A DNA stretch of 64,000 nucleotides. Source: Gammaproteobacteria bacterium (GTDB lineage: Bacteria > Pseudomonadota > Gammaproteobacteria > Xanthomonadales > Marinicellaceae). Position 1 is the first letter of the stretch. Each line of letters begins with the position of its first letter. The translations under genes were made by a program, and so were the position numbers. Below are positions 1-64,000 of the stretch, in pieces. A model generated the notes under the pieces. It searched no databases. It was not told the origin of the DNA and was given only the letters and a program-made list of their open reading frames with translations. The stretch lies in the NCBI GenBank assembly GCA_030430025.1, contig JAUIGR010000003.1, forward strand, positions 62,001 to 126,000, read 5' to 3'.

Positions 1-881
1 TCTTTGGGGCTCATTCTTTGTGAAATTTGCAAGGCATTTTGAGCTTGGTGTGCCAATGCTTGTAAATCATCACGGCCTTCTTTTTGTAAATCAGTGATCA
101 TCGCCATGGCTGTTTGTGCATCACCTTCAGCCAACAGTGTTTCGATTCTTTTGCGAATGGGGTCATCATGATCTAAAGGGTCTTTTCCCCGTATGTCCTC
201 GATGTCATGCGGTGTATGATCAAGTTCATCGGCATGATGATAAATGACATAGCCCATGGCTAGAAAAGAAAAAATCAGCAGATAATACAAAATAAATGAA
301 AGTACCACGTTTTCTAACCACAGTGGCATGGTATTTACCAGGACATTCTGCAATAGCATATTAAGCCCGCCTAGCATAGCCATGAATATGAACAATAGCC
401 AATAATCCACTCCCAATCGTTTAACAATTTCAAGCAAATCAATAGGATTCAGTGCTGATAAGACATGATCTGTTTGTGATAGTAACATCAAAAAAGCAGG
501 AGTCAAAAACAGTGTGACCAATAACAATGATGTTGATAAGGCAGGCTCGCTTTTACTGAGAAAAATGACAATCAATAATTGAATGATGGGCATGGTCATG
601 GCCTTGAAGCCAATCATTTCACTCAGCCCAAAACTGTATTTGTCTTGATATGCAAAGTGTCCGTCTGCTACATCCAGCATCACTTCAAATGCGACCTTAT
701 AAGCGGCTAAAAATAACAGGACAGCAATCAAATAACTCAAAATAGCTGAGGGCAGCATTTCTAGAATGCTGGCGACTGCCAATCCCGTAATCAAGAAAAA
801 CAGCTTGTTACTGCCCATATAACTGATAAAGAAGGGTATTTCAAAAATAAATCGCCGGTTTTGGTGGGGTAGTTGACTCAT
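1..881 (-). CDS. Polytopic membrane protein, C-terminus cut by window edge
   Basis: An open frame runs from an ATG at 881-879 off the left edge, giving about 293 residues with no stop. The N-terminus (MSQLPHQNRR) is followed by several hydrophobic segments, around residues 18-65, 95-145, 160-190 and 195-225. The cytosolic-looking tail is acidic (ELDHTPHDIED) and then forms a helical, TPR-like stretch (IRKRIETLLAEGDAQTAMA). The start overlaps the stop of the upstream kinase gene as ATGA, so the two are translationally coupled in a four-gene minus-strand operon. I do not recognise a family. A membrane protein with a helical-repeat tail is as far as the sequence goes. Confidence 0.7.
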   Translation of the reverse strand, partial: MSQLPHQNRRFIFEIPFFISYMGSNKLFFLITGLAVASILEMLPSAILSYLIAVLLFLAAYKVAFEVMLDVADGHFAYQDKYSFGLSEMIGFKAMTMPIIQLLIVIFLSKSEPALSTSLLLVTLFLTPAFLMLLSQTDHVLSALNPIDLLEIVKRLGVDYWLLFIFMAMLGGLNMLLQNVLVNTMPLWLENVVLSFILYYLLIFSFLAMGYVIYHHADELDHTPHDIEDIRGKDPLDHDDPIRKRIETLLAEGDAQTAMAMITDLQKEGRDDLQALAHQAQNALQISQRMSPK

Positions 882-1510
882 GTGTTTCTCGAGATTTTCA
901 TTAGAGACTCAATGCTTTCCATTAGTTCGATCTGGTCAATTAAATCATTAACATAATCAAGCCGATCAGTTTCTATGGTCAGGACTTTACTGGCAGTGTA
1001 GTGATTAATCCAAGTGGCATATAGTTTTTCCAATCTTTTTAGATAAGCCAGCGGAATGTCTTGCTCCATCGATCGTCCACGGAGCTTAATGCGTTTTCTC
1101 ATGGTGCGAACAGAGCATTTAAGGTAAATCATTAGGTCAGGTGGTTTAATGGCTTTTTTGATGCTTTGGTACAGACCTTGGTAAGTTTGCCAGTCACGCG
1201 CATTGATTTTACCCATTTGTTGTAACGCAGTGGCAAAAATTTCGACATCTTCGAATAGCGTCCTATCCTGAATGACCACACCGGGTGTATTGTCCAGTTG
1301 CTGATGAATTTTAAATTTGCTGCTGAGAAAATACAGTTGTGAGTGAAAGCCCCAGGCAGTCATGTCCTGATAAAAATCATCAAGATATGGGTTATCATCA
1401 TTGGGTTCATAAAATGGCGTGATGTCATAGGTGCAGGTTAAAAACTCTACTAATGAAGTTTTGCCGACGCCGATGTTACCGGCGATACCAATGATCTTTT
1501 GTTCAGTCAT
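878..1510 (-). CDS. Deoxynucleoside kinase family protein
   Basis: 210 residues. Phosphorylates deoxynucleosides for salvage in characterised family members. Visible motifs are the P-loop GNIGVGKTS near residue 11, the DRT motif (QDRTLFEDVEIF, residues ~82-93) that corresponds to the substrate-binding DRS of this family, and an arginine-rich lid (RIKLRGRSMEQD, ~140-151). Length fits the bacterial dAK/dGK group. Substrate specificity cannot be read from sequence. The start (ATG 1510-1508) overlaps the end of the M61 peptidase gene and the stop overlaps the next ATG, so it lies inside one transcription unit. Confidence 0.85.
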   Translation of the reverse strand: MTEQKIIGIAGNIGVGKTSLVEFLTCTYDITPFYEPNDDNPYLDDFYQDMTAWGFHSQLYFLSSKFKIHQQLDNTPGVVIQDRTLFEDVEIFATALQQMGKINARDWQTYQGLYQSIKKAIKPPDLMIYLKCSVRTMRKRIKLRGRSMEQDIPLAYLKRLEKLYATWINHYTASKVLTIETDRLDYVNDLIDQIELMESIESLMKISRNT

Positions 1511-3263
1511 GCGTCATGGCATGTCCTGTCCAAGATTCGAAAATGGCTTTTTGTTTCTTAGAGGGCTTATTGATCGGTTCTATGCTCACCGCTGGCAACT
1601 GTTTTTCACCTACAGTGATGGTGGTTTCTTTGATGACACTGCCACTGGCAAATAATACAACCAAGTCAGTATTATTAACAGCTGATTCCAGTTGTTTCGA
1701 CCACTGATGTGGTTTCAATCTCAGTCCATTCAGTGCAATCAATTCATCACCAGCACTGATCCCTGCCTGCCAGGCAGGACTGTTTTTATCAACCGTGCTA
1801 ACATGTTCATTATCCACAACTAACCCAATCCAGGGTTTGGGATCTTTGTTTTCAGCTTTTTGTAAACCGTAGTACTTCAGCATATCATCGAATGGTAAAC
1901 TTTCAGTACCTTCAATGTATTGTTCCCATTGTTTACTGAAGTCATGACCAGTGATGTCTTTAATCAGATTCACGACATCAGATTGATCATACCCTTGGTC
2001 ACTGTTGCGATGGTTTTTGTACAACGCACGTTGTAAGTCATCGAAACTTTTTTCATTGTCAGTCCACAGACGAATTTGATGATCGATATACCAACTGGCC
2101 ATGGCTCCTTCAAGATAAATGCTGACCCCGGCGTTGTGGTTTCTCTGATTGTCTTCATTCTGCCAAGTATTGAAGCTGGCCTCCGCCAGACTTCTTTCGG
2201 TTCGTCCTGGCTTATTAAGGTGTTTAGTCAGGTTTTCGCTGATTCTTTCTAGAAACTCCGATTGACTGTAAATATCAGCTCTCCTTAAAAATAAGTCATC
2301 GTAATAGCTGGTGCTCCCTTCTACCATCCAGAACAGTTTTGAATAATTTTCCTCATCATAATTATAAGGTGCGATGTCGCTGGGCCGATAAGCTTTAACA
2401 TTCCAAGTATGGATCAGTTCATGAGCAGCAGTAGCTAAGAAACGATGATAGGTTTTGGGATCCCCAAAGCCAAAACGATCAAACTGCATGATGGTTGAGT
2501 TGACATGTTCAGTAGCACCTCTCAAACCATCGCCTGAATGAATCATATAAAGGTATCGTTGATAAGGAAAATCTCCCCATAAATCTTTGGCAACATAGTG
2601 TAGCGCAGTGGTTTTTTGTTGCCAGTCTTTAATATCATGATTTCCTTGACCCCAAATCAGAATTTCATAGCTTAAACCATCAACCTCAAATGATGTTAAT
2701 TGATGATGACCGGATTCTATTGGTGAGTCGACCAGTTGATCATAGTTATTGGCTTTGAATTGATGGTCAGCTAAGGACACCATACCCGAACGACTTTCCC
2801 ACCCTTGTGGCACATGTAAGGTGACGGTCAATGCCTGATCACGAAAAGCCGGTGAATAAACGAACACGCCGCTGGCATCGAGGAAAGCATGAGTTTCATC
2901 TATATGAGCTACTCTTTGTTTTAATGCATTGGCATAAATTTCATATTGTACGGTCACTGCTCCCTTTTGTTTTAAAAACGCTCGCCAAGTATTTTTATCG
3001 ATTTGTTCGACTTTCAGACCCTGATCGCCTTGACTGGCCTGGAGATGTCGAATATTTTTACTTAAGTTGAGAATTTCGTAACGTCCTGAACGCCAAACTG
3101 GCAGTTTAATATCCAGTGTCTTTGTCGCTACTGGCTCAAAAGTCACTTCCACGGTTGCCAGATGGTGAGCTGGATCGGTAATAGTCAAGTGATAGTTGAC
3201 TGTCGATGCGTTTGTCAGTGATTGGGTAATTATCAATGTCATAGTTAAAAAGAATCTCATCAT
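1503..3263 (-). CDS. M61-family metallopeptidase with PDZ domain
   Basis: 586 residues with an N-terminal signal peptide (FFLTMTLIITQSLTNA), so exported, probably periplasmic. The zinc site HELIHTWN lies near residue 282 (HExxH), with a downstream glutamate in WMVEGSTSYYDD (~320) as expected for M61 glycyl-aminopeptidase-like enzymes. An N-terminal beta-rich domain precedes the protease. A PDZ domain (WIGLVVDNEHVSTVDKNSPA and onward) covers roughly residues 475-560. The order beta domain, protease, PDZ is the standard M61 layout. The start overlaps the stop of the upstream UDG-like gene by 4 nt. Physiological substrate unknown. Confidence 0.88.
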   Translation of the reverse strand: MMRFFLTMTLIITQSLTNASTVNYHLTITDPAHHLATVEVTFEPVATKTLDIKLPVWRSGRYEILNLSKNIRHLQASQGDQGLKVEQIDKNTWRAFLKQKGAVTVQYEIYANALKQRVAHIDETHAFLDASGVFVYSPAFRDQALTVTLHVPQGWESRSGMVSLADHQFKANNYDQLVDSPIESGHHQLTSFEVDGLSYEILIWGQGNHDIKDWQQKTTALHYVAKDLWGDFPYQRYLYMIHSGDGLRGATEHVNSTIMQFDRFGFGDPKTYHRFLATAAHELIHTWNVKAYRPSDIAPYNYDEENYSKLFWMVEGSTSYYDDLFLRRADIYSQSEFLERISENLTKHLNKPGRTERSLAEASFNTWQNEDNQRNHNAGVSIYLEGAMASWYIDHQIRLWTDNEKSFDDLQRALYKNHRNSDQGYDQSDVVNLIKDITGHDFSKQWEQYIEGTESLPFDDMLKYYGLQKAENKDPKPWIGLVVDNEHVSTVDKNSPAWQAGISAGDELIALNGLRLKPHQWSKQLESAVNNTDLVVLFASGSVIKETTITVGEKQLPAVSIEPINKPSKKQKAIFESWTGHAMTHD

Positions 3264-3841
3264 AAAATCTGTCGAACCAGAGTTTTTAATTGTGGCAAAA
3301 CCTGTTCAATAAACCAAGGGTTTTTCTTTTGCCAAATGTTATTTCTTGGAGATGGATGAGGTAAGACAAAGAAATCAGGTTGGAATAAATGATAATTTCT
3401 CACTGTTTCTGTTAACTTGCGTTTATTTTCGGGTAAATAATGTTTCATAGCATATTGGCCGATTAATAAGGTCAGTTCAATATCAGGCATACAGTTCAGG
3501 AGTGGCGGATGCCATAAGGGAGCGCATACTTTCATCGGAGGATAATCACCGTTCGGTCCAGTGCCAGGGTAGCAAAACCCCATGGGCATGATAGCGAATA
3601 GGGTAGGATCATAGAATTGATTGGTGTTGACCCCGAGCCAGTCTCTTAAACGATCGCCACTGGCATCATCCCAGGGTATACCAGAGGCATGTACTTTGCG
3701 TCCAGGTGCCTGACCAATGACCAGAATTCGACTGGATTGACTGACGCGCACTACAGGTCTCGGTTCATGAGTTAATTGGGATTGACATCTTGTGCACTGG
3801 GTAATGCGATTGAGCAGATGATTGATGCTGGAGTCGGTCAT
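3260..3841 (-). CDS. Uracil-DNA glycosylase superfamily protein
   Basis: 193 residues. The UDG-fold motif A is seen as VIGQAPGRKVHASGIPWDDA (residues ~41-60) and motif B as LPHPSPRNN (~158-166). Members remove uracil or related lesions from DNA in the cytoplasm. It belongs to the short proteobacterial subgroup with GQAPG...PWDDASG rather than the classical Ung type. Only a CTRC pair is near the N-terminus, and I cannot tell whether an Fe-S cluster is bound. It is the first gene of the operon running to the left edge. Confidence 0.8.
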   Translation of the reverse strand: MTDSSINHLLNRITQCTRCQSQLTHEPRPVVRVSQSSRILVIGQAPGRKVHASGIPWDDASGDRLRDWLGVNTNQFYDPTLFAIMPMGFCYPGTGPNGDYPPMKVCAPLWHPPLLNCMPDIELTLLIGQYAMKHYLPENKRKLTETVRNYHLFQPDFFVLPHPSPRNNIWQKKNPWFIEQVLPQLKTLVRQIL

Positions 3842-3941
3842 GTGATAATGGTATCATAATGTCAATTTGAATGAGCTTCGCTGACTTTCATCTGAGTGTT
3901 GAATAAAGAGGGGCAAGCAGCTTAAATGTGGGAGTATCTAA

Positions 3942-4481
3942 ATGAAAGACAGCACCAGTCACTACGGAAAAATTTCGCGTTTCAATCATTGGGTTGGCGG
4001 ATTGATTGTTATCGCCATGTTAGCCGTGGGGTTATATTTCAATGACATGCCTCGGGGCGAAGAAAAACTTTATTGGTTGAGAATGCACATCAGTTTTGGT
4101 GGTTTGTTTTTTATTTTCCTACTCTTTCGGGTATTTTGGCGTGTGGTGGCCACTTCTCCTCAACCTGTTGAGCAAGCACAGGCCCTACAAATGGCGACAA
4201 AATTAGTCCACTGGGTGTTATTAATCACTGTTTTGATCATGGCTGTTTCAGGTCCCTTGTTGATTTGGACTCGTGGTTCTGGAATCAACGTTTTTGAATG
4301 GTTCACCATTCCTTCCCCTATGGGTAAAATGCCTGAGTTACACGAATGGTGTGAAACCATTCACGCCATCACGGCCAAGGTATTACTGGTGGCATTGATT
4401 GTACACGTACTGGCAGCGCTTAAACATCAATTGATCGATAAAGACAACCTCATGGCCCGTATGATCAAACGATTGCGTTAG
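3942..4481 (+). CDS. Cytochrome b561 family protein
   Basis: 179 residues with four membrane helices. Diheme b561 proteins move electrons between quinol and other carriers in the inner membrane. Putative axial haem ligands are histidines in HWVGG (~residue 17), MHISFGG (~48), HWVLL (~89) and the C-terminal MHAITAKVLL-like segment ('ETIHAITAKVLLVALIVHV', ~140-158). The short-length CybB-like layout is complete. It stands alone, divergent from the UDG-like gene at 3841. A clear start (ATG 3942) follows a purine-rich leader. Confidence 0.88.
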   Translation: MKDSTSHYGKISRFNHWVGGLIVIAMLAVGLYFNDMPRGEEKLYWLRMHISFGGLFFIFLLFRVFWRVVATSPQPVEQAQALQMATKLVHWVLLITVLIMAVSGPLLIWTRGSGINVFEWFTIPSPMGKMPELHEWCETIHAITAKVLLVALIVHVLAALKHQLIDKDNLMARMIKRLR

Positions 4482-4806
4482 CGTTATAATAAAAAATAGT
4501 ATGTCATTTCTCCATTTTCAGTACCTTTATAATAGGGAAATGCTACTTGGGATTCGAGCGCTTGTATTTGGGCAGATCAAGAAGCAAGAAAGAGAATGCA
4601 AGAGGGCATAAGAGAATAAAAATGATGGTCTGTATAAGCGTTTTAAATTTATCGGATGTGACTGTAAACTAATGATCATATCTATCAGGTTCACACGGAT
4701 CTAAAGTTCTTTTATTTAGTGTATCAGTCCTCATTATTTTTAAAAAAACTCGAGAATTATATTTTGAGTCGTTAACATTCATAACAGTTGAAAATAAGGA
4801 TAAGAT
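4482..4806. other. Intergenic stretch, nothing recognised
   Basis: 325 bases between cytochrome b561 and the DUF4253 gene. AT-rich with no open frame of note, no clear hairpin-plus-T-tract and no repeat found elsewhere in the window. A Shine-Dalgarno-like AAGGA lies just before the downstream GTG start. Confidence 0.5.
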
Positions 4807-5529
4807 GTGAAATTCATTAAGAAATTATTTAGACCCAAAGAACCACAAGAACAATTGAAAAACTCTATAGATTTCCCTTTTGAAGTCATTATAGTAAAAG
4901 GCACTGATGCGCCAGCAAAACTTTTTGAACTGAGGAAAAGTGAGAATATTACTCCTGTCATTATGGGTAAACCGAGTGATTTAGAATTATTAGTCGATAA
5001 TTTTGAGATGAGTGAAGAAACAGTGGCTGAAATACTTTCTTCGGCGAAAAAAATAAATTTTTCTAATTGGTTTAAAGAAAGGGTTTCTGAAGATGAAGAA
5101 TATTATCAAATCCCTCATGGAGATTGGCCAGAAGCTTATGGTCAGGAAACGGAATTGTCGGCACATTTGAATATTCTGACAAAAAAGCCATTAAAACAAA
5201 CGATCATTGGTCTTATTCAAACCAAAGACTCATGGGCTGTGCCTGCCCACCTGAAATTTGGAGGTTGGAATGAATGCCCATCTCCCCATGAACATGTGGC
5301 TTTGTTTAAAAAATGGGAAGAAGAATATTCAGCAAAAGTTGCGAGTGTAACCAGTGATGTCATTGAACTGACTGTTGATCATCCACCTACAACTAAAGAA
5401 CAAGCTTTAAAACTTGCAGAGGAACAGTTTGTTTATTGTTCGGATATTGTGTTTCAGGGTGTTGAAACCATAGAAAACTTAGCATCGACTCTTTTAAACA
5501 GTAAAGTTTGGTATTTTTGGTGGGATTAA
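4807..5529 (+). CDS. DUF4253 domain protein
   Basis: 240 residues, predicted cytosolic. The C-terminal two thirds carry the DUF4253 pattern: an HLKFGGWNECPSPHEHVALF segment (residues ~147-166), then KKWEEEYSAKVASVTSDVIE, PPTTKEQALKLAEEQF and the terminal WYFWWD. The family's biochemical role is not established; members often sit in toxin/immunity-like neighbourhoods. The start is GTG at 4807 with AAGGA about 8 nt upstream. The ATG one base earlier overlaps it out of frame. Confidence 0.8.
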   Translation: MKFIKKLFRPKEPQEQLKNSIDFPFEVIIVKGTDAPAKLFELRKSENITPVIMGKPSDLELLVDNFEMSEETVAEILSSAKKINFSNWFKERVSEDEEYYQIPHGDWPEAYGQETELSAHLNILTKKPLKQTIIGLIQTKDSWAVPAHLKFGGWNECPSPHEHVALFKKWEEEYSAKVASVTSDVIELTVDHPPTTKEQALKLAEEQFVYCSDIVFQGVETIENLASTLLNSKVWYFWWD

Positions 5530-5849
5530 CGAGGTACCTAACAAGCTGCCAACTGTTTTGTTTTTCAATGCAATACGTTGCTGGCGTCGCTATCTGAATT
5601 AGGTGTTGGTATCAGTGCCATGCATGGTGTCAACAAGATAATATTAAGGGATTTGAATTCCATTTGTAAGTGCAACAATTTAGAAGTTGCATGAAAAAAT
5701 AGGATGCGTACCGTTGCACTTGCTTAATTTACAAAGGAGTTCATCGTGTCGAATCACTCCTATACGCACCTTATCTGCTGGTTATTGGATGTTTATGCTA
5801 AAATACAGTTACCGATGTGAATGTCAAAATACCTGCTTGGTAAATTAAT
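5530..5849. other. Intergenic stretch with weak inverted-repeat signals
   Basis: 320 bases without a gene. ACCTAAC just after the DUF4253 stop and ATTAGGT about 70 bases later vaguely resemble the outer boxes of an integron attC site. The pairing is imperfect and no integrase or second cassette is present. An AT-rich TAAAAT before 5850 could be a -10 element for the next gene. Confidence 0.3.
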
Positions 5850-6422
5850 ATGTGTCGTTACGCTCTCAATAATTATAAACAAACTTGGTCATGTTTTTCA
5901 TGTCGCAAATCGTTCAAAAAAACGAACTTGAGTGACTATTTGCGACAAACAGGTGATCTGGAAAAGTATCGAAAGTTGGCCCATTGTCGTCTTGCCAAAA
6001 ATAAACAAGCAGCCGAAGCCAGATATCAAACGACCGCCTTTGAAATTGAAAAAGAGTACTTTTCGAAAGTTTCTGTGTGTCCTGATTGTGGTGATCTAAT
6101 GGCCAATATGGGTATGGATTTCAAATCACCCAAAATGACTGATTTAAAATCTTGGAAGATAATTGAAGGTATGTATAGAGTTGGGGCGATATATCAAACA
6201 TGCGGTTGCGAGGGGTTAGGTTTCGTTCCATCGAATAGTTCTGATTACATTAGGTATTTGAATGAACGTATTGTGTTGTTCGAAGAACGAAAACACGATT
6301 CTTTAAATAACTCAGACCTCAATGCTTATCAGCGTGGTGAAAGAGCATCCTACTGGGCATCAAAAATTGAACGACTTAAAGTTGAACTCCAAAAAAACGC
6401 AGCAAAAAGACAAACAATATAG
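5850..6422 (+). CDS. Zinc-ribbon hypothetical protein
   Basis: 190 residues, no signal peptide or membrane segment. The N-terminus has a CxxC pair (WSCFSCRKSF, ~residues 14-23) and the middle a second one (VCPDCGDLM, ~76-84), followed by CGCEGLGF (~113-120). This implies one or two metal-binding ribbons. The C-terminal third is charged and helical (ERIVLFEERK, KIERLKVELQKNAAK). I do not recognise a named family. It stands alone, just before the convergent stress-response operon. Confidence 0.65.
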   Translation: MCRYALNNYKQTWSCFSCRKSFKKTNLSDYLRQTGDLEKYRKLAHCRLAKNKQAAEARYQTTAFEIEKEYFSKVSVCPDCGDLMANMGMDFKSPKMTDLKSWKIIEGMYRVGAIYQTCGCEGLGFVPSNSSDYIRYLNERIVLFEERKHDSLNNSDLNAYQRGERASYWASKIERLKVELQKNAAKRQTI

Positions 6423-6527
6423 AATGTTAATATTGCACAAACTATTTTTTCTGCTCTAGATAAATCTGTATCATTTACTTGCCAACTTACTTAGAGTGGC
6501 AGGAAAAATATAAGTAATTACCATTTC

Positions 6528-7073
6528 CTAGGAAGAAATAATATGTTTGATCTCATCACGTGCTCTGGCCACGCGACTTTTTATTGTGCCAATGGCACAA
6601 TTGCATATGTGGGCAGCTTCTTCGTATGAAAAACCACAAGCACCTACCAAGGTCAGTGCTTCTCTTTGATCACTTGGCAATTTTTCCAATGCCGATCTAA
6701 CTTCATCAACTTGTATTCTAGATAGTTGCGTACAGTCTTTGGTAAGTTGCAATGATGTTTGTTCCTTATCTAGATCAATCATTCGCCATGCATTGCGCTT
6801 ACTGGTATAAAAGTGATTACGTAAAATAGTGAATAACCAAGCCTTCATGTTAGTGCTAGGATCAAAACGCTGTTTGGCTTTTAGTGCTTTGAGCATGGTT
6901 TCTTGTACAAGATCATCTGCAGCTGTTTGCTGATGACACAACGAGCGGGCAAAAGCCCTCAGATGCGGAATCATTTTTGTCAGTTCTGAAGTAAAATCAA
7001 ATTCAGCCATAGTCGCTTTATTGAAACCGCCTGTGTTGATCGCATTGGTAGTTTGTTGTTGATTATTCATCAT
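6528..7073 (-). CDS. ecfG: EcfG-type general stress sigma factor
   Basis: 181 residues. The sigma region 2 (LRAFARSLCHQQTAADDLVQ, ~35-54, then WLFTILRNHFYTSKR) and region 4 (ALEKLPSDQREALTLVGACG, then YEEAAHICNCAIGTIKSRVA) match the EcfG/ECF15 class. In Alphaproteobacteria it directs the general stress regulon once released from NepR by phospho-PhyR. The start overlaps the end of nepR by 11 nt, the classical coupled arrangement. Alternative start MAEFDFTSEL lies 21 codons further in. Neighbouring phyR, nepR and HWE kinases make the assignment firm. Confidence 0.9.
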   Translation of the reverse strand: MMNNQQQTTNAINTGGFNKATMAEFDFTSELTKMIPHLRAFARSLCHQQTAADDLVQETMLKALKAKQRFDPSTNMKAWLFTILRNHFYTSKRNAWRMIDLDKEQTSLQLTKDCTQLSRIQVDEVRSALEKLPSDQREALTLVGACGFSYEEAAHICNCAIGTIKSRVARARDEIKHIISS

Positions 7074-7245
7074 CTCTTAAAATCGCTAATAGTTCATCAG
7101 GGATGGGTTCATTTAAGACGTTGTCATACATGTCTGTTAACGATTTTTTGATTTTATCTTCCAATGCCTCATCATCGTATTTTTTACCATGATTTGAAAT
7201 TAATTCATGATCTTTGATACTGTTTTTGTCTGTTGTCTTTTTCAT
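7063..7245 (-). CDS. nepR: NepR-type anti-sigma factor
   Basis: About 60 residues from ATG 7245 (MKKTTDKNSIKD). The C-terminal core SLTDMYDNVLNEPIPDELLA is the NepR signature (Y..vl.EPIPD.l..LL). NepR sequesters EcfG and is titrated by phosphorylated PhyR. An upstream in-frame ATG at 7287-7285 exists, but it lies inside the spacer of an EcfG-type promoter (7280-7305), so transcripts from that promoter cannot include it. I therefore prefer the inner start; read-through from phyR could still use the outer one. Confidence 0.85.
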   Translation of the reverse strand: MKKTTDKNSIKDHELISNHGKKYDDEALEDKIKKSLTDMYDNVLNEPIPDELLAILRDDE

Positions 7246-7279
7246 AGTCGTGCTGCAAACATTTGCTTTGCTACTAATT

Positions 7280-7305
7280 AAACTCATGAGTTAGAAATAA
7301 GTTCC
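7280..7305 (-). promoter_or_regulatory. EcfG-type promoter upstream of nepR-ecfG
   Basis: On the minus strand GGAAC (7305-7301), 16 nt, then AGTTT (7284-7280). The known alphaproteobacterial EcfG consensus is GGAAC, 16-17 nt, CGTT. The position fits autoregulation of nepR-ecfG. Function is inferred from the match. Confidence 0.6.
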
Positions 7306-7314
7306 AAACTTTTT

Positions 7315-8271
7315 TCATACCTTATTTCTAAATCCAATCGCGCAATGAATCTGGCTATTATTTTGTCTAAATACCCCTGAGTCAAATTGGTTCATGGTGT
7401 TGATGGTTTGGATCAGTTTGATGGCGAACTGATTGTCATAATGAGTCAATTGTTGAGTACCTTGGCAATTCTCTGACCAAGTCATTATGCTTAAACCATC
7501 CTTTTGCTGCCACTCAATGGCTACATTGCCTTTGGTATGAGATAACGCACCGCTGGCATTTGATATGTGAATTAATTCATTGAACACCAAACCGACATTG
7601 TTAATTTCATCGGCACTGATGTTGATGTCATTATCTTTATAGCTCACTTGCTCGGGATCTACAGTTGTTAGTATTTGTGAGTGATAGAAGTGTATGACAT
7701 CAAAACCTAGATTATCTTCTTGAAAAAAGTAGTTGTGAGCGAAGGCATTGGCTTTAGCTAATGCATCCAAACGATCAAATAACATATTTTTAAAAGTTGT
7801 AGAATTGATGCCATCAGGGGATGAATTTCTTACCACACTGATCATCACTGAAAACATATTGCGTAATCTATGCTGTAACTCACGTATGGTTTTACTGCGC
7901 TCATGTTGTAACTTGACTTGAGTGGTAACGTCTCTTTGTAAAGAAACATAATGAGTGATTAGACCTGATGCATCACGAACCGGTGAGAGTTCAATCTCGT
8001 TCCAAAATGCGGTACCGTCTTTGCGATAATTGAGTAGGGTTACCTGTCCATTGTGTCCACTTTTTATGATTTTTCTGATTTCTTCAATCGATGTGGGATC
8101 TGTATCTGCACCTTGCAATATTCGACAATTTTTACCAATGATATCAGCTGCTTGATAGCCGGTTTGAGTCTCAAATGCTTTGTTGACACATACCACAGGC
8201 ATATCAGATTGTGAACAGTCACAATAAATAATTGATGTGGAAACAGTATTTAGTTTAAGCCAGTCACTCAT
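7315..8271 (-). CDS. LOV-domain HWE-like histidine kinase with degenerate ATPase
   Basis: 318 residues, cytosolic. Residues ~10-120 form a PAS/LOV domain with the photoactive-cysteine motif GKNCRILQG (~46-54) and the NYRKDGTAFWNE strand typical of blue-light LOV sensors. The dimerisation helix has a phosphoacceptor-like HRLRNMFSV (~133-141). The catalytic domain looks damaged: where the HWE N-box reads ELxTNAxKYGAL, this has ELIHISNASGAL, and the glycine-rich G box is NQFAIKLI. It could be a light-sensing pseudokinase that acts on the adjacent kinase or on PhyR. It abuts the next kinase gene with no gap (stop/start at 8271/8272). Confidence 0.82.
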   Translation of the reverse strand: MSDWLKLNTVSTSIIYCDCSQSDMPVVCVNKAFETQTGYQAADIIGKNCRILQGADTDPTSIEEIRKIIKSGHNGQVTLLNYRKDGTAFWNEIELSPVRDASGLITHYVSLQRDVTTQVKLQHERSKTIRELQHRLRNMFSVMISVVRNSSPDGINSTTFKNMLFDRLDALAKANAFAHNYFFQEDNLGFDVIHFYHSQILTTVDPEQVSYKDNDINISADEINNVGLVFNELIHISNASGALSHTKGNVAIEWQQKDGLSIMTWSENCQGTQQLTHYDNQFAIKLIQTINTMNQFDSGVFRQNNSQIHCAIGFRNKV

Positions 8272-9270
8272 TTATTTAACAGCAATTCTGTCAGTTAACC
8301 ACTGACAACGGTAGTCTAAACCACCAACCACCCAATCTAACTGCGGTTTACCGCCAAATGTGGCTCTTGGCATCGATTTAAGCACCGTCATACCAAAACC
8401 TTCTGATTGTGGAATGTCTTTGAGTTGACTATCACGCTCTAACCAAATCAGTGATGAAATACCATCTTTATTATGACTCACTTCAAAGGTGAGCTCTACT
8501 TCCCCTTGTTTCGATCTCAAGGCACCATACTTCATTGAGTTGGTTATCAACTCACTGGTCACCAAGTACAAGGTTTGTGCGGTTAGACGGTTGATCTTGA
8601 GTTGGTCTGTTTGCTTATTGATTTGTACTTCTCCACCACAGACCGATATTGCTAAGTCAAATACATCCTGACTAGAAAATGTGCCCTCTTTGTCATCAAA
8701 CAATAATTCATTAAATTGGGTTAACGCTTGTAAACGTTCAGAGAAAGTCTGTTCAAGTTGTGATAATGACTCTGCTTCAGAACATGACATCCGAAATAAT
8801 CCGGAAACCACTGCCATTTGGTTGCGTAATTTGTGTGCCATTTCTCGTGAGACTAGATGGGCATGTTTTTCCTTTATCTTCAATGGTGTGATGTCGTAGT
8901 TTACGCCAATTAAATAACGTAGACCATGTTCAGATTGATATACTTTACCGCTTCCAATCAACCATAACTCACGGTTTTGTGGTGTAATAAATCGAAAATC
9001 TGCGTGAAATGTATCAGTGTTATCCATCACTGCTTGGATTTTTTTTGCTGTACGCTCCTGGTCTTCTTCATGGACATGTTGAATAAAAAAGTCGATATTG
9101 AAGGGCTTGGGTACATCCTTGAAGTCAAGCATCTCCTCTAAGATCGGATCCTGATTGATTAAGTCTCCCTCAATATTCCAGATCCAGCGCCCAACTTCTG
9201 CCGCCTGATTGGCCAAGTTATGCCATACTTCTTCAGGAATGATAGTGTCTTTCATTAAAGGTGCCAACAA
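8272..9270 (-). CDS. PAS-HWE sensor histidine kinase of the stress response
   Basis: 332 residues, no membrane segment. A PAS domain occupies ~20-125 (GRWIWNIEGDL ... RYLIGVNYDIT). The HWE dimerisation motif EMAHKLRNQMAVVSG (~142-156) holds the probable phosphoacceptor histidine. The N-box ELITNSMKYGALRS, the WLERD motif and GFGMTVLK are all intact, so this looks like the active kinase. By position between phyR and the LOV kinase it is the likely PhyR kinase/phosphatase. The signal sensed by its PAS domain is unknown. Confidence 0.87.
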   Translation of the reverse strand: MLAPLMKDTIIPEEVWHNLANQAAEVGRWIWNIEGDLINQDPILEEMLDFKDVPKPFNIDFFIQHVHEEDQERTAKKIQAVMDNTDTFHADFRFITPQNRELWLIGSGKVYQSEHGLRYLIGVNYDITPLKIKEKHAHLVSREMAHKLRNQMAVVSGLFRMSCSEAESLSQLEQTFSERLQALTQFNELLFDDKEGTFSSQDVFDLAISVCGGEVQINKQTDQLKINRLTAQTLYLVTSELITNSMKYGALRSKQGEVELTFEVSHNKDGISSLIWLERDSQLKDIPQSEGFGMTVLKSMPRATFGGKPQLDWVVGGLDYRCQWLTDRIAVK

Positions 9271-10044
9271 TTAATCTTTAAAAAAGTACAAAGCTTGACT
9301 GATCGCTGCTTTGACATTACCGGCAGTAAACGGTTTACTGATCAGGTAGGTAGGTTCCAGGCGCTCACCAGTAAGTAATAATTCTGGAAATGCCGTGATG
9401 AAAATAACGGGTACCGAGAATGACTGTAGGATTTCATCAACAGCTTCAATGCCAGAACTATCATCTGCTAAATGCACATCAGTCAGGATTAAACCGGGTT
9501 GTTCCTGTTCTGCCTGAACCACTGCATCGGTATGAGTGGCTGCAATCCCTGATACTGTATGTCCCAGAGATTCCACAATACTTGCAATGTCGGCAGCCAC
9601 CATCGGCTCATCTTCAATGATTAATACGCTGGTCTTTAATTCATTGGCGATTTCCGCATTAACTTGTTCAAGATGTTGATTGATTTGATCAGTAGAAAGA
9701 CCGCAAATCCCTTCCAACTGCTCATCAGAGAAACTTTCCAGTGTGTTTAATAAAAAGATCAAGCGGTTGTGGCTCGATACTTTTAGCAGTTTGTGGTCGT
9801 CTGTAGATGTGTTTTTTAGCGCATGTCGCGCTGGATTTTGCCACAGTTTAAACAATAAATGATAGAGATGACTTTTAGGGTCAGGTTGGTTGCTGCTAGT
9901 TGTTTGGTTGTGTTGAATCAGCACCTGTTTGACTAGGTTATCTCCCGAACTTTGGGAACCGGTCAGTGCCCGGGTGAAACGCCTGAGATAAGGTAGATAG
10001 GGTAACAACTCATTGGCATTGTACATAAAATCCTTTAATTCCAT
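9271..10044 (-). CDS. phyR: PhyR-type response regulator with sigma-like domain
   Basis: 257 residues. The N-terminal ~130 residues form a sigma-factor-like domain (LLPYLPYLRRFTRALTGSQ and LSTDQINQHLEQV). The C-terminal receiver (~138-257) has the acidic pair in IIEDEP, the phosphoacceptor aspartate in LTDVHL, and the ITAFP...LTGERLEPTYLISKPF segment typical of PhyR. Phosphorylated PhyR binds NepR and frees EcfG. It is the first gene of the GSR operon; downstream genes follow without gaps. No GGAAC element is visible immediately upstream. Confidence 0.9.
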   Translation of the reverse strand: MELKDFMYNANELLPYLPYLRRFTRALTGSQSSGDNLVKQVLIQHNQTTSSNQPDPKSHLYHLLFKLWQNPARHALKNTSTDDHKLLKVSSHNRLIFLLNTLESFSDEQLEGICGLSTDQINQHLEQVNAEIANELKTSVLIIEDEPMVAADIASIVESLGHTVSGIAATHTDAVVQAEQEQPGLILTDVHLADDSSGIEAVDEILQSFSVPVIFITAFPELLLTGERLEPTYLISKPFTAGNVKAAISQALYFFKD

Positions 10045-10229
10045 GATTAAATATTAATGATAAACGAACTTAAATTATATTCTGTAAATATTTACAAAAA
10101 TACCAATATTTTATTTATGGCCTCACTTAAACGCCGTTTAGTAGTAGTGGAATAATTATTTGAAATAGCATCATTTAGATAAATTTGAATATTTTTGGTG
10201 AGTGATTTTTAAAGTGTATGAAACGGAAA

Positions 10230-10260
10230 AACTTGATCCAATTTTATATTGGATCAAGTT
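10230..10260 (-). terminator. Rho-independent terminator
   Basis: A perfect 13-base inverted repeat (AACTTGATCCAAT / ATTGGATCAAGTT, loop TTTAT) followed on the minus strand by TTTTT. It lies 25 bases past the stop of the DUF1328 gene and would end that transcript. Confidence 0.75.
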
Positions 10261-10285
10261 GATAGCTATTGTGACAAGTCAAGGG

Positions 10286-10453
10286 TTATGTTGCGGCTCG
10301 AAATAAGTGCATCAATACAGATATGATCAATAGTACCAAAAAGATTCCGAATATAATTTTAGCAAGCCCTGCTGCTGCTCCGGCTATGCCAGAAAATCCG
10401 AAAATGGCTGCCACTATAGCGATGATAAAAAAGATTAAAGCATATGAAAGCAT
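10286..10453 (-). CDS. DUF1328 (YtjA-like) small membrane protein
   Basis: 55 residues from ATG 10453-10451, with a GGAG-type ribosome site just upstream. It begins [20 protein letters not shown], followed by a small-residue segment ([14 protein letters not shown]) and a second helix. This is the standard DUF1328 two-helix layout. Family members are commonly stress-induced small membrane proteins of unknown biochemical role. It sits beside BON and DUF2383 genes, which are also frequent stress-regulon members. Confidence 0.85.
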
Positions 10454-10481
10454 GGTTATCTCCTGGTTGGTTTAAGATTTG

Positions 10482-10520
10482 CTTCTGAGCCAATAATGAT
10501 ATTATTTATCGGCTCAGAAG
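10482..10520 (-). terminator. Hairpin after the BON-domain gene
   Basis: Perfect 10-base arms CTTCTGAGCC and GGCTCAGAAG separated by 19 AT-rich bases, 21 bases after the BON gene stop. The following T-tract is weak, so it may be a partial terminator or an mRNA-stabilising hairpin. Confidence 0.5.
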
Positions 10521-10541
10521 TAATGAGTCGCTGAACAAGTA

Positions 10542-11153
10542 TTATGATTTTTTAGCTACCACTAGATTATTTTCAACATCACGAACACCATCTGTGTTTT
10601 TAGCAATTTGAACAATCAAGTCTTTTTCAGCTGAACCATCTACTGTTCCAGTTAAAGTGACCACGCCGTAATGGGTGTCAACATTAACATCTAAACCACT
10701 GGTTTCGCTATTCCAAAGCAATTTAGACTTAACAACAGCCGTAGTGGTAGAGTCATCGTACCACTGGCCAACTGTACGATCTTTATCATCCTTTGATTTA
10801 CCATGTGATTTATCTTCATAATCAGGCTTAACAATCAAATTATTTTCAACCTGTTCTACACCACCAATGCCTTTGGCAATTTCTTGAGCCAAATCTTTAT
10901 CAACATCAGATTTAACTGAACCAGATAAAGTCACTACACCATCATTGACATGGGTATCAATGGTGAAGTTATTCAAATGTCTGTTAACCAATAAAGCTGA
11001 TTCTACTTTGCCGTCAATCCAGGCATCTTTTAAACCACTATTTTTTTCGTAATGATCATTACCACCAGCCATTGTCATTTGTGCCATTGTCAATGAAGCG
11101 GTTAATACTGAAGTTTTAAAAATGGTTCTCAAGTTTTTGTTTGATTTCTTCAT
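10542..11153 (-). CDS. Exported protein with two BON domains (OsmY-like)
   Basis: 203 residues. A signal peptide (KTSVLTASLTMAQMTMAGG) is followed by two BON domains, one at ~residues 45-110 (GVVTLSGSVKSDVDKDLAQE ... GVEQVENNLIV) and one at ~130-200 (GVVTLTGTVDGSAEKDLIVQ ... GVRDVENNLVV). BON proteins act in the periplasm and are linked to envelope and osmotic stress; OsmY is the reference. A charged linker (KSHGKSKDDKDR) joins the domains. It probably shares a transcript with the DUF2383 gene 56 bases upstream. Confidence 0.87.
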   Translation of the reverse strand: MKKSNKNLRTIFKTSVLTASLTMAQMTMAGGNDHYEKNSGLKDAWIDGKVESALLVNRHLNNFTIDTHVNDGVVTLSGSVKSDVDKDLAQEIAKGIGGVEQVENNLIVKPDYEDKSHGKSKDDKDRTVGQWYDDSTTTAVVKSKLLWNSETSGLDVNVDTHYGVVTLTGTVDGSAEKDLIVQIAKNTDGVRDVENNLVVAKKS

Positions 11154-11209
11154 TTTATTTCTCCTGGTTAATGAATTTCTAAGTTCTGTTTAAGTTATTC
11201 AGGTTGGTA

Positions 11210-11659
11210 TTATTGATTTCTGATCTCAAGGTGGCGTTCTGCAAATCGCTCGCCTTCACAAGAATCCCTATGTGCAGTTTTAAGTAATTGACGTGTGTTA
11301 TAAGTCAATTCTTCGTTGTCTTCTAACTTGTCTTGAATATACTCTGACAAGTAGTCTTCGCCATCATTAATGGCTGAAAGTGCTGCTTTATCGTCATCTT
11401 TAAATAAACCTGTAAACTTTTTGAAGTTTTGATAGACCTTTCCGCGCAAACTGCCATCAGTTTCAGGTTCGCCACCCAAATTTCTAACTTCTTGTTGGAA
11501 AGACTGAACCAACCGATTACGTTGTATGGCTCTGGTAGATAATTCACCTTTTAACAATAAGTACTGACTATCTAACTGATTTGCTGATTCACGAAAACCA
11601 CGTTCGCTGTCAATCAAAATCTTGGTTACATCGTTTAATACTTCTATATTGTTTTGCAT
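11210..11659 (-). CDS. DUF2383 / PA2169-family four-helix-bundle protein
   Basis: 149 residues, fully helical by composition, no signal peptide. The N-terminal NIEVLNDVTKILIDSERGFR and QNRLVQ-like segments (~residues 3-50) and the C-terminal YNTRQLLKTAHRDSCEGERF match the PA2169 family, a ferritin-like four-helix bundle of unknown function. It is found in many proteobacteria near stress genes. A candidate EcfG-type promoter lies about 60 bases upstream (11715-11739), which would place it under the stress sigma factor encoded at 6528-7073. Confidence 0.8.
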   Translation of the reverse strand: MQNNIEVLNDVTKILIDSERGFRESANQLDSQYLLLKGELSTRAIQRNRLVQSFQQEVRNLGGEPETDGSLRGKVYQNFKKFTGLFKDDDKAALSAINDGEDYLSEYIQDKLEDNEELTYNTRQLLKTAHRDSCEGERFAERHLEIRNQ

Positions 11660-11714
11660 TGTTAAACTCCTTATGTTTGTGAGAAATTAAATTTACATGC
11701 CATGTACCCTTAAC

Positions 11715-11739
11715 AACACACAACTACCGATGTTGTTCC
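11715..11739 (-). promoter_or_regulatory. Candidate EcfG-type promoter
   Basis: Minus strand GGAAC (11739-11735), 16 nt, TGTT (11718-11715). It matches the EcfG spacing, with one difference from CGTT in the -10. It faces the DUF2383-BON gene pair. Confidence 0.45.
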
Positions 11740-11919
11740 AAAAAAATAAAAAAATATTTGTGATTTGGCTCAATTTGAGCAGTAAACAACCCGTTTCCAT
11801 TTGTCAAATAGTTAGATCATGTCATTGATAATATTTATAACAAAAACAATATCTTATGTGTTTTAAATAGATTGTTATTGGGTCAATGGAACAATGCGCT
11901 GATTTTTTTTTGAAATTAA

Positions 11920-13362
11920 TCAAAGAATTGGTGAAACGAGCCTGGCAGTTTTCTCAAGCAGTGTTTGCAAAGCCGATTTTTTATTGATTGAATTGGCATC
12001 AAGTGGAATCGAATCGGTCAAGTCTTGTTCGAATGTGGTTTTGAGTTGATTAGCAAAATCTTGATCATAAATTAGTGCATTGACCTCAAAGTTAAGTTCA
12101 AAACTGCGCTCATCAAAGTTAGATGTTCCTAATACGCTAAGCAAGCCATCGACAACCATGGTTTTGGCATGAACAAAACCGCGAGTGTATTTGAAAATTT
12201 TCACGTCGACTAACAACAATTCGTCATAAAACGAACCCGCTGCGGTATCCGCCATCCAAGAATCTGACTGTTCAGGGACCAATAATTTAACGCTAACACC
12301 TGCCAATGCCATGATTTTAAGGGCTTTCATGGTTGCAGGATTTGGCACAAAATACGGCGTGGTGATCAGTATTTCCTTCCGTGCCTGATGGATTGCTTGC
12401 AAAATGGCGAACTGAATAGTTGGTTGAGGTGAATCAGGGCCACTCCCCATTATTTGAACCCATTGGGGTGAACTTTGGTCATAGCTAAACTCTTCATCTA
12501 ATGATTTGTGTTCAATGTCTTCACCGATACAAAACTTCCAATCATTGGTGAAAATGTGATTTAGCTGTGTTACCGCCGAACCTGTTATCTTTAGATGAGT
12601 ATCTCTCCAGTAGGTGTCATTGTATTCATTGTGATATTCATTGCCAACATTGATGCCGCCTATATAGCCAGTGGTTCCATCAATAATGACAATTTTTCGG
12701 TGGTTGCGATAGTTCAAACGTTCAGTGAACGCCAGCAGCTTAATTTTAGCAAAGATTGCCACATCAATACCGCCATCACGAAGTTTCTGAAGAATCTTTT
12801 TGTTTAGCCTCAAACAGCCATAATCATCTAACAACAATCTTATTTTGACGCCTTCTTTCGCCTTATTCAGTAGTTGATCAACTATCAACTGTCCTACTTC
12901 ATCGGCTCTGAAAATATAGTATTCCAAATGGATAAAAGTTTTTGCTTGAGCTATATCCTCAAGTAATTGATCGAATTTTTCTTCACCATTATGCAACAGT
13001 TTCAGGTTATTGCCTGTGGTGATCGTATGGCCAGACTCATGCCTGACCATATTGGCTAAAGCATTAAATGGCTGATATTGTGGGGTCATTTTCGAAAACG
13101 GCTGCTCAGCTTGTTCATCAATGTTTTTAGAAACTTGATTGATTTCAAGTTGTTCAGATTGCAACTTTTTCTGATAATGCTTTCTTTTACGTCGTTTGGA
13201 ACCAAATGTGTAATACAACAACACCCCAAAAACCGGAATCACAAAAATGGTGAATAACCAGGCAGAAGCCCTGGAACTGATTGTGTATTGTTGAATGATT
13301 TGTAAACTAACAAATATTAACACGAGCCAATATAAGATATTGATGATATCATGCCAGGTCAT
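11920..13362 (-). CDS. cls: Cardiolipin synthase (PLD family)
   Basis: 480 residues. Two N-terminal membrane helices (~residues 8-55) are followed by two phospholipase D domains with HKD motifs: HRKIVIIDGTTGYIGG (~222-237) and HAKTMVVDGLLSVLGTSNFD (~398-417). Condenses two phosphatidylglycerols into cardiolipin at the inner membrane. Length matches ClsA-type enzymes. It stands alone, separated by about 260 bases from the DUF2383 promoter region. Changed cardiolipin content is a common stress output, but no EcfG site is visible before it. Confidence 0.9.
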   Translation of the reverse strand: MTWHDIINILYWLVLIFVSLQIIQQYTISSRASAWLFTIFVIPVFGVLLYYTFGSKRRKRKHYQKKLQSEQLEINQVSKNIDEQAEQPFSKMTPQYQPFNALANMVRHESGHTITTGNNLKLLHNGEEKFDQLLEDIAQAKTFIHLEYYIFRADEVGQLIVDQLLNKAKEGVKIRLLLDDYGCLRLNKKILQKLRDGGIDVAIFAKIKLLAFTERLNYRNHRKIVIIDGTTGYIGGINVGNEYHNEYNDTYWRDTHLKITGSAVTQLNHIFTNDWKFCIGEDIEHKSLDEEFSYDQSSPQWVQIMGSGPDSPQPTIQFAILQAIHQARKEILITTPYFVPNPATMKALKIMALAGVSVKLLVPEQSDSWMADTAAGSFYDELLLVDVKIFKYTRGFVHAKTMVVDGLLSVLGTSNFDERSFELNFEVNALIYDQDFANQLKTTFEQDLTDSIPLDANSINKKSALQTLLEKTARLVSPIL

Positions 13363-13573
13363 ACAAGGCCCTCGTTAAAACAAGTCTTTTAAAGTACATC
13401 ATTTGCTTAGGTTTTCAATGGGGGCGATTGTTAATTCACCCAAAGATCAATCGCATTCAAATCAAAAAAATCATCATACCATGTGCACTTGAGCTTACGT
13501 TTAAAAAATTCTTAGCGTTACTGAAATTTTAAGACTAGGGAGAGGTTCTAGGTATCGTGATATTTCAGTATAT

Positions 13574-14035
13574 TTGAACAATATGAGTTCCTTTGGCAAT
13601 ATATACAGTTGTCTTTTTGTTAATTCTCTTTTTATTGGATATCTTATCCTTAATCATGGTGCTGTTTTTACGGCAAAGGTCAAATTGGCAAGTGATACAA
13701 TTACTATACCTACTGGTCATTTTGGTGTTTTATTTTTTTCAGCAAAAACTCGTATTCTAGCTGGCGCTCCAGAAGATGATGACATGGTTGTTAAACTTGG
13801 AATAAAAATTGATGGTGTACCAGTTGGTTCGGTGGGTGTTCAACAACTGTATACCCCTTATGAGGCTTCTAGTCGCTCTCTTACCGCCTCATATTTATCT
13901 GCTGTTGGTGATCACAGTTCACCTTTAACAGCTGGTCAACACACTGTTGAGGCGTATATTATTGTCGAAACAACGGGTGCAAAACATCCCTCTGTTCCTG
14001 AGGAATTGACTTTGACTTATTTTGATTTTGATTAA
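13574..14035 (+). CDS. Hypothetical beta-rich protein
   Basis: Up to 153 residues; starts TTG at 13574 or ATG at 13583. The N-terminal ~30 residues are hydrophobic (CLFVNSLFIGYLIL) and may be a signal anchor, or non-native sequence in front of a truncated protein. From AVFTAKVKLAS on, alternating hydrophobic residues suggest beta strands, ending EELTLTYFDFD. No family recognised. It converges with the methyltransferase at 14032, overlapping by 4 nt. Low certainty on the start. Confidence 0.45.
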   Translation: MNNMSSFGNIYSCLFVNSLFIGYLILNHGAVFTAKVKLASDTITIPTGHFGVLFFSAKTRILAGAPEDDDMVVKLGIKIDGVPVGSVGVQQLYTPYEASSRSLTASYLSAVGDHSSPLTAGQHTVEAYIIVETTGAKHPSVPEELTLTYFDFD

Positions 14036-14769
14036 ATCAATTTTTCACCAAAGATAACGGCACGACCAAACCCAAATAATTCATTTGGATTTGGTCTCGT
14101 TATCTCACAGTTAGAAAAACCTGCGCTTTTTAACCTATCAACAATATCCAAACCATAATTGCGATAACAAAAAACCTTACCCACACCCCTTAAATTGTCT
14201 GAATGATACTCAGGGGGCAATATTTGTTCTCTTTGACCGTTAACCAGCTTTGTCCTTTCTACTGTGTTATCGTTAAGATTCATTGGAACAGTAAAGATGA
14301 TTTTTCCTGCTGGCTTCAAGACCCTGTAAACCTCTTTAAAACCCTTCATGTCATCTTCCACATGCTCAAAGACTTCCAAAGATGTGCAAATATCAAATGA
14401 TTCATCATCAAAAGTTAAACACTGAACATCCTGACACATCACCCCGTCTTTATAGGAACCCAAAGGCACATCATCAAGATATTCACTTAAAGTGATTTCA
14501 TGATGGGTTGATTGTAAATATCGCACGAACGCACCGCGTGAAGACAGCTCATAAATTTTTAATTGTTGCTCCGTTTGTATAAAAGGATTTATGACCTGAC
14601 CTAACGACTGAGTGACTGCGGATGAACCACATCTGGTACATCTCACCCCCATTTCATCATCATAGGTTTTTATATGAAATTTCCACCCACAAAGCTTGCA
14701 TGAATGGAAATTCATGGAAAATTCTTTGAGTTTTATTTGCTTTAGCTGGTTAAGTAATTTGGAAATCAT
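14032..14769 (-). CDS. Class I SAM-dependent methyltransferase with zinc ribbon
   Basis: 245 residues. An N-terminal CKLCG...CTRCG ribbon (~residues 24-47) precedes a Methyltransf_11-type Rossmann domain. Visible signatures are LSSRGAFVRYL, DICTSLEVFEHVEDDMKGF (~126-144, acidic motif plus EVFEH) and VLKPAGKIIFTVP (~149-161). The usual glycine-rich motif I is poor. The substrate is unknown; similar small methyltransferases act on lipids, sugars or small molecules. Not clearly linked to the neighbours. Confidence 0.75.
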   Translation of the reverse strand: MISKLLNQLKQIKLKEFSMNFHSCKLCGWKFHIKTYDDEMGVRCTRCGSSAVTQSLGQVINPFIQTEQQLKIYELSSRGAFVRYLQSTHHEITLSEYLDDVPLGSYKDGVMCQDVQCLTFDDESFDICTSLEVFEHVEDDMKGFKEVYRVLKPAGKIIFTVPMNLNDNTVERTKLVNGQREQILPPEYHSDNLRGVGKVFCYRNYGLDIVDRLKSAGFSNCEITRPNPNELFGFGRAVIFGEKLI

Positions 14770-14838
14770 TTTGTAAGTTTAATCAATTTAATGACCTATT
14801 AGAACAGATGGTATTAGACGTTTTATGAATGATAATTT

Positions 14839-15234
14839 TCATTGATTAAAATCTGCCACAGAATGTCGTTTGAGCCATTGGGTAAATTGATCTTCGCTAA
14901 TTTCACTTGATGCCAATCCCACGACCATAGCTGTGGCCTCTGGTTCTGGTGCCACCAAAGTGATGCCATTAATTTCAAGAAAGGTGTAAGCTGCCAACAG
15001 AGCGATGCGCTTGTTGCCATCAGCGAAAGGATGATTGCGTACCAGGCTTGATGCGTAGGCAGTAGCCAGCTGGTACAAATCAGCCCCCTCGTATTCATAC
15101 AGGTTCTGTGGACGGGCCAATGCAGAACTCAATAAACCCTCATCCCTGATACCAGACAAGCCTCCATGTTCAGCTATTTGCATGTCATGAATAACTTCTA
15201 TGACATATTGCACCAGCCATTTAGGCTCGGTCAT
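14839..15234 (-). CDS. doc: Doc-type toxin (Fic family)
   Basis: 131 residues. The Fic motif HPFADGNKRIALLAAYTFLE (residues ~66-85) has the invariant histidine. Doc toxins of this type phosphorylate EF-Tu and stop translation. The N-terminus IEVIHDMQIAEHGGLSGIRD is typical of Doc. The start overlaps the antitoxin stop (ATGA at 15234-15231), the usual coupled toxin-antitoxin order with the antitoxin first. Confidence 0.88.
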   Translation of the reverse strand: MTEPKWLVQYVIEVIHDMQIAEHGGLSGIRDEGLLSSALARPQNLYEYEGADLYQLATAYASSLVRNHPFADGNKRIALLAAYTFLEINGITLVAPEPEATAMVVGLASSEISEDQFTQWLKRHSVADFNQ

Positions 15235-15458
15235 TTTGCCAACTGTCTCAGAGTATTTCGGTACTTACTCATGCCCTTAAGTGCCGCTTCCATTTGTTCC
15301 TCAAATTCAGGGTCATAAGGGGTCAGGCGTAACGCTCCATCTGCGCCTTGCGTTAGATGAATTTTATCGCCATCATTGACTTTTAACAGTGCAATGGCTT
15401 CTTTGGGCAATACCACACCCAATGAATTACCGATACGTCTTACTTTTAAATCAAGCAT
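15231..15458 (-). CDS. AbrB/MazE-type antitoxin
   Basis: 75 residues. An AbrB/SpoVT swapped-hairpin DNA-binding domain fills the first ~48 residues (VRRIGNSLGVVLPKEAIALL). The C-terminal tail (PEFEEQMEAALKGMSKYRNT) presumably wraps the Doc toxin. Doc is usually paired with a Phd-type antitoxin, so AbrB pairing is a known but less common variant. It probably represses its own promoter just upstream of 15458; GGAGGT precedes the ATG. Confidence 0.87.
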   Translation of the reverse strand: MLDLKVRRIGNSLGVVLPKEAIALLKVNDGDKIHLTQGADGALRLTPYDPEFEEQMEAALKGMSKYRNTLRQLAK

Positions 15459-15739
15459 ATTAACCTCCTTGATGTTATAACTTTAATAATAACATTTTAG
15501 AGGGTGTAACTCAAGGAAAAAGCCCAAAGAGCATTTGAAGAAATGTTTGAACCCGTTATGGGTTTCCTCTGAAATCCATGCCATCTCTGGGTTTTAGAGA
15601 AAATAAGTGACAAAAGAACGGTGTTAAAACTCACCTTTGGAGATAAATTGGCTTACACCAGACAAACAGGTCATCGATCACCTAATAATGTCGTTTTTCT
15701 GAAGTTAAGTGGATTTTAAAAATCTTGGAAACGGAGATA

Positions 15740-15815
<76 letters not shown>

Positions 15816-15908
15816 ACTTTTTATGATTTTTCACATGAATAGTGAGGGTGCGAAGTATAGCAAAAAAAATCAGTTGTTCAATGCTTTTTTTTAAAATTGG
15901 CCATTACC

Positions 15909-16568
15909 TTAATTTTTCTGACAAATCACTTCGTTGATACTGATATTGGGGTGATCTGTTGTTAAATCAGGCAGTTGAGTGCGTTGTTCCTCTGTGATAC
16001 TGTAGTCCAACCAGTATTCTGGCCATTGTTCAATACGCACCTCTTTTTGTGCTTTGAAACCTTTTCGGGACAGTTCGGCGATGCGGTTATCTGCATTGAA
16101 AGATTCTCTGTAAAGGCCCAAAGACACTGTATTTTCGTGGTTGCCTGCAGTGACTACATAATAGTCTTTGATTTTGGCAGATGCCAGTTCACGGCCTTTT
16201 GCTAAAGCGTCTGCTCGTGTAGGTAAGGCAGGTAGATAGATCCAATAGCCGGCCTCTTGTGAGGTGGTTAGTGCTCGGATGTTGGTTTTCAGCACCAGTG
16301 GCTTGAGTTGTTCTTGTAATGTTTGAATGGCTGCTTCGTTATCAAATGGTCCAACGGAAAAGCAATTTTGTTGCATCACTGGTGTGTTGTTTTGATTTGA
16401 TTGCTGTGGCTTGTGGATAGTCGGTTCAATTTCAGAAAGTAGCTTGATTTTAGAGATGCCGGGGTCGCTTGCTGGTAAAGGTTTTGTTATTGGTACGGTT
16501 AGACGATGACTCCAGACAAAAAAGCCAATGTTGGTGATTACTAGTAGTAAAAAAATATACCGCACCAT
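15909..16568 (-). CDS. SPOR-domain membrane protein
   Basis: About 219 residues from ATG 16568 (MVRYIFLLLVITNIGFFVWS), chosen because it puts a membrane anchor at the N-terminus and avoids overlap with birA. A Pro/Gln-rich linker follows. The C-terminal two thirds carry SPOR-like segments (CFSVGPFDNEAAIQTLQEQL; DYYVVTAGNHENTVSLGLYR). SPOR domains bind denuded peptidoglycan at division sites in the periplasm. It follows birA in the same direction, as in several gammaproteobacteria. Promoter shared with birA is likely. Confidence 0.8.
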   Translation of the reverse strand: MVRYIFLLLVITNIGFFVWSHRLTVPITKPLPASDPGISKIKLLSEIEPTIHKPQQSNQNNTPVMQQNCFSVGPFDNEAAIQTLQEQLKPLVLKTNIRALTTSQEAGYWIYLPALPTRADALAKGRELASAKIKDYYVVTAGNHENTVSLGLYRESFNADNRIAELSRKGFKAQKEVRIEQWPEYWLDYSITEEQRTQLPDLTTDHPNISINEVICQKN

Positions 16569-16614
16569 GCGTTCCTTAAATTTGATGGTTGGAATTATAC
16601 TCAAGCTGTCCTTA

Positions 16615-17481
16615 TTATGAAGACTTGTTTGACGATAATATGGTGCCACTGGTAAATGAGTGTATGCCACTGCCTGTTTGTAGCAGTAACTTGCCTTGTT
16701 CGTCAATGCCGATGTATTGTCCTGTGTGCGAATGTGTTCTGTCTTGTAAAGTGATAATTTGATTGACTAAGTGATCATGTTGCGACCAGTCATCGATGAA
16801 AGAAGTAAAGCCGAATTGGCAGAAAGTCTCACAGCTGTTTTTGATGTCTTTGAGTAGTTGGATAATAAATGTTGTGCGACTGATCGATTGAGTGTCTAAA
16901 GGTATATTGGTGGCTGGCTGGCTGATGATGTTCAATTGTTTGGCCGAGAGCTGCCAGTTGATACCTATGCCCAGAGTGACTTCAACTTGATGTTTATTCA
17001 ATGTTTTGGCCTCTGTCAGTATGCCGGCAAACTTATTGTTATGGTTATATAAGTCATTGGGCCATTTAATGGTCACAGAGGTGTGAGCAAAATGTTTTAT
17101 GGTTTTGATTACAGCCAGTGCGATTGCCAGAGTAAAACCAGACATAGAAGTCATTGATAGCGGTAATATGAAGCGGTGAGATAGGCAGACTGATCTGGCC
17201 AACGGTGTTAACCAAGAACGGTTGTTTTGGCCAACTCCTGCGCTTTGGTGTTCTGCAATAAGTGTGCTGTTAGGTTTGACCTGTTTTTGAGTAGACGGTG
17301 TTGTGCACACTACTTCAATGATTGAAAAGTCGATGGCTTGTTGTAACGCTTGTTTATCGATGGGAATGATGATTTGATTCGGATCTAAGCCAGCCTTTGT
17401 GAGGATTTCTAGTTGATCCGAATTGAGACTTTCCTGGTTATGGCACCACTGATAGAACAGTGTTGATAAGGTTGAACTCAT
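16615..17481 (-). CDS. birA: Biotin--[acetyl-CoA carboxylase] ligase
   Basis: 288 residues. Attaches biotin to the carboxylase carrier protein. The catalytic-domain signature KWPNDLYNHNNKFAGILTEA (~residues 143-162) holds the key lysine, followed by LGIGINW (~172-178). The biotin/AMP loop normally reads GRGRRGR; here it is AGVGQNNRSW (~85-94), so several arginines are missing. The N-terminal ~65 residues include a short HTH-like segment. The stop/start overlap with the upstream esterase (4 nt) indicates co-transcription. Confidence 0.87.
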   Translation of the reverse strand: MSSTLSTLFYQWCHNQESLNSDQLEILTKAGLDPNQIIIPIDKQALQQAIDFSIIEVVCTTPSTQKQVKPNSTLIAEHQSAGVGQNNRSWLTPLARSVCLSHRFILPLSMTSMSGFTLAIALAVIKTIKHFAHTSVTIKWPNDLYNHNNKFAGILTEAKTLNKHQVEVTLGIGINWQLSAKQLNIISQPATNIPLDTQSISRTTFIIQLLKDIKNSCETFCQFGFTSFIDDWSQHDHLVNQIITLQDRTHSHTGQYIGIDEQGKLLLQTGSGIHSFTSGTILSSNKSS

Positions 17482-18152
17482 TCAGCTGAGGTATCTTTTT
17501 TCTTGAGTCTCAGAATGAATTGTTTGATGTCTTCCAGTTCATCCATAGAAACGCCATGTTGTAGTGGATACTGGTGCCATGACACTTGATATCCAGTAGC
17601 TTTTAGATGGTCAGCAGATGCTTTGCCTAGTGCAAAGGGGACAACCGGATCATATTGTCCGTGACCAATAAAATAGGATGTTCTCATGTTCATTTGACTG
17701 TGTTCATTAACCAGCAATTCTTGCATCGGCAAGTAGCAGGAAAGTGCTATTACACCAGCGAGCCTTTCTTTAAAACGTGTGGATATGTGTAGTGACATAG
17801 CACCACCTTGTGAAAAGCCCGCCAAAACGATTTGATCGCTGCGCCAGCCTTTTGCTTTCTGTGCCTCTATCAGCGCCAGTATTTTTTGCTCAGATTCTCT
17901 GATGCCTTGTTCGTCTGGCATTTTGCCGATGTCCATTATTTTAATATCATACCAAGAGCGCATGGCCATACCACCATTGATAGTGACTGGTTGTATTGGT
18001 GCGTGAGGAAAAATAAATTCAATATCAACGTTGGGATTTTTGAATTGAGGTACTACTGGTTCAAAATCATGGCCATCAGCACCCAGCCCGTGTAGCCATA
18101 TGATCAGTAAATCGGGGGCGTTGCCAGTTTGTCTAGTGATGTATTCAAGCAT
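17478..18152 (-). CDS. Carboxylesterase/phospholipase-type alpha/beta hydrolase
   Basis: About 224 residues from ATG 18152 (MLEYITRQTG), with AGAGA 5 nt upstream; an in-frame start at 18236 would add 28 poorly conserved residues. Visible are the oxyanion-hole motif LHGLGADGHDF (~22-32), the nucleophile elbow AGFSQGGAMS (~116-125) and a late GHGQYDPVVP with the acid. This pattern fits the EstB/YpfH-like carboxylesterase family of ~220 residues. Broad esterase or lysophospholipase activity is likely; physiological substrate unknown. Confidence 0.85.
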   Translation of the reverse strand: MLEYITRQTGNAPDLLIIWLHGLGADGHDFEPVVPQFKNPNVDIEFIFPHAPIQPVTINGGMAMRSWYDIKIMDIGKMPDEQGIRESEQKILALIEAQKAKGWRSDQIVLAGFSQGGAMSLHISTRFKERLAGVIALSCYLPMQELLVNEHSQMNMRTSYFIGHGQYDPVVPFALGKASADHLKATGYQVSWHQYPLQHGVSMDELEDIKQFILRLKKKDTSAE

Positions 18153-18217
18153 GAAATCTCTGTGAGATGCTAAAGGTCTCATATTATAATGCGTGGTTCT
18201 ATGAATTGGGTTTGAAT

Positions 18218-18355
18218 ATGATAAAAACCAAATCAATGTGGTTATCGGTGTTTTGTTTGATTGTCAGTGGATGCGGTAACAGAGGTGATTTGTATGTCCC
18301 TCAAGATGACAATCATCAGCAAAAACAAGAGCAAACTGAACAAAAGAATGACTGA
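18218..18355 (+). CDS. lptM: LptM-like small lipoprotein
   Basis: 45 residues from ATG 18218 (MIKTKSMWLSVFCLIVSGCG). The lipobox VSGC is followed by GNRGDLYVPQDD, matching the CGxxGxLYxP pattern of LptM (YifL), which assists LptD maturation in the outer membrane in E. coli. The gene lies immediately before dapF, as in other gammaproteobacteria, and overlaps its start by 8 nt. Confidence 0.85.
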   Translation: MIKTKSMWLSVFCLIVSGCGNRGDLYVPQDDNHQQKQEQTEQKND

Positions 18356-19097
18356 TGTTTTTCATAAAATGCAGGGTTTAGGTAATGATTTCATGTTGAT
18401 AGATGCAACTTTAGGCTGGTCATTGCCTGATGCTCATATAATCAGACAATGGGCTGACCGCCGCACAGGTATTGGGTTTGATCAGTTAATATATGTCAGT
18501 GGACAGCCCAATAATTGGCGATATCAATTTTTTAATGCAGACGGTAGTGAAGCTGAACAATGTGGCAATGGACAGCGTGCTTTGGCACTATATTTGTCAC
18601 GACAATACCAGGCTACATGGCCACAGGTAGTTGATGGTTTGGGCGGAAAGGTTTCCTTATCAGTAATAGATGAAGACCATATCAAAGTGATTATTCAAGG
18701 TGCCATTGAATGCCATTCAGTTGGAGCAGGTATGCATGTTAACGTAGGTAATCCGCATTGGGTGCTGGTAGTTGATGATGTTCAAGCAGAAGGATTTAAA
18801 CATTGGAGGGAACAAGCAAAGTTGTTCTTTCCCCAAGGAGTTAATATAGAGCTAGTTGAGCAGTCTGAACCTGGAGAAATAGTCATCCGTATATGGGAAC
18901 GAGGGACTGGAGAAACACAAGCATGTGGCAGTGGTGCCTGTGCGGCTGCTTGGGCATTAACTATGGATAATCAGCAGTCTACATATAAAGTGAGTATGCA
19001 TGGCGGTATTTTACAAGTAATATGTGATCGTAATCAGGGTACAATTTGCATGACTGGCTCAGCTAGGCATGTGTTTCAGGGAGTTATTACTGGATGA
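18348..19097 (+). CDS. dapF: Diaminopimelate epimerase
   Basis: 249 residues from ATG 18348 (MTDVFHKMQGLGNDFMLID). Converts LL- to meso-diaminopimelate for lysine and peptidoglycan synthesis. Both catalytic cysteines are seen, in EQCGNGQRAL (~residue 70) and QACGSGACAAAW (~196-207). An upstream in-frame ATG inside lptM is rejected because the conserved N-terminus begins here. Somewhat shorter than the E. coli enzyme (274). ATGA overlap with the next gene. Confidence 0.93.
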   Translation: MTDVFHKMQGLGNDFMLIDATLGWSLPDAHIIRQWADRRTGIGFDQLIYVSGQPNNWRYQFFNADGSEAEQCGNGQRALALYLSRQYQATWPQVVDGLGGKVSLSVIDEDHIKVIIQGAIECHSVGAGMHVNVGNPHWVLVVDDVQAEGFKHWREQAKLFFPQGVNIELVEQSEPGEIVIRIWERGTGETQACGSGACAAAWALTMDNQQSTYKVSMHGGILQVICDRNQGTICMTGSARHVFQGVITG

Positions 19098-19777
19098 GTG
19101 AAATGACAGAAAGACAAGTGATACAATATTTACAGACTCATTCAGAGTTTTTCGCAAATAACCCGAAATTATTAAATGCATTAACTGTTGCTAATCCGCA
19201 GGGAGAGGTGGTTAATCTGGCAGACCGGAAAATGCTGCAATTGCAAGAGAAGAACAAGCAATTAACAGTTCAACTTAAACAACTGGTAAACAATGCGCAA
19301 CGAAATGAAGGATTGATGAATCGGTTATTCCAGCTGTTAATCGAGTTATCTATGAATGCACCAAAAGAACTATTTGTTACTGCATTGGTGTCCTTTATTA
19401 AAAAAGATTTTCCAAGTGATTATTTTCAATTATTATTAGCCGATATTAGCTTCGGTGAAGATGATTCTCAAATCAGCTTATATACCGCTGAACAAAGACA
19501 ACTTTTTGCGGGTTTTGTGAATAACAGCACTCCATTGTCTGGTAGATTGCCTGAATTAAAGATGCGTGCTATTTTTGGTAATGGTAGTCAGGTCAGGTCA
19601 GCCATTGTGCTGCCTATTGGTACAGCTGCAGAACATGGCTTGATGGCATTTGGCAGTGATGATGAACATAAGTTTCATCCCGATTTAGCCAGTGATGTGT
19701 TACAAAAGTTAGTCCACATTCTGGCGGCATATATTGATGGGCAAATCAATGGTTTTAGTGACCAACAATTATCCTAA
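19094..19777 (+). CDS. DUF484 family protein
   Basis: 227 residues. The N-terminus VIQYLQTHSEFFANNPKLLN and the helix ADRKMLQLQEKNKQLTVQLK are typical of DUF484 (YigA). The remainder looks GAF-like (LPIGTAAEHGLMAFGSDD, LVHILAAYIDG). Role unknown; in many gammaproteobacteria it sits between dapF and xerC. Here xerC does not follow; a terminator comes two bases after the stop codon. Confidence 0.88.
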   Translation: MSEMTERQVIQYLQTHSEFFANNPKLLNALTVANPQGEVVNLADRKMLQLQEKNKQLTVQLKQLVNNAQRNEGLMNRLFQLLIELSMNAPKELFVTALVSFIKKDFPSDYFQLLLADISFGEDDSQISLYTAEQRQLFAGFVNNSTPLSGRLPELKMRAIFGNGSQVRSAIVLPIGTAAEHGLMAFGSDDEHKFHPDLASDVLQKLVHILAAYIDGQINGFSDQQLS

Positions 19778-19778
19778 C

Positions 19779-19810
19779 TTTTCAGGTGTTTAAATAGTTG
19801 CACCTGAAAA
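19779..19810 (+). terminator. Terminator after the dapF operon
   Basis: Perfect 10-base arms TTTTCAGGTG and CACCTGAAAA with a 12-base loop, immediately after the DUF484 stop. The run of T on the 3' side is short. Confidence 0.6.
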
Positions 19811-19834
19811 ATGCATAACGTATTGTTAACTATC

Positions 19835-20104
19835 AAGAGTTACTTCAATTTTGCACATTTTTTCGACCAGGAAACACAGGTGTCACGATGCATTTTTATT
19901 CGCCGCTTCCATGTGACTCTCAGGCTAACGTGAAAAAGTTTTCCAGAAACTTTTTTATGGTCGATGGTGTGGCACAGGGATTTGCCACCTTGAGCCATCA
20001 GGCTCAAGTAAGGTCAAAAAACATCAGCAAAATCACACTTTTGCGCTTAAGTGTTTTTTTGGCCAATGCTGGAAAAGGCCAGGGACTTTTTCAGGACTGA
20101 CTAA
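19835..20104. repeat. Dispersed repeat, full-length copy
   Basis: About 270 bases starting AAGAGTTACTTCAATTTTG and ending TTCAGGACTGACTA. The head and tail recur at 58671-58744, where about 190 internal bases are missing. The interior has a strong hairpin (CTTGAGCC / GGCTCAAG, 19989-20008). It contains a 70-codon open frame that I do not consider a gene. Likely a genome-specific non-autonomous repeat. 20105-20280 shows nothing further. Confidence 0.6.
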
Positions 20105-20280
20105 ATACCTAATCATTTGAACTATCCGATGGCGATTTGATATAGACCGGCGGAGGTTTCCAAAGGTTTCTGATTACAATACTTGGATTTGTTTTAAGAT
20201 GATGAGACTAAGAGATCGTTTAAGTTGTTATGGTTGAATGACATGCGACTATGGAATCGCAGTTATTTGTCATGAAAATA

Positions 20281-20309
20281 TTGCTTATCTATTTATCAGC
20301 AATTATAAT
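20281..20309 (+). promoter_or_regulatory. Sigma70 promoter of the ATP synthase operon
   Basis: TTGCTT (20281-20286), 17-base spacer, TATAAT (20304-20309), about 75 bases before atpI. A near-consensus housekeeping promoter. Confidence 0.75.
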
Positions 20310-20383
20310 GCAGGCGCTTTTACAAGGGCAAGCAGTTTGATAGGTTGGAAGAGTCTCACAAAAAGGGTTTGTGAGCGCTAAGT

Positions 20384-21638
<1,255 letters not shown>

Positions 21639-21658
21639 TTTTTTAATTTTAACCATAA

Positions 21659-21952
<294 letters not shown>

Positions 21953-21992
21953 TTTTTAGCACCAATCCAATGGATTAAGGCGGAGTACAAAC

Positions 21993-22463
21993 ATGAATAT
22001 TAATGCAACTCTTATCATTCAAGCACTTGTGTTCTTTGTTGTGATAGTGATCACCATGAAGTACATCTGGCCGCAAATCTTGGGTGCTATGGAAGAGCGT
22101 GAGAAAAAGATTGCTGACGGTTTGGCCGCTGGTGATCGTGCTGAAAAAGAATTGAATCAAGCCAAAGCCAAAGTGGAAACTTTGATTGTAGAAGCCAAGG
22201 AGCAAGCCAGTCACATTAAAGACCAGGCCACACAAATGGCAACCAAGATCAAAGACCAGGCCAAATCTGATGCACTTGCAGAAAAAGAGCGCCAGCTGAC
22301 AGCAGCTAAAGTTGAGATTGAGCAGGAAACTAACCGAGCCAAAGAAGCCTTGCGTCAGCAAGTGTCCGCTTTGGCCATCGCAGGTACTGAGCGGTTGATT
22401 TCTAAAGAAGTTGACGCTAAGAAACATGCAGATTTGCTAGACGATTTAATTAAAGAGATCTAA
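21993..22463 (+). CDS. atpF: F0F1 ATP synthase subunit b
   Basis: 156 residues. One N-terminal membrane helix (NATLIIQALVFFVVIVITMK) is followed by a long Ala/Lys/Glu-rich coiled coil that forms the peripheral stalk (e.g. KKIADGLAAGDRAEKELNQA). Single copy, so the stalk is a homodimer, as in gammaproteobacteria. It is spaced 2 bases from atpH. Confidence 0.95.
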   Translation: MNINATLIIQALVFFVVIVITMKYIWPQILGAMEEREKKIADGLAAGDRAEKELNQAKAKVETLIVEAKEQASHIKDQATQMATKIKDQAKSDALAEKERQLTAAKVEIEQETNRAKEALRQQVSALAIAGTERLISKEVDAKKHADLLDDLIKEI

Positions 22464-22465
22464 CA

Positions 22466-22993
22466 ATGAGTGAATTAATCACATTAGCAAGACCTTATGC
22501 CAAAGCGGCATTTGAGTTCGCCAAAAGCGAGTCAGTTGTTGACCAATGGTCAAAAGACTTGATGGTGGCTGCGGGATTAGCTCAAGATGACAAGATTCTC
22601 AATTACTTCAGTCAGCCAGATGTTCCGGACGAAGATTTGGTTCAATTGGTATGCGGTGACAATGCCAGCGAACATTACAAAAATTTTGTAAGGTTGCTGG
22701 TTGATAATGACCGTTTAAGCTTGTTACCCGAAGTGGCTGAATTGTATCAGTACTATCTTGAGCAAGATTCACAGGCATTAACTGTTGATGTGTACTCAGC
22801 TGTCGAATTGACAGAAGCTCAAAAACAAGCGATGACAGCAGCTCTCAGCAAAAGAACCGGTAAACAGATCAGCTTGAATGCACAAATTGATGAAACCTTA
22901 ATGGGCGGTGCCCGCATTCACTGTGGAGATTTGGTGATTGACGGTACATTGCGCGGCAAGGTTGATCGATTGAAAACACAGCTTTTTAATTAA
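22466..22993 (+). CDS. atpH: F0F1 ATP synthase subunit delta
   Basis: 175 residues. Links the b stalk to the top of F1. The N-terminal helical domain ([17 protein letters not shown]) and the C-terminal signature ([20 protein letters not shown], ~148-167) are diagnostic of the OSCP/delta family. It sits between atpF and atpA in the expected order. Confidence 0.96.
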
Positions 22994-23031
22994 TTTATGT
23001 CAACAGACTTAATAGAATACGAGGAAATGCA

Positions 23032-24579
23032 ATGCAAACGACATTGAATCCATCAGAAATCAGTGAACTGATTAAAGATCGAATTAAGGACTTTAAAGTT
23101 CAGTCAGAGGCCCGCACAGAAGGTACTGTAGTCAGTACATCTGACGGTATTGTACGTATCCATGGCTTGGCCGATGCGATGCAAGGTGAAATGATTGAAT
23201 TGCCTGGCGACACCTATGCTTTGGCATTGAATCTGGAACGAGATTCTGTGGGTGCGGTAATTTTGGGTGATTATGGCCACATTTCAGAAGGCGATAAAGC
23301 CAAATGTACCAGTCGTATTCTTGAAGTCCCTGTTGGCCCTGAATTGATTGGACGTGTGGTAGATTCATTGGGTAACCCGATAGATGGTAACGGTCCTATT
23401 GAAGCCAAATTAACTTCACCTATTGAAAAAATTGCTCCGGGCGTAATTGACCGTAAATCGGTTGATCAACCTGTACAAACAGGCTTGAAATCAATTGATG
23501 CTATGGTTCCCATTGGACGTGGTCAACGTGAGTTGATTATTGGAGACCGTCAAACAGGTAAAACAGCCGTGGCCATTGACGCCATCATTAACCAAAAAGG
23601 CACGGGTGTTGTTTGTATCTACGTAGCCATTGGTCAAAAACGTTCTTCGGTATCTGCTTTGGTACGTAAATTAGAAGAGCATGGTGCCATGGATCACACC
23701 ATCATCGTTGCTGCTACAGCTTCTGATTCTGCTGCGATGCAATACATTGCACCTTACTCAGGTTGTGCCATGGGAGAGTACTACCGTGACCGCGGACAAG
23801 ATGCATTGATTATTTATGATGATTTGACTAAACAAGCATGGGCTTACCGTCAAGTATCATTGTTGTTGAAACGTCCTCCAGGTCGTGAAGCGTATCCTGG
23901 TGATGTATTCTACTTACACTCACGTTTGTTAGAGCGTGCAGCGCGTGTTAACGCTGATTATGTTGAGCGTTTTACTAACGGTGAAGTAAAAGGGAAAACC
24001 GGTTCTTTAACTGCATTGCCTATCATTGAAACACAAGCTGGTGACGTATCTGCGTTCGTACCAACCAATGTAATTTCGATTACTGACGGACAAATCTTCT
24101 TGGGTACTGATTTATTCAACTCAGGTATCCGTCCTGCGATTGATGCGGGTTTGTCGGTATCTCGTGTAGGTGGTGCTGCGCAAACTAAAGTGGTTAAGAA
24201 ATTGGGTGGTGGTGTTCGTTTGGCTCTGGCTCAATACCGTGAATTGGCCGCTTTTGCTCAGTTCGCTTCTGATTTGGACGAAGCCACTCGAGCGCAATTG
24301 GAACGTGGTCAACGTGTAACTGAATTGATGAAACAAAAACAATACTCACCAATGAGTGTGGCTGAAATGGCCGTTTCATTGTTCGCCATTGATCGTGGTT
24401 ACATGGATGATGTGGCGATGAATGAAATCGGTGCCTTTGAGTCTGCCTTGATTGACCACATGAACAACACCAAAGCTGATTTTATGGACTCACTGAACAA
24501 AACTGGTGATTTTAATGACGAAATCGAAGCGAAATTGAAAGATGGTGTTGAAGATTTCAAAAAAACAGGCAGCTGGTAA
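23032..24579 (+). CDS. atpA: F0F1 ATP synthase subunit alpha
   Basis: 515 residues. Non-catalytic nucleotide-binding subunit of F1. P-loop [13 protein letters not shown] (~residues 170-182), and PSDVISI-like conserved segment '[20 protein letters not shown]' (~345-364). Full length, and near-identical in layout to other gammaproteobacterial AtpA proteins. The several long frames on the opposite strand are shadows of its strong codon bias. Confidence 0.98.
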
Positions 24580-24612
24580 ATACTAAGTAATACCCAATAA
24601 CAGGTAAATAAT

Positions 24613-25473
24613 ATGGCAGTCGGTAGTGAAATTGTAACCAAAATCAAAAGCGTAACCTCGACACGTAAAGTGACCACCGCTTTGGAGATGGTTTCAGCAA
24701 GTAAAATTAAAAAGGCACAGGACCAAATGAATGCATCTCGACCTTATACTCATAAGATCAAACAGATGATTGGACATTTGGCCAAAGCCACACCGGAATA
24801 CAAGCATCCGTTCATGCATGACCAACAGGCTGATCGCGTTGGTTACATCATCATCTCAACCGATCGTGGTTTGTGTGGTGGCTTGAACTCTATGTTGTTC
24901 AAAAAATGCGTGATGCACATGCGTGAGTGGCAACAAAAAGGTGCCGGTATTGATGTGGTTACCATTGGTAACAAAGCCGCATCACAATTCAGAAAAACCA
25001 ATGTTGAATTAAAGGGAAATATTTCAGCATTGGGTGACACACCTGAATTAGTTAAATTGATTGGTGTGGTTAAAGTGATGTTGGATGCTTACGTTAAAGG
25101 TGAGCTAAGCCATGTTTATTTGGTTTACAACGACTTTATCAACACCATGACGCAAAAGCCGATGGTTGATCAATTGTTGCCATTGCCTCCCACAGATGAG
25201 GAAGCGATCTCAGATAATTGGGACTACATTTATGAGCCAGAAGCCAAAGATGTGTTGGATCAGCTAATGAACCGCTACATTGAGTCTTTGGTTTATCAGG
25301 GTGTTTTAGAAAACTTGGCATCCGAGCATGCCTCCAGAATGGTTGCGATGAAATCTGCATCTGATAATGCTTCAGATTTGATTAAAGAGTTGCAGTTGAT
25401 TTATAACAAAGCCAGACAGGCAGCCATTACACAAGAAATTTCAGAAATTGTCGGCGGTGCGGCCGCAGTATAG
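24613..25473 (+). CDS. atpG: F0F1 ATP synthase subunit gamma
   Basis: 286 residues. Central rotor shaft. N-terminal helix [20 protein letters not shown] (~7-26), the [15 protein letters not shown] motif (~78-92) and the C-terminal coiled coil with [20 protein letters not shown] (~265-284) are all present. The spacing of 33 bases from atpA and 12 bases to atpD is typical. Confidence 0.97.
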
Positions 25474-26898
<1,425 letters not shown>

Positions 26899-26909
26899 GG
26901 TAATTAATC

Positions 26910-27332
26910 ATGTCAACCATTAAGTGTGATATTGTCAGTGCAGAAAAAGCCATCTTTTCGGGAGAAGTCTCAATGGTGGTTGCCAGTGGTATAGCCGGTG
27001 AGTTGGGTATTGCCCCAAGACACGCGCCTTTGATCACACAATTAAAGCCAGGCCAAGTTCGCGTTCATCACACTGATGGCAGCGAAGAAGACTTTTACGT
27101 ATCAGGTGGTATTCTTGAAGTACAACCTTATCTGGTTTCGGTTTTGGCAGATACTGCTTTACGCGCTGATGACATTGACGAAGCAGCTGCTATCAAAGCT
27201 AAAGAAGATGCTGAAAACTTATTAAAAGACAAAGCTAAGAAACAAGATTTAGCTAAAGTTCAGGCAGAACTAGCCAAAGCAGTTGCTCAGATTCAGGCAG
27301 TTGCACGATTGAAGAAAAATCTCAAGCGTTGA
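26910..27332 (+). CDS. atpC: F0F1 ATP synthase subunit epsilon
   Basis: 140 residues. Regulatory rotor subunit. The N-terminal beta barrel (KCDIVSAEKAIFSGEVSMVV, GELGIAPRHAPLITQLKPG) and the C-terminal two-helix domain (KEDAENLLKDKAKKQDLAKV) are present, so ATP-hydrolysis inhibition by the C-terminal helices is possible. Last gene of the operon; terminator follows 23 bases later. Confidence 0.96.
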   Translation: MSTIKCDIVSAEKAIFSGEVSMVVASGIAGELGIAPRHAPLITQLKPGQVRVHHTDGSEEDFYVSGGILEVQPYLVSVLADTALRADDIDEAAAIKAKEDAENLLKDKAKKQDLAKVQAELAKAVAQIQAVARLKKNLKR

Positions 27333-27355
27333 TCGTTGTGATGTTATCAGTATAA

Positions 27356-27382
27356 AAAAAGCCGGCATTATGTCGGCTTTTT
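27356..27382 (+). terminator. Terminator of the atp operon
   Basis: AAAAAGCCG and CGGCTTTTT flank a 9-base loop and end in a T run. A strong bidirectional-looking terminator that also serves the convergent gene at 27408-27968. Confidence 0.85.
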
Positions 27383-27407
27383 ATCAGTTATAAAGTTATT
27401 AGCTCGA

Positions 27408-27968
27408 CTAAATCACGGTGAAATTACTGCCTCGGAAACCTGTTCTTTTGGCATCACGACGGCGGCGTCTTTTGAGTCTATCTCTTAATTCCTTTTTTCG
27501 CCCCTTCACCCAGTCATCCTTGGTGAGTTCCTGTCCTTTGTAGAAGGGTGATTTTTTGTATGCTTTGACAAAACTTCTGAAATCTTGGTAAGCATCTCGT
27601 TCATGGGTGAGCTTTTCAGCTACCAAATCAATCATCATCGCATCAAACATTACACCCAACTCAGGCATGAAATTTGGGATGTATTCTTTGGAGCCAGTAA
27701 AATAAGACAATACAGCCATGACATAGTTTTTATTGTTTGTTCGCATATCCCACATTGGATCATCAACCATTTCAATCAAACAACGTAACTTCCTGATGGC
27801 ATCTTTAATAGTGTCAGATGGATTAGTTTGTTCAAGATTATTGAGCAATTTTTTAGCGGAATCAATAGTTTCTTTAGCGTTGATGGCTTGTGTTTTTTTG
27901 ATCTCGAGAACTTCTTCTAAGTGATTTCTTAAGCCGTCTGTTAGACTCAGTTGATATGCTTTTTCCAT
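27408..27968 (-). CDS. Hypothetical protein with YkvA (DUF1232)-like segment
   Basis: 186 residues. A helical N-terminal half (KTQAINAKETIDSAKKLLNN) is followed by AVLSYFTGSKEYIPNFMPEL (residues ~85-104), which resembles the DUF1232 core where IPDxIPxLG is expected. The C-terminus is very basic (RDRLKRRRRRDAKR) and could bind nucleic acid or membranes. No clear function. Convergent with the atp operon and sharing its terminator. Confidence 0.65.
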   Translation of the reverse strand: MEKAYQLSLTDGLRNHLEEVLEIKKTQAINAKETIDSAKKLLNNLEQTNPSDTIKDAIRKLRCLIEMVDDPMWDMRTNNKNYVMAVLSYFTGSKEYIPNFMPELGVMFDAMMIDLVAEKLTHERDAYQDFRSFVKAYKKSPFYKGQELTKDDWVKGRKKELRDRLKRRRRRDAKRTGFRGSNFTVI

Positions 27969-28471
27969 AGGTCAATTCGCTCAAATTTATTTATAAAATA
28001 CAGTGGTTAAGGAAACCAATCACTACGCTTTATGCCTTGATGTTAGCAGATCAAGATTAACCTGTAACAGTTTGCTTTCTTGTTTACAAATTCCTTATTA
28101 CTTGTCCAGTCCCTGAAGTTCACTTGTGAGTGAAACGATATAGATCTATGCCCTGGGGCTTATCAATCATTAATATAAGCTAATAATAGACACGAAAGGC
28201 GGTATTTTGATAGAAATACCAAAATAACCAGTGCGTATGTGTAACTTAGATCGTATTTATAACATAATATGACTGGTATTGCATCAGATAGATGCTTGAT
28301 GCGATTTTTTTAGATCTATCCGTGGGGGTTCAGCAGTATTGTTCACATTCATTGTCATGAGGGTTTTGTTGACTTTGTTGTGAATCAACTGCTCTGTGAT
28401 TTGCTCTTTAAAGGCTTCTATGATTTCTCGTTTTGTATGATTTATAATGCTGTTTTTTATTTGGTAAATTG
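27969..28471. other. 500-base leader region before glmU
   Basis: No gene supported. AT-rich; a TATAAT at 28443-28448, about 24 bases before the glmU ATG, is a possible -10 with no convincing -35. I see no sRNA-like hairpin with a T-run and no glmS-type ribozyme core. Confidence 0.4.
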
Positions 28472-29821
28472 ATGATTCGCGCTCTTCATGTAGTGATACT
28501 GGCAGCTGGTGTTGGTACCCGAATGAAATCCAAAAAACTCAAAGTGTTACACTCGATAGCGGGTGTGCCGATGGTTGAGCATGTTTATCGGTTGGCATTG
28601 TCTTTGTCTCCAAGACAAATAACATTGGTATATGGTCATCAGGGTGAACAGTTAAAGAGTCACTTCGAGGGCCAGTCTGTGAACTGGGCAAAACAAGATC
28701 AGCAGTTGGGGACAGGGCATGCGTTGCAACAGGCTGTTCCTTTTTTTAATGATGATGAGCAGGTTTTGGTGTTGTATGGTGATGTGCCTTTGGTGCAAAG
28801 TAGTGATTTGGTCGATAGAAGTACTGATCAGTTTGTACTGACAGCAGAGGTGATTGATCCTACCGGTTATGGCCGAATTATCAAGTCAGCACATGGCATA
28901 GACGCTATTATAGAAGAGAAAGATGCGACAACAGAACAAAAGAGGATCAAGGAAATCAATTCTGGGATTATTCAGGCTCCTGCTCATTCTTTAAAGAAAT
29001 GGTTGTCACAAATATCAAATGATAACCAACAAAAAGAATATTATTTAACTGATGTGATTGCCTTGGCTGCAAAGGATGGACAGCCTTTTGAAACCATATG
29101 TTTAACCGATGCTCAAGTAGTGAAAGGAGCCAATGATATGGTTCAGTTAGCCGAACTTGAGTCGATCATGCAACAACGCCTGCGTCGACAGTTGATGATT
29201 AGTGGTGTTCGTTTACTAGAACCTGAGAGCATCGACATTCGTGGTCATTTGGAATGTGGGCAGGATGTTGTGATCGACAAAGGAGTGGTGTTAGAAGGGA
29301 GTAATTACTTTGCTGATGATGTCAGAATAGGTGCTCACAGTGTGTTGGTAGATTGTTGTTTAGCTAAGGGGACCGTAGTTAAACCACACTCTGTTTTGGA
29401 GGGTGTTACCACGACTGGTGCTTGCGAAATTGGCCCATTTGCTCGTTTGAGAACAGGAACTGAGTTGGCAGCCGGTGCTAAGATCGGCAATTTTGTTGAA
29501 ACCAAAAAAACCCGATTGGGTCAAAACAGTAAAGTAAATCACTTAAGTTATTTGGGTGATACTGAAGTTGGTCAGAATGTGAATGTTGGTGCAGGTACCA
29601 TTACTTGTAATTATGATGGTGTTAACAAATTCAAAACGATCATAGGTGATGGTGCATTTATTGGTTCTGATTCACAATTGGTTGCTCCGGTGTCTATTGG
29701 ACCTGGTGCGACCATTGGAGCGGGGTCAACCATCACCAAAAATGCACCTGCGGGTGAACTGACGCTTTCAAGAACAGAACAACACACCATTCAAGGGTGG
29801 AAAAAACCAAAGAAAAAATGA
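28472..29821 (+). CDS. glmU: Bifunctional GlcNAc-1-P uridyltransferase / GlcN-1-P acetyltransferase
   Basis: 449 residues from ATG 28472; a TTG one codon earlier is not needed. Makes UDP-GlcNAc for peptidoglycan and LPS. N-terminal pyrophosphorylase motif LAAGVGTRMKSKKLKVLHSI (~residues 10-29); C-terminal left-handed beta helix of hexapeptide repeats from ~250 (e.g. IGPFARLRTG, KIGNFVETKKT). Followed by glmS with one base between, a coupled pair for the same pathway. Confidence 0.96.
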   Translation: MIRALHVVILAAGVGTRMKSKKLKVLHSIAGVPMVEHVYRLALSLSPRQITLVYGHQGEQLKSHFEGQSVNWAKQDQQLGTGHALQQAVPFFNDDEQVLVLYGDVPLVQSSDLVDRSTDQFVLTAEVIDPTGYGRIIKSAHGIDAIIEEKDATTEQKRIKEINSGIIQAPAHSLKKWLSQISNDNQQKEYYLTDVIALAAKDGQPFETICLTDAQVVKGANDMVQLAELESIMQQRLRRQLMISGVRLLEPESIDIRGHLECGQDVVIDKGVVLEGSNYFADDVRIGAHSVLVDCCLAKGTVVKPHSVLEGVTTTGACEIGPFARLRTGTELAAGAKIGNFVETKKTRLGQNSKVNHLSYLGDTEVGQNVNVGAGTITCNYDGVNKFKTIIGDGAFIGSDSQLVAPVSIGPGATIGAGSTITKNAPAGELTLSRTEQHTIQGWKKPKKK

Positions 29822-29822
29822 C

Positions 29823-31655
29823 ATGTGTGGAATAGTAGCAGCAAGTGCCAGACGGAATGTGGTTGAGTTAATCATGAATGGCTTAAAAACTTTAGAGTAC
29901 CGAGGCTATGATTCTGCTGGTATTGCAATAATAGAAGGCAGTGGCATTACCATTAAAAAACAGGCAGGTAAATTAGCCAAATTGCAGACCCAGTTGAATG
30001 AAGAGCCAGTATCGGGAAACAGCGGTATAGGCCATACCCGCTGGGCAACGCACGGAGAACCGACATCAGCCAATGCCCATCCGCATGATTCTAATAATGC
30101 CATTGCAGTTGTTCACAATGGAATCATCGAAAACCACATGCCATTGAAAAAGCATTTGGAAGACCGAGGGTATCAATTTAAATCTGAGACAGATACAGAA
30201 ACGCTGGTACATTTGATTCATGACTATCAAAATCAGGGTATGTCCTTTTCACAAGCCAGTCATCAGGCAATCAGGCAGTTGGATGGAGCCTATGCAGTGG
30301 CGATAACCAGCATGTCTGATCCTGATCGTATCATTGCAGCACGAATGGGTAGTCCTTTGGTGGTGGGTTATGGTGATGGGGAGCATTATGTGGCATCTGA
30401 TGTTCAGGCATTGATTAATGAGACTCGACAGTTCAGCTACCTTGAAGAAGGCGACATTGTGGAAATCACAGCTGATGAGTGTATCATTTATAATGCCAAT
30501 GATGATTGTGTCGAAAGACCGGTCAAAATAGTTAACCTGTCAGCAGAGTCTTTGAGTAAGGATGGTTATGACCATTACATGCTCAAAGAAATTCATGAGC
30601 AACCCACAGCCGTTGCCAATTCCATTGCTGATAGGTTAATAGGTGGTCATGTCAATGATGAATTCATTGATTCACAACTCTGTGAGTTATTAAAAAAAGT
30701 TGAACATATTCACATCATCGCATGTGGTACATCCTATCATGCAGGTATGGTAGCCAGGCATTGGCTAGAAGCATTCGTGGGTTTGCCAACACAAATAGAA
30801 ATCGCCAGTGAATACCGTTATCGGTCACCGGTGGTTCCGAAGAACAGCTTATTCTTGACGATATCACAGTCGGGTGAAACCGCTGACTCATTGGCCGCAT
30901 TGCGATTTGCAAAACAAAGTGGTTATTTATCTACTTTGGCTGTCTGTAATGTCGCCAATTCGACACTGGACAGAGAAACCGATCATTGTTTGTTAACACA
31001 TGCGGGACCTGAAATAGGTGTGGCTTCAACCAAAGCACTGACCACTCAGTTGGCTGTGTTGGCATTATTGGTCTTGAAAATGATGGAAATTCATCAAAAG
31101 GATCCAGCCCGTCGCAGAAGATTGGTAGCTCAATTAAGAACTATGCCTGGTATCATTAATCAAGCATTATTATTGAATGATAAGATCAAAACGATAGCAG
31201 AAAAAATAGCCAAACGTAACAGTGCGTTGTTTCTTGGACGTGGTTTGCATTACCCAATAGCACTGGAAGGGGCTTTGAAGCTCAAAGAAATATCTTACAT
31301 TCATGCTGAAGGTTACCCAGCTGGTGAACTCAAACATGGTCCATTGGCTTTGGTTGATGAAAACATGCCGGTTATCGCGGTTTGTCCTAATGATGAATTA
31401 TTAGAAAAACTCAAGTCGAATATTGAGGAAGTGCGAGCACGGGGTGGAGAACTGTATGTTTTTGTTGATCATAAAAGTGACCACGGTTTGGATGATCGTA
31501 TTGAGCATGTAATCACTTTGGAAGCCAGTGGATCGTTCACTTCACCGATAGTTTTCAATGTCCCGTTGCAATTACTTGCCTATCATGTCGCGGTATTGCG
31601 TGGAACAGATGTTGATCAACCCCGTAATTTGGCGAAATCGGTAACAGTTGAATAA
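29823..31655 (+). CDS. glmS: Glutamine--fructose-6-phosphate aminotransferase
   Basis: 610 residues. First step of amino-sugar synthesis: fructose-6-P plus glutamine to glucosamine-6-P. The nucleophile cysteine follows Met1 (MCGIVAASARRN). The SIS domains begin around residue 290 (HIIACGTSYHAGMVA; SQSGETADSLAA), and the end DQPRNLAKSVTVE is the conserved TnsD target of Tn7-like elements. The stop TAA overlaps an ATG (TAATG) that was the original msrB start. A Tn7-like transposon begins 24 bases downstream. Confidence 0.97.
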   Translation: MCGIVAASARRNVVELIMNGLKTLEYRGYDSAGIAIIEGSGITIKKQAGKLAKLQTQLNEEPVSGNSGIGHTRWATHGEPTSANAHPHDSNNAIAVVHNGIIENHMPLKKHLEDRGYQFKSETDTETLVHLIHDYQNQGMSFSQASHQAIRQLDGAYAVAITSMSDPDRIIAARMGSPLVVGYGDGEHYVASDVQALINETRQFSYLEEGDIVEITADECIIYNANDDCVERPVKIVNLSAESLSKDGYDHYMLKEIHEQPTAVANSIADRLIGGHVNDEFIDSQLCELLKKVEHIHIIACGTSYHAGMVARHWLEAFVGLPTQIEIASEYRYRSPVVPKNSLFLTISQSGETADSLAALRFAKQSGYLSTLAVCNVANSTLDRETDHCLLTHAGPEIGVASTKALTTQLAVLALLVLKMMEIHQKDPARRRRLVAQLRTMPGIINQALLLNDKIKTIAEKIAKRNSALFLGRGLHYPIALEGALKLKEISYIHAEGYPAGELKHGPLALVDENMPVIAVCPNDELLEKLKSNIEEVRARGGELYVFVDHKSDHGLDDRIEHVITLEASGSFTSPIVFNVPLQLLAYHVAVLRGTDVDQPRNLAKSVTVE

Positions 31656-31732
31656 TGGACGAAACGCTAAAAAAAGAATTGTCGGTAGGTAATATAGTTT
31701 CACCCTGTAAAATAGAGATTCACATTGTGTAA
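31655..31732 (+). pseudogene. msrB: Orphaned 5' end of msrB, running into the transposon
   Basis: ATG 31655-31657 overlaps the glmS stop. It encodes MDETLKKE up to 31678, then enters the transposon, whose first base completes a TTG codon, and stops at 31730-31732 after 25 codons. Joining 31655-31679 to 56111-56475 restores one uninterrupted 129-codon msrB frame, and the sequence MDETLKKELKKRLDSDSYHV reads naturally. This is the head left behind by the insertion. Confidence 0.85.
31675..31679. repeat. Target-site duplication, glmS-proximal
   Basis: AGAAT, directly before the terminal TGTCG of the element and 20-24 bases after the glmS stop. Matches 56106-56110 exactly. Tn7-family elements make 5-bp duplications at this location. 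Confidence 0.9.
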
Positions 31733-31747
31733 TAGAGTTTCACCCTC
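31680..31747. repeat. glmS-proximal transposon end with three tandem TnsB-like sites
   Basis: Terminal TGTCG at 31680, then 18-base sites at 31690-31707 (TAATATAGTTTCACCCTG), 31710-31727 (AAATAGAGATTCACATTG) and 31730-31747 (TAATAGAGTTTCACCCTC). They repeat every 20 bases, a dense array like the right end of Tn7. Confidence 0.85.
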
Positions 31748-32159
31748 AGCACTAATTAGTCCTACTTTTGACGAATAATTATGATTTGAATTTAATGATC
31801 GTTCTCATTAATAAAAGTCATAACGTAGAAGATGGGTGTTTTAAATCCTTATGTGGCTTTGTCTGATTTCCTGTCTCATTGTTGGATAATTTTGTGAGAG
31901 GATGACTAACACCACATTCATCTGCCTTGAACTTGAAAATCAAATAAAGCCAGAGAAACCTTCTATTCTTCAAAGCTTCCTTAAGAGACTATATTTGAGA
32001 TTGTGGATACACGAATTGTTTACAGTCTCCTACATGTACACCTATCATCTATGTCACTTCCAGAAGTAGGTGCGAATATCCACAAGTAAATGCATATGCC
32101 CGATTTCCAATGGTCCTTTGGGAGAATGAGTTGATTAGTTGAATTTACATACATTTTCA
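31748..32159. other. Non-coding stretch inside the left end
   Basis: About 410 bases between the end array and the stop of the primase-helicase. No frame worth calling, no further TnsB-like site, no strong hairpin seen. Confidence 0.5.
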
Positions 32160-34532
32160 CTAACGCATTTCGATTTCATAGCCCATCGATTTATATCCCT
32201 TTTCACGTTTGCGAAACATTCGCTGTAGCATTGGCAGAGATGCATCAATATAATCATGTATTGAGACCTGTTCTTTGCCGTCAGATTCACGGTGAATTCG
32301 CCCTGCGTACTGTGCTAATGACCCTTTCCATGAAATAGGCATTGCAAGGAAAAGGCAATCTAGTTTAGGTAAGTCGAAACCTTCGCCTACATATTTACCT
32401 GTTGCAACAATTACCTGCGCATGTGGCAATTGTGCATTAGCATCTTTAAAATCTTGGGCTTTCATTGCCCCTCTTAGAATTACTGTAGTTATACCTGCAT
32501 CTATCAACATTTGATTAATGGATTCTGCATGTTGCCTCCGCTCTGTTAAAACAAGTGGATGTTTTCCAGCATTGGTTTGAGTAATTACGTCTGCAACAAT
32601 CTTTTTGGAGCGAGCTTCGTTTTCCATAAGCCATTTATATACATCCGTAATTTTGGGGCGGGCATCAGATTCTGTGAATTCGGCTGGGGGCTGATCATCC
32701 AGTTCCTTAGCGATGACCTGCTGCTTGAAGTGATCAGAATGACTTGCTTTTACACTGTGTCGAACTGGACCGGCAGTCATAAAAATAATTTTCTCATGAC
32801 CATCTTGTCGATAAGGGGTGGCAGTAAGGCCTAATACATATCTTGCTCTCACTTCATTCAATACCATCTCGAAACTAGGCGCCGATATATGGTGGCATTC
32901 ATCAATGATTACTTGCCCATAGTCCTGAACCAGTTGATTGATGGTATTATCTTTTTTATTGACTAAGCTCTGGTAAGTTGCAATATCTATGATCTTACTT
33001 GGTTTTTTCTTTCCACCACAATAAACTCCGATTTGGGCATCGGGAAGGAACGCCTTTAAACGTTCTTGCCACTGACTAAGAAGTTGTCTGTTGTGAGTCA
33101 ATATCAATGTGTTTGTCTTACGTTTTGCAATAATACCAATCGCAGTGACCGTCTTACCAAAGGCAGTAGGAGCATGCAATATTCCGGTATCATGTTCAGT
33201 CATTGCTTTAACTGCTTTAGATTGGTCTTTATGAAGTTTGCCAATAAAATGTAACGACTTAAGCGGAACCCCATGATTACGTTTGTCTTCAACTTCAGTA
33301 ACTATACTATGTTCCTTCAGAAGTGTAACTGCATCATCGAAGCATCCTCTGGGAATGGATAACCATTTAGTTTTTGAGGGCCCTGTCTCGACCTTTGCGC
33401 AGGTTATATATCTGGGTATTCCATGAGTAGAAAACCGCATTGCTTGTGTCTTAAAGAATACTGGGTTTGAGAAACTTGCTAGTCTTTTAAGTCTTGTGAT
33501 TAGCGGGGGAGGCAATTCATCAATACTTATGTATATGGAGTTTGCCAGTGTGAGAGTTATGTTATCAGGACAGTTTTCAATTTTTTCATGAACCAATTTG
33601 GCACTTTTTTCCCATGGTAATTGTTCGTTAACTTCTTGGGCATCAACTGAACATAATGCATTGGACTTCATCTTTGTAATAAGTTCACGCAGCTGTTTTT
33701 TTGAAAGCTTCTCTAATTGATTAAGGAATTTCCACTGATCTTCATAGGGTTGTAAGTTGATATTGACAAACAGGCTATTGCCTTGCTTTCTTACTCCATG
33801 CTGTAACGGCAAAGCAATAAGGTTTCCAAACCCACCATCAGGCATAGTGTCTTGATTTGGGAAAAATCGATCATAGGACTCAAAGGAAAGATCAGGATAA
33901 CTTTCCATTGCCTTGTCCAGCAGGTTAAACCCTAATAATCGAGCGTCTTTGGCAGATACTACATCTGAGAAAAACACCCAAAGATGGGCGCCATTACCGG
34001 ATCTTGAAATTTCAATAGCATGAGGAACCTTTAGCTCATAACAGACTTTAGCTACTGCACCCACAGCTTCCTGCCAATCAGTTTTGTCAAAGTCAATTGC
34101 GAGTATGTAACAGGTGCTGTCTGATAATAAAGGGTAAAGACCAATAACTTGTTTACCTGTTAGGTGTTGATAGATTTGCTGATCATCAAGGCGTTTGAAT
34201 TTCTGGTGAGAACAGTCCATGCATTTAACTTTAGGTTTTCTGCAGATTCGTGGCGCCCACTCATTGTGACAAGCAACGGAATATCCACTTAACCCTTTGG
34301 TATTTTGCCATCTGTTGGCAAATACATCTGTACGACCTTTGAACAGCTGTTTGAATAGAGCAATTTTTTGATTGACTGAAACTGGTATAGAGTCTTGTGT
34401 TTCAATCTTTGAATGGTTACTAGTCTCTAATAAGGCATTTCTTTCAGTTAACAACTTTTCTCTTTTGTTGTTTATCTGCTTTAGCTCGTGGTCAATTTTT
34501 TGAAGTTTATTCTGTAGCTCTGGATCTAACAT
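32160..34532 (-). CDS. TOTE-type primase-polymerase fused to SF2 helicase
   Basis: About 790 residues from ATG 34532 (MLDPELQNKL). After an N-terminal coiled coil comes a CxxC-bearing segment (CRKPKVKCMDCSHQKF, ~97-112) and an archaeo-eukaryotic primase fold: the metal-binding AIDFDKTDW (~145-153) and SRSGNGAHLWVFF (~176-188). The helicase has Walker A APTAFGKTVTAIG (~454), IIDECHHI (~542), GLTATPYRQDG and YAGRIHR. This AEP-helicase fusion is known from TOTE-class conflict systems. It lies next to the glmS-proximal end, separate from the dnd genes. Likely an accessory defence or repair protein. Confidence 0.82.
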   Translation of the reverse strand: MLDPELQNKLQKIDHELKQINNKREKLLTERNALLETSNHSKIETQDSIPVSVNQKIALFKQLFKGRTDVFANRWQNTKGLSGYSVACHNEWAPRICRKPKVKCMDCSHQKFKRLDDQQIYQHLTGKQVIGLYPLLSDSTCYILAIDFDKTDWQEAVGAVAKVCYELKVPHAIEISRSGNGAHLWVFFSDVVSAKDARLLGFNLLDKAMESYPDLSFESYDRFFPNQDTMPDGGFGNLIALPLQHGVRKQGNSLFVNINLQPYEDQWKFLNQLEKLSKKQLRELITKMKSNALCSVDAQEVNEQLPWEKSAKLVHEKIENCPDNITLTLANSIYISIDELPPPLITRLKRLASFSNPVFFKTQAMRFSTHGIPRYITCAKVETGPSKTKWLSIPRGCFDDAVTLLKEHSIVTEVEDKRNHGVPLKSLHFIGKLHKDQSKAVKAMTEHDTGILHAPTAFGKTVTAIGIIAKRKTNTLILTHNRQLLSQWQERLKAFLPDAQIGVYCGGKKKPSKIIDIATYQSLVNKKDNTINQLVQDYGQVIIDECHHISAPSFEMVLNEVRARYVLGLTATPYRQDGHEKIIFMTAGPVRHSVKASHSDHFKQQVIAKELDDQPPAEFTESDARPKITDVYKWLMENEARSKKIVADVITQTNAGKHPLVLTERRQHAESINQMLIDAGITTVILRGAMKAQDFKDANAQLPHAQVIVATGKYVGEGFDLPKLDCLFLAMPISWKGSLAQYAGRIHRESDGKEQVSIHDYIDASLPMLQRMFRKREKGYKSMGYEIEMR

Positions 34533-34640
34533 CTTATATACCTTGATTGTTAACGACTGATGTCCACTTGTAATTTTAACCAATCAAGCACATTGTAGAT
34601 TTTAATTGAAACATAGAGTTTACTATCCACAATGGCCTGA

Positions 34641-35762
34641 TTAGATCAGCTTGACTAAGTGATTTAGAAGATTATCAATTGAAAATTTAGGTGTCAAATG
34701 GCACCAAGACATTCTTATAGCTGATTCAATAACATCGTTATTCAAACCCATTTCGACTAAAACATGAGACTTTTCATACTTACCTGAATTACAGGCTGAC
34801 CCATTTGAAATAGCGACAAAATCTTTGAGTACTAGAATAGCTGCTTGTGAGTTCACTCCTGGTATCGAAAAGTTTACAGTATAAGGGGATGTATTTTTGC
34901 CGTTTATTACGGCTCCAAACTTTTTTAAACCAGCAAGGACACTTTCTTTTATTTTTGAAGCTTGACTTATCCAAGAGTTTTGATTTTCAAGTGAAATTTT
35001 ACAAGCAAGGCCAAAACCAGCAATTAGATGTGATGGAACTGTGCCTGGCCGCAACCTCCCTTCATGATCTCCGCCAAAAATTATAGGCTTAAGGGGTGGC
35101 GTTACATACTTTCTCTTTCTCGTTATTAATGCACCTACACCTTTGGGAGCGTACATTTTATGGCCACTTACGCTCATCAAATCAATGCGAGTATTTTCAA
35201 GCCCTAAATTGAATTTACCAAAGCTTTGCGCTGCATCAACATGAAAATAGGCATCATGGACTGACAACAGTTCACAAATTTGTTTTAGAGGACTGATACA
35301 ACCAGTTTCGTTGTTCACATGCATAATAGATACAAGAAATGTGTCACCTCGTAATGATGATTTTAGTTCTTCTAGGTTTATCTCACCGAATTTATTTACT
35401 TCCAAATAAGTTACCAAGAACCCTTTCTTTTCTAAATGCTTAATCGGCTCTAAAACTGACTTGTGTTCAACTTTAGTCGTGATAATATGTTTTTTGTTTG
35501 AGTCTCTAGCATATTCAGCAAGGCCCAAAATTGCTATATTGTTACTTTCTGTTGCCCCACTTGTGAATACCACATCATTCTTATTGGAGTTTGCCAGTTC
35601 TGCTACAGCTGATCTTGCATCAGTTACATACTTTTTAGCGTTAACTCCGTAAGAATGTGTATTACTACTGGCGTTTCCAAATTCTTCCGTCATTAACTTA
35701 TAAACAAGGTCAGCTACGTCCTTGCTTACTGGTGTGGTTGAATTGCAGTCAAGATAAATCAT
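34641..35762 (-). CDS. dndA: DndA cysteine desulfurase
   Basis: 373 residues. PLP enzyme that mobilises sulfur from cysteine for DNA phosphorothioation. The start MIYLDCNSTTPVS is typical. PLP lysine in SVSGHKMYAPKGVGALI (~residues 196-212), and the catalytic cysteine loop is NGSACNSGKYEKSHVLVEMG (~318-337). Group I NifS/IscS-like length. It is transcribed divergently from dndBCDE across a 120-base shared region, the same arrangement as in the reference Streptomyces locus. Confidence 0.9.
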   Translation of the reverse strand: MIYLDCNSTTPVSKDVADLVYKLMTEEFGNASSNTHSYGVNAKKYVTDARSAVAELANSNKNDVVFTSGATESNNIAILGLAEYARDSNKKHIITTKVEHKSVLEPIKHLEKKGFLVTYLEVNKFGEINLEELKSSLRGDTFLVSIMHVNNETGCISPLKQICELLSVHDAYFHVDAAQSFGKFNLGLENTRIDLMSVSGHKMYAPKGVGALITRKRKYVTPPLKPIIFGGDHEGRLRPGTVPSHLIAGFGLACKISLENQNSWISQASKIKESVLAGLKKFGAVINGKNTSPYTVNFSIPGVNSQAAILVLKDFVAISNGSACNSGKYEKSHVLVEMGLNNDVIESAIRMSWCHLTPKFSIDNLLNHLVKLI

Positions 35763-35825
35763 TAATAAATAAGTTTGTAATAGCGTGAATAATAAATAAG
35801 ATTTAATATATAATATTCTACATTA

Positions 35826-35862
35826 TTTGTTCTTACGAACAAAGAGATATAGCCACGAACAA
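35826..35862. promoter_or_regulatory. Operator-like repeats between dndA and dndB
   Basis: Inverted repeat TTTGTTC-TTAC-GAACAAA (35826-35843), and a direct repeat ACGAACAA at 35835-35842 and 35855-35862, exactly 20 bases apart. AT-rich promoter-like DNA flanks it. DndB homologues are known to repress dnd transcription from this kind of location; the binding here is inferred. Confidence 0.5.
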
Positions 35863-35882
35863 TCATAAAATTATCAGGGGTC

Positions 35883-36977
35883 ATGAAACAAATTATTTCA
35901 GGAAATCTATTTGCGGCAATCAAGGGATACCAGGCAGACTGTGAATATTATGTGGTGATGTGCCCATTAAAACGTCTGCAAAAGATATTTACTTTTGATG
36001 AGGGGTTGCTTGCTGTAGAAAATAGAGCACAAAGAACAATTAATTTATCTAGAATTCCTGAAATAACGAACTACATTCTATCTAGAAGAAATGAATATGT
36101 GTTTTCTTCAATTACTGCATGTATAAGTGGTGGTTGTGAATTTCATGCAATTGGCGAAAGTGGTCAAGAGAAGAAAATAGGAACTCTAGTCATCGATGAA
36201 GATGCTGATGTTTTTATAACCGATGGACAGCATAGAAATGCAGCAATAAGAGAAGCACTTATTCAAGATTCCTCTCTCAGTAACGAGACAATATCTGTAG
36301 TTTTCTTTATTGATAAAAGCTTAGAGGACAGGCAACGAATTTTTAAAGACTTAAATTTGTACCCAGTAAAAACTGATAGATCTTTAAGTATCACTTATGA
36401 TGACTCTCCATCAGCCAAGCTATCAAAATCTGTAATTTTTAACAGTGAAGTTTTAACAAAACTTGTTCATATGGAAGAAAGCAACCTTGGCCCAAGATCC
36501 AAGAAATTGTTTTCGCACAGCGCATTTAATAAAGCAAATGGTGAATTATTCAAAGAAATTACTGAGGATAATTATAAAGGGCTAATTGAAAAGGCATCTG
36601 AATTTTGGACATCGATTTCAAAGAACCTTACATTTTGGGACTTTGTATTCAAGGATAAAATATCAGCAGGAGAAGTTAGACAGGATTCAATACAGGCTCA
36701 TTCTGTGACGTTGCAAGCAATTGGGCTGGTTGGGAGCCAACTTCTAAATGAAAGCAAAAACTGGAAATCAAAGTTGAGGAAACTAAAAAATATAAACTGG
36801 GAAAAGTCAAATGTAACTGACTGGGAAGGAAGGTGTGTTCATCTTGGAAGAATGCGCAATTCAAAACTAAATGTTGTTTTGACATCAATAAGAATAAAAC
36901 AATTGATTGGTTTAGATTTATCAGACGAGGAAGTCTCTCAGGAAAAACAATTTCAAGAGTGTAAAAATGCAAACTAA
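35883..36977 (+). CDS. dndB: DndB, DGQHR-domain regulator of phosphorothioation
   Basis: 364 residues. The family signature appears as VFITDGQHRNAAIREAL (~residues 110-126), after an N-terminal MKQIISGNLFAAIKGYQADC. In characterised loci DndB is a non-essential negative regulator of dnd expression and PT level. It overlaps dndC by 11 nt, so all of dndBCDE is one transcript. Full length for the family. Confidence 0.9.
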   Translation: MKQIISGNLFAAIKGYQADCEYYVVMCPLKRLQKIFTFDEGLLAVENRAQRTINLSRIPEITNYILSRRNEYVFSSITACISGGCEFHAIGESGQEKKIGTLVIDEDADVFITDGQHRNAAIREALIQDSSLSNETISVVFFIDKSLEDRQRIFKDLNLYPVKTDRSLSITYDDSPSAKLSKSVIFNSEVLTKLVHMEESNLGPRSKKLFSHSAFNKANGELFKEITEDNYKGLIEKASEFWTSISKNLTFWDFVFKDKISAGEVRQDSIQAHSVTLQAIGLVGSQLLNESKNWKSKLRKLKNINWEKSNVTDWEGRCVHLGRMRNSKLNVVLTSIRIKQLIGLDLSDEEVSQEKQFQECKNAN

Positions 36978-38631
36978 GATAGAAAGCCAATCAATTTTTA
37001 ACTCAAATGGCTATAAAAATACTGTAAAGGAGTCTATCGCTCATATTAAAGAATTATATATGGCAGATGAAATTCCATGGGTGATTGGTTACAGTGGAGG
37101 AAAAGACTCTACAGCAGTATTGCAGCTTGTATGGAATGCTTTATTAGAGCTGAAGAATGAAGATAAATGTAAAAAAGATGTACATGTAATTAGCACTGAT
37201 ACATTAGTTGAAAACCCAATAGTTTCTTTATGGGTTGAAAAGTCATTGGATAGAATGATTGAGGCGAAAACAAAACAAAAAATTCCAATTGTTCCTCATA
37301 GGCTGACACCTGAAGTTAAAGATCGTTTTTGGGTAAACTTGATCGGTAAAGGTTATCCTGCACCAAGACATAAGTTTAGGTGGTGTACTTCAAGATTAAA
37401 AATTAATCCTTCAAATAAGTTTATAAATGGTTTGGTTGATAAAAACGGCGAAGCAATTCTTGTCTTAGGAACCAGAAAAGCTGAGAGTGATAAAAGGTCA
37501 AAAAATATGGACTATTATGAGAATCACTCATCAAATACTAGATTGAAAGACAAACTGGTTATAAGTGGTTCGCTAGATCGAGTATGGGTTTACTCTCCAA
37601 TTTCAGACTGGACAAACGATGATGTTTGGATATTTTTAAATTCCAGTAAAAACCCATGGGACTTCCCTAATGAGGATCTAATGAGCATGTACCAAGGTGC
37701 AACTGACGGTGGTGAGTGTCCACTGGTAGTAGATACAAGTACTCAAAGTTGCGGCTCTAGTAGATTTGGTTGTTATGTCTGTACGCTTGTTTCAGAAGAT
37801 AAGTCAATGGCAGCGATGATAAGCAATGATAGAGAGAAGGAATGGATGCTTCCTCTTTTATCACTTAGAAATGAAATTGATGTTAATGATCCGGTCAGAC
37901 ACAAAAGACTTGATAAATTGAGGCGTGATAAAAGCAATAGAGATTTTCGAAGAATGAATGGGTCATTGAGCGTTCATATCTCAAAACATGGTGCTGATTT
38001 AATTCCAGGTCCGTATAAGCAATTTTTCAGAGAGCACTTGTTGTCAAAAGTACTGGAGGCACAAAAAGTTGTTCAGGAAATCGGGCCTGATGAAGTTAAA
38101 GACCTTGAGCTCTTGCCAATCGATGAGCTTGAGGCCATACGTGACATTTGGATTAATGAAAAGCATGAAGCTGAAGATAGGTTGCCTGAAGTTTATGAAG
38201 ATATCATGGGTAAACCTTATCCTGGTAGGAAAAGATTTAAGCATACAATTTTGAGTTCAGAAAATTTGAAGGTGCTAAAAGATCACTGCCAAAATGTCTA
38301 TAAAGATGAAGGTCACTTATATGATCAAATTAGGTCCCTTTTATCAATTTCTGCTAAACATCACAGCAAATTAAGAAGAGCAAATTTGCCAGCTGAATTA
38401 AGTAAGTCAATTCAGAAAGGTGTTTTTGGAGACATGAATGAAGCCAAACGATTTGCCCTTGAGCGAAAAAAGAATGAGCTAAACATTAAATTACAAAACT
38501 CATCAGTATTGACGACAGAGGATAAGAGGGAAGTCAATGAGAAAATCCACATGCTGACTAAATCAATCTCACAGGAAGGCTATAGCTCATTAATTGAGGA
38601 TAGTGTTATAGAGAGTAACGATGAAATTTAA
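36967..38631 (+). CDS. dndC: DndC, PAPS-reductase-like phosphorothioation enzyme
   Basis: 554 residues. Adenylyl-activating, Fe-S component that passes sulfur to the DNA backbone. PP-loop VIGYSGGKDSTAVLQLVW (~residues 39-56) and cysteines in RWCTSRLKINP (~138) and QSCGSSRFGCYVC (~263-275) are the expected iron-sulfur ligands. It overlaps dndB and dndD by 11 nt each. Confidence 0.93.
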   Translation: MQTKIESQSIFNSNGYKNTVKESIAHIKELYMADEIPWVIGYSGGKDSTAVLQLVWNALLELKNEDKCKKDVHVISTDTLVENPIVSLWVEKSLDRMIEAKTKQKIPIVPHRLTPEVKDRFWVNLIGKGYPAPRHKFRWCTSRLKINPSNKFINGLVDKNGEAILVLGTRKAESDKRSKNMDYYENHSSNTRLKDKLVISGSLDRVWVYSPISDWTNDDVWIFLNSSKNPWDFPNEDLMSMYQGATDGGECPLVVDTSTQSCGSSRFGCYVCTLVSEDKSMAAMISNDREKEWMLPLLSLRNEIDVNDPVRHKRLDKLRRDKSNRDFRRMNGSLSVHISKHGADLIPGPYKQFFREHLLSKVLEAQKVVQEIGPDEVKDLELLPIDELEAIRDIWINEKHEAEDRLPEVYEDIMGKPYPGRKRFKHTILSSENLKVLKDHCQNVYKDEGHLYDQIRSLLSISAKHHSKLRRANLPAELSKSIQKGVFGDMNEAKRFALERKKNELNIKLQNSSVLTTEDKREVNEKIHMLTKSISQEGYSSLIEDSVIESNDEI

Positions 38632-40582
38632 GGAGTTGGCTTTACAAAATTTTGGCATATTTAAAGGGAAACATGTAATTGATTTTGAGACTGATGAACA
38701 AAAGCCAATTATACTGTGTGGAGGTTTAAACGGTTCAGGAAAAACTACTATACTTGAAGCACTTCAATTAATTTTATTTGGAAAAAACGCACACTGTTTT
38801 AATCATAGAACTCAAGCCTACTCATCATACTTAAGACAAAAGCAAAACAAGTATATTGATAGTGATTCAAAAGTATCAATACAATTAACATTTATACATA
38901 GTGAAGAATTTGAGGAGAGTGAGTATAAAGTTGACCGCTCTTGGAGAGCAAATGAAGGCTCTAATTTCACTGATATTCTTACAGTGTCATGTAATGGAGA
39001 GATAGACAAACATTTAACCAGTAATTGGGAGAGCTTTGTTAATAAATTTATCCCAATTTCACTGTCTGATTTATTCTTTTTTGATGGTGAAAAAATAGAA
39101 CATTTAGCTGATCCAAAAAGATCAAGAGAACTTATAAAAACTGGCATAGAAAATTTATTGGGTATTGACTTAATCAATCAACTTAATACGGATTTAGGGT
39201 TAATAAAAAACAATAATCAAAAGTCTCTATTAAAGCAATCTGATATAAGCCTCATTGAAAATTTAGAAGCAGAGATAGCTAGTCAAAATGAAATCATTTC
39301 TTCGCTAAAAGATGAACTTGAAATGCTTGAAGAGGAAGTTGTTGAAAGAAAAGACTTAATCATTAAATCAAGAAGAGAGGTTAGAAATGCGGGTGCTCAT
39401 TTATTAGAAAAGAGAGACGACTTAACTTTCGAATTGGGTTCAGTGGAATCAAAACTAGAAAGTATTCAAAAGGAACAAATAGTACTAGCATCTGGAGTCG
39501 GGCCCTTGAGTCTAGTTGAAGATTTATTGAATAGTGCTATAGATGAAATAGATGATGACAAAGATGCAAATAAAGTACAGATTCTTAAAGAGGAATTACC
39601 CAACTACAACAAGCAAATACTTAATGAAATAAAGCTATCAAAATTACCCGTTACTGCTAAAAATAAAGTCAATGAAATATTGAGCGGGCTTATTGATAAA
39701 ATTCAACTTAAACCAGGGCATGGTAAATTCATGAGGTTTGACAAAAGTGATTTCATTGCTGTTGGATATGAAATACCTTTGGATAAATTCAAGTCACTAG
39801 AGTTGATTTCAACAAGGAATGATTTACTTGAAAAAAAATATTTGCTTGAAAATAAAATTCAATCAATTCCAACATATGAAAAAGTAAAGCCATTGCTGGA
39901 TGAGTTAACTACGCATGAAGTTTATCTAAAACTGTGTATAGAAAAGATATCTAAAAAAAATGAGGAATTGGAAAGTTCTATTGTTGGATTGAATATTTTG
40001 ATGTCGAGGCACTCAAATCAACTTGAAAAACAAAACCTTATTGAGTTTGAGAAAAAGAAAACAGCTAAAGTAGTTAAACATATTGATAAAGTATCAACTG
40101 TTTTAAGCTCCTACAGGGATGAATTAATCCAGTCAAATTTAGAACAGCTGGAAAAATTAGTAAAATTGAAATTAGACAACTTGAATAGAAAGGACAACTT
40201 AATTGATCGAATAAAAATTTGTCAACAGACATTCGAGTTGGAGCTTTTTGACAATCATAACAATCAAATTCAATCGAGCAGTTTATCAGCAGGTGAAAGG
40301 CAGTTATTGTCCATTGCTGTTTTGTGGGCATTCGCTGAGGCATCAGGAAGAGAGATACCTACAATTATTGATACGCCACTTGGACGGCTTGATAGCACCC
40401 ATCGGTCAAATTTAGTTCGAAACTATTTTCCTCAAGCAAGTAAACAAGTGATTTTATTATCGACAGATGAAGAATTAAGAGAAGAACATCAGAGTCTTTT
40501 AAGTGACAAGATAAGTAAAGAATATCTGATCAGTTTCGACAATGAAATTAATTCCTCCATAATTGAAGAAAGGTATTTTTAA
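38621..40582 (+). CDS. dndD: DndD, SMC-like ATPase
   Basis: 653 residues. Walker A GGLNGSGKTTILEALQLILF (~residues 34-53), a central coiled coil (~200-500), ABC signature SSLSAGERQLLSIAVLW (~552) and Walker B/D-loop PTIIDTPLGRLDSTHRSNL (~576). ATPase that works with DndC and DndE in phosphorothioation. A longer conserved insert than a plain SMC hinge; no zinc-hook CxxC visible. Terminal overlap with dndE region. Confidence 0.93.
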   Translation: MKFKELALQNFGIFKGKHVIDFETDEQKPIILCGGLNGSGKTTILEALQLILFGKNAHCFNHRTQAYSSYLRQKQNKYIDSDSKVSIQLTFIHSEEFEESEYKVDRSWRANEGSNFTDILTVSCNGEIDKHLTSNWESFVNKFIPISLSDLFFFDGEKIEHLADPKRSRELIKTGIENLLGIDLINQLNTDLGLIKNNNQKSLLKQSDISLIENLEAEIASQNEIISSLKDELEMLEEEVVERKDLIIKSRREVRNAGAHLLEKRDDLTFELGSVESKLESIQKEQIVLASGVGPLSLVEDLLNSAIDEIDDDKDANKVQILKEELPNYNKQILNEIKLSKLPVTAKNKVNEILSGLIDKIQLKPGHGKFMRFDKSDFIAVGYEIPLDKFKSLELISTRNDLLEKKYLLENKIQSIPTYEKVKPLLDELTTHEVYLKLCIEKISKKNEELESSIVGLNILMSRHSNQLEKQNLIEFEKKKTAKVVKHIDKVSTVLSSYRDELIQSNLEQLEKLVKLKLDNLNRKDNLIDRIKICQQTFELELFDNHNNQIQSSSLSAGERQLLSIAVLWAFAEASGREIPTIIDTPLGRLDSTHRSNLVRNYFPQASKQVILLSTDEELREEHQSLLSDKISKEYLISFDNEINSSIIEERYF

Positions 40583-40583
40583 A

Positions 40584-40943
40584 ATGCACGAAATTAATTC
40601 AATAAAATTATCAGATAAAGAAAAGAAACAACTTATATATGTAAAGAGTAAAACGGGAGTTCAGAATTGGAATGTATTGTGTAGATGGGCACTGTGTTTG
40701 TCCCTAAAAGAAAAGTCGGTTCCCCCAGTTGAGGATATATCTTCAGAAAGTAATGTTGAAATGAGCTGGAAAACCTTAGGCGGTAATCACGCCGATATTT
40801 ATCAGGCAATTATATTAAAACATTATTTTGAACAAAAAAAAGATTTAGGTGATATTGAGTTCCATAAATTCTTTAAACTACATTTGGCCCGGGGAATTTC
40901 ATACCTTACTAAACAGTATGAAGTAATGTTCAATTTTCATTAG
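40584..40943 (+). CDS. dndE: DndE, small phosphorothioation subunit
   Basis: 119 residues from ATG 40584 (MHEINSIKLSDKEKKQL), with GAAGAAAGG about 10 nt upstream; a TTG seven codons earlier is less likely. The conserved TGVQNWNVLCRWALCLSLKE (~31-50) and LGGNHADIYQAII identify DndE, which binds nicked DNA and is required for PT modification. It ends overlapping, tail to tail, with the 913-residue regulator by 4 nt. Confidence 0.92.
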   Translation: MHEINSIKLSDKEKKQLIYVKSKTGVQNWNVLCRWALCLSLKEKSVPPVEDISSESNVEMSWKTLGGNHADIYQAIILKHYFEQKKDLGDIEFHKFFKLHLARGISYLTKQYEVMFNFH

Positions 40944-43681
40944 TTTTGTTCGAACTCCCAAAGTTTATTGTCCTCATCATATTTTGCACCCATGTTTATA
41001 AGCATCCCAGTAACTGTTCCTTCTAATGGTAGCCCCGTTAAACTCTCAACTCTTGAGTGGATATCACTTAGTTTCATTGGTGATTTTGCACTGTTAGAAA
41101 TCTCTCTTAGTGCCTGAGCAAAGTTGAGCCTTCTGGTATCATCTCCCCACTTGCTCAAACCTAAAAACATTGATCTACCAAGATAAAACCTATCGTCTCT
41201 TTGGGCCAAATTGAAAATTGCATAACAGGATATTCTTTCAGTATTAATTCTATATTTATCAAATACAGCTTGAGCTTCACTAACATGAATTCCTTTGTTT
41301 TTAATTTTTAAGTATTTTTCTAGAAAATTTAGGCATTTGTTAATGCAGGTTTGTGAAGCATTTATGTCTCTATCAATAAGCCCCCAATAGTCAGGGCCAA
41401 TTTGTATCATTTCCTCAGTTGGCTGGATTTGTAGATTGGTAGCCACACCCCTTATGTCTTTTAAAATGCGTTTCAATTCCACTCCTTTCAATGGCCCATC
41501 ATTGTCTTTAAGAATCTTTGTGAATGCATCTGCTTGATCGATCCGATCATTCCCTGTTTGACCAGAATCGGATCTAGCCCATACCATTCTATTCAAATAT
41601 GATAACTTACTTGATTTTTTGAGAATAATGTTTGCCAAATATAAATCAAGTTCATCAGCAAGATTATTGTCATCCTTTTCAAGGCATTCCATAATTTCAG
41701 AGGTGTGCCATTGTTTTTTTAGTGGTCCTTGATAAAGTAATTCCTCTACGTATTCTATAAGCTTTATTTGAGTCTCAGGCTGAACCTTAATGAACTTTTC
41801 TAGCCCGTAGGTTCCTCTTCCAAATAGCATTGCATTTGACTGACAGCTACCCTGAGCTCTTCTTTCTTCAACATGCTTGCCTAGTATTTTAGTTGCTCTT
41901 TTAGCAACCTCAGTGTAGTGTAAGGGCTTCTCTGCGCTGTTTAACACAGCAAGAATAGAAGATTCTGCTGATCTTCCAAATGAAACCAACAAAGCCTCAT
42001 CCGATTCCCCATGAAAATTAAGGTCTTTTTCTAATATATTCCAAGCTAACGATGATAGCTCTGATGCATTTATTGCTGATAATTTTGACTTAATTATTAG
42101 TTTCACTTCAATCTTACTTAACTTTTGACTAACGGTGTTGTGAGAAAAAGTACCTTTAAATTCTTTAATGCAGTTACTCCACTGGTTTTTATTAATTCGT
42201 GAAATGATATTCTGCCCGGCTACCCTTAATTCTTTGAATTCTTTTTTAGTCAAAGTTTGTACTAATTGCCCCAGCAACCCAATGTTTTCATTGAATCCTT
42301 TGAACCATTCATCTTCTACTTCTAAAGTTTCTAAAATAAGTGGAGATTCAGCAACGGAAATAAGCGAATCAATTTTTAAACCAATAATGCCTACCCATTT
42401 GTTTTTTTCAAATAGGTTTTTCAAACACTTTTCTTGAATTTGTCTTACTCTTTCTCTTGTAACACCAAGCATATTTCCACATTCTTCAAGTGTTGAAATT
42501 TTGCCAAATACTCCCAGTCTACTTTCAATTACTGTTTTCTCTGCCTCATTCAGGCTCTTTAAAAATGTATCAAAGTGATCTTTAAGAGTGATTGACGTTA
42601 AGAGCTGTTCCTTATATTCTTCATCATCTTTATTCTGTTTTTTTTTATCTACTCCGGAAACAAATCTATTCAACTTATCTATTTCATTGATTATGCACTT
42701 GGCCATGTCTTTAACACTTTTTTTGCCAAAGTTTTTCCAACCTAAGAGGTCCGTAAGTGAGTGTTTTTTAAGTGGCCTAAGTGTAAAAATGTTTTTTTCT
42801 TTTAGAACATTTGTAACTCTAACCGACAACTTCATGTTATTTATATTCTTATCAAGGATCGATTCAGGTGCAATATCTATAATTGCTAGTGGATTAGAAT
42901 TATCAGTTTCGTTTAATAGCTGTTTAAAGCGGAATAATCCAATTTGATCATTATCCAGTCCCTGGATATTTTGAATATTATTCAAGTATGAAGTTTCGTC
43001 AGAAATACCATTTTTGATAAGGATGTTTTCCCATTTTCCTTCTTCATTTAAAAGTTTATTGACCCATCCATGAAACTCAAATTGGCTTGAACCAGAGAAA
43101 TAATATTTTCTATGATCCGCTTCTAAAGAAGCTATATCATTCTGGCTCAAGAGTTCATCTAGCTTTGCTTCGATATACCTAAGGGTTTCAGGTGATGTAT
43201 TGTCTAATGATGCGGATCTGACTAGTTCTGCAAAAACTTCGTCAGATGTAATCGGCTTTTTTGAGGTTTTCAATACATTCAATATGTCATCTAATATATT
43301 TATGCCTGTATGAGTTGAATCTATTGATGTGGCTTTCAATTGTTCCACAGGATTACTTTCATATCCAAAACCTTCTGTAATTAAATAGTAAGGTACCTCA
43401 TAGCCACTGATTACTATAGTTCCTTGATAGTGATCAGTGATTTTATATTTTGCTGGCAGTATCCATTTCAGTGTAGCTGTAACAACGATTGTTCCAGGGT
43501 ATTTTGTGAATGTTTTTTTATTAAGGTTTGGTCGAGAATATCCCGCATGTATAACTCCAGTTTTTCTTTGTGAGGAATTTAAATTCCAAAGCACTTCTAT
43601 CGTTTTGAACTCTCTATGAACGCTCACAGTAGGGGTTTCATTTTCATCAATAAGGAAAAAGTAAAGTTTTAGTCCTTCCAT
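40940..43681 (-). CDS. Large DNA-binding protein with sigma region 4 and alpha-CTD-like domains
   Basis: 913 residues. HTH segments are visible in order: NILDDILNVLKTSKKPITSD (~128-147, HARE-HTH-like); MKLSVRVTNVLKEKNIFTLR then LGWKNFGKKSVKDMAK (~281-330), like the RNA polymerase alpha C-terminal domain; EECGNMLGVTRERVRQIQEK (~397-416), a sigma region 4 helix-turn-helix; and a second HARE-like segment, AVLNSAEKPLHYTEVAKRAT (~575). It is the last gene of the minus-strand module. I infer DNA binding, either sensing or delivering the effectors. A transcriptional role for the module is the alternative. Confidence 0.75.
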   Translation of the reverse strand: MEGLKLYFFLIDENETPTVSVHREFKTIEVLWNLNSSQRKTGVIHAGYSRPNLNKKTFTKYPGTIVVTATLKWILPAKYKITDHYQGTIVISGYEVPYYLITEGFGYESNPVEQLKATSIDSTHTGINILDDILNVLKTSKKPITSDEVFAELVRSASLDNTSPETLRYIEAKLDELLSQNDIASLEADHRKYYFSGSSQFEFHGWVNKLLNEEGKWENILIKNGISDETSYLNNIQNIQGLDNDQIGLFRFKQLLNETDNSNPLAIIDIAPESILDKNINNMKLSVRVTNVLKEKNIFTLRPLKKHSLTDLLGWKNFGKKSVKDMAKCIINEIDKLNRFVSGVDKKKQNKDDEEYKEQLLTSITLKDHFDTFLKSLNEAEKTVIESRLGVFGKISTLEECGNMLGVTRERVRQIQEKCLKNLFEKNKWVGIIGLKIDSLISVAESPLILETLEVEDEWFKGFNENIGLLGQLVQTLTKKEFKELRVAGQNIISRINKNQWSNCIKEFKGTFSHNTVSQKLSKIEVKLIIKSKLSAINASELSSLAWNILEKDLNFHGESDEALLVSFGRSAESSILAVLNSAEKPLHYTEVAKRATKILGKHVEERRAQGSCQSNAMLFGRGTYGLEKFIKVQPETQIKLIEYVEELLYQGPLKKQWHTSEIMECLEKDDNNLADELDLYLANIILKKSSKLSYLNRMVWARSDSGQTGNDRIDQADAFTKILKDNDGPLKGVELKRILKDIRGVATNLQIQPTEEMIQIGPDYWGLIDRDINASQTCINKCLNFLEKYLKIKNKGIHVSEAQAVFDKYRINTERISCYAIFNLAQRDDRFYLGRSMFLGLSKWGDDTRRLNFAQALREISNSAKSPMKLSDIHSRVESLTGLPLEGTVTGMLINMGAKYDEDNKLWEFEQN

Positions 43682-43682
43682 C

Positions 43683-44081
43683 TTAATTGGTTGGTTTTGG
43701 TTTTAGATATTTATCAAAAGAAATACTATTTTGCTGAATATAATCATCATACATTTTGTTAATGCCATCATCAGCCAGCCATTCTACATAGTCATAAACC
43801 GAAACTTCTTTTGGCCTGTGTTTATATGTTTCTAGAACGTCATAAATAATTCCATCTGGATCAAATCCAAAATACCTATGCGGTTGTTCTTTTTTCCCAA
43901 CAATTGGTTCTGGGGAAATACTATCTTGGATAGCAATTGCTATTACGAATCTAAGTATATCGAATTGTTCTAATGGACTCGAGGCGTCGCCTGTAGACTC
44001 ATTTAGCCAAGTTAATAGTTCTCGGAGTTTTTTACCTGCTTCAAGTGAATAACCAAAACGCTTTTTTATATCTTTACTCAT
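43683..44081 (-). CDS. Small DndE-like protein of the effector module
   Basis: 132 residues from ATG 44081 (MSKDIKKRFGYSLEAGKKLR), overlapping the ATPase stop by 8 nt. An ATG 15 codons earlier would overlap the ATPase further and is less likely. The segment EQFDILRFVIAIAIQDSISP parallels DndE's QNWNVLCRWALCLSLKEKS (F/W-N/D-x-L-x-R-F/W...). I propose a DndE-like fold working with the adjacent DndD-like ATPase. The similarity is by eye only, and an unrelated helical protein remains possible. Confidence 0.6.
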   Translation of the reverse strand: MSKDIKKRFGYSLEAGKKLRELLTWLNESTGDASSPLEQFDILRFVIAIAIQDSISPEPIVGKKEQPHRYFGFDPDGIIYDVLETYKHRPKEVSVYDYVEWLADDGINKMYDDYIQQNSISFDKYLKPKPTN

Positions 44082-46065
44082 TTCTTTTCTTCTTAATTTT
44101 TGATTGTGAAGAGGAAATACGTTCAATTATGTATTCACAGCCAACATGTGCAGAAATATCTTCTAAGTCATTTGCTGGATTAATTTCTCCTTCGTGAACT
44201 AATAGAATTATTTGATCAGCCATTTTAGGAAGGTATTTCAGCACATTGCTTCTGTGCTTAAGATCTAATCTTCCAAAAGGTGTATCCATTATAATTGGGC
44301 CGGAATTTCTGGCAGTTTTATTTAATCCATCAATTAAAGCCAGGGCAACAATTTGTTCAGCACCGGCACTTCTTTCATTTACATTTCTGCCTTCTTGGTC
44401 TCTTATGGATAAGCCATAATTTTCATTGATTTTTAACCCCTTGTAAGTAGTCTCGGTTGTTAACTGTTTGAAGGCGCTAGTAGCTAAATCAGCTACGGTT
44501 GTTTTGAGGGAGTCTCTGAGTTTAACTATACTGTGGTCAAAAACTTTAACAAGGCTTTGATACATTCTTACTCTTATAGAGCTTAATTCACCTTTATTAG
44601 ATTTATCATTTGAGATGAGTTGAGTAAATGTGTCGTATTCCTTTTGTTTTTTGTCAATTGATTCCTGGTTAGTGTTGATGCTCTGATTCAATCTGTCTTC
44701 TTCAACTCTCAAATTGACTAATTTATCTCTTTTCTGAGTAAGGGTGGTTGTATCCTCATCTTTTATTTTACTGTGAATATCATCAATTTTTGTTTCAATT
44801 CCAATCCTGTCAAACTTCAAGGAATTAATTTCTTTGATGTTTTTTAAAATTCGTTCTGACTCATCAGCGCTGTCGATACTACCTAATCTCTCAATTTTTT
44901 CCGATATATTGTACAGTTTATCTGATGAGTCTTTAACATTGAGAACAGAATTTTGAAGCAGTTTTGCTTTTGTCCTCAGTTCGCTTATGGTATCGACTTG
45001 GATACTTTGCTCACAATTAATGCACTCATTTTTATCAATACTTTCCAGCAAGCTTGAAACTCTAAATTGAGAGTAATTATTGTTCTCTATTTCAGATTTA
45101 AGCTCTTCTCTTTTTTCTTTTAAATCAGATATCGAGCTTTTCACCGAGTTTTTAATGATGTCTTTCCAGACTGTTTGAAACAGTAAAATATTGTCATTGA
45201 TAAATGCTGATATTTTCTGATTGATCGTGTTTTTTTTATTTTTAAGTTCATCTAAAGCATCCTTCTGATTCAAAAAAGATTCACTATTCTTAAGTTCCTC
45301 GTCAATACGAGTGATCTCGTCGTTAAGCTTGTCTAATTCGGACATCAATTCATGATTGTCAGATTCTATTAATTGTATTTCTTCCTCGAGTTTGTTTTGA
45401 GCTTTACCGTAGTCCTCTAATTTTTTGTTTTTATTGAGTTCCTTTCTTTGAATTTTACTCGCATCGTTAAGTAGTTCAGTAAATTGAGTTTTTCCTTTAG
45501 TCAGAGCAGGAACACCCAATACCTGTTCGATTTTATCTTTGATGCTTTTACCCTGGATGTTTACATCTTGAAGAAGTAAGTTTTCATATTCTTGAAGCAA
45601 CTCACCATCAAAAAGAAAAAACCTAGAAATTTCTTCTGGAATAATCTGATTAATTTCATTTTGTATCATTCCAGCATTCAATGGTTTACCGTCCCTTTTA
45701 AGCAAATGAATTTCAGTAAAGTTTGCATCTATAGTAGGAGTTGAAACGAACTCTTTTTTTTCAAGTCTTCTAATAAGTTCGTAGGAATGGTCGTTATGGG
45801 TAAAGTTAATTTTTATTTCGACATTCCAATCATCTTCGGCAGCAGCATCAATGTTAACCAGATCTATTGTGGAAATAGTCCTCAAGTGCCTTCCTATGGC
45901 CTTTCCATAAAAGCACCAACGTATTGCATTTAGAAAGCTTGTTTTACCTCTCATGTTGTCGCCATAAACAAGCATAACATTCTGAATTTGATGGTTTGGA
46001 AATTCAATTATTTGCTCGCCTTTGTAAGGCATGAAATTGTTTATAGTCAACTTATTCAATTTCAT
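44074..46065 (-). CDS. Rad50/DndD-like ATPase with zinc hook
   Basis: 663 residues. Walker A LVYGDNMRGKTSFLNAIRWC (~residues 32-51), two long coiled coils around a hook NECINCEQSI (CxxC, ~353), signature NERSAGAEQIVALALIDGLN (~562) and GPIIMDTPFGRLDLKHRSNV (~590). The order matches DndD/Rad50 proteins, but this is distinct in sequence from DndD at 38621. It overlaps its neighbours at both ends. Probably the motor of the restriction/exclusion module, possibly similar in role to the ATPase of archaeal PbeABCD; I cannot assign that homology by eye. Confidence 0.85.
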   Translation of the reverse strand: MKLNKLTINNFMPYKGEQIIEFPNHQIQNVMLVYGDNMRGKTSFLNAIRWCFYGKAIGRHLRTISTIDLVNIDAAAEDDWNVEIKINFTHNDHSYELIRRLEKKEFVSTPTIDANFTEIHLLKRDGKPLNAGMIQNEINQIIPEEISRFFLFDGELLQEYENLLLQDVNIQGKSIKDKIEQVLGVPALTKGKTQFTELLNDASKIQRKELNKNKKLEDYGKAQNKLEEEIQLIESDNHELMSELDKLNDEITRIDEELKNSESFLNQKDALDELKNKKNTINQKISAFINDNILLFQTVWKDIIKNSVKSSISDLKEKREELKSEIENNNYSQFRVSSLLESIDKNECINCEQSIQVDTISELRTKAKLLQNSVLNVKDSSDKLYNISEKIERLGSIDSADESERILKNIKEINSLKFDRIGIETKIDDIHSKIKDEDTTTLTQKRDKLVNLRVEEDRLNQSINTNQESIDKKQKEYDTFTQLISNDKSNKGELSSIRVRMYQSLVKVFDHSIVKLRDSLKTTVADLATSAFKQLTTETTYKGLKINENYGLSIRDQEGRNVNERSAGAEQIVALALIDGLNKTARNSGPIIMDTPFGRLDLKHRSNVLKYLPKMADQIILLVHEGEINPANDLEDISAHVGCEYIIERISSSQSKIKKKRNE

Positions 46066-46258
46066 TATTTAAGCTCCACTCTTTTTTGATTTCCGCTTCG
46101 ACAAGAGTCTTGATTTCACTCTCAATGTCCTTGAACTCTTCAAATTGATTTTTCTTTTGAAGTTTGTAACAGGCGGTAATTAATTCCTCACTGATTTGAT
46201 TATCCTGTTCTTTGTTCACTTGAAGCAATAATTCAAGTGCATCTACTTCTCTGCTCAT
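46052..46258 (-). CDS. Small acidic helical protein
   Basis: 68 residues, one continuous helix by composition (VDALELLLQVNKEQDNQISE, IESEIKTLVEAEIKKEW). It overlaps the helicase stop by 4 nt and the ATPase start by 14 nt, so it is certainly translated with them if at all. No family recognised; an adaptor or inhibitor of its larger partners is a reasonable guess. Confidence 0.7.
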   Translation of the reverse strand: MSREVDALELLLQVNKEQDNQISEELITACYKLQKKNQFEEFKDIESEIKTLVEAEIKKEWSLNNEIE

Positions 46259-48372
46259 CTTATTTCCTCTTCTTCAATTCCTGCTGTCTCATAAAGATTT
46301 AATTCATTTGGGTCAATGCCCAAATCAATTGCGATTTTAACCAATGAGTGACCACCAGATTTGTTGATTGCATTCCCAGAAAACTCTATGCTTCGTTGCA
46401 ATTCACTTTTAAGAAGTGATAATTGACCAGGTTCATTATCAATATCAGTCGGGACTACAATTGCATCATATATTGTTGCATAATGTTTATTTTTGCAAAC
46501 CCTTAAAACTCGCCCTCGCCTTTGGATGAATTGCCTGGGATTTTGAGATGAAGCGAGAATAATTGCATTAGATATTTTGGGGATATCTACACCCTGATCA
46601 AGACATCTAATTGATACCATAATTCCGCCTACCGTCTTGAACCAATATAGTGAGGCGTTGGCATCCCCAGTCATATTTATATGATACTCCAAAGGGTCAT
46701 ACCCATTGTTTTTGAGTGCTTGCATGACTTGATTGAGTTGGTATTGATCTTCACAATAGATCAACCAACTTTGACCATTTTGATAATTATCTTTTATTAC
46801 GGACAGTGCATATGGAACTTTCTCAGCAGCTTTTTTTGCTATTCTTGACCGTTGAATCAACATGATCTGGATTTTAGAATTAATTATCGGTTTATTATTA
46901 TCATCTCTTTGAGCCTTAGCAAATTCAACCAATATTTCATTTGTGGCTTTCTCCCACTCATCAGACTCTTCTTCATTTAAATTAATTGCACTTGGGTAAT
47001 ATTGATATTTAACTAGCCTGTTGCTGTTTATTGCGTCAATTAATGTAAAAGGTGGTTTAACAATGCCGCCGAAATATTCAAGTATTTTTTTAGTACCCGC
47101 TTCATCTCCATATCTTTTGGGAGTGGCACTCAAACCCAGCCTTGGACCAGAGTTAATTTTCATAATATTTGAGTTTATTTTACTGCCAATCTCATGAACT
47201 TCATCAGCTACTATCATCAAATGATTACCACCAGTGATGAAATTGATAAAATCATCACTGCGGGCGGAGTGCACGGTTGCAAGAATGACTCGTTTATGCG
47301 GACTATTTTGGTCAATAGAAAAGTCCTTTAGTCTTCCATCTTTCTTCCACAAAGTGTTACCGGCACCAACCTTTAGCAAGCTTATGTTTTCAATATGGAA
47401 TTTAATCTCTTTAGACCATTGTTCATGTAATAGTTTGTCTGGGACAAGTACAAGTACCACTCCTCCATCGGATAAGTGCTCTTTAATTGCAATCATTGCA
47501 GTGAATGTTTTTCCACTTCCTGTCGCATGTTCAAGTATTCCTCTTTTATTTTGTTTTTTCCAATTCTCAATTGCTTCAGATTGGTGCTCAAAAGGCTTCC
47601 AGCCTTTATCAGCATTAGAGTTTGATTCTCGAGAGAGTTTAAAATAATTTGACACATCGTTTGGACTCAGGCTGTCAACTGAATCCTTGGCAATGGCTTG
47701 AAGTTTCTCTATTGAAACTTTGGGAAAATCAATTACCTCAAGCCCTTGGACTTCGTTGTCCCATAATGAACCAAAGTAACTTAGCGACTTTTGAGTTTGC
47801 CTTCGGTCTCTCCCTTCACGCCAACTACAAAATACATCCATAGATTCATAATTTCCTCTTTCATGCCAGCCATTCCATGTTTCATTAACAGAGCCTTTAA
47901 AAACTACGCATGAGTCATCACTGGAACAAAACAACCCCAGTTTTTCATGATACATGCCAGAAGCATTTCGATTAAATGCGATTTTTACTTCTAGTGCCCC
48001 ACAGACAATTAAAGTGGCCAGGGCTTCTGTGTTATTAAGTATTTGCTTTTGTGATATCAAAGATTCAATTTCTTCACATATGCTCTGAGTAACAGTCTCA
48101 GTATTATTGGATTTACCCTGGTTGTAACCTTGCTCTATGGCCTCAATATCTTGAGGTGATAACTTAGGTGAACATACTAATTTGAATCTACCACCTCTTT
48201 GAGCAAACCTGATAAATTCGGGGCCAACAAGTAAAAAAACAGAGGAGCTAAAGTAACCAACAGACCGAAAATAGTAATTACTTGACTCCAGGCATGGTCT
48301 ATAGAATTCTTCGACCAAGTTGTTAAACCCAGTTCTATAATCTTCTTCCAGTGTCAGTTGATTTAGTTTCAT
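46255..48372 (-). CDS. PLD-nuclease-like domain fused to SF2 helicase
   Basis: 705 residues. The N-terminal third is a phospholipase D-like domain: HEKLGLFCSSDDSCVVFKGS (~142-161) supplies HxK and the Gly-Ser pair. The helicase follows: LEHATGSGKTFTAMIAIKEH (~280-299), IVADEVHEIG (~386), GLSATPKRYG and QRRGRVLRVCKNK. First gene of the minus-strand module, with a 24-base palindrome 60 bases before it. A DNA-cutting or DNA-remodelling effector that discriminates unmodified DNA is inferred from the Dnd context. Confidence 0.85.
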   Translation of the reverse strand: MKLNQLTLEEDYRTGFNNLVEEFYRPCLESSNYYFRSVGYFSSSVFLLVGPEFIRFAQRGGRFKLVCSPKLSPQDIEAIEQGYNQGKSNNTETVTQSICEEIESLISQKQILNNTEALATLIVCGALEVKIAFNRNASGMYHEKLGLFCSSDDSCVVFKGSVNETWNGWHERGNYESMDVFCSWREGRDRRQTQKSLSYFGSLWDNEVQGLEVIDFPKVSIEKLQAIAKDSVDSLSPNDVSNYFKLSRESNSNADKGWKPFEHQSEAIENWKKQNKRGILEHATGSGKTFTAMIAIKEHLSDGGVVLVLVPDKLLHEQWSKEIKFHIENISLLKVGAGNTLWKKDGRLKDFSIDQNSPHKRVILATVHSARSDDFINFITGGNHLMIVADEVHEIGSKINSNIMKINSGPRLGLSATPKRYGDEAGTKKILEYFGGIVKPPFTLIDAINSNRLVKYQYYPSAINLNEEESDEWEKATNEILVEFAKAQRDDNNKPIINSKIQIMLIQRSRIAKKAAEKVPYALSVIKDNYQNGQSWLIYCEDQYQLNQVMQALKNNGYDPLEYHINMTGDANASLYWFKTVGGIMVSIRCLDQGVDIPKISNAIILASSQNPRQFIQRRGRVLRVCKNKHYATIYDAIVVPTDIDNEPGQLSLLKSELQRSIEFSGNAINKSGGHSLVKIAIDLGIDPNELNLYETAGIEEEEIR

Positions 48373-48431
48373 TTCCTGTTCGGCGTTCCCCTTTTATTAT
48401 TGTAAGAATCATACATTAATACATTTCTTAT

Positions 48432-48455
48432 ACATAATTATTTCAATAATTATGT
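48432..48455. promoter_or_regulatory. Perfect palindrome before the effector module
   Basis: Arms ACATAATTATT and AATAATTATGT around TC. It is 60 bases upstream of the helicase start, within AT-rich promoter-like DNA, so an operator is likely. The AT richness raises the chance of coincidence, but 11-base perfect arms are uncommon. The remaining DNA to 48591 shows nothing further. Confidence 0.55.
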
Positions 48456-48591
48456 GCTCTAACCAACAAGTTTAATCACATGTTTGATTAGTAATGAATT
48501 TTGATACTCAAAACTAACTTCAAAAAATGGCTTGTCCTATTGCGATGATCTTATAATAGTTCCTTCATCTAGCTGGTCTATATCCTAAGGC

Positions 48592-49047
48592 TTAAGAGCC
48601 ATTACCGACGCCTTGAGTCTGAGCATTAATTTTCTTCACAGATGGTCTTGACCCCATCGATATCATTGACTCTACATGCTCATCAACAATTTCCTCGAGA
48701 GCAAAGACTCTATAGTCCATCGAGAGCAAATTAATTTCAATATCATCCTTGTTCATAAAAACAATTTTGTTTTTTTTGTTGTTAAAAACAAATAAGCGTT
48801 TTTGCAATACAGAACGATGTTTGTTGCACTCTCTAAAAATAACTTCCGTACCAGCTTCTTGTAGCTTCCTTGCATTAATACCTTGTTTGTTAATACAAAC
48901 ATCAATAATTCTATAGGCAAGTATGGTTGATCCATCAAAATCACTTCTATTATTTATTGGGTCTAAATTGGATTTCCAGTACCTTAATGTTTGACGCGTA
49001 ACGCCAAGCAAATCACATACCGCATATGACTTAAGACCTTTGTTCAT
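48592..49047 (-). CDS. MerR-like DNA-binding regulator
   Basis: 151 residues. N-terminal helix-turn-helix AVCDLLGVTRQTLRYWKSNL (~9-28) with the MerR-type RYW; the rest does not resemble a standard effector domain and includes a basic KKNKIVFMNKDD stretch. It lies between the effector module and tnsA, divergent from tnsA and upstream of a dense cluster of dyads (49104-49160). It probably controls itself and perhaps the module or transposition. Confidence 0.72.
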   Translation of the reverse strand: MNKGLKSYAVCDLLGVTRQTLRYWKSNLDPINNRSDFDGSTILAYRIIDVCINKQGINARKLQEAGTEVIFRECNKHRSVLQKRLFVFNNKKNKIVFMNKDDIEINLLSMDYRVFALEEIVDEHVESMISMGSRPSVKKINAQTQGVGNGS

Positions 49048-49103
49048 TAATAGTTTTTGGTTTGATAATACGTGAATTTTAATACTACTATGAGATTTAA
49101 GCG

Positions 49104-49160
49104 GTTGTCAACAACACGTTATAGTGTTCTTAGGGCGCTTATAAGCACTCTTGTGAACAC
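49104..49160. promoter_or_regulatory. Cluster of nested dyads before the MerR-like gene
   Basis: GTTGT-CA-ACAAC (49104-49115), then GTGTTC and GAACAC (49124-49129, 49155-49160) sharing one centre with an inner perfect palindrome GCTTATAAGC (49137-49146). Likely operators for the MerR-like protein. Confidence 0.45.
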
Positions 49161-49688
49161 TTTTTCTGGGTAAATTGTTGACTTTGATGTATTATCTACA
49201 TGAATATTAACGAGTAGATCTGATTCTAATTAGGTTTTATTCAGGCACTCGACAATCAAAAACAATGAAATGTGATGAAAAGAAAAATACATTTATCTAA
49301 ATTTGATTTGTTTAGATGACTTCTGAAATGAGAGGGAAAGATTCAGAATAAAGAATTAAAGCTGTGGTAGAACTTTTATGAAAGCCACCACACACTGTAA
49401 AGATCAAGTAAAGAGTTGAGGAATAAAAGATGAACTAAAAATCTTGCAAAGGCAAAATTGAAAAAACCCGTTGGTTGCAGCCTTCAGGTTTTTCGGGTGT
49501 TCTAAAATGTTGTTAACATAGTATCCCCGATTATATTTCAAACTTCAATTAAAACAAGCTTTTTTACTAAAGATTGACCGTATGCCTTTGTCTCAAAAAA
49601 AATGGTTTTTTTACAAATCTTAATTAAAAAGCGAGTGACATGAAAAAAAATAATTTAACAGAAAGTCCAAACTCGGTATTGATTAACA
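49161..49688. other. Non-coding region upstream of tnsA
   Basis: About 530 bases without a gene. Holds a hairpin-forming segment at 49460-49498 (GAAAAAACC / GGTTTTTC or ACCCG / CGGGT), which would act as a weak terminator for minus-strand transcription. No TnsB-like site is found near tnsA. The tnsABCD promoter must lie here, but I cannot point to it. Confidence 0.4.
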
Positions 49689-50503
49689 ATGCCTAAGTTC
49701 CTATCAGAAGCACAAATAACCAAACGGTTCAAAGAAGGAAGAGGTCAAGGAACTGGCTCTGAATATATCCCATTCATTAAAATTCAAGATGTATCATCTA
49801 AGGGGCGATCACATAGGGTATACAGCACAAAGACGAATAGAATTCACCATTTTTTGTCAGATTTAGAGCTTTCAATATTCTTGATTTTTCAATGGCTGCC
49901 AAACGTCTCCGATATACGAGAACAGTTTCCATTAATAAGAGATGATACCGATCGCATTCATGAAGAACTTGGTATTTTAAATAAACAACCTAGGGGGTAA
50001 GCCAGGTACTGAGTTCAGATCTGTTTATTGATTTCAATGATGGGAGTTCACCGATAGCAATTCAAGCCAAATACAGTTCAGATCTTCAAAAGACAGCAAC
50101 AGTTGAAAGATTGATGATAGAAAAGAAATATTGGGATGAGAAACAGATTTCTTGGTACATTGTTACAGAAAAAGAAATTCCAAGAGTTGCTTTATTGAAC
50201 ATTCAATGGATTTTTGACGTTAAGATCAAAACAGAAGAGTTCAGCAAGCTAAATCATCATTACGAAGTTTTCAGTCACGCTTTTAAAAAGTTTAGCAATA
50301 AAAAAATCACTGAAATAGCACAGTCACTAGACATTGCCTATAACTTGGAACCTGGTGACTCAATGTCTTGGTTGCGCAAATTAATGTCTCAGCAATATTT
50401 TATATTCGATATAAATAAAATCTACACGGATATCGAAGGTGGTGAAATTTCACAAAATAATTTTGAATATCTTAAGAATGAGTACAGAAATGTTTCAAGT
50501 TAA
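49689..50503 (+). pseudogene. tnsA: tnsA endonuclease, split by a -1 frameshift
   Basis: Two frames, 49689-50000 and 49994-50503, together about 271 residues, the length of Tn7 TnsA. The first frame ends ...GILNKQPRG-stop at AGGGGGTAA; a one-base step back at the G run gives VSQVLSSDLFIDFNDG and the rest. Catalytic-site residues are all there across the join: E in SDLELSIF, D in SSDLFIDF, and QxK in AIQAKYSS. Could be programmed frameshifting by GGG slippage at the stop, a real inactivation, or a base error in the G run. If broken, cut-and-paste at the 5' ends would be lost. Confidence 0.8.
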
Positions 50504-52568
50504 TCAGGTTTTATCGAATGGTTCAAATCAATTCAGAATAGTCTGGTCGAGTGCTGAAATTACTTACCTGATAGATATAGAGGCTAAAAAAGGCTTGCCA
50601 GTACCAATTGATTCTAGTGAAGTTCAAGACATGTTAATTGATGGGACATTTAAGAAAGTTGAAGATCCATTCTTGAAGTCTAATCTTAGAGATATTTTAC
50701 CAAATTCACCATATTGGGTGAAACGTGAAAAAGCCTGGAATATTATAAAAGGTATAGTTAATAATCCAAGGGTACTTGAAGCCAAACAAAGGGGCATTGA
50801 AATTAGATCATTAACTGAAACCTATAGGGTAAGACGCCAAACAATCTACAGATATTTACGTAGGTATTGGCAAAGAGGTTTGTGTAAAAATTCACTAATA
50901 CCAGATTATTCAAACTCTGGGAACCGAGGTAGAAAAGATAACCCCACAGGTAAAAAACTGGGTCGTCCAAGAAAGCTTAAAAAGGGGACCGGGATCAATG
51001 TAACAGAAGAGATCAGGAAAGTCTTTAGACGAGTAATAGAACAAAGATTATTAAATGAGAACAACACTTCAATAAATGATGCTTATGTGATTAGTCTTAA
51101 CATCTTGCGCACCATGTTACCTGATAACTCTCCACATGAGATGCCAACTTTGGACCAGTTTAAATATTTTTACAGAACCGAATATAACCAAGTTGACGTT
51201 ATAGAGAGTCAAACCTCTGCGATAGAGTTTGAAAAAGATATCAGGCCTCTAAAAAGTACATCCACTACCGAGTCTGTTGGCCCAGGATTTAGATGTCAGA
51301 TTGATGCAACTATCGCCGATATTTATTTATTATCAGATCACGACAGAAGTAGGATTGTAGGCAGGCCTGTTATCTATATGGTAGTAGATGTTTTCAGTAG
51401 AATGATCCTTGGTATGTATATTGGTTTTGAAGGACCATCTTGGATAAGTGGAATGATGGCTGTAACCAATGTTGTTGAAAGCAAAGTTGACTACTGTAAA
51501 AAATATGGTGTAGAAATCAATAGTGATGATTGGCCAATACAAGGATTGCCAAATATAATTCTGGCGGACAAAGGTGAATTTTTAGGGTCAAAAGTTGAAG
51601 TTTTTGTAGAAGCCTTTGGTGTTCGTATTGAAAATGCTCCAGCCAGAAGAGGTGATGCTAAAGGAATAGTTGAGCGATATTTCGACACCCTTCAATGTAC
51701 ATTTAAACCTTACACACCTGGAATTGTATTGCCAATAAGAAGTCAAAAGAGAGGTGGAAAAGATTATCGAAAAGACGCGACATTAACTGTATCAGAATTT
51801 ACTAAAATCATAATTTTATGTGTTTTATATCACAACAATTCGCATAACATATCTAAATATGACAGGTGTGCAGGCATGCCCACATCAATTCCAAATGTAC
51901 CTATTAAATTATGGAATTGGGGTGTAAGCAACTTAACAGGGAAATTAAGAGCAGCTGAACTGGATCTTGTAAAAATAAATTTGATGCCACATGGAATGGC
52001 GACAATTTCTGATAATGGAATTAAGTTTTTTGGTTGTTATTTTATATGTGCACAGGCAATGAAACTTGGTTGGTACCACAGAAAAAAAAGTAAACGTCCA
52101 TCCAAAATATCTGTTGCTTATGACTTACGATCAGCGGACAAAATTTATGTTAGACCCAGCGATGACTTAACACAATACTGGATATGTGAGCTCAGTGATC
52201 GGAGCAGAAGGTTTAGAGGTATGACTTTTTGGGAAGTTATGCAAATTACTGCTGACGAAAAAAAATCAAATTATGAAAGTAAATCAGAATCCCTGTACCT
52301 AAAAGGTGAGTTACTCGCAGAGATAGAGTCAATCGTAGCACAATCAGAAAAAATTAATCAGAACTATAACGCCTCAAGCCTAAAAGGTAACGTTATTCAC
52401 AAAAACAAACAAGATGAAAAAGCTAATGAGAGAAAGTTATCAGCTTTTAGAGTTGGAGATGAGGTTAGTGGCGAGCCTTTGAAGGAGAATGTAGTTTCAT
52501 TGAATGAAAATGATTCGTTCAAATATCCAAATTTGGACGAAATTTTGTTTGAGGGTTTAGATGAATGA
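50478..52568 (+). CDS. tnsB: TnsB DDE transposase
   Basis: 696 residues from ATG 50478 (MSTEMFQVNQVLS), chosen over a GTG 13 codons upstream. N-terminal HTH segments (LTETYRVRRQTIYRYLRRYW) are followed by an RNase H-fold core with aspartate in QIDATIADIY (~276), aspartate in IILADKGEFLG (~363) and glutamate in GIVERYFDTL (~398). TnsB binds the end sites and joins 3' ends to the target. It overlaps tnsA by 26 nt. Confidence 0.93.
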   Translation: MSTEMFQVNQVLSNGSNQFRIVWSSAEITYLIDIEAKKGLPVPIDSSEVQDMLIDGTFKKVEDPFLKSNLRDILPNSPYWVKREKAWNIIKGIVNNPRVLEAKQRGIEIRSLTETYRVRRQTIYRYLRRYWQRGLCKNSLIPDYSNSGNRGRKDNPTGKKLGRPRKLKKGTGINVTEEIRKVFRRVIEQRLLNENNTSINDAYVISLNILRTMLPDNSPHEMPTLDQFKYFYRTEYNQVDVIESQTSAIEFEKDIRPLKSTSTTESVGPGFRCQIDATIADIYLLSDHDRSRIVGRPVIYMVVDVFSRMILGMYIGFEGPSWISGMMAVTNVVESKVDYCKKYGVEINSDDWPIQGLPNIILADKGEFLGSKVEVFVEAFGVRIENAPARRGDAKGIVERYFDTLQCTFKPYTPGIVLPIRSQKRGGKDYRKDATLTVSEFTKIIILCVLYHNNSHNISKYDRCAGMPTSIPNVPIKLWNWGVSNLTGKLRAAELDLVKINLMPHGMATISDNGIKFFGCYFICAQAMKLGWYHRKKSKRPSKISVAYDLRSADKIYVRPSDDLTQYWICELSDRSRRFRGMTFWEVMQITADEKKSNYESKSESLYLKGELLAEIESIVAQSEKINQNYNASSLKGNVIHKNKQDEKANERKLSAFRVGDEVSGEPLKENVVSLNENDSFKYPNLDEILFEGLDE

Positions 52569-54150
52569 CTTAAAAAATAATTTTGAGAAATGTACAGCTG
52601 TATATAGGAATACTGGAATAAGTGAGTATGATGACAACCCGTTAATTAAAGCATTGCCACCTCTATATGATGCACGACAAGTGGCATCAAAACTTAAGCA
52701 GCTACCGGCATTTGATATTAAAGAAATTGAGTTGAATTCAGTGCTTCGCACACATATGGCCTATAGATTGACATATTCATTTTTCCAGCCCTTAAGTCAA
52801 CACCTTAATTTAGAAAGTAAAATTTCACTGATGATACGCAAAGGTTATATTGCAAGAAACCCTGATAATGGACTTTATTATTCACAATTACAAAATGGAT
52901 ATGAAAGAGTAATAACAGGCGATCTAAATTCGTTTGTGTTTAAAGGAATCGAGACAACTGCGGAAGGTTTATCTTTATTTGGTTGTTCTGGTTGTGGGAA
53001 AAGTAAAACCATAGAAAGGGTTTTGGGAATGTATCCTCCTGTAATATGCCACCCAAAATATAACATTGTTCAATTACCATATTTAAAACTTGAGTGCCCA
53101 TCAGACGGCGATTTAATATCATTATGCATAGATTTTTTCGAAAAAGTGGATATGGTTTTAGGAACTGATTACAAGATCAGCCATGGCAGAAAAAAAATGG
53201 GTGTTTCAGGGCTCGTTGCAGGTATGTGTCAAATTGCAAATTTCCACGCTTTAGGGATTTTAATAATTGATGAAGTTCAAAACTTAAATGAGGCTAAATC
53301 AGGTGGAGCCAAGAAGATGCACAATTTCTTTGTTTCATTAGTTAATACTATAGGTGTGCCAATCATACAAATTGGCACACACAAAGCAAGAAGTTTTTTT
53401 CAGCAAACATTTAGGGCAGCCAGAAGAATCACTGGCATGGGAAGTTTGTTATGGGATAGGCTTCCCAAGAATGAGCAATGGGAACGATTTCTAAAAACTT
53501 TATGGAAATATCAGTGGCTTAAAGATGCAAAACCTCTAGATAAAGAAATATCGGATTTGATGTATGATCGTACACAAGGGGTGATGGATATATTAATAAA
53601 CTTATTTGTTTTATCTCAATCAAGGGCCATTGTTACAGGTAAAGAGACAATTTCTCCCGGAATTATTAGTAGTGTCTATGAAGATGAATTCAAACCTGTC
53701 CATCCAATGCTTGAAGCATTAAGAAAAAATGATGTGAAAATGATCAAAAATTTTGATGATTTGATGATGCCAAATATTCAACAAACAATTGTCAATACAA
53801 CTAATAGTTTGATTAGAGAAATACAGCAAAAACAATCCACAAAATCGAAAGATTCTATATTTTACAGCAAAGCAAAATTGAAAGGTCTTGATCAAGATAT
53901 GGCGACTACTTTACTCAACGAACTAAGAAATCTTCAGCCAGATATTAGTCTCGAGGAAGCAGTCAGCTTCTTAGAAAAAGAGCCGTTGGTAAAAGAAAAA
54001 CAAAAACCAAATAAAGTGTCAGTCAAGGACTGGAACAAACTTGACCACGATGATCTGAGATATCTTTTTAGTAAGAAAAAGGGTAGTGAGTTTTATCAAG
54101 AGCTATTAAAAAATAGAATTATTTTGGATTTGAATGCATTGGTGTCATAG
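52561..54150 (+). CDS. tnsC: TnsC AAA+ regulator of transposition
   Basis: 529 residues. Walker A SLFGCSGCGKSKTIERVLG (~residues 136-154) and Walker B GILIIDEVQNLNEA (~231-244), typical of TnsC, which bridges the target selector TnsD and the TnsAB transposase in an ATP-dependent way. Tn7 TnsC is about 555 residues. It overlaps tnsB by 8 nt and tnsD by 17 nt. Confidence 0.92.
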   Translation: MNDLKNNFEKCTAVYRNTGISEYDDNPLIKALPPLYDARQVASKLKQLPAFDIKEIELNSVLRTHMAYRLTYSFFQPLSQHLNLESKISLMIRKGYIARNPDNGLYYSQLQNGYERVITGDLNSFVFKGIETTAEGLSLFGCSGCGKSKTIERVLGMYPPVICHPKYNIVQLPYLKLECPSDGDLISLCIDFFEKVDMVLGTDYKISHGRKKMGVSGLVAGMCQIANFHALGILIIDEVQNLNEAKSGGAKKMHNFFVSLVNTIGVPIIQIGTHKARSFFQQTFRAARRITGMGSLLWDRLPKNEQWERFLKTLWKYQWLKDAKPLDKEISDLMYDRTQGVMDILINLFVLSQSRAIVTGKETISPGIISSVYEDEFKPVHPMLEALRKNDVKMIKNFDDLMMPNIQQTIVNTTNSLIREIQQKQSTKSKDSIFYSKAKLKGLDQDMATTLLNELRNLQPDISLEEAVSFLEKEPLVKEKQKPNKVSVKDWNKLDHDDLRYLFSKKKGSEFYQELLKNRIILDLNALVS

Positions 54151-55891
54151 GGAAAAAATTCCCAGAAATATATTTGGTTTCCCCGATCCGTATCCTAATG
54201 AGTTATTGTACAGTTGCCTTGCAAGATACAATGTTCATCTTGGAATGAATGATGACCGTTTTGCAGAAAGACTTTTTAATGATCGAAATATACGGCCCTT
54301 TATAGATGTCCCGGATGTTATTCCTATTTTGAGTCAGAAATTGCTTCCTTTTAAAGAGTTTAATATTTTAAAAATTTTATATGAAAATACTTTTTTTCCA
54401 CTGTATTCACCATTTGAACCAGAGTCGAGAAAAGAGAGATTAATATTTTCAATGGTAGATAACCCAGCCCCCTATAGATGGCATGGCGCTAATTTTATAA
54501 CCCCTTCTAAAATTTTTAATTTAGACTTTATGTTTTGTAAGAAATGCAATCAGGAAAACTTTGCAAAATATGGTGAGTACTATTGGGTCAGAGACCATCA
54601 AGTTAAAGGTGTTAATGTTTGTGTTTTTCATAATTGTTATTTATTCAAGTCAAAGATAAGAAAATACAGGTTTGCTAATGATGGCTCACAGAAATATCAC
54701 CCTTGCACACCTCAGACATGCAATGAAGATAGTCTTCAAAAATCAGATGGAAAAAATCTTGATTTTGACATGAGGCTAGCTACTTATGCACATGAGCTGT
54801 TAAAAATGCCACAACAGATTAGTCCAACTTACTGGCAATGGACGCATTTTTATAGAGATCTAGCTTTAAAATTTGGAGCAAAAAAAGGAAAGTACTTTAA
54901 TCAAGATCTAATACTTCGACAGTTGAAGAAAAATTTACCAGTCAATTACATAGTTAACAATCAAAAACTTGACTACAGTAATTTAAGTAAGACCTTTGTG
55001 TCTATGTTCAGAAAGCATAGAAGACCGTTCAGTTTCCTAAACCATATAATTATATGGAATGCCATGTGCAGTGAGTTAAGTGTTAATAACATATTTGAAA
55101 ATGTCTTAAGTTTTCCTACAACAAAAATGTACGTTAAGCCAAAAATACAGACAAAGAATTTTACAGATGAGGAATTATATAGATACAGAATTGAATGGAG
55201 AGAGTTGCTAAATAAACATTATAAACAAGGTGTAAAATACGTTAGAGAGTCAATAAATGGTGGATTATACGCTCGATTGTATAAATATGACAGGGATTGG
55301 CTATTAAAGACGAACCATGAATATCATTTGGAAAGAAAAAATTATTATAAAATTAATTGGCCGTTAAGAGATGCTTACTATGCCAACAAATTGAAATTTT
55401 TATTATATTATCTTCAACTAGAATTCCAAAACTGCAGATTCAGTAAGAAGTTCATAATTTCCAGAAGTGAATGGCCAAGTTGTATTGAAAAAAATTTGTA
55501 TCGTTTGCCGCTGTGTAAAGAATTCTTAGAAAAACACTCTGAATCAGTAGCTTCATTTCAAATTAGAAGGGTGATGAGAGTAATCATTTGTTCCAAAATC
55601 ACATTCCTTGAGAATGATGAGAATAGTTTTTTGATGCGATCAGCGGGGCTTAATAAAAAAACCATAACAAAAGAAGCTGCTGAACTCATCCATTGGTTAA
55701 AAAGATTTTATCTGAGATATACAAATAGAGACGATCTATTTAGTAAAATTTTATACAGACCAGACATAAAAGCAAGCCTTCTAAATTATCGCAATCTTAA
55801 AAAGTTATTAGTTTCCTGGGATGAAAAGTGGCTTAATTATGTATTTGATGGAGCTAGGGTTCTACCTCCAAAATTAGGGCAAGTTGAATAG
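54134..55891 (+). CDS. tnsD: TnsD target selector (TniQ family)
   Basis: 585 residues, the longest frame fitting. The N-terminus carries the TniQ motif FPDPYPNELLYSCLARYNVH (~residues 15-34) and a zinc-binding set CKKC...NVCVFHNCYL (~133-175). TnsD binds the end of glmS and directs insertion just downstream, which is exactly where this element sits. It overlaps tnsC by 17 nt. The last gene before the glmS-distal end; no tnsE follows, so the element should use only this site-specific route. Confidence 0.92.
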   Translation: MHWCHREKIPRNIFGFPDPYPNELLYSCLARYNVHLGMNDDRFAERLFNDRNIRPFIDVPDVIPILSQKLLPFKEFNILKILYENTFFPLYSPFEPESRKERLIFSMVDNPAPYRWHGANFITPSKIFNLDFMFCKKCNQENFAKYGEYYWVRDHQVKGVNVCVFHNCYLFKSKIRKYRFANDGSQKYHPCTPQTCNEDSLQKSDGKNLDFDMRLATYAHELLKMPQQISPTYWQWTHFYRDLALKFGAKKGKYFNQDLILRQLKKNLPVNYIVNNQKLDYSNLSKTFVSMFRKHRRPFSFLNHIIIWNAMCSELSVNNIFENVLSFPTTKMYVKPKIQTKNFTDEELYRYRIEWRELLNKHYKQGVKYVRESINGGLYARLYKYDRDWLLKTNHEYHLERKNYYKINWPLRDAYYANKLKFLLYYLQLEFQNCRFSKKFIISRSEWPSCIEKNLYRLPLCKEFLEKHSESVASFQIRRVMRVIICSKITFLENDENSFLMRSAGLNKKTITKEAAELIHWLKRFYLRYTNRDDLFSKILYRPDIKASLLNYRNLKKLLVSWDEKWLNYVFDGARVLPPKLGQVE

Positions 55892-55956
55892 ATGTAATGG
55901 TTGATAGCCTATTTCAGGCTATTTTCAGCTTATATTAAGTGCTATTATTAGAGTAT

Positions 55957-56105
55957 GAGGGTGATACTATATTACTTGAGAAAAGCATGAATTATTGTTT
56001 TTCACAAAATTCAGGGTGAAACTATGCGATCAATTGATGATCAATTTATACCCTTAATAGCCAATTTTTAATATTATCAGAGTGAAACTATATTACATGA
56101 CGACA
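55957..56105. repeat. glmS-distal transposon end with spaced TnsB-like sites
   Basis: Read inward from the ACA at 56105, three 18-base sites lie on the opposite strand: 56078-56095, 56012-56029 and 55957-55974 (core GGGTGAAACTAT or variants). Their spacing of 66 and 55 bases resembles the left end of Tn7. Confidence 0.82.
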
Positions 56106-56110
56106 AGAAT
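56106..56110. repeat. Target-site duplication, distal
   Basis: AGAAT, immediately after the terminal ACA of the element, identical to 31675-31679. Confidence 0.9.
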
Positions 56111-56475
56111 TGAAAAAGCGTCTGGATAGTGACAGTTATCATGTGATTGTTGAAAAAGGAACCGAACGACCTTTTACCGGGCAATATAACCTCCATTTCG
56201 AGGCTGGAACCTACCACTGTAAAGCGTGTGGTGAAGCTTTGTTCAGCGATACTTCGAAATTCGACTCAGGTTGTGGTTGGCCGAGTTTTGATCAGCAAGT
56301 TGGTGCAGGCAAAATCAAAGAAATTTTTGATGATTCACATGGCATGCGCCGGATTGAAATTATATGTGCCAATTGCGAAGGTCACTTAGGCCATGTTTTC
56401 AATGACGGACCGACCGAAACGGGGTTGCGTTATTGTGTTAACTCTTTATCGATTGATTTCAAGCCCGAAGATTGA
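56110..56475 (+). CDS. msrB: Methionine-R-sulfoxide reductase B, 5'-truncated by transposon insertion
   Basis: 121 residues from a TTG at 56110 (reading KKRLDSDSYHVIVEKGTERP after it). The MsrB zinc cysteines CKACGEALF and CANCEGHLG and the catalytic RYCVNSLSIDF are intact. A stop (TGA 56098-56100) lies in frame upstream, so only this TTG can start it, with no good ribosome site. Originally it began at 31655, overlapping glmS, and lost eight codons and its shared promoter. The enzyme may still work if expressed at all. Ends overlapping the convergent glycosyltransferase by 30 bases. Confidence 0.88.
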   Translation: MKKRLDSDSYHVIVEKGTERPFTGQYNLHFEAGTYHCKACGEALFSDTSKFDSGCGWPSFDQQVGAGKIKEIFDDSHGMRRIEIICANCEGHLGHVFNDGPTETGLRYCVNSLSIDFKPED

Positions 56476-57474
56476 ATGCCATTGTCTGGCAATGGATTGA
56501 TCATCAAAAATGTCTCGATAAGCTACTTCAGGTAATTGATCAAGCCATTGTTTTAGTTGTGTAATGATGGCATCAATGTCATGGCCATCGATCAAGGGGT
56601 TATTAGGATGTAATATTTCTTTGGCCGAACCGATGTTATGAGCCAGAACTGCTGTGCCAACGGCATTGGCTTCAGCGTAGATTAAACCGAAAGTCTCAGC
56701 AAAAGTGGTTTGCGGATAAAATACACAAAGGCTTTTGGCCACTTTCTCCAACAGTTCCTTTTGAGGCAATGCGCCCAGCCATACCACTCCTTCCATATTC
56801 ATCTGTTTGTCTTCACGGTAACCAGGATTGGCCACTAACAGCGTCATATCAGGTAGTTGTTCTTTGATGGTTTTGAAGTAATCCAAGACTTGTGAAAGTC
56901 CCTTGTTGGGTGCTGAGATGAATATCAATTGGTGGTTGTTTTTTGCATTGACACGTAATGTGGTCCAAAAACGTGGAATTGGATTGTAAGCAAAGGTGAT
57001 TTTAATTTTTTTAATTCCCACCATTGACAAAAACCTACCAATGAAATGGTAGTGTAAACAATCATCCAAATGCTGTTGGTGGGTAGCAGAATTGCCAATC
57101 AAGGTTACTGACTTGGGTAAATTAAACAAGCGTTTGAGCGCAAACTCAGGTTTTTTATAAGTATGAAGCCAAAGATAAAATTGGGCTAGGGGATAATGTT
57201 TCTGATACGTTTTCAGGGCAGGCCATTTGCGCAATATGATGACATGCGTAGGAGTCACCTCTTGGCTTTGTTCTGGACCCAAGAAAGAAATGCCTTTTTG
57301 TGTCAGCTTTTGTTGACGGCTGTGTTGAAGGATGAACACTTGGTGCTTTTGCTGGGATAAAATCAGGGCCGTACGCAGGATACTTGATTCAGTCCCACCC
57401 ATAGCTTGGTTCGATAAAGTGTCAAAGTCATAAGGTATAGGAAAAGTGGTGTCGATGAACAAGGTACAGAGCAT
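56446..57474 (-). CDS. GT4-type glycosyltransferase
   Basis: 342 residues from ATG 57474 (MLCTLFIDTTFPIPYDFDTL), preferred because AAGGA lies upstream; 57510 (MANCKQ) is an alternative. The C-terminal domain has the GT-B/GT4 signature: GVVWLGALPQKELLEKV, then FAETFGLIYAEANAVGTAVL (~278-297) with the ExFGxxxxEA pattern. The N-terminal GGTESSILRT motif (nucleotide-sugar-binding loop) is also typical. Sugar and acceptor unknown. Divergent from the reductase at 57545. Confidence 0.82.
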   Translation of the reverse strand: MLCTLFIDTTFPIPYDFDTLSNQAMGGTESSILRTALILSQQKHQVFILQHSRQQKLTQKGISFLGPEQSQEVTPTHVIILRKWPALKTYQKHYPLAQFYLWLHTYKKPEFALKRLFNLPKSVTLIGNSATHQQHLDDCLHYHFIGRFLSMVGIKKIKITFAYNPIPRFWTTLRVNAKNNHQLIFISAPNKGLSQVLDYFKTIKEQLPDMTLLVANPGYREDKQMNMEGVVWLGALPQKELLEKVAKSLCVFYPQTTFAETFGLIYAEANAVGTAVLAHNIGSAKEILHPNNPLIDGHDIDAIITQLKQWLDQLPEVAYRDIFDDQSIARQWHSIFGLEINR

Positions 57475-57544
57475 CGACACATTATCCTTTATCTGTTTGC
57501 AATTTGCCATGTATTGACGATAATGGGTGCTTTTGTGTAAAGAG

Positions 57545-58306
57545 ATGACGCCAATTAAACTGACACTGCTGTCTCGCCTTGATCTGAATGAAAACACTGC
57601 TCATTTGCATTTTGCTGTTAACTGTGAAGGTGAGTTTGAGGTCCAAGCCGGTCAATTTGTACGGTTACATTTCACCCAGATTGATGGTAAAGAAACCTTC
57701 CGCAGTTATTCCATTGCCAGCATTTTTGAAAAAGAAAAAATGGTGATGACAGAAATCAGTATGGCGGTTTCTTGGGTTGAAGGCGGTTTAGCAACAGGCG
57801 TATTGTCGAAGTTAGAACCAGGGAATCAGTTGGACGCCAGTGGCCCGTTTGGACGTTTTTGTTTATTGCCAGAACGCCACCAGCGTTATTTTCTGATTGC
57901 TACTGGTACGGGTGTTACTCCCTATCGGGCGATGATCAATGTTCTCAAGGAGCGATTGGCCGCTGGTTCAGAAATATATGTCATCATGGGTGCCCAAAAT
58001 GAAAGTGCATTGCTATATGCCGATGACTTTGAAGTACTGGACAATGAATTTGAGCATTTTCACTACATTCCTTGCTTGTCTCGCCAACAACGTAATGAAC
58101 CCAAAGCCAATGACCAGAAAGGCTATGTGCAACATTACTTAGCGACCTATGATTTTGATTCAGAAACGGATATTGCCTACCTCTGTGGTAACCCAGATAT
58201 GGTTGATCAAGCCTTTTCATTATTAAAAGAAAAAGGCCTGCCAATACCTCAAATCAAACGGGAAAAATACATCAGCCCCAAGCCAAGAGGAGTCAGCACA
58301 ATATAG
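57545..58306 (+). CDS. fpr: Ferredoxin/flavodoxin--NADP+ reductase
   Basis: 253 residues from ATG 57545 (MTPIKLTLLSRLDLNENTA). FAD-binding RSYSIASIF (~residues 52-60), NADP-binding ATGTGVTPYRAM (~117-128) and the C-terminal CGNPDMVDQAF (~214-224). Family members move electrons between NADPH and ferredoxin or flavodoxin. The end SPKPRGVSTI differs from the E. coli terminus, so the enzyme group is firm while exact orthology to Fpr is less so. Confidence 0.83.
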   Translation: MTPIKLTLLSRLDLNENTAHLHFAVNCEGEFEVQAGQFVRLHFTQIDGKETFRSYSIASIFEKEKMVMTEISMAVSWVEGGLATGVLSKLEPGNQLDASGPFGRFCLLPERHQRYFLIATGTGVTPYRAMINVLKERLAAGSEIYVIMGAQNESALLYADDFEVLDNEFEHFHYIPCLSRQQRNEPKANDQKGYVQHYLATYDFDSETDIAYLCGNPDMVDQAFSLLKEKGLPIPQIKREKYISPKPRGVSTI

Positions 58307-58308
58307 AC

Positions 58309-58512
58309 AAACCTGCTAGATTTGCTTGGTTGTCCAAATCCAGTGTCAAAGACACAGCTTTGAAACACATTGGTCACATGCATGCTCTTGGTATTATTCT
58401 TGATAATTATGGTACATTCTGAGAGAAGATTCGCACAGAGCTTGCTAGTTTTATTGTTGATGAAGATGAATTCCAAGTTGATGTGGGGTTGTTTAGTGAG
58501 ATAAACACTTAA
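58309..58512 (+). pseudogene. Remnant of an unidentified gene
   Basis: One frame reads KPARFAWLSKSSVKDTALKH ... HALGIILDNYGTF, a TGA at 58420-58422, then EKIRTELASFIVDEDEFQVD ... SEINT-stop. It looks coding on both sides of a single stop and has no start codon. Fits a degraded C-terminal fragment. No family recognised. Confidence 0.35.
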
Positions 58513-58670
58513 CCACCGTACCCTTTGTTGTCGGAATTTGACCTGTAACGTCTCTTTGCTGATGCAAAGCAGGCAGAAAGTGAAGAGTTGTGTTCAGAAT
58601 TATATAATTTTATAGGTTAGAATGTGTAATTAGTGGAATTTGAATAATCCATGATTTGTTGTTAAATATA

Positions 58671-58744
58671 AAGAGTTACTTCAATCTTGTACATTTTTTC
58701 GACCAGAAGATAGGTATAACGATACATTTTTCAGGGTTGACTAA
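58671..58744. repeat. Dispersed repeat, deleted copy
   Basis: Matches the head (AAGAGTTACTTCAAT...ACATTTTTTCGACCAG) and tail (TTCAGG..TGACTA) of 19835-20104 but lacks the middle. The join is at the T run before TTCAGG. Confidence 0.6.
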
Positions 58745-58769
58745 TTAATATATCTTTATGTTATAGAGA

Positions 58770-59048
58770 ATGATGAAGCAATATAAGGATGCATCCAATC
58801 GCCTGTCGTTGACCCTAAGTGGTGTGTCAAACGACTTAGGATTGTTTATTATCAAGATGATACGATTCTATGGGGATCCCTTGCAGAAGGTTATTGGTTT
58901 GGACCAAGCGTATTTGGATTTTAACATAAACGGCGTTATTGTTGTCCTTCATGCTGAACATTATCTTGGTGTCTCAATTCATGTTAAAGACGGAACACAT
59001 GATGCATTGTTGCATGATATTGCATCGGAATTAATAAATGAGGAATAG
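58770..59048 (+). CDS. Small hypothetical protein
   Basis: 92 residues, cytosolic by composition, from ATG 58770 (a second ATG follows directly). It has amphipathic strands (NGVIVVLHAEHYLGVSIHVK) and an acidic end. No family recognised. It sits in a stretch of decaying small genes. Confidence 0.45.
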   Translation: MMKQYKDASNRLSLTLSGVSNDLGLFIIKMIRFYGDPLQKVIGLDQAYLDFNINGVIVVLHAEHYLGVSIHVKDGTHDALLHDIASELINEE

Positions 59049-59369
59049 TTACAGAACCAAATTGCATTATGATAGCCCTAATAAAGAGTCATTGCAAAAG
59101 TAGGTGCTAGCGATATAGGTGTTAATAAGAAGCAGCCAATATTGTTATTAAACAACTGAAAAAAGAGCCGGAGCTTCAAACTAATATAAATAAACAATCC
59201 ACTTTCATGGTAAAACGGTTCATGAAATGGCAACAGCACATAAAAAAAATATACTGGCTTCAGCTTTTATCCTATGGCAAACTTGTGATAAGTAATAAGT
59301 TTAGACACCACCGCGCTCACTTATTTTGGACAAGGTCGCCCGCTGGTGATAAAGCCACTGAACTTCATC
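59049..59369. other. Low-content stretch between small genes
   Basis: About 320 bases. An open frame across 59150-59390 (including VKRFMKWQQHIKKIYWLQLL) has no family and no ribosome site, and I do not call it. No hairpins or repeats of note. Confidence 0.35.
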
Positions 59370-59938
59370 ATGATTAAAGACATTACCCAATTTTGGCAAA
59401 GCCAGTTCAATGGTTTCGTTCCTGAAGCTGACAATTTGAAATATGAGTTTAAAAACCGTTGGGTTCGATTCCACTCGTTGCCAGAATCAAAAAGATACCC
59501 AGAAAATGAACAGGAATACCTAGAAATTTTACGAAGACACAATGTTGTACTTCAAGATTTATGTGGCCAAGGTAATGTTCTTGTTGTTTTGCCCGAATAT
59601 TCCGATTCAAGTGTGCCGACCAAACCTCAAAACTAAACAGTTTATTTCCTAGTACAGAGCACTGGTGTTCTTTAGTGCAACACAAAGAAGATGATTACGA
59701 GCTTTATTGGCACCTTCACGTTTCAGAGCTTAAGTATACAGGCAGTGAACTGAATGACCTGTTTCGTTTTGTGGCCAACGATGAAGTAGTTAATATCATG
59801 GTTATTAGTTTGAGCAAAGCTGTGGTATTCCACCCCTATGACGGTGGTGTTGATATAGTGTTGGCATCAACAAAACAACGAAACCTGCTCAAAGAAAAGT
59901 ATCATCAATGGCTATCGGCGCATCCTGAAGGATTCTAA
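59370..59938 (+). pseudogene. DUF3885 protein broken by a frameshift
   Basis: The first part (ATG 59370: MIKDITQFWQSQFNGFVPEA ... RFHSLPESKRYPENEQEYLE) stops at 59634-59636. The second resumes in another frame (LNSLFPSTEHWCSLVQHKED, then YELYWHLHVSELKYTGSELN). Both halves fit DUF3885. Adding one A to the AAAA run at about 59629-59632 would rejoin them as PQKLNSLF, so a single-base deletion or read error is likely. Family role unknown; often found in small-immunity-gene clusters. Confidence 0.7.
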
Positions 59939-59957
59939 ATTTAATAAGAGATCAGCT

Positions 59958-60435
59958 TTGACTATCACCCTAATTAAAAAATTAGATGATTTTTTTGAAA
60001 AGAATAATTACCAATCGATGGATTGGTGTGATGGTATAGCGTCTCATCTTGCTGAGGGTATCATAGCGAAGTTTAACGAACGAGATTGGAGCGTACTCAG
60101 TGAAATCTGGTCAACCAGGAGTATTCAGTGGCAACTCTGCTTAGTCAGCATATTGGATACTCAGTATGGAAATGTCGCTCAAGATATTTTTATTCAAATG
60201 GCTGGAAGTGATAATCCCGAAGTTGTGTTTGAAGCAATGTACTCATTCTCTTTCTATTGTGATCAATGAAAATTCTGACGGCCAATTTGTTGATGATTCT
60301 ATCGCACACAGTGAATTTAAAGCGAAACTCAGTGCAAATTCGAAGTTCTTGGAATCCATTCCAAGAATTGGTACTTTGGTTGGGAGGAAATATGAAATGT
60401 TGCAGCGCATTTTGGATAGTAAGCCTAAGTCATAG
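59958..60435 (+). pseudogene. Hypothetical helical protein broken by a frameshift
   Basis: The first frame starts TTG 59958 (TITLIKKLDDFFEKNNYQSM) and ends at 60267-60269 after VFEAMYSFSFYCDQ. A second frame overlaps from 60166 and continues INENSDGQFVDDSIAHSEFK ... EMLQRILDSKPKS to 60435. Together they look like one HEAT-like, all-helical protein. No named family recognised. Confidence 0.5.
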
Positions 60436-60461
60436 GGTTAAATAAAAGGTGGATTCCATTC

Positions 60462-60920
60462 ATCAAACCTTTTGTTGCTTGGATTGCTGCTGGTGTATTA
60501 CATGGTCAGTGTGATGGGGCGGTTTGTCTTCAGAGTACTCCTTCGATATGTGGTACTGCATCGGTTGTGACAATCTTAAAACAGTTTGAGGTCGATATAA
60601 CGGAGTTAGAACTGGTTGCAGAAGCTTATTCTTACTCAAGAGGTACTAAAGTCTGGCATCTAGCAAGAGCGGTGAGATCCCGTGGATTTGAAGTTGAATT
60701 TGAGCCCACTGCAGGATTCACTCCAGAAGGAGGGCTTCCAGCAGTGGTAGGTGTTCGACTAGGGGCAATAGATCATTTTATTGCTATTCTCGGTCAGAAA
60801 AGGGATAAATTTATTGTTGGCGATCCGCTGCGCGGAGAAGAACTATTATCATTTGCCGAGCTTGAACAGCGTTACAATTTTACAGGTTTTCACATGAGAG
60901 TCAAAAAAACAAGGCCTTGA
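60462..60920 (+). CDS. C39-like cysteine peptidase, start codon unclear
   Basis: About 152 residues if read from ATC at 60462, where AAAGGTGG lies 9 nt upstream and the sequence KPFVAWIAAGVLHGQC would be a signal peptide. The catalytic pattern is SICGTASVVTILKQFEVDIT (cysteine), DHFIAILG (histidine) and VGDP (aspartate). The nearest standard start, GTG 60567, would omit the cysteine. Either a non-standard start is used or ATG has mutated to ATC and the gene is dying. Confidence 0.5.
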   Translation: MKPFVAWIAAGVLHGQCDGAVCLQSTPSICGTASVVTILKQFEVDITELELVAEAYSYSRGTKVWHLARAVRSRGFEVEFEPTAGFTPEGGLPAVVGVRLGAIDHFIAILGQKRDKFIVGDPLRGEELLSFAELEQRYNFTGFHMRVKKTRP

Positions 60921-61010
60921 ACCTAACGGCTTACCCATAGTGATTTAACCGGCTTGATGGCAATAAAATCTTCTATTTTTAGGGTCGTTTCAAGGTGAGG
61001 AGGTTATAAT

Positions 61011-61085
61011 ATGACTTATACTAAGATTAATGTTTTATCAACATCCCTGATATTTTTCGGAAGGGTTGTGTGCTCTGTGCTTTAG
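61011..61085 (+). CDS. Possible 24-residue leader ORF
   Basis: ATG 61011 with a strong GAGGAGG 9 nt upstream, reading MTYTKINVLSTSLIFFGRVV and four more residues, TAG at 61083-61085. It stops 3 bases before the next ATG. Could be a leader or a remnant. Confidence 0.25.
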   Translation: MTYTKINVLSTSLIFFGRVVCSVL

Positions 61086-61088
61086 CTT

Positions 61089-61436
61089 ATGAAGCTTTAC
61101 TACCGTTGGAGATGTGCTAAAGAGATGCCCTTCTTGGAAGAACATGTGTGGAAAATTATCGGTCCACTTTTAGATGCTGGAAAAAAAGAAATACAAGCAT
61201 ATCGGCTTCGCACTGGCTTTGATTTAAAAACAGCGAGAGAAAATATTAAGCCTGAAGTCACTCAAGAGTTTCATCGGTTAACTAATATACCTGGTATACA
61301 CTTTGATATTATCAGTCACCATAGGCTAAGTAATTGGGGCCCTGAATGTAAAAATTGTGGTCATTTACTTCGTACGGCCAAAGCCAAATATTGCGCTCAT
61401 TGTGGTAAAAGTCGAATATGTGAGGCTCATGTCTAA
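61089..61436 (+). CDS. Small zinc-ribbon hypothetical protein
   Basis: 115 residues. The C-terminus has CKNCGHLLRTAKAKYCAHCG (~residues 87-106), a four-cysteine ribbon. The rest is helical and mildly basic. No family recognised. Its stop overlaps the acyltransferase start by 1 nt, so the two are coupled. Confidence 0.65.
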   Translation: MKLYYRWRCAKEMPFLEEHVWKIIGPLLDAGKKEIQAYRLRTGFDLKTARENIKPEVTQEFHRLTNIPGIHFDIISHHRLSNWGPECKNCGHLLRTAKAKYCAHCGKSRICEAHV

Positions 61437-62542
61437 TGAAAAAAAACATGATGCGGGATAAACAACTAGATGGATTGCGTGGAGTGGCTGCTTGTGGCGT
61501 GATGCTGTTTCATGCCCATTATTCGCAGGCGTTACATTGGCTTTGGACTTTTGTTGATCTATTTTTCGTTTTATCAGGTTTTTTGATTACACGAATTATT
61601 CTGGATGGTCTTAAGAATGATTCATTTTCACTCAGAAATTTCATGATTCGTCGGATCTTACGAATATGGCCTGTTTATTATTTGACATTGATCCTTTGTT
61701 TGTTGGCTGTGATTAGCAATTATTTTTTATTGGGTCAGTGGCAATATACAAGTGGTGTTCTCTCTGTACCATTTTTTCTTCAATATACGCATCATTACCT
61801 GCATCCAGATTTTAATGCAGGGCATGAAGAATTCATTTTGTGGTTCCAGCACAGTTGGTCCATTGCAGTTGAGGAGCAGTTTTATTTGTTGATGCCGTTA
61901 CTGATGCTTGTTTTAAGGCGGCAGTTATTTTTGGTATTTGCAATCATTATGTTACTGATTCCTGTTGCAGTCTATTTCCGCATTATGGAAGTTTATCATT
62001 GGTTATTGATTTATAGGATGGATGCTTTGTGTGTCGGTGTCTTATTGGCATTTTATTGGACATTCAGGAAGCCGAGCACGATTGTGCCAGTTGTAGTTCA
62101 GCAGTTGATTGTGGGGTTGGTGGCGGTGTTGAGTATTGGATTGATTTTTTTGGATAAGCTGCCAATTGAGCTATCACCTCAGTACTTAACAGCATTGTCA
62201 TTACTGGGTTTCAACTTGATTTATGGTGTCATTTTATGGGTTTTAATGGAAGGTTGGTTACCCAAACTTAACACAGTCATGTCAGCCAGCCCAATGGTTT
62301 TTCTGGGATCGATCAGTTATGCCCTTTATTTATTTCATGTTCCTATTCGTGGCGCTTTATTGGCCATCATTGATGAGCAAACCATTGCTGATAGTCCACT
62401 TTGGGTAGACATTGCTTATTATGGTTTATCTGTATTAGCAGCATACTTGTCAAAAATCCTGCTTGAAGATCGAATTAACATGCTCAAACACAAATTTCCA
62501 GTCAATGGTATCAATCGCCAAAGGAATGTTGCTACCGAATGA
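61436..62542 (+). CDS. Acyltransferase 3 family (OafA-like) membrane protein
   Basis: 368 residues. About ten membrane segments. The N-terminal signature LDGLRGVAACGVMLFHAHYS (~residues 11-30) holds the catalytic histidine, and the conserved NFMIRRILRIWPVYY (~65-79) is present. These enzymes O-acetylate LPS, capsule or other surface sugars. The substrate is unknown. The stop lies 22 bases from the convergent DUF1624 gene. Confidence 0.9.
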   Translation: MKKNMMRDKQLDGLRGVAACGVMLFHAHYSQALHWLWTFVDLFFVLSGFLITRIILDGLKNDSFSLRNFMIRRILRIWPVYYLTLILCLLAVISNYFLLGQWQYTSGVLSVPFFLQYTHHYLHPDFNAGHEEFILWFQHSWSIAVEEQFYLLMPLLMLVLRRQLFLVFAIIMLLIPVAVYFRIMEVYHWLLIYRMDALCVGVLLAFYWTFRKPSTIVPVVVQQLIVGLVAVLSIGLIFLDKLPIELSPQYLTALSLLGFNLIYGVILWVLMEGWLPKLNTVMSASPMVFLGSISYALYLFHVPIRGALLAIIDEQTIADSPLWVDIAYYGLSVLAAYLSKILLEDRINMLKHKFPVNGINRQRNVATE

Positions 62543-62563
62543 ACTTCTGTAGATAACGTTCTA

Positions 62564-63742
62564 TTACAAGTACTTCAACCACCAGTGTTGATGGGTTGAT
62601 TTGTAACGATCGTACCATTTGCATATAAAGTAGAAGCACACGATAGTGCCTAGCCAAGCCAGATAAAGTCTTAGCAAGGATGGCTCATAAAACGCTGGCC
62701 AATTTTTGCTTTGGGTGCTGACTAAATCAAACCACTGGCCATGCACCAATTTGAAATAAACTAGAGACGTTAAATGGATAAAAATAAAATGTAAAACATA
62801 AAAGAAAAAAGGTACACGACCGAAAACTCGAAGTATTTCAAAAATCTTGGTCGACCTTTTTTCGAATAGAATCAGTAATAAAAATGAAGGACCCAAGGTC
62901 ATCAACAAGTACAGTAGTGAAGGTGGATATTTCTGGGTATTGATAAAAGACATCAAAGTGAACAAACCAGTTTTCTGACTTTGCCAGTCAGTCGTATCGC
63001 CATACCAGTTAGTGAAGCGCAGTACAATAAACAACACAATGGCAGCGATGCTAAGGCGTAATAACCACCTGGTTCTTTTCTGTTTTTCAAACAACATAAT
63101 ATGACCAAAAACATAACCAACAGCCATCACACCAATCCAGGGAATGATTGGATAGGCAAAATACACCCCCCAATCACCTTGTTCGTTTAGACTTTGCCAA
63201 CCACGTTCATGCAGCATTTTCCAAATCCAACCGAAAGAGCCTAAATCTTCTGGCACGACTGGATTGAGTAAGTTGTGTCCAAAGAGTATCAACAAGCCAA
63301 TGATTAAAATGACTTTATCGGAAAAATATACCAATCCAGCCATCACAATCATACCAATACCTAAGGCCCATATCACTTGAAGGGTAAAACCCCATTCGCT
63401 CCAAAAAAATCCTAAAGCCCAGCTGGAGTTAACGACCATGATTTCTATAAAAATCAACCACAAACCGCGAACTAATAGGAATTTGCTTAGCGCTTTTGTG
63501 TCCTTGATTTTATGATGATATAAAAATGCTGAAGTGCCTGCCAGAAATACAAATACCGGTGCACAAAAGTGTGTGATCCAGCGGGTAAAAAAGTATTCAG
63601 GGTAAGTTTGAGTTAAATCTAATGGTGAAAAAGATTCAACTGACCAAAAATCCCGCACATGATCAAGGGCCATTAAAATAATGACCAGACCACGCATGAT
63701 ATCCAATGAATAAATACGTTCACGTTGTTCTTTTTTTATCAT
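62564..63742 (-). CDS. DUF1624 / HGSNAT-like membrane protein
   Basis: 392 residues from ATG 63742 (MIKKEQRERIYSLDIMRGLV); an ATG 21 codons earlier would add a spurious hydrophobic lead. The motif SLDIMRGLVIILMALDHVRD (~residues 12-31) marks the DUF1624 / heparan-alpha-glucosaminide N-acetyltransferase group, with about ten membrane helices. Possible transmembrane acyl transfer to sugars. It is unlinked to the acyltransferase 3 gene except by convergence. Confidence 0.88.
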   Translation of the reverse strand: MIKKEQRERIYSLDIMRGLVIILMALDHVRDFWSVESFSPLDLTQTYPEYFFTRWITHFCAPVFVFLAGTSAFLYHHKIKDTKALSKFLLVRGLWLIFIEIMVVNSSWALGFFWSEWGFTLQVIWALGIGMIVMAGLVYFSDKVILIIGLLILFGHNLLNPVVPEDLGSFGWIWKMLHERGWQSLNEQGDWGVYFAYPIIPWIGVMAVGYVFGHIMLFEKQKRTRWLLRLSIAAIVLFIVLRFTNWYGDTTDWQSQKTGLFTLMSFINTQKYPPSLLYLLMTLGPSFLLLILFEKRSTKIFEILRVFGRVPFFFYVLHFIFIHLTSLVYFKLVHGQWFDLVSTQSKNWPAFYEPSLLRLYLAWLGTIVCFYFICKWYDRYKSTHQHWWLKYL

Positions 63743-64000
63743 CTTTGACCTCGTTTCTATGGATTTTAGTATCACTACAGCCAGCAACCAATTAAATAGT
63801 GTCAACAGGCCCTAATATTAGCGTGGGTTTTTCTCTCTAGTGAAAGCAATTGAGTAATCTAAACTAAGGAGACCATTGCCTAAACCGTGATTCAAGATAA
63901 AAAGTCTAAAATCTTAAATTTCTGTGTCAGCACACTTTGCAATAGCTGACGGCCTATACGGTTTTTATTCTTTGGCTTCTTGCCTGTAGCAAACCGCCAA
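63743..64000. other. Right edge, nothing recognised
   Basis: About 260 bases. No frame long enough to call and no known RNA or clear terminator is visible; a promoter for the DUF1624 gene must lie at its left end. Confidence 0.4.

Follow-up and report, generated by a model that had tools for sequence, protein, structure and literature searches.

How did genes for a PhyR-NepR-EcfG partner switch come to lie in a gammaproteobacterial genome, and could the switch work there? Passages of PMC3892343 describe EcfG as 'exclusively present' in Alphaproteobacteria, and homologues of EcfG, NepR and PhyR as 'absent in other classes'. Among the titles and abstracts that searches of open-licence PMC papers listed, we found no report of the circuit outside Alphaproteobacteria. 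An earlier note on this DNA had described such a circuit and proposed that it was transferred whole, with its promoters. We analysed the entire 64,000-nucleotide stretch that contains the locus (the window).

A five-gene locus of alphaproteobacterial type

We confirmed the earlier observation of a five-gene, alphaproteobacterial-type circuit at positions 10044-6528 on the minus strand (Table 1). phyR, the genes for a PAS-HWE kinase and a LOV-HWE protein, nepR and ecfG are all co-directional, and all five reading frames are open. The intergenic gaps are 0, 0 and 27 bases in order from phyR to nepR, and nepR and ecfG overlap by 11 bases. The genes and coordinates given before stand; that the five genes form one operon, as was also claimed, is what this spacing suggests.

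Table 1. Features of the locus and its surroundings (positions in the window)
Feature	Position	Strand	Basis or remark
phyR	9271..10044	-	sigma-like domain + receiver; anti-anti-sigma response regulator
PAS-HWE histidine kinase	8272..9270	-	PF07536, PF08447
LOV-HWE protein, predicted light-sensing phosphotransferase	7315..8271	-	LOV structures, alignments
nepR, anti-sigma factor	7063..7287	-	PF18557, 3t0y_B, alignment with alphaproteobacterial NepR
ecfG, EcfG (ECF15)-type sigma factor	6528..7073	-	sigma-70 regions 2 and 4
Candidate EcfG-type promoter GGAAC-N16-AGTT (weak, post hoc)	7281..7305	-	overlaps annotated nepR start
Candidate EcfG-type promoter GGAAC-N16-TGTT (weak, post hoc)	11715..11739	-	ends 55 bases upstream of DUF2383 gene
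DUF2383/PA2169-family four-helix protein, possible regulon member	11210..11659	-	PF09537, TIGR02284 above cut-off
OsmY-like protein, two BON domains, possible regulon member	10542..11153	-	PF04972 E 4e-38
DUF1328 small protein, possible regulon member	10286..10453	-	PF07043
PLD-family, cardiolipin-synthase-like gene (cls)	11920..13362	-	PF13091
Left flank dNK-M61-UDG-b561	878..4481	.	conserved in congeners G442 and G497, both without the circuit
Right flank tRNA-Thr-SPOR-BPL-hydrolase-dapF-atp genes	15740..24579	.	conserved in circuit-less congeners G442 and G497 (G497 to its contig end)

The phyR product has an N-terminal sigma-like domain and a C-terminal receiver with the phospho-Asp. It scored 295 bits against the NCBIfam PhyR subfamily model NF006623 (cut-off 240) and matched Pfam PF22029 and PF00072; PF22233 was below cut-off (21.9 vs 27). 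Residues 11-255 of 257 matched solved PhyR chains in the PDB (E ~1e-57). D189, T217 and K237 occupy invariant columns in an alignment of six sequences, and we presume that they have the roles known for the family.

NepR, the anti-sigma factor encoded beside ecfG, passed Pfam PF18557 (27.5 bits, cut-off 25.7) and matched the NepR chain 3t0y_B at 5e-5; its 31.7 bits fell short of the 100 required by the NCBIfam equivalog model. Its core, YDNVLNEPIPDELLAIL, aligned with that of alphaproteobacterial NepR. Translation could alternatively begin at Met15 (7245).

The best NCBIfam models for the sigma factor, PRK12547 and PRK12516, are named merely 'RNA polymerase sigma factor', and the score of 177 bits with each did not reach their cut-offs (219 and 321). 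Identities of up to 55% were seen for this protein, and the blocks TNMKAWLFTILRN and GTIKSRVARAR are conserved with alphaproteobacterial EcfG. By its grouping with phyR-adjacent alphaproteobacterial sigma factors, and by alignment with them through both DNA-binding regions, it is an EcfG (ECF15)-type sigma factor, an assignment made without an ECF15-specific model and from a tree that has no non-EcfG outgroup. PhyR, NepR and EcfG all retain their core motifs.

The locus resembles the alphaproteobacterial systems in these three proteins with conserved motifs, in its HWE-family inputs and in the adjacency of nepR and ecfG. In contrast to them, phyR comes first, runs in the same direction as the rest and is separated from nepR by the two HWE genes. 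Among the 80 named loci listed (similarity search with the window proteins), ecfG was divergent from phyR in 52 and in the same direction in 25, and no ecfG was found in 3. The order phyR-kinase-nepR-ecfG in one direction was seen in only one of the 80 (L146).

Motifs divided between the two HWE proteins

Both proteins passed Pfam HWE_HK (44.4 and 31.9, cut-off 22.8). The PAS-HWE kinase, which aligns to Brucella LOV-HK (6ph4) over the PAS-HK portion of that protein, has the H-box HKLRN, and its N-box (ELITNSMKYGAL) and GFG are present in alignments, so that its ATP site looks intact.

The other protein belongs to the LOV (blue-light) type and its ATP site is degenerate, which adds to the earlier note. 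It matched the LOV structures 8c05, 6ph4 and 4r3a (best E 1.5e-30), and its GKNCRILQ lines up with the same motif in them; we take GxNCRxLQ to be the flavin-binding LOV motif with the reactive cysteine. Its H-box is HRLRN, the N-box Asn is replaced by Ile (ELIHISNASGAL, compared to ELATNAVKYGAL in Brucella 6ph4) and GFG is lost. As in Brucella LOV-HK and Erythrobacter EL346, a LOV domain with the cysteine motif is joined to an HWE module. The protein was under the cut-offs of both NF052306 and NF010077, and its AlphaFold2 model had a mean pLDDT of 76.3. The top-ranked plasmid-borne matches to the kinases were all alphaproteobacterial (34% and 27% identical).

The motifs are thus divided: HKxxN with an intact ATP site in one protein and HRxxN with a decayed one in the other. 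HRxxN is given as the mark of general stress response (GSR) histidine kinases in passages of PMC4814048 and PMC8103513, and neither protein combines it with an intact ATP site. ATP-independent HRxxN proteins have a precedent in PMC5898713 and PMC5964349. According to these papers, PhyK is active without ATP binding, and LovK is also a LOV protein. PhyT (formerly PhyP) is described (PMC5898713, in part) as having HRxxN, a degenerate ATPase domain and a gene at the phyR locus, the combination found in the LOV-HWE protein. Because its own ATP site is lost, the LOV-HWE protein would act as a phosphotransferase or a brake, and we read the pair as a kinase plus a putative light-sensing phosphotransferase of the LovK/PhyT type. 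The likeness to Caulobacter LovK and PhyK and Sphingomonas PhyT, which are HWE/HisKA2 phosphotransferases, is by description; PhyT is membrane-anchored, whereas the protein here consists of LOV-HWE only, lacks the N-box Asn and GFG and is encoded inside the phyR operon. Because the motifs are divided, it can be tested directly whether HWE proteins with decayed sites serve as phosphotransferases.

A single-domain receiver was noticed once, in L003; by eye it looked CheY/PilH-like, as opposed to an MrrA/SdrG-type partner.

Host lineage and origin of the circuit

16S places the host outside Alphaproteobacteria; each of the two 16S searches had a single record in the 90-95% band. Both flanks of the circuit are genus DNA shared with congeners. 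In six congeners, the best match to the cls-like gene was no more than 5 kb away from M61, and the two were oriented the opposite way relative to each other. Gammaproteobacteria in GTDB includes Betaproteobacteria, and it is in this sense that the host is gammaproteobacterial. Thus, the claim of an alphaproteobacterial-type circuit in a non-alphaproteobacterial host holds, and 16S and flanks speak against the objection that the host is itself alphaproteobacterial.

It is extremely unlikely that an alphaproteobacterial fragment was mis-assembled or binned with this genome. The genome is a draft of 114 contigs, and one record of the family (G384) does carry alphaproteobacterial DNA at its phyR locus. 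But here genus-conserved genes lie on either side of the operon within one contig of 126.5 kb, and the contamination estimate is 0.28%. The GC content of the operon genes (31-43%) is like that of their neighbours, compared to 48-50% in the three nearest alphaproteobacterial loci, and the best named relative among the matches listed is 49% identical.

We rejected the idea that the family has another carrier in G384. In this doubtful record, the phyR stretch is alphaproteobacterial DNA, with nucleotide identities of 79-81% to Aurantimonadaceae and 79% to Sinorhizobium loci among the top 8 matches. Of 15 stretches sampled for GC, 14 had 56-60% and the remaining one 25%, and SSU rRNA was not found in the record.

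The distribution of the circuit is patchy. Among 369 class genomes, 2 passed the PhyR cut-off; the order gave matches in 2 of 398, one of which is G384. EcfG was present in 1 of 18 genus genomes and was not found in any of the 17 sampled congeners. In G275, the second carrier in the class, phyR and nepR are accompanied by an ecfG-like gene and by a kinase of the HisKA_2/HWE type. Of the best 80 of at least 457 relatives, 78 belong to taxa that we take to be Alphaproteobacteria, and the other 2 are unspecified Proteobacteria.

These counts bear on vertical inheritance, in which a circuit ancestral to Alpha- and Gammaproteobacteria was lost in nearly all of the latter. We consider this improbable, since, judged by the PhyR cut-off, 367 of the 369 class genomes sampled would have to have lost it, and so would all 17 of the sampled congeners. 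It has in its favor the existence of G275, and a joint clade of the window and G275 was not rejected at 0.05 (AU p 0.105 for PhyR and 0.054 for EcfG). In free trees, however, the two are in different alphaproteobacterial neighborhoods.

In the PhyR tree (87 rows), the window fell in a starred set of Caulobacterales and Maricaulales (95/82) and in a wider starred set that adds Hyphomonadales (97/87). In the EcfG tree (83 rows), it was beside Caulobacterales, Hyphomonadales and Maricaulales (89/75, not starred), and a 99/97 branch parted it from G275 and Hyphomicrobiales-dominated rows. The top PhyR, EcfG and NepR scores among 86 loci were to L071, L067 and L078, all on the Caulobacterales/Maricaulales side, where the nearest alphaproteobacterial systems in the trees also lie. 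There are reservations: the window branches are very long (PhyR 4.5, EcfG 2.99), the amino-acid make-up of the window row is unusual, and the join with Robiginitomaculaceae was flagged by the program and weakly supported (81/57; 90/49). With an Azospirillum outgroup and 51 chosen rows, the window was in no starred set, and keeping that alphaproteobacterial group together without the window was not rejected (AU p 0.43). Given the patchy distribution, and trees and NepR scores that favor the Caulobacterales/Maricaulales side, albeit on long branches, lateral transfer of the core circuit from Alphaproteobacteria is the most likely reading. The proposal of transfer therefore survives for the core circuit; its extension to the promoters is not supported.

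Promoters and a model for the switch

Canonical promoters are not enriched, a difference from the alphaproteobacterial systems. We counted 14 copies of GGAAC-N16/17-CGTT in the host genome, compared to 11-33 in 17 congeners without the circuit; the backwards-pattern control gave 62 in the host. No CGTT-type site was present in eight upstream regions tested at the locus. The window has a single GGAAC-N15-18-CGTT (N18, 13998-13972), at a distance of ~610 bases from cls; chance alone would give 0.73. We therefore rejected the canonical count as support for promoter transfer, and a broad regulon is not supported.

Two variant sites at the locus, ending in AGTT and TGTT, are weak, at most suggestive, candidates for EcfG promoters; the AGTT site would require an internal nepR start such as Met15. 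Upstream of genes in an initial 403-kb set of the host's own DNA (including the window), there were 5 copies of GGAAC-N16/17-[AT]GTT, compared to a mean of 0.5 at control spacings. This excess was gone in 548 kb of held-out own DNA (3 vs 1.4), and 400 kb of congener G442 gave 2 vs 1.0; we rejected the enrichment. GGAAC-N16/17-NGTT gave 3 vs 2.2 at control spacings upstream of genes in held-out own DNA. Within the locus, spacings 16 and 17 accounted for 3 of 12 matches over 36 spacings, and spacing 19 for 2. TTGGAAC-N14-TG[AT]GTT, derived from the two locus sites, recurred once more in the 951 kb of own DNA searched, where 0.3 copies would be expected altogether, and did not occur in 635 kb from congeners. 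The extra copy is inside a coding frame, and the pattern therefore yields no regulon.

The sequence itself shows the protein families, the gene order, the state of the motifs, the lineage of the host and the patchy distribution. From these we infer the phosphate path, light input, regulon and activity of the switch as follows. Without stress, NepR would hold EcfG. Under stress, the PAS-HWE kinase would autophosphorylate and phosphate would reach Asp189 of PhyR, either straight from the kinase or by way of His134 in the LOV-HWE protein. The latter may be a phosphotransferase or a brake tuned by blue light or redox state, like LovK/PhyK or PhyT. Phosphorylated PhyR would then take NepR, and the freed EcfG would raise nepR-ecfG and perhaps the adjacent DUF2383-BON-DUF1328 genes. 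We think it likely that this is a complete partner switch, acquired laterally from an alphaproteobacterium on the Caulobacterales/Maricaulales side, now at host base composition and working in this way. Points against it are that the H-box of the PAS-HWE kinase is HKxxN instead of HRxxN and that no partner of the MrrA/SdrG type came to light.

It is possible, though we lean against it, that the acquired circuit is decaying or acts only locally (autoregulation and neighbor genes), with no general stress response. The promoter counts, including 3 vs 2.2 in held-out DNA, the lost ATP site of the LOV-HWE protein and the failure to find the circuit in sampled congeners would fit. The five open frames and intact core motifs would not, and Caulobacter PhyK functions despite ATP-site loss, so decay of that site is compatible with function.

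RpoS, the usual stress regulator of the host's own group, was found above cut-off in none of the 18 genus genomes, and the circuit may therefore fill a gap. Matches to the RpoS model at E <= 1e-80 occurred in 17 of the 18, all under cut-off and RpoD-like by size (frames of 605-628 aa, one of 376 aa); we rejected these as RpoS. More speculatively, the two HWE proteins could be a split kinase, as a heterodimer or relay, with the PAS-HWE protein giving the ATP site and the LOV-HWE protein the PhyR-specific HRxxN histidine. Blue light would then control whether stress signals reach a small regulon, local and with a -10 element that has drifted, a borrowed switch in a lineage without RpoS; we hold this rather doubtful.

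With lateral transfer as the preferred reading, an intact-looking circuit in another class and a second in G275 suggest that the switch is able to travel as one piece. They also offer a natural test case for the rebuilding of a sigma-factor regulon after a change of host.

The two-BON protein scored 87 bits against the OsmY model, below the cut-off of 174. L039, L040 and plasmid CP081165.1 likewise have DUF1328 genes close to phyR.

The circuit and its host

Five consecutive open frames on the minus strand (positions 10044-6528) encode PhyR, two HWE proteins, NepR and EcfG, and the family matches bear out the earlier note, which had placed these genes together. Gaps of 0, 0 and 27 bases separate the first four, and the last two, nepR and ecfG, overlap by 11 bases. 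The assignment of PhyR is firm: with 295 bits it cleared the cut-off of 240 set for the PhyR subfamily model, and it matched solved PhyR chains (E ~1e-57). The assignments of NepR, EcfG and the HWE proteins are good. NepR was over the Pfam cut-off and matched the NepR chain 3t0y_B; it fell far short of the NCBIfam equivalog cut-off. The top NCBIfam models for EcfG were generic sigma-factor models, all under their cut-offs, and we identified EcfG by position, alignment and tree. All of the circuit proteins are divergent in sequence.

Features of the locus and of the nearby element
Feature	Position	Strand	Length	Remark
PhyR		minus	257 aa	first frame of five
PAS-HWE kinase		minus	332 aa	second frame of five
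LOV-HWE protein		minus	318 aa	third frame of five
NepR		minus	74 aa	fourth frame of five
EcfG		minus	181 aa	fifth frame of five
Candidate variant promoter GGAAC-N16-AGTT	7305-7281	minus		overlaps annotated nepR start
Candidate variant promoter GGAAC-N16-TGTT	11739-11715	minus		upstream of DUF2383-BON-DUF1328
Inverted repeat, then T's	about 10258-10232			between DUF1328 and phyR; read by eye
DUF4253 gene and 190-aa frame	4807-6422			adjoining ecfG
Short Fic-domain gene	14839-15234			
Probable Tn7-like element	31679-56106			begins 24 bases beyond glmS stop (31655)
Inverted repeats at element ends	31679-31707 / 56078-56106		29 bases	imperfect, 86%
TnsA-, TnsB-, TnsC- and TnsD/TniQ-like genes	50111-55891			
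Two-domain protein of Dnd island	40940-43681		913 aa	

The host is gammaproteobacterial, as had been claimed, judging from its 16S relatives and the genus-type DNA on both flanks. The draft is 3.08 Mb (completeness 97.47%, contamination 0.28%) and the contig 126,549 bases, of which the window covers 62001-126000. By partial 16S, the host shares 95.3% identity with a congener (G400) and 89.2% with another member of the family (G375). Plasmid-borne matches of this partial 16S, among the 12 listed of 567 records, were to Legionella, Methylomagnum and Burkholderia at 82%; with a full-length congener 16S, all 40 matches listed of 572 records were gammaproteobacterial (best 84.8%).

The DNA on either side of the circuit is genus DNA. 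The left block (dNK-M61-UDG-b561) and the right block (tRNA-Thr-SPOR-BPL-hydrolase-dapF-atp) are also present in congeners G442 and G497, where the flank stretches read had no match to the circuit. An empty junction was not seen in these two because their blocks sit on separate contigs. In six other congeners (G400, G414, G421, G447, G457 and G477) the counterpart of the cardiolipin-synthase-like gene of the window lies <5 kb from M61 in reversed relative orientation, which means that rearrangement has affected this segment as well. Also in this segment, flanked by the conserved blocks, are the DUF4253 gene, the unassigned 190-aa frame and the Fic-domain gene.

Distribution and origin of the switch

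The stress switch in this gammaproteobacterium is genuine and rare. Only 2 of 369 genomes of the class passed the PhyR cut-off, the window genome and G275. Within the order, PhyR was matched in 2 of 398 genomes at 1e-25 and in 3 of 151 at 1e-12: the window genome, G384 (residues 145-254) and G371 (receiver domains of larger frames). Within the genus, EcfG was found at 1e-15 in 1 of 18 genomes, and none of the 17 others had PhyR at 1e-25.

We rejected G384 (L039, L043-L057) as a second carrier in the host's family. Its phyR region reads as alphaproteobacterial DNA with broken frames, GC was 56-60% in 14 of 15 samples and 25% in the first 5 kb, and no SSU rRNA was found. G384 is probably a mixed or misassigned assembly.

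At the G275 locus (L040, G275:C7:410000-428000), phyR is divergent from nepR-ecfG, a pair that encodes a NepR of 46.2 bits (Pfam cut-off 25.7) and an EcfG-like sigma factor. A HisKA_2/HWE kinase is encoded there too, as is a DUF1328 protein.

Among 80 named loci, ecfG was divergent from phyR in 52 and co-directional in 25, and was not found over threshold in 3. Only one, from a Rhodospirillales MAG (L146), showed phyR-kinase-nepR-ecfG in a single direction. In none of the 80 did we see phyR and nepR separated by a pair of HWE genes, with kinases detected there only by similarity to the two HWE proteins of the window.

Most likely, the alphaproteobacterial-type switch was gained laterally. At least 457 PhyR relatives were confirmed in named genomes; by title, the best 80 were 78 Alphaproteobacteria and 2 unspecified Proteobacteria, an uneven sample picked by similarity to the window PhyR, and the lowest E-value among them was that of a Hellea MAG (49% identity). 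In the PhyR tree (87 rows), the window joined Caulobacterales and Maricaulales in a set starred by the program (95/82), and its weakly supported sister was Robiginitomaculaceae (81/57); the sister of EcfG (83 rows) was Caulobacterales, Hyphomonadales and Maricaulales (89/75, unstarred). The top-scoring loci for PhyR, EcfG and NepR (L071, L067 and L078) cluster in the PhyR tree. Against this placement, both window proteins have very long branches and unusual amino-acid make-up, the window was in no starred set once an Azospirillum outgroup was added, and keeping the alpha group together without the window was not rejected (AU p 0.43).

We favor separate transfers into the window genome and G275, because the G275 PhyR pairs with Kaistia in two trees (97/78 and 93/82) and its EcfG lies across a 99/97 branch from that of the window. 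A single shared origin of both circuits is less favored on these same placements, although a joint clade of the two carriers was not rejected (AU p 0.105 for PhyR and 0.054 for EcfG). The circuit genes have a GC content of 31-43%, in keeping with their neighbors, and the three nearest alpha loci 48-50%. Therefore, either the transfer is no recent event or it came from a low-GC donor.

A Rhodobacteraceae plasmid (L065, CP081165.1) carries phyR, a small gene in the nepR position, ecfG and a kinase together, adjoining dps-type, DUF1328, phospholipase-D-type, AI-2E and CsbD genes. A plasmid of this type, with circuit and effectors, is a possible transfer vehicle.

The two HWE proteins

The pair of HWE proteins is divided. 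When 12 sequences were aligned, at least 90% of rows had the asparagine of the N-box, and at least 90% the arginine of the H-box; the PAS-HWE kinase has Lys for the arginine, and the LOV-HWE protein has Ile for the asparagine. According to PMC5898713, Sphingomonas PhyT has HRxxN and a degenerate ATPase domain and passes phosphate from SdrG to PhyR. The LOV-HWE protein of the window retains HRLRN and the LOV motif GKNCRILQ and has lost both the N-box asparagine and GFG. In two further papers, MrrA phosphorylates Caulobacter PhyK and LovK, with ATP binding dispensable for PhyK (PMC5964349), and a LOV-HWE kinase signals to one PhyR of Rubellimicrobium (PMC12148442). Based on these precedents, we predict that PAS-HWE would act as the kinase and LOV-HWE as a phosphotransferase.

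The N-box asparagine is likewise missing from a Rhizobium LOV-HWE protein (L270; 7-sequence set). This protein, from a plasmid of Rhizobium sp. Q54 (LR606148.1), also lacks GFG and is adjoined by a response regulator. The predicted LOV-HWE model (12-row alignment; mean pLDDT 76.3, pTM 0.54) had Brucella LOV-HK and EL346 as first structural matches, with low whole-chain TM-scores (0.44 and 0.41).

Promoters, RpoS and the element near glmS

The claim that the circuit moved with its promoters found no support in the genome-wide count. The window genome has 14 GGAAC-N16/17-CGTT sites, within the range (11-33) of 17 congeners in which PhyR was not found at the threshold applied, and the backwards-pattern control gave 62 for the window genome. 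The two variant sites are in the positions predicted for autoregulation and for control of a stress-gene target. The AGTT site would need an internal start such as Met15, since it overlaps the annotated start of nepR. Variant motifs were not enriched in held-out DNA of the genome, and the spacing control for the sites inside the locus was weak. A broad EcfG regulon is unproven. The inverted repeat may end the DUF1328 transcript ahead of phyR.

None of the 18 genomes of the genus had RpoS over the cut-off of 378.7 bits, which was passed in 1 of 14 control genomes. The top matches in the genus (about 290-300 bits, mainly frames of 605-628 aa) are of a size that suggests RpoD.

The probable Tn7-like element carries an AEP-TOTE primase-helicase and a Dnd phosphorothioation island with DndB and DndE, a DndA-like protein slightly under its cut-off, and candidates for DndC (PAPS-reductase) and DndD (AAA/SMC). 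In the 913-aa protein of the island, an RNA polymerase alpha C-terminal domain and a sigma-70 region 4 domain occur together, which is odd for a defense island.
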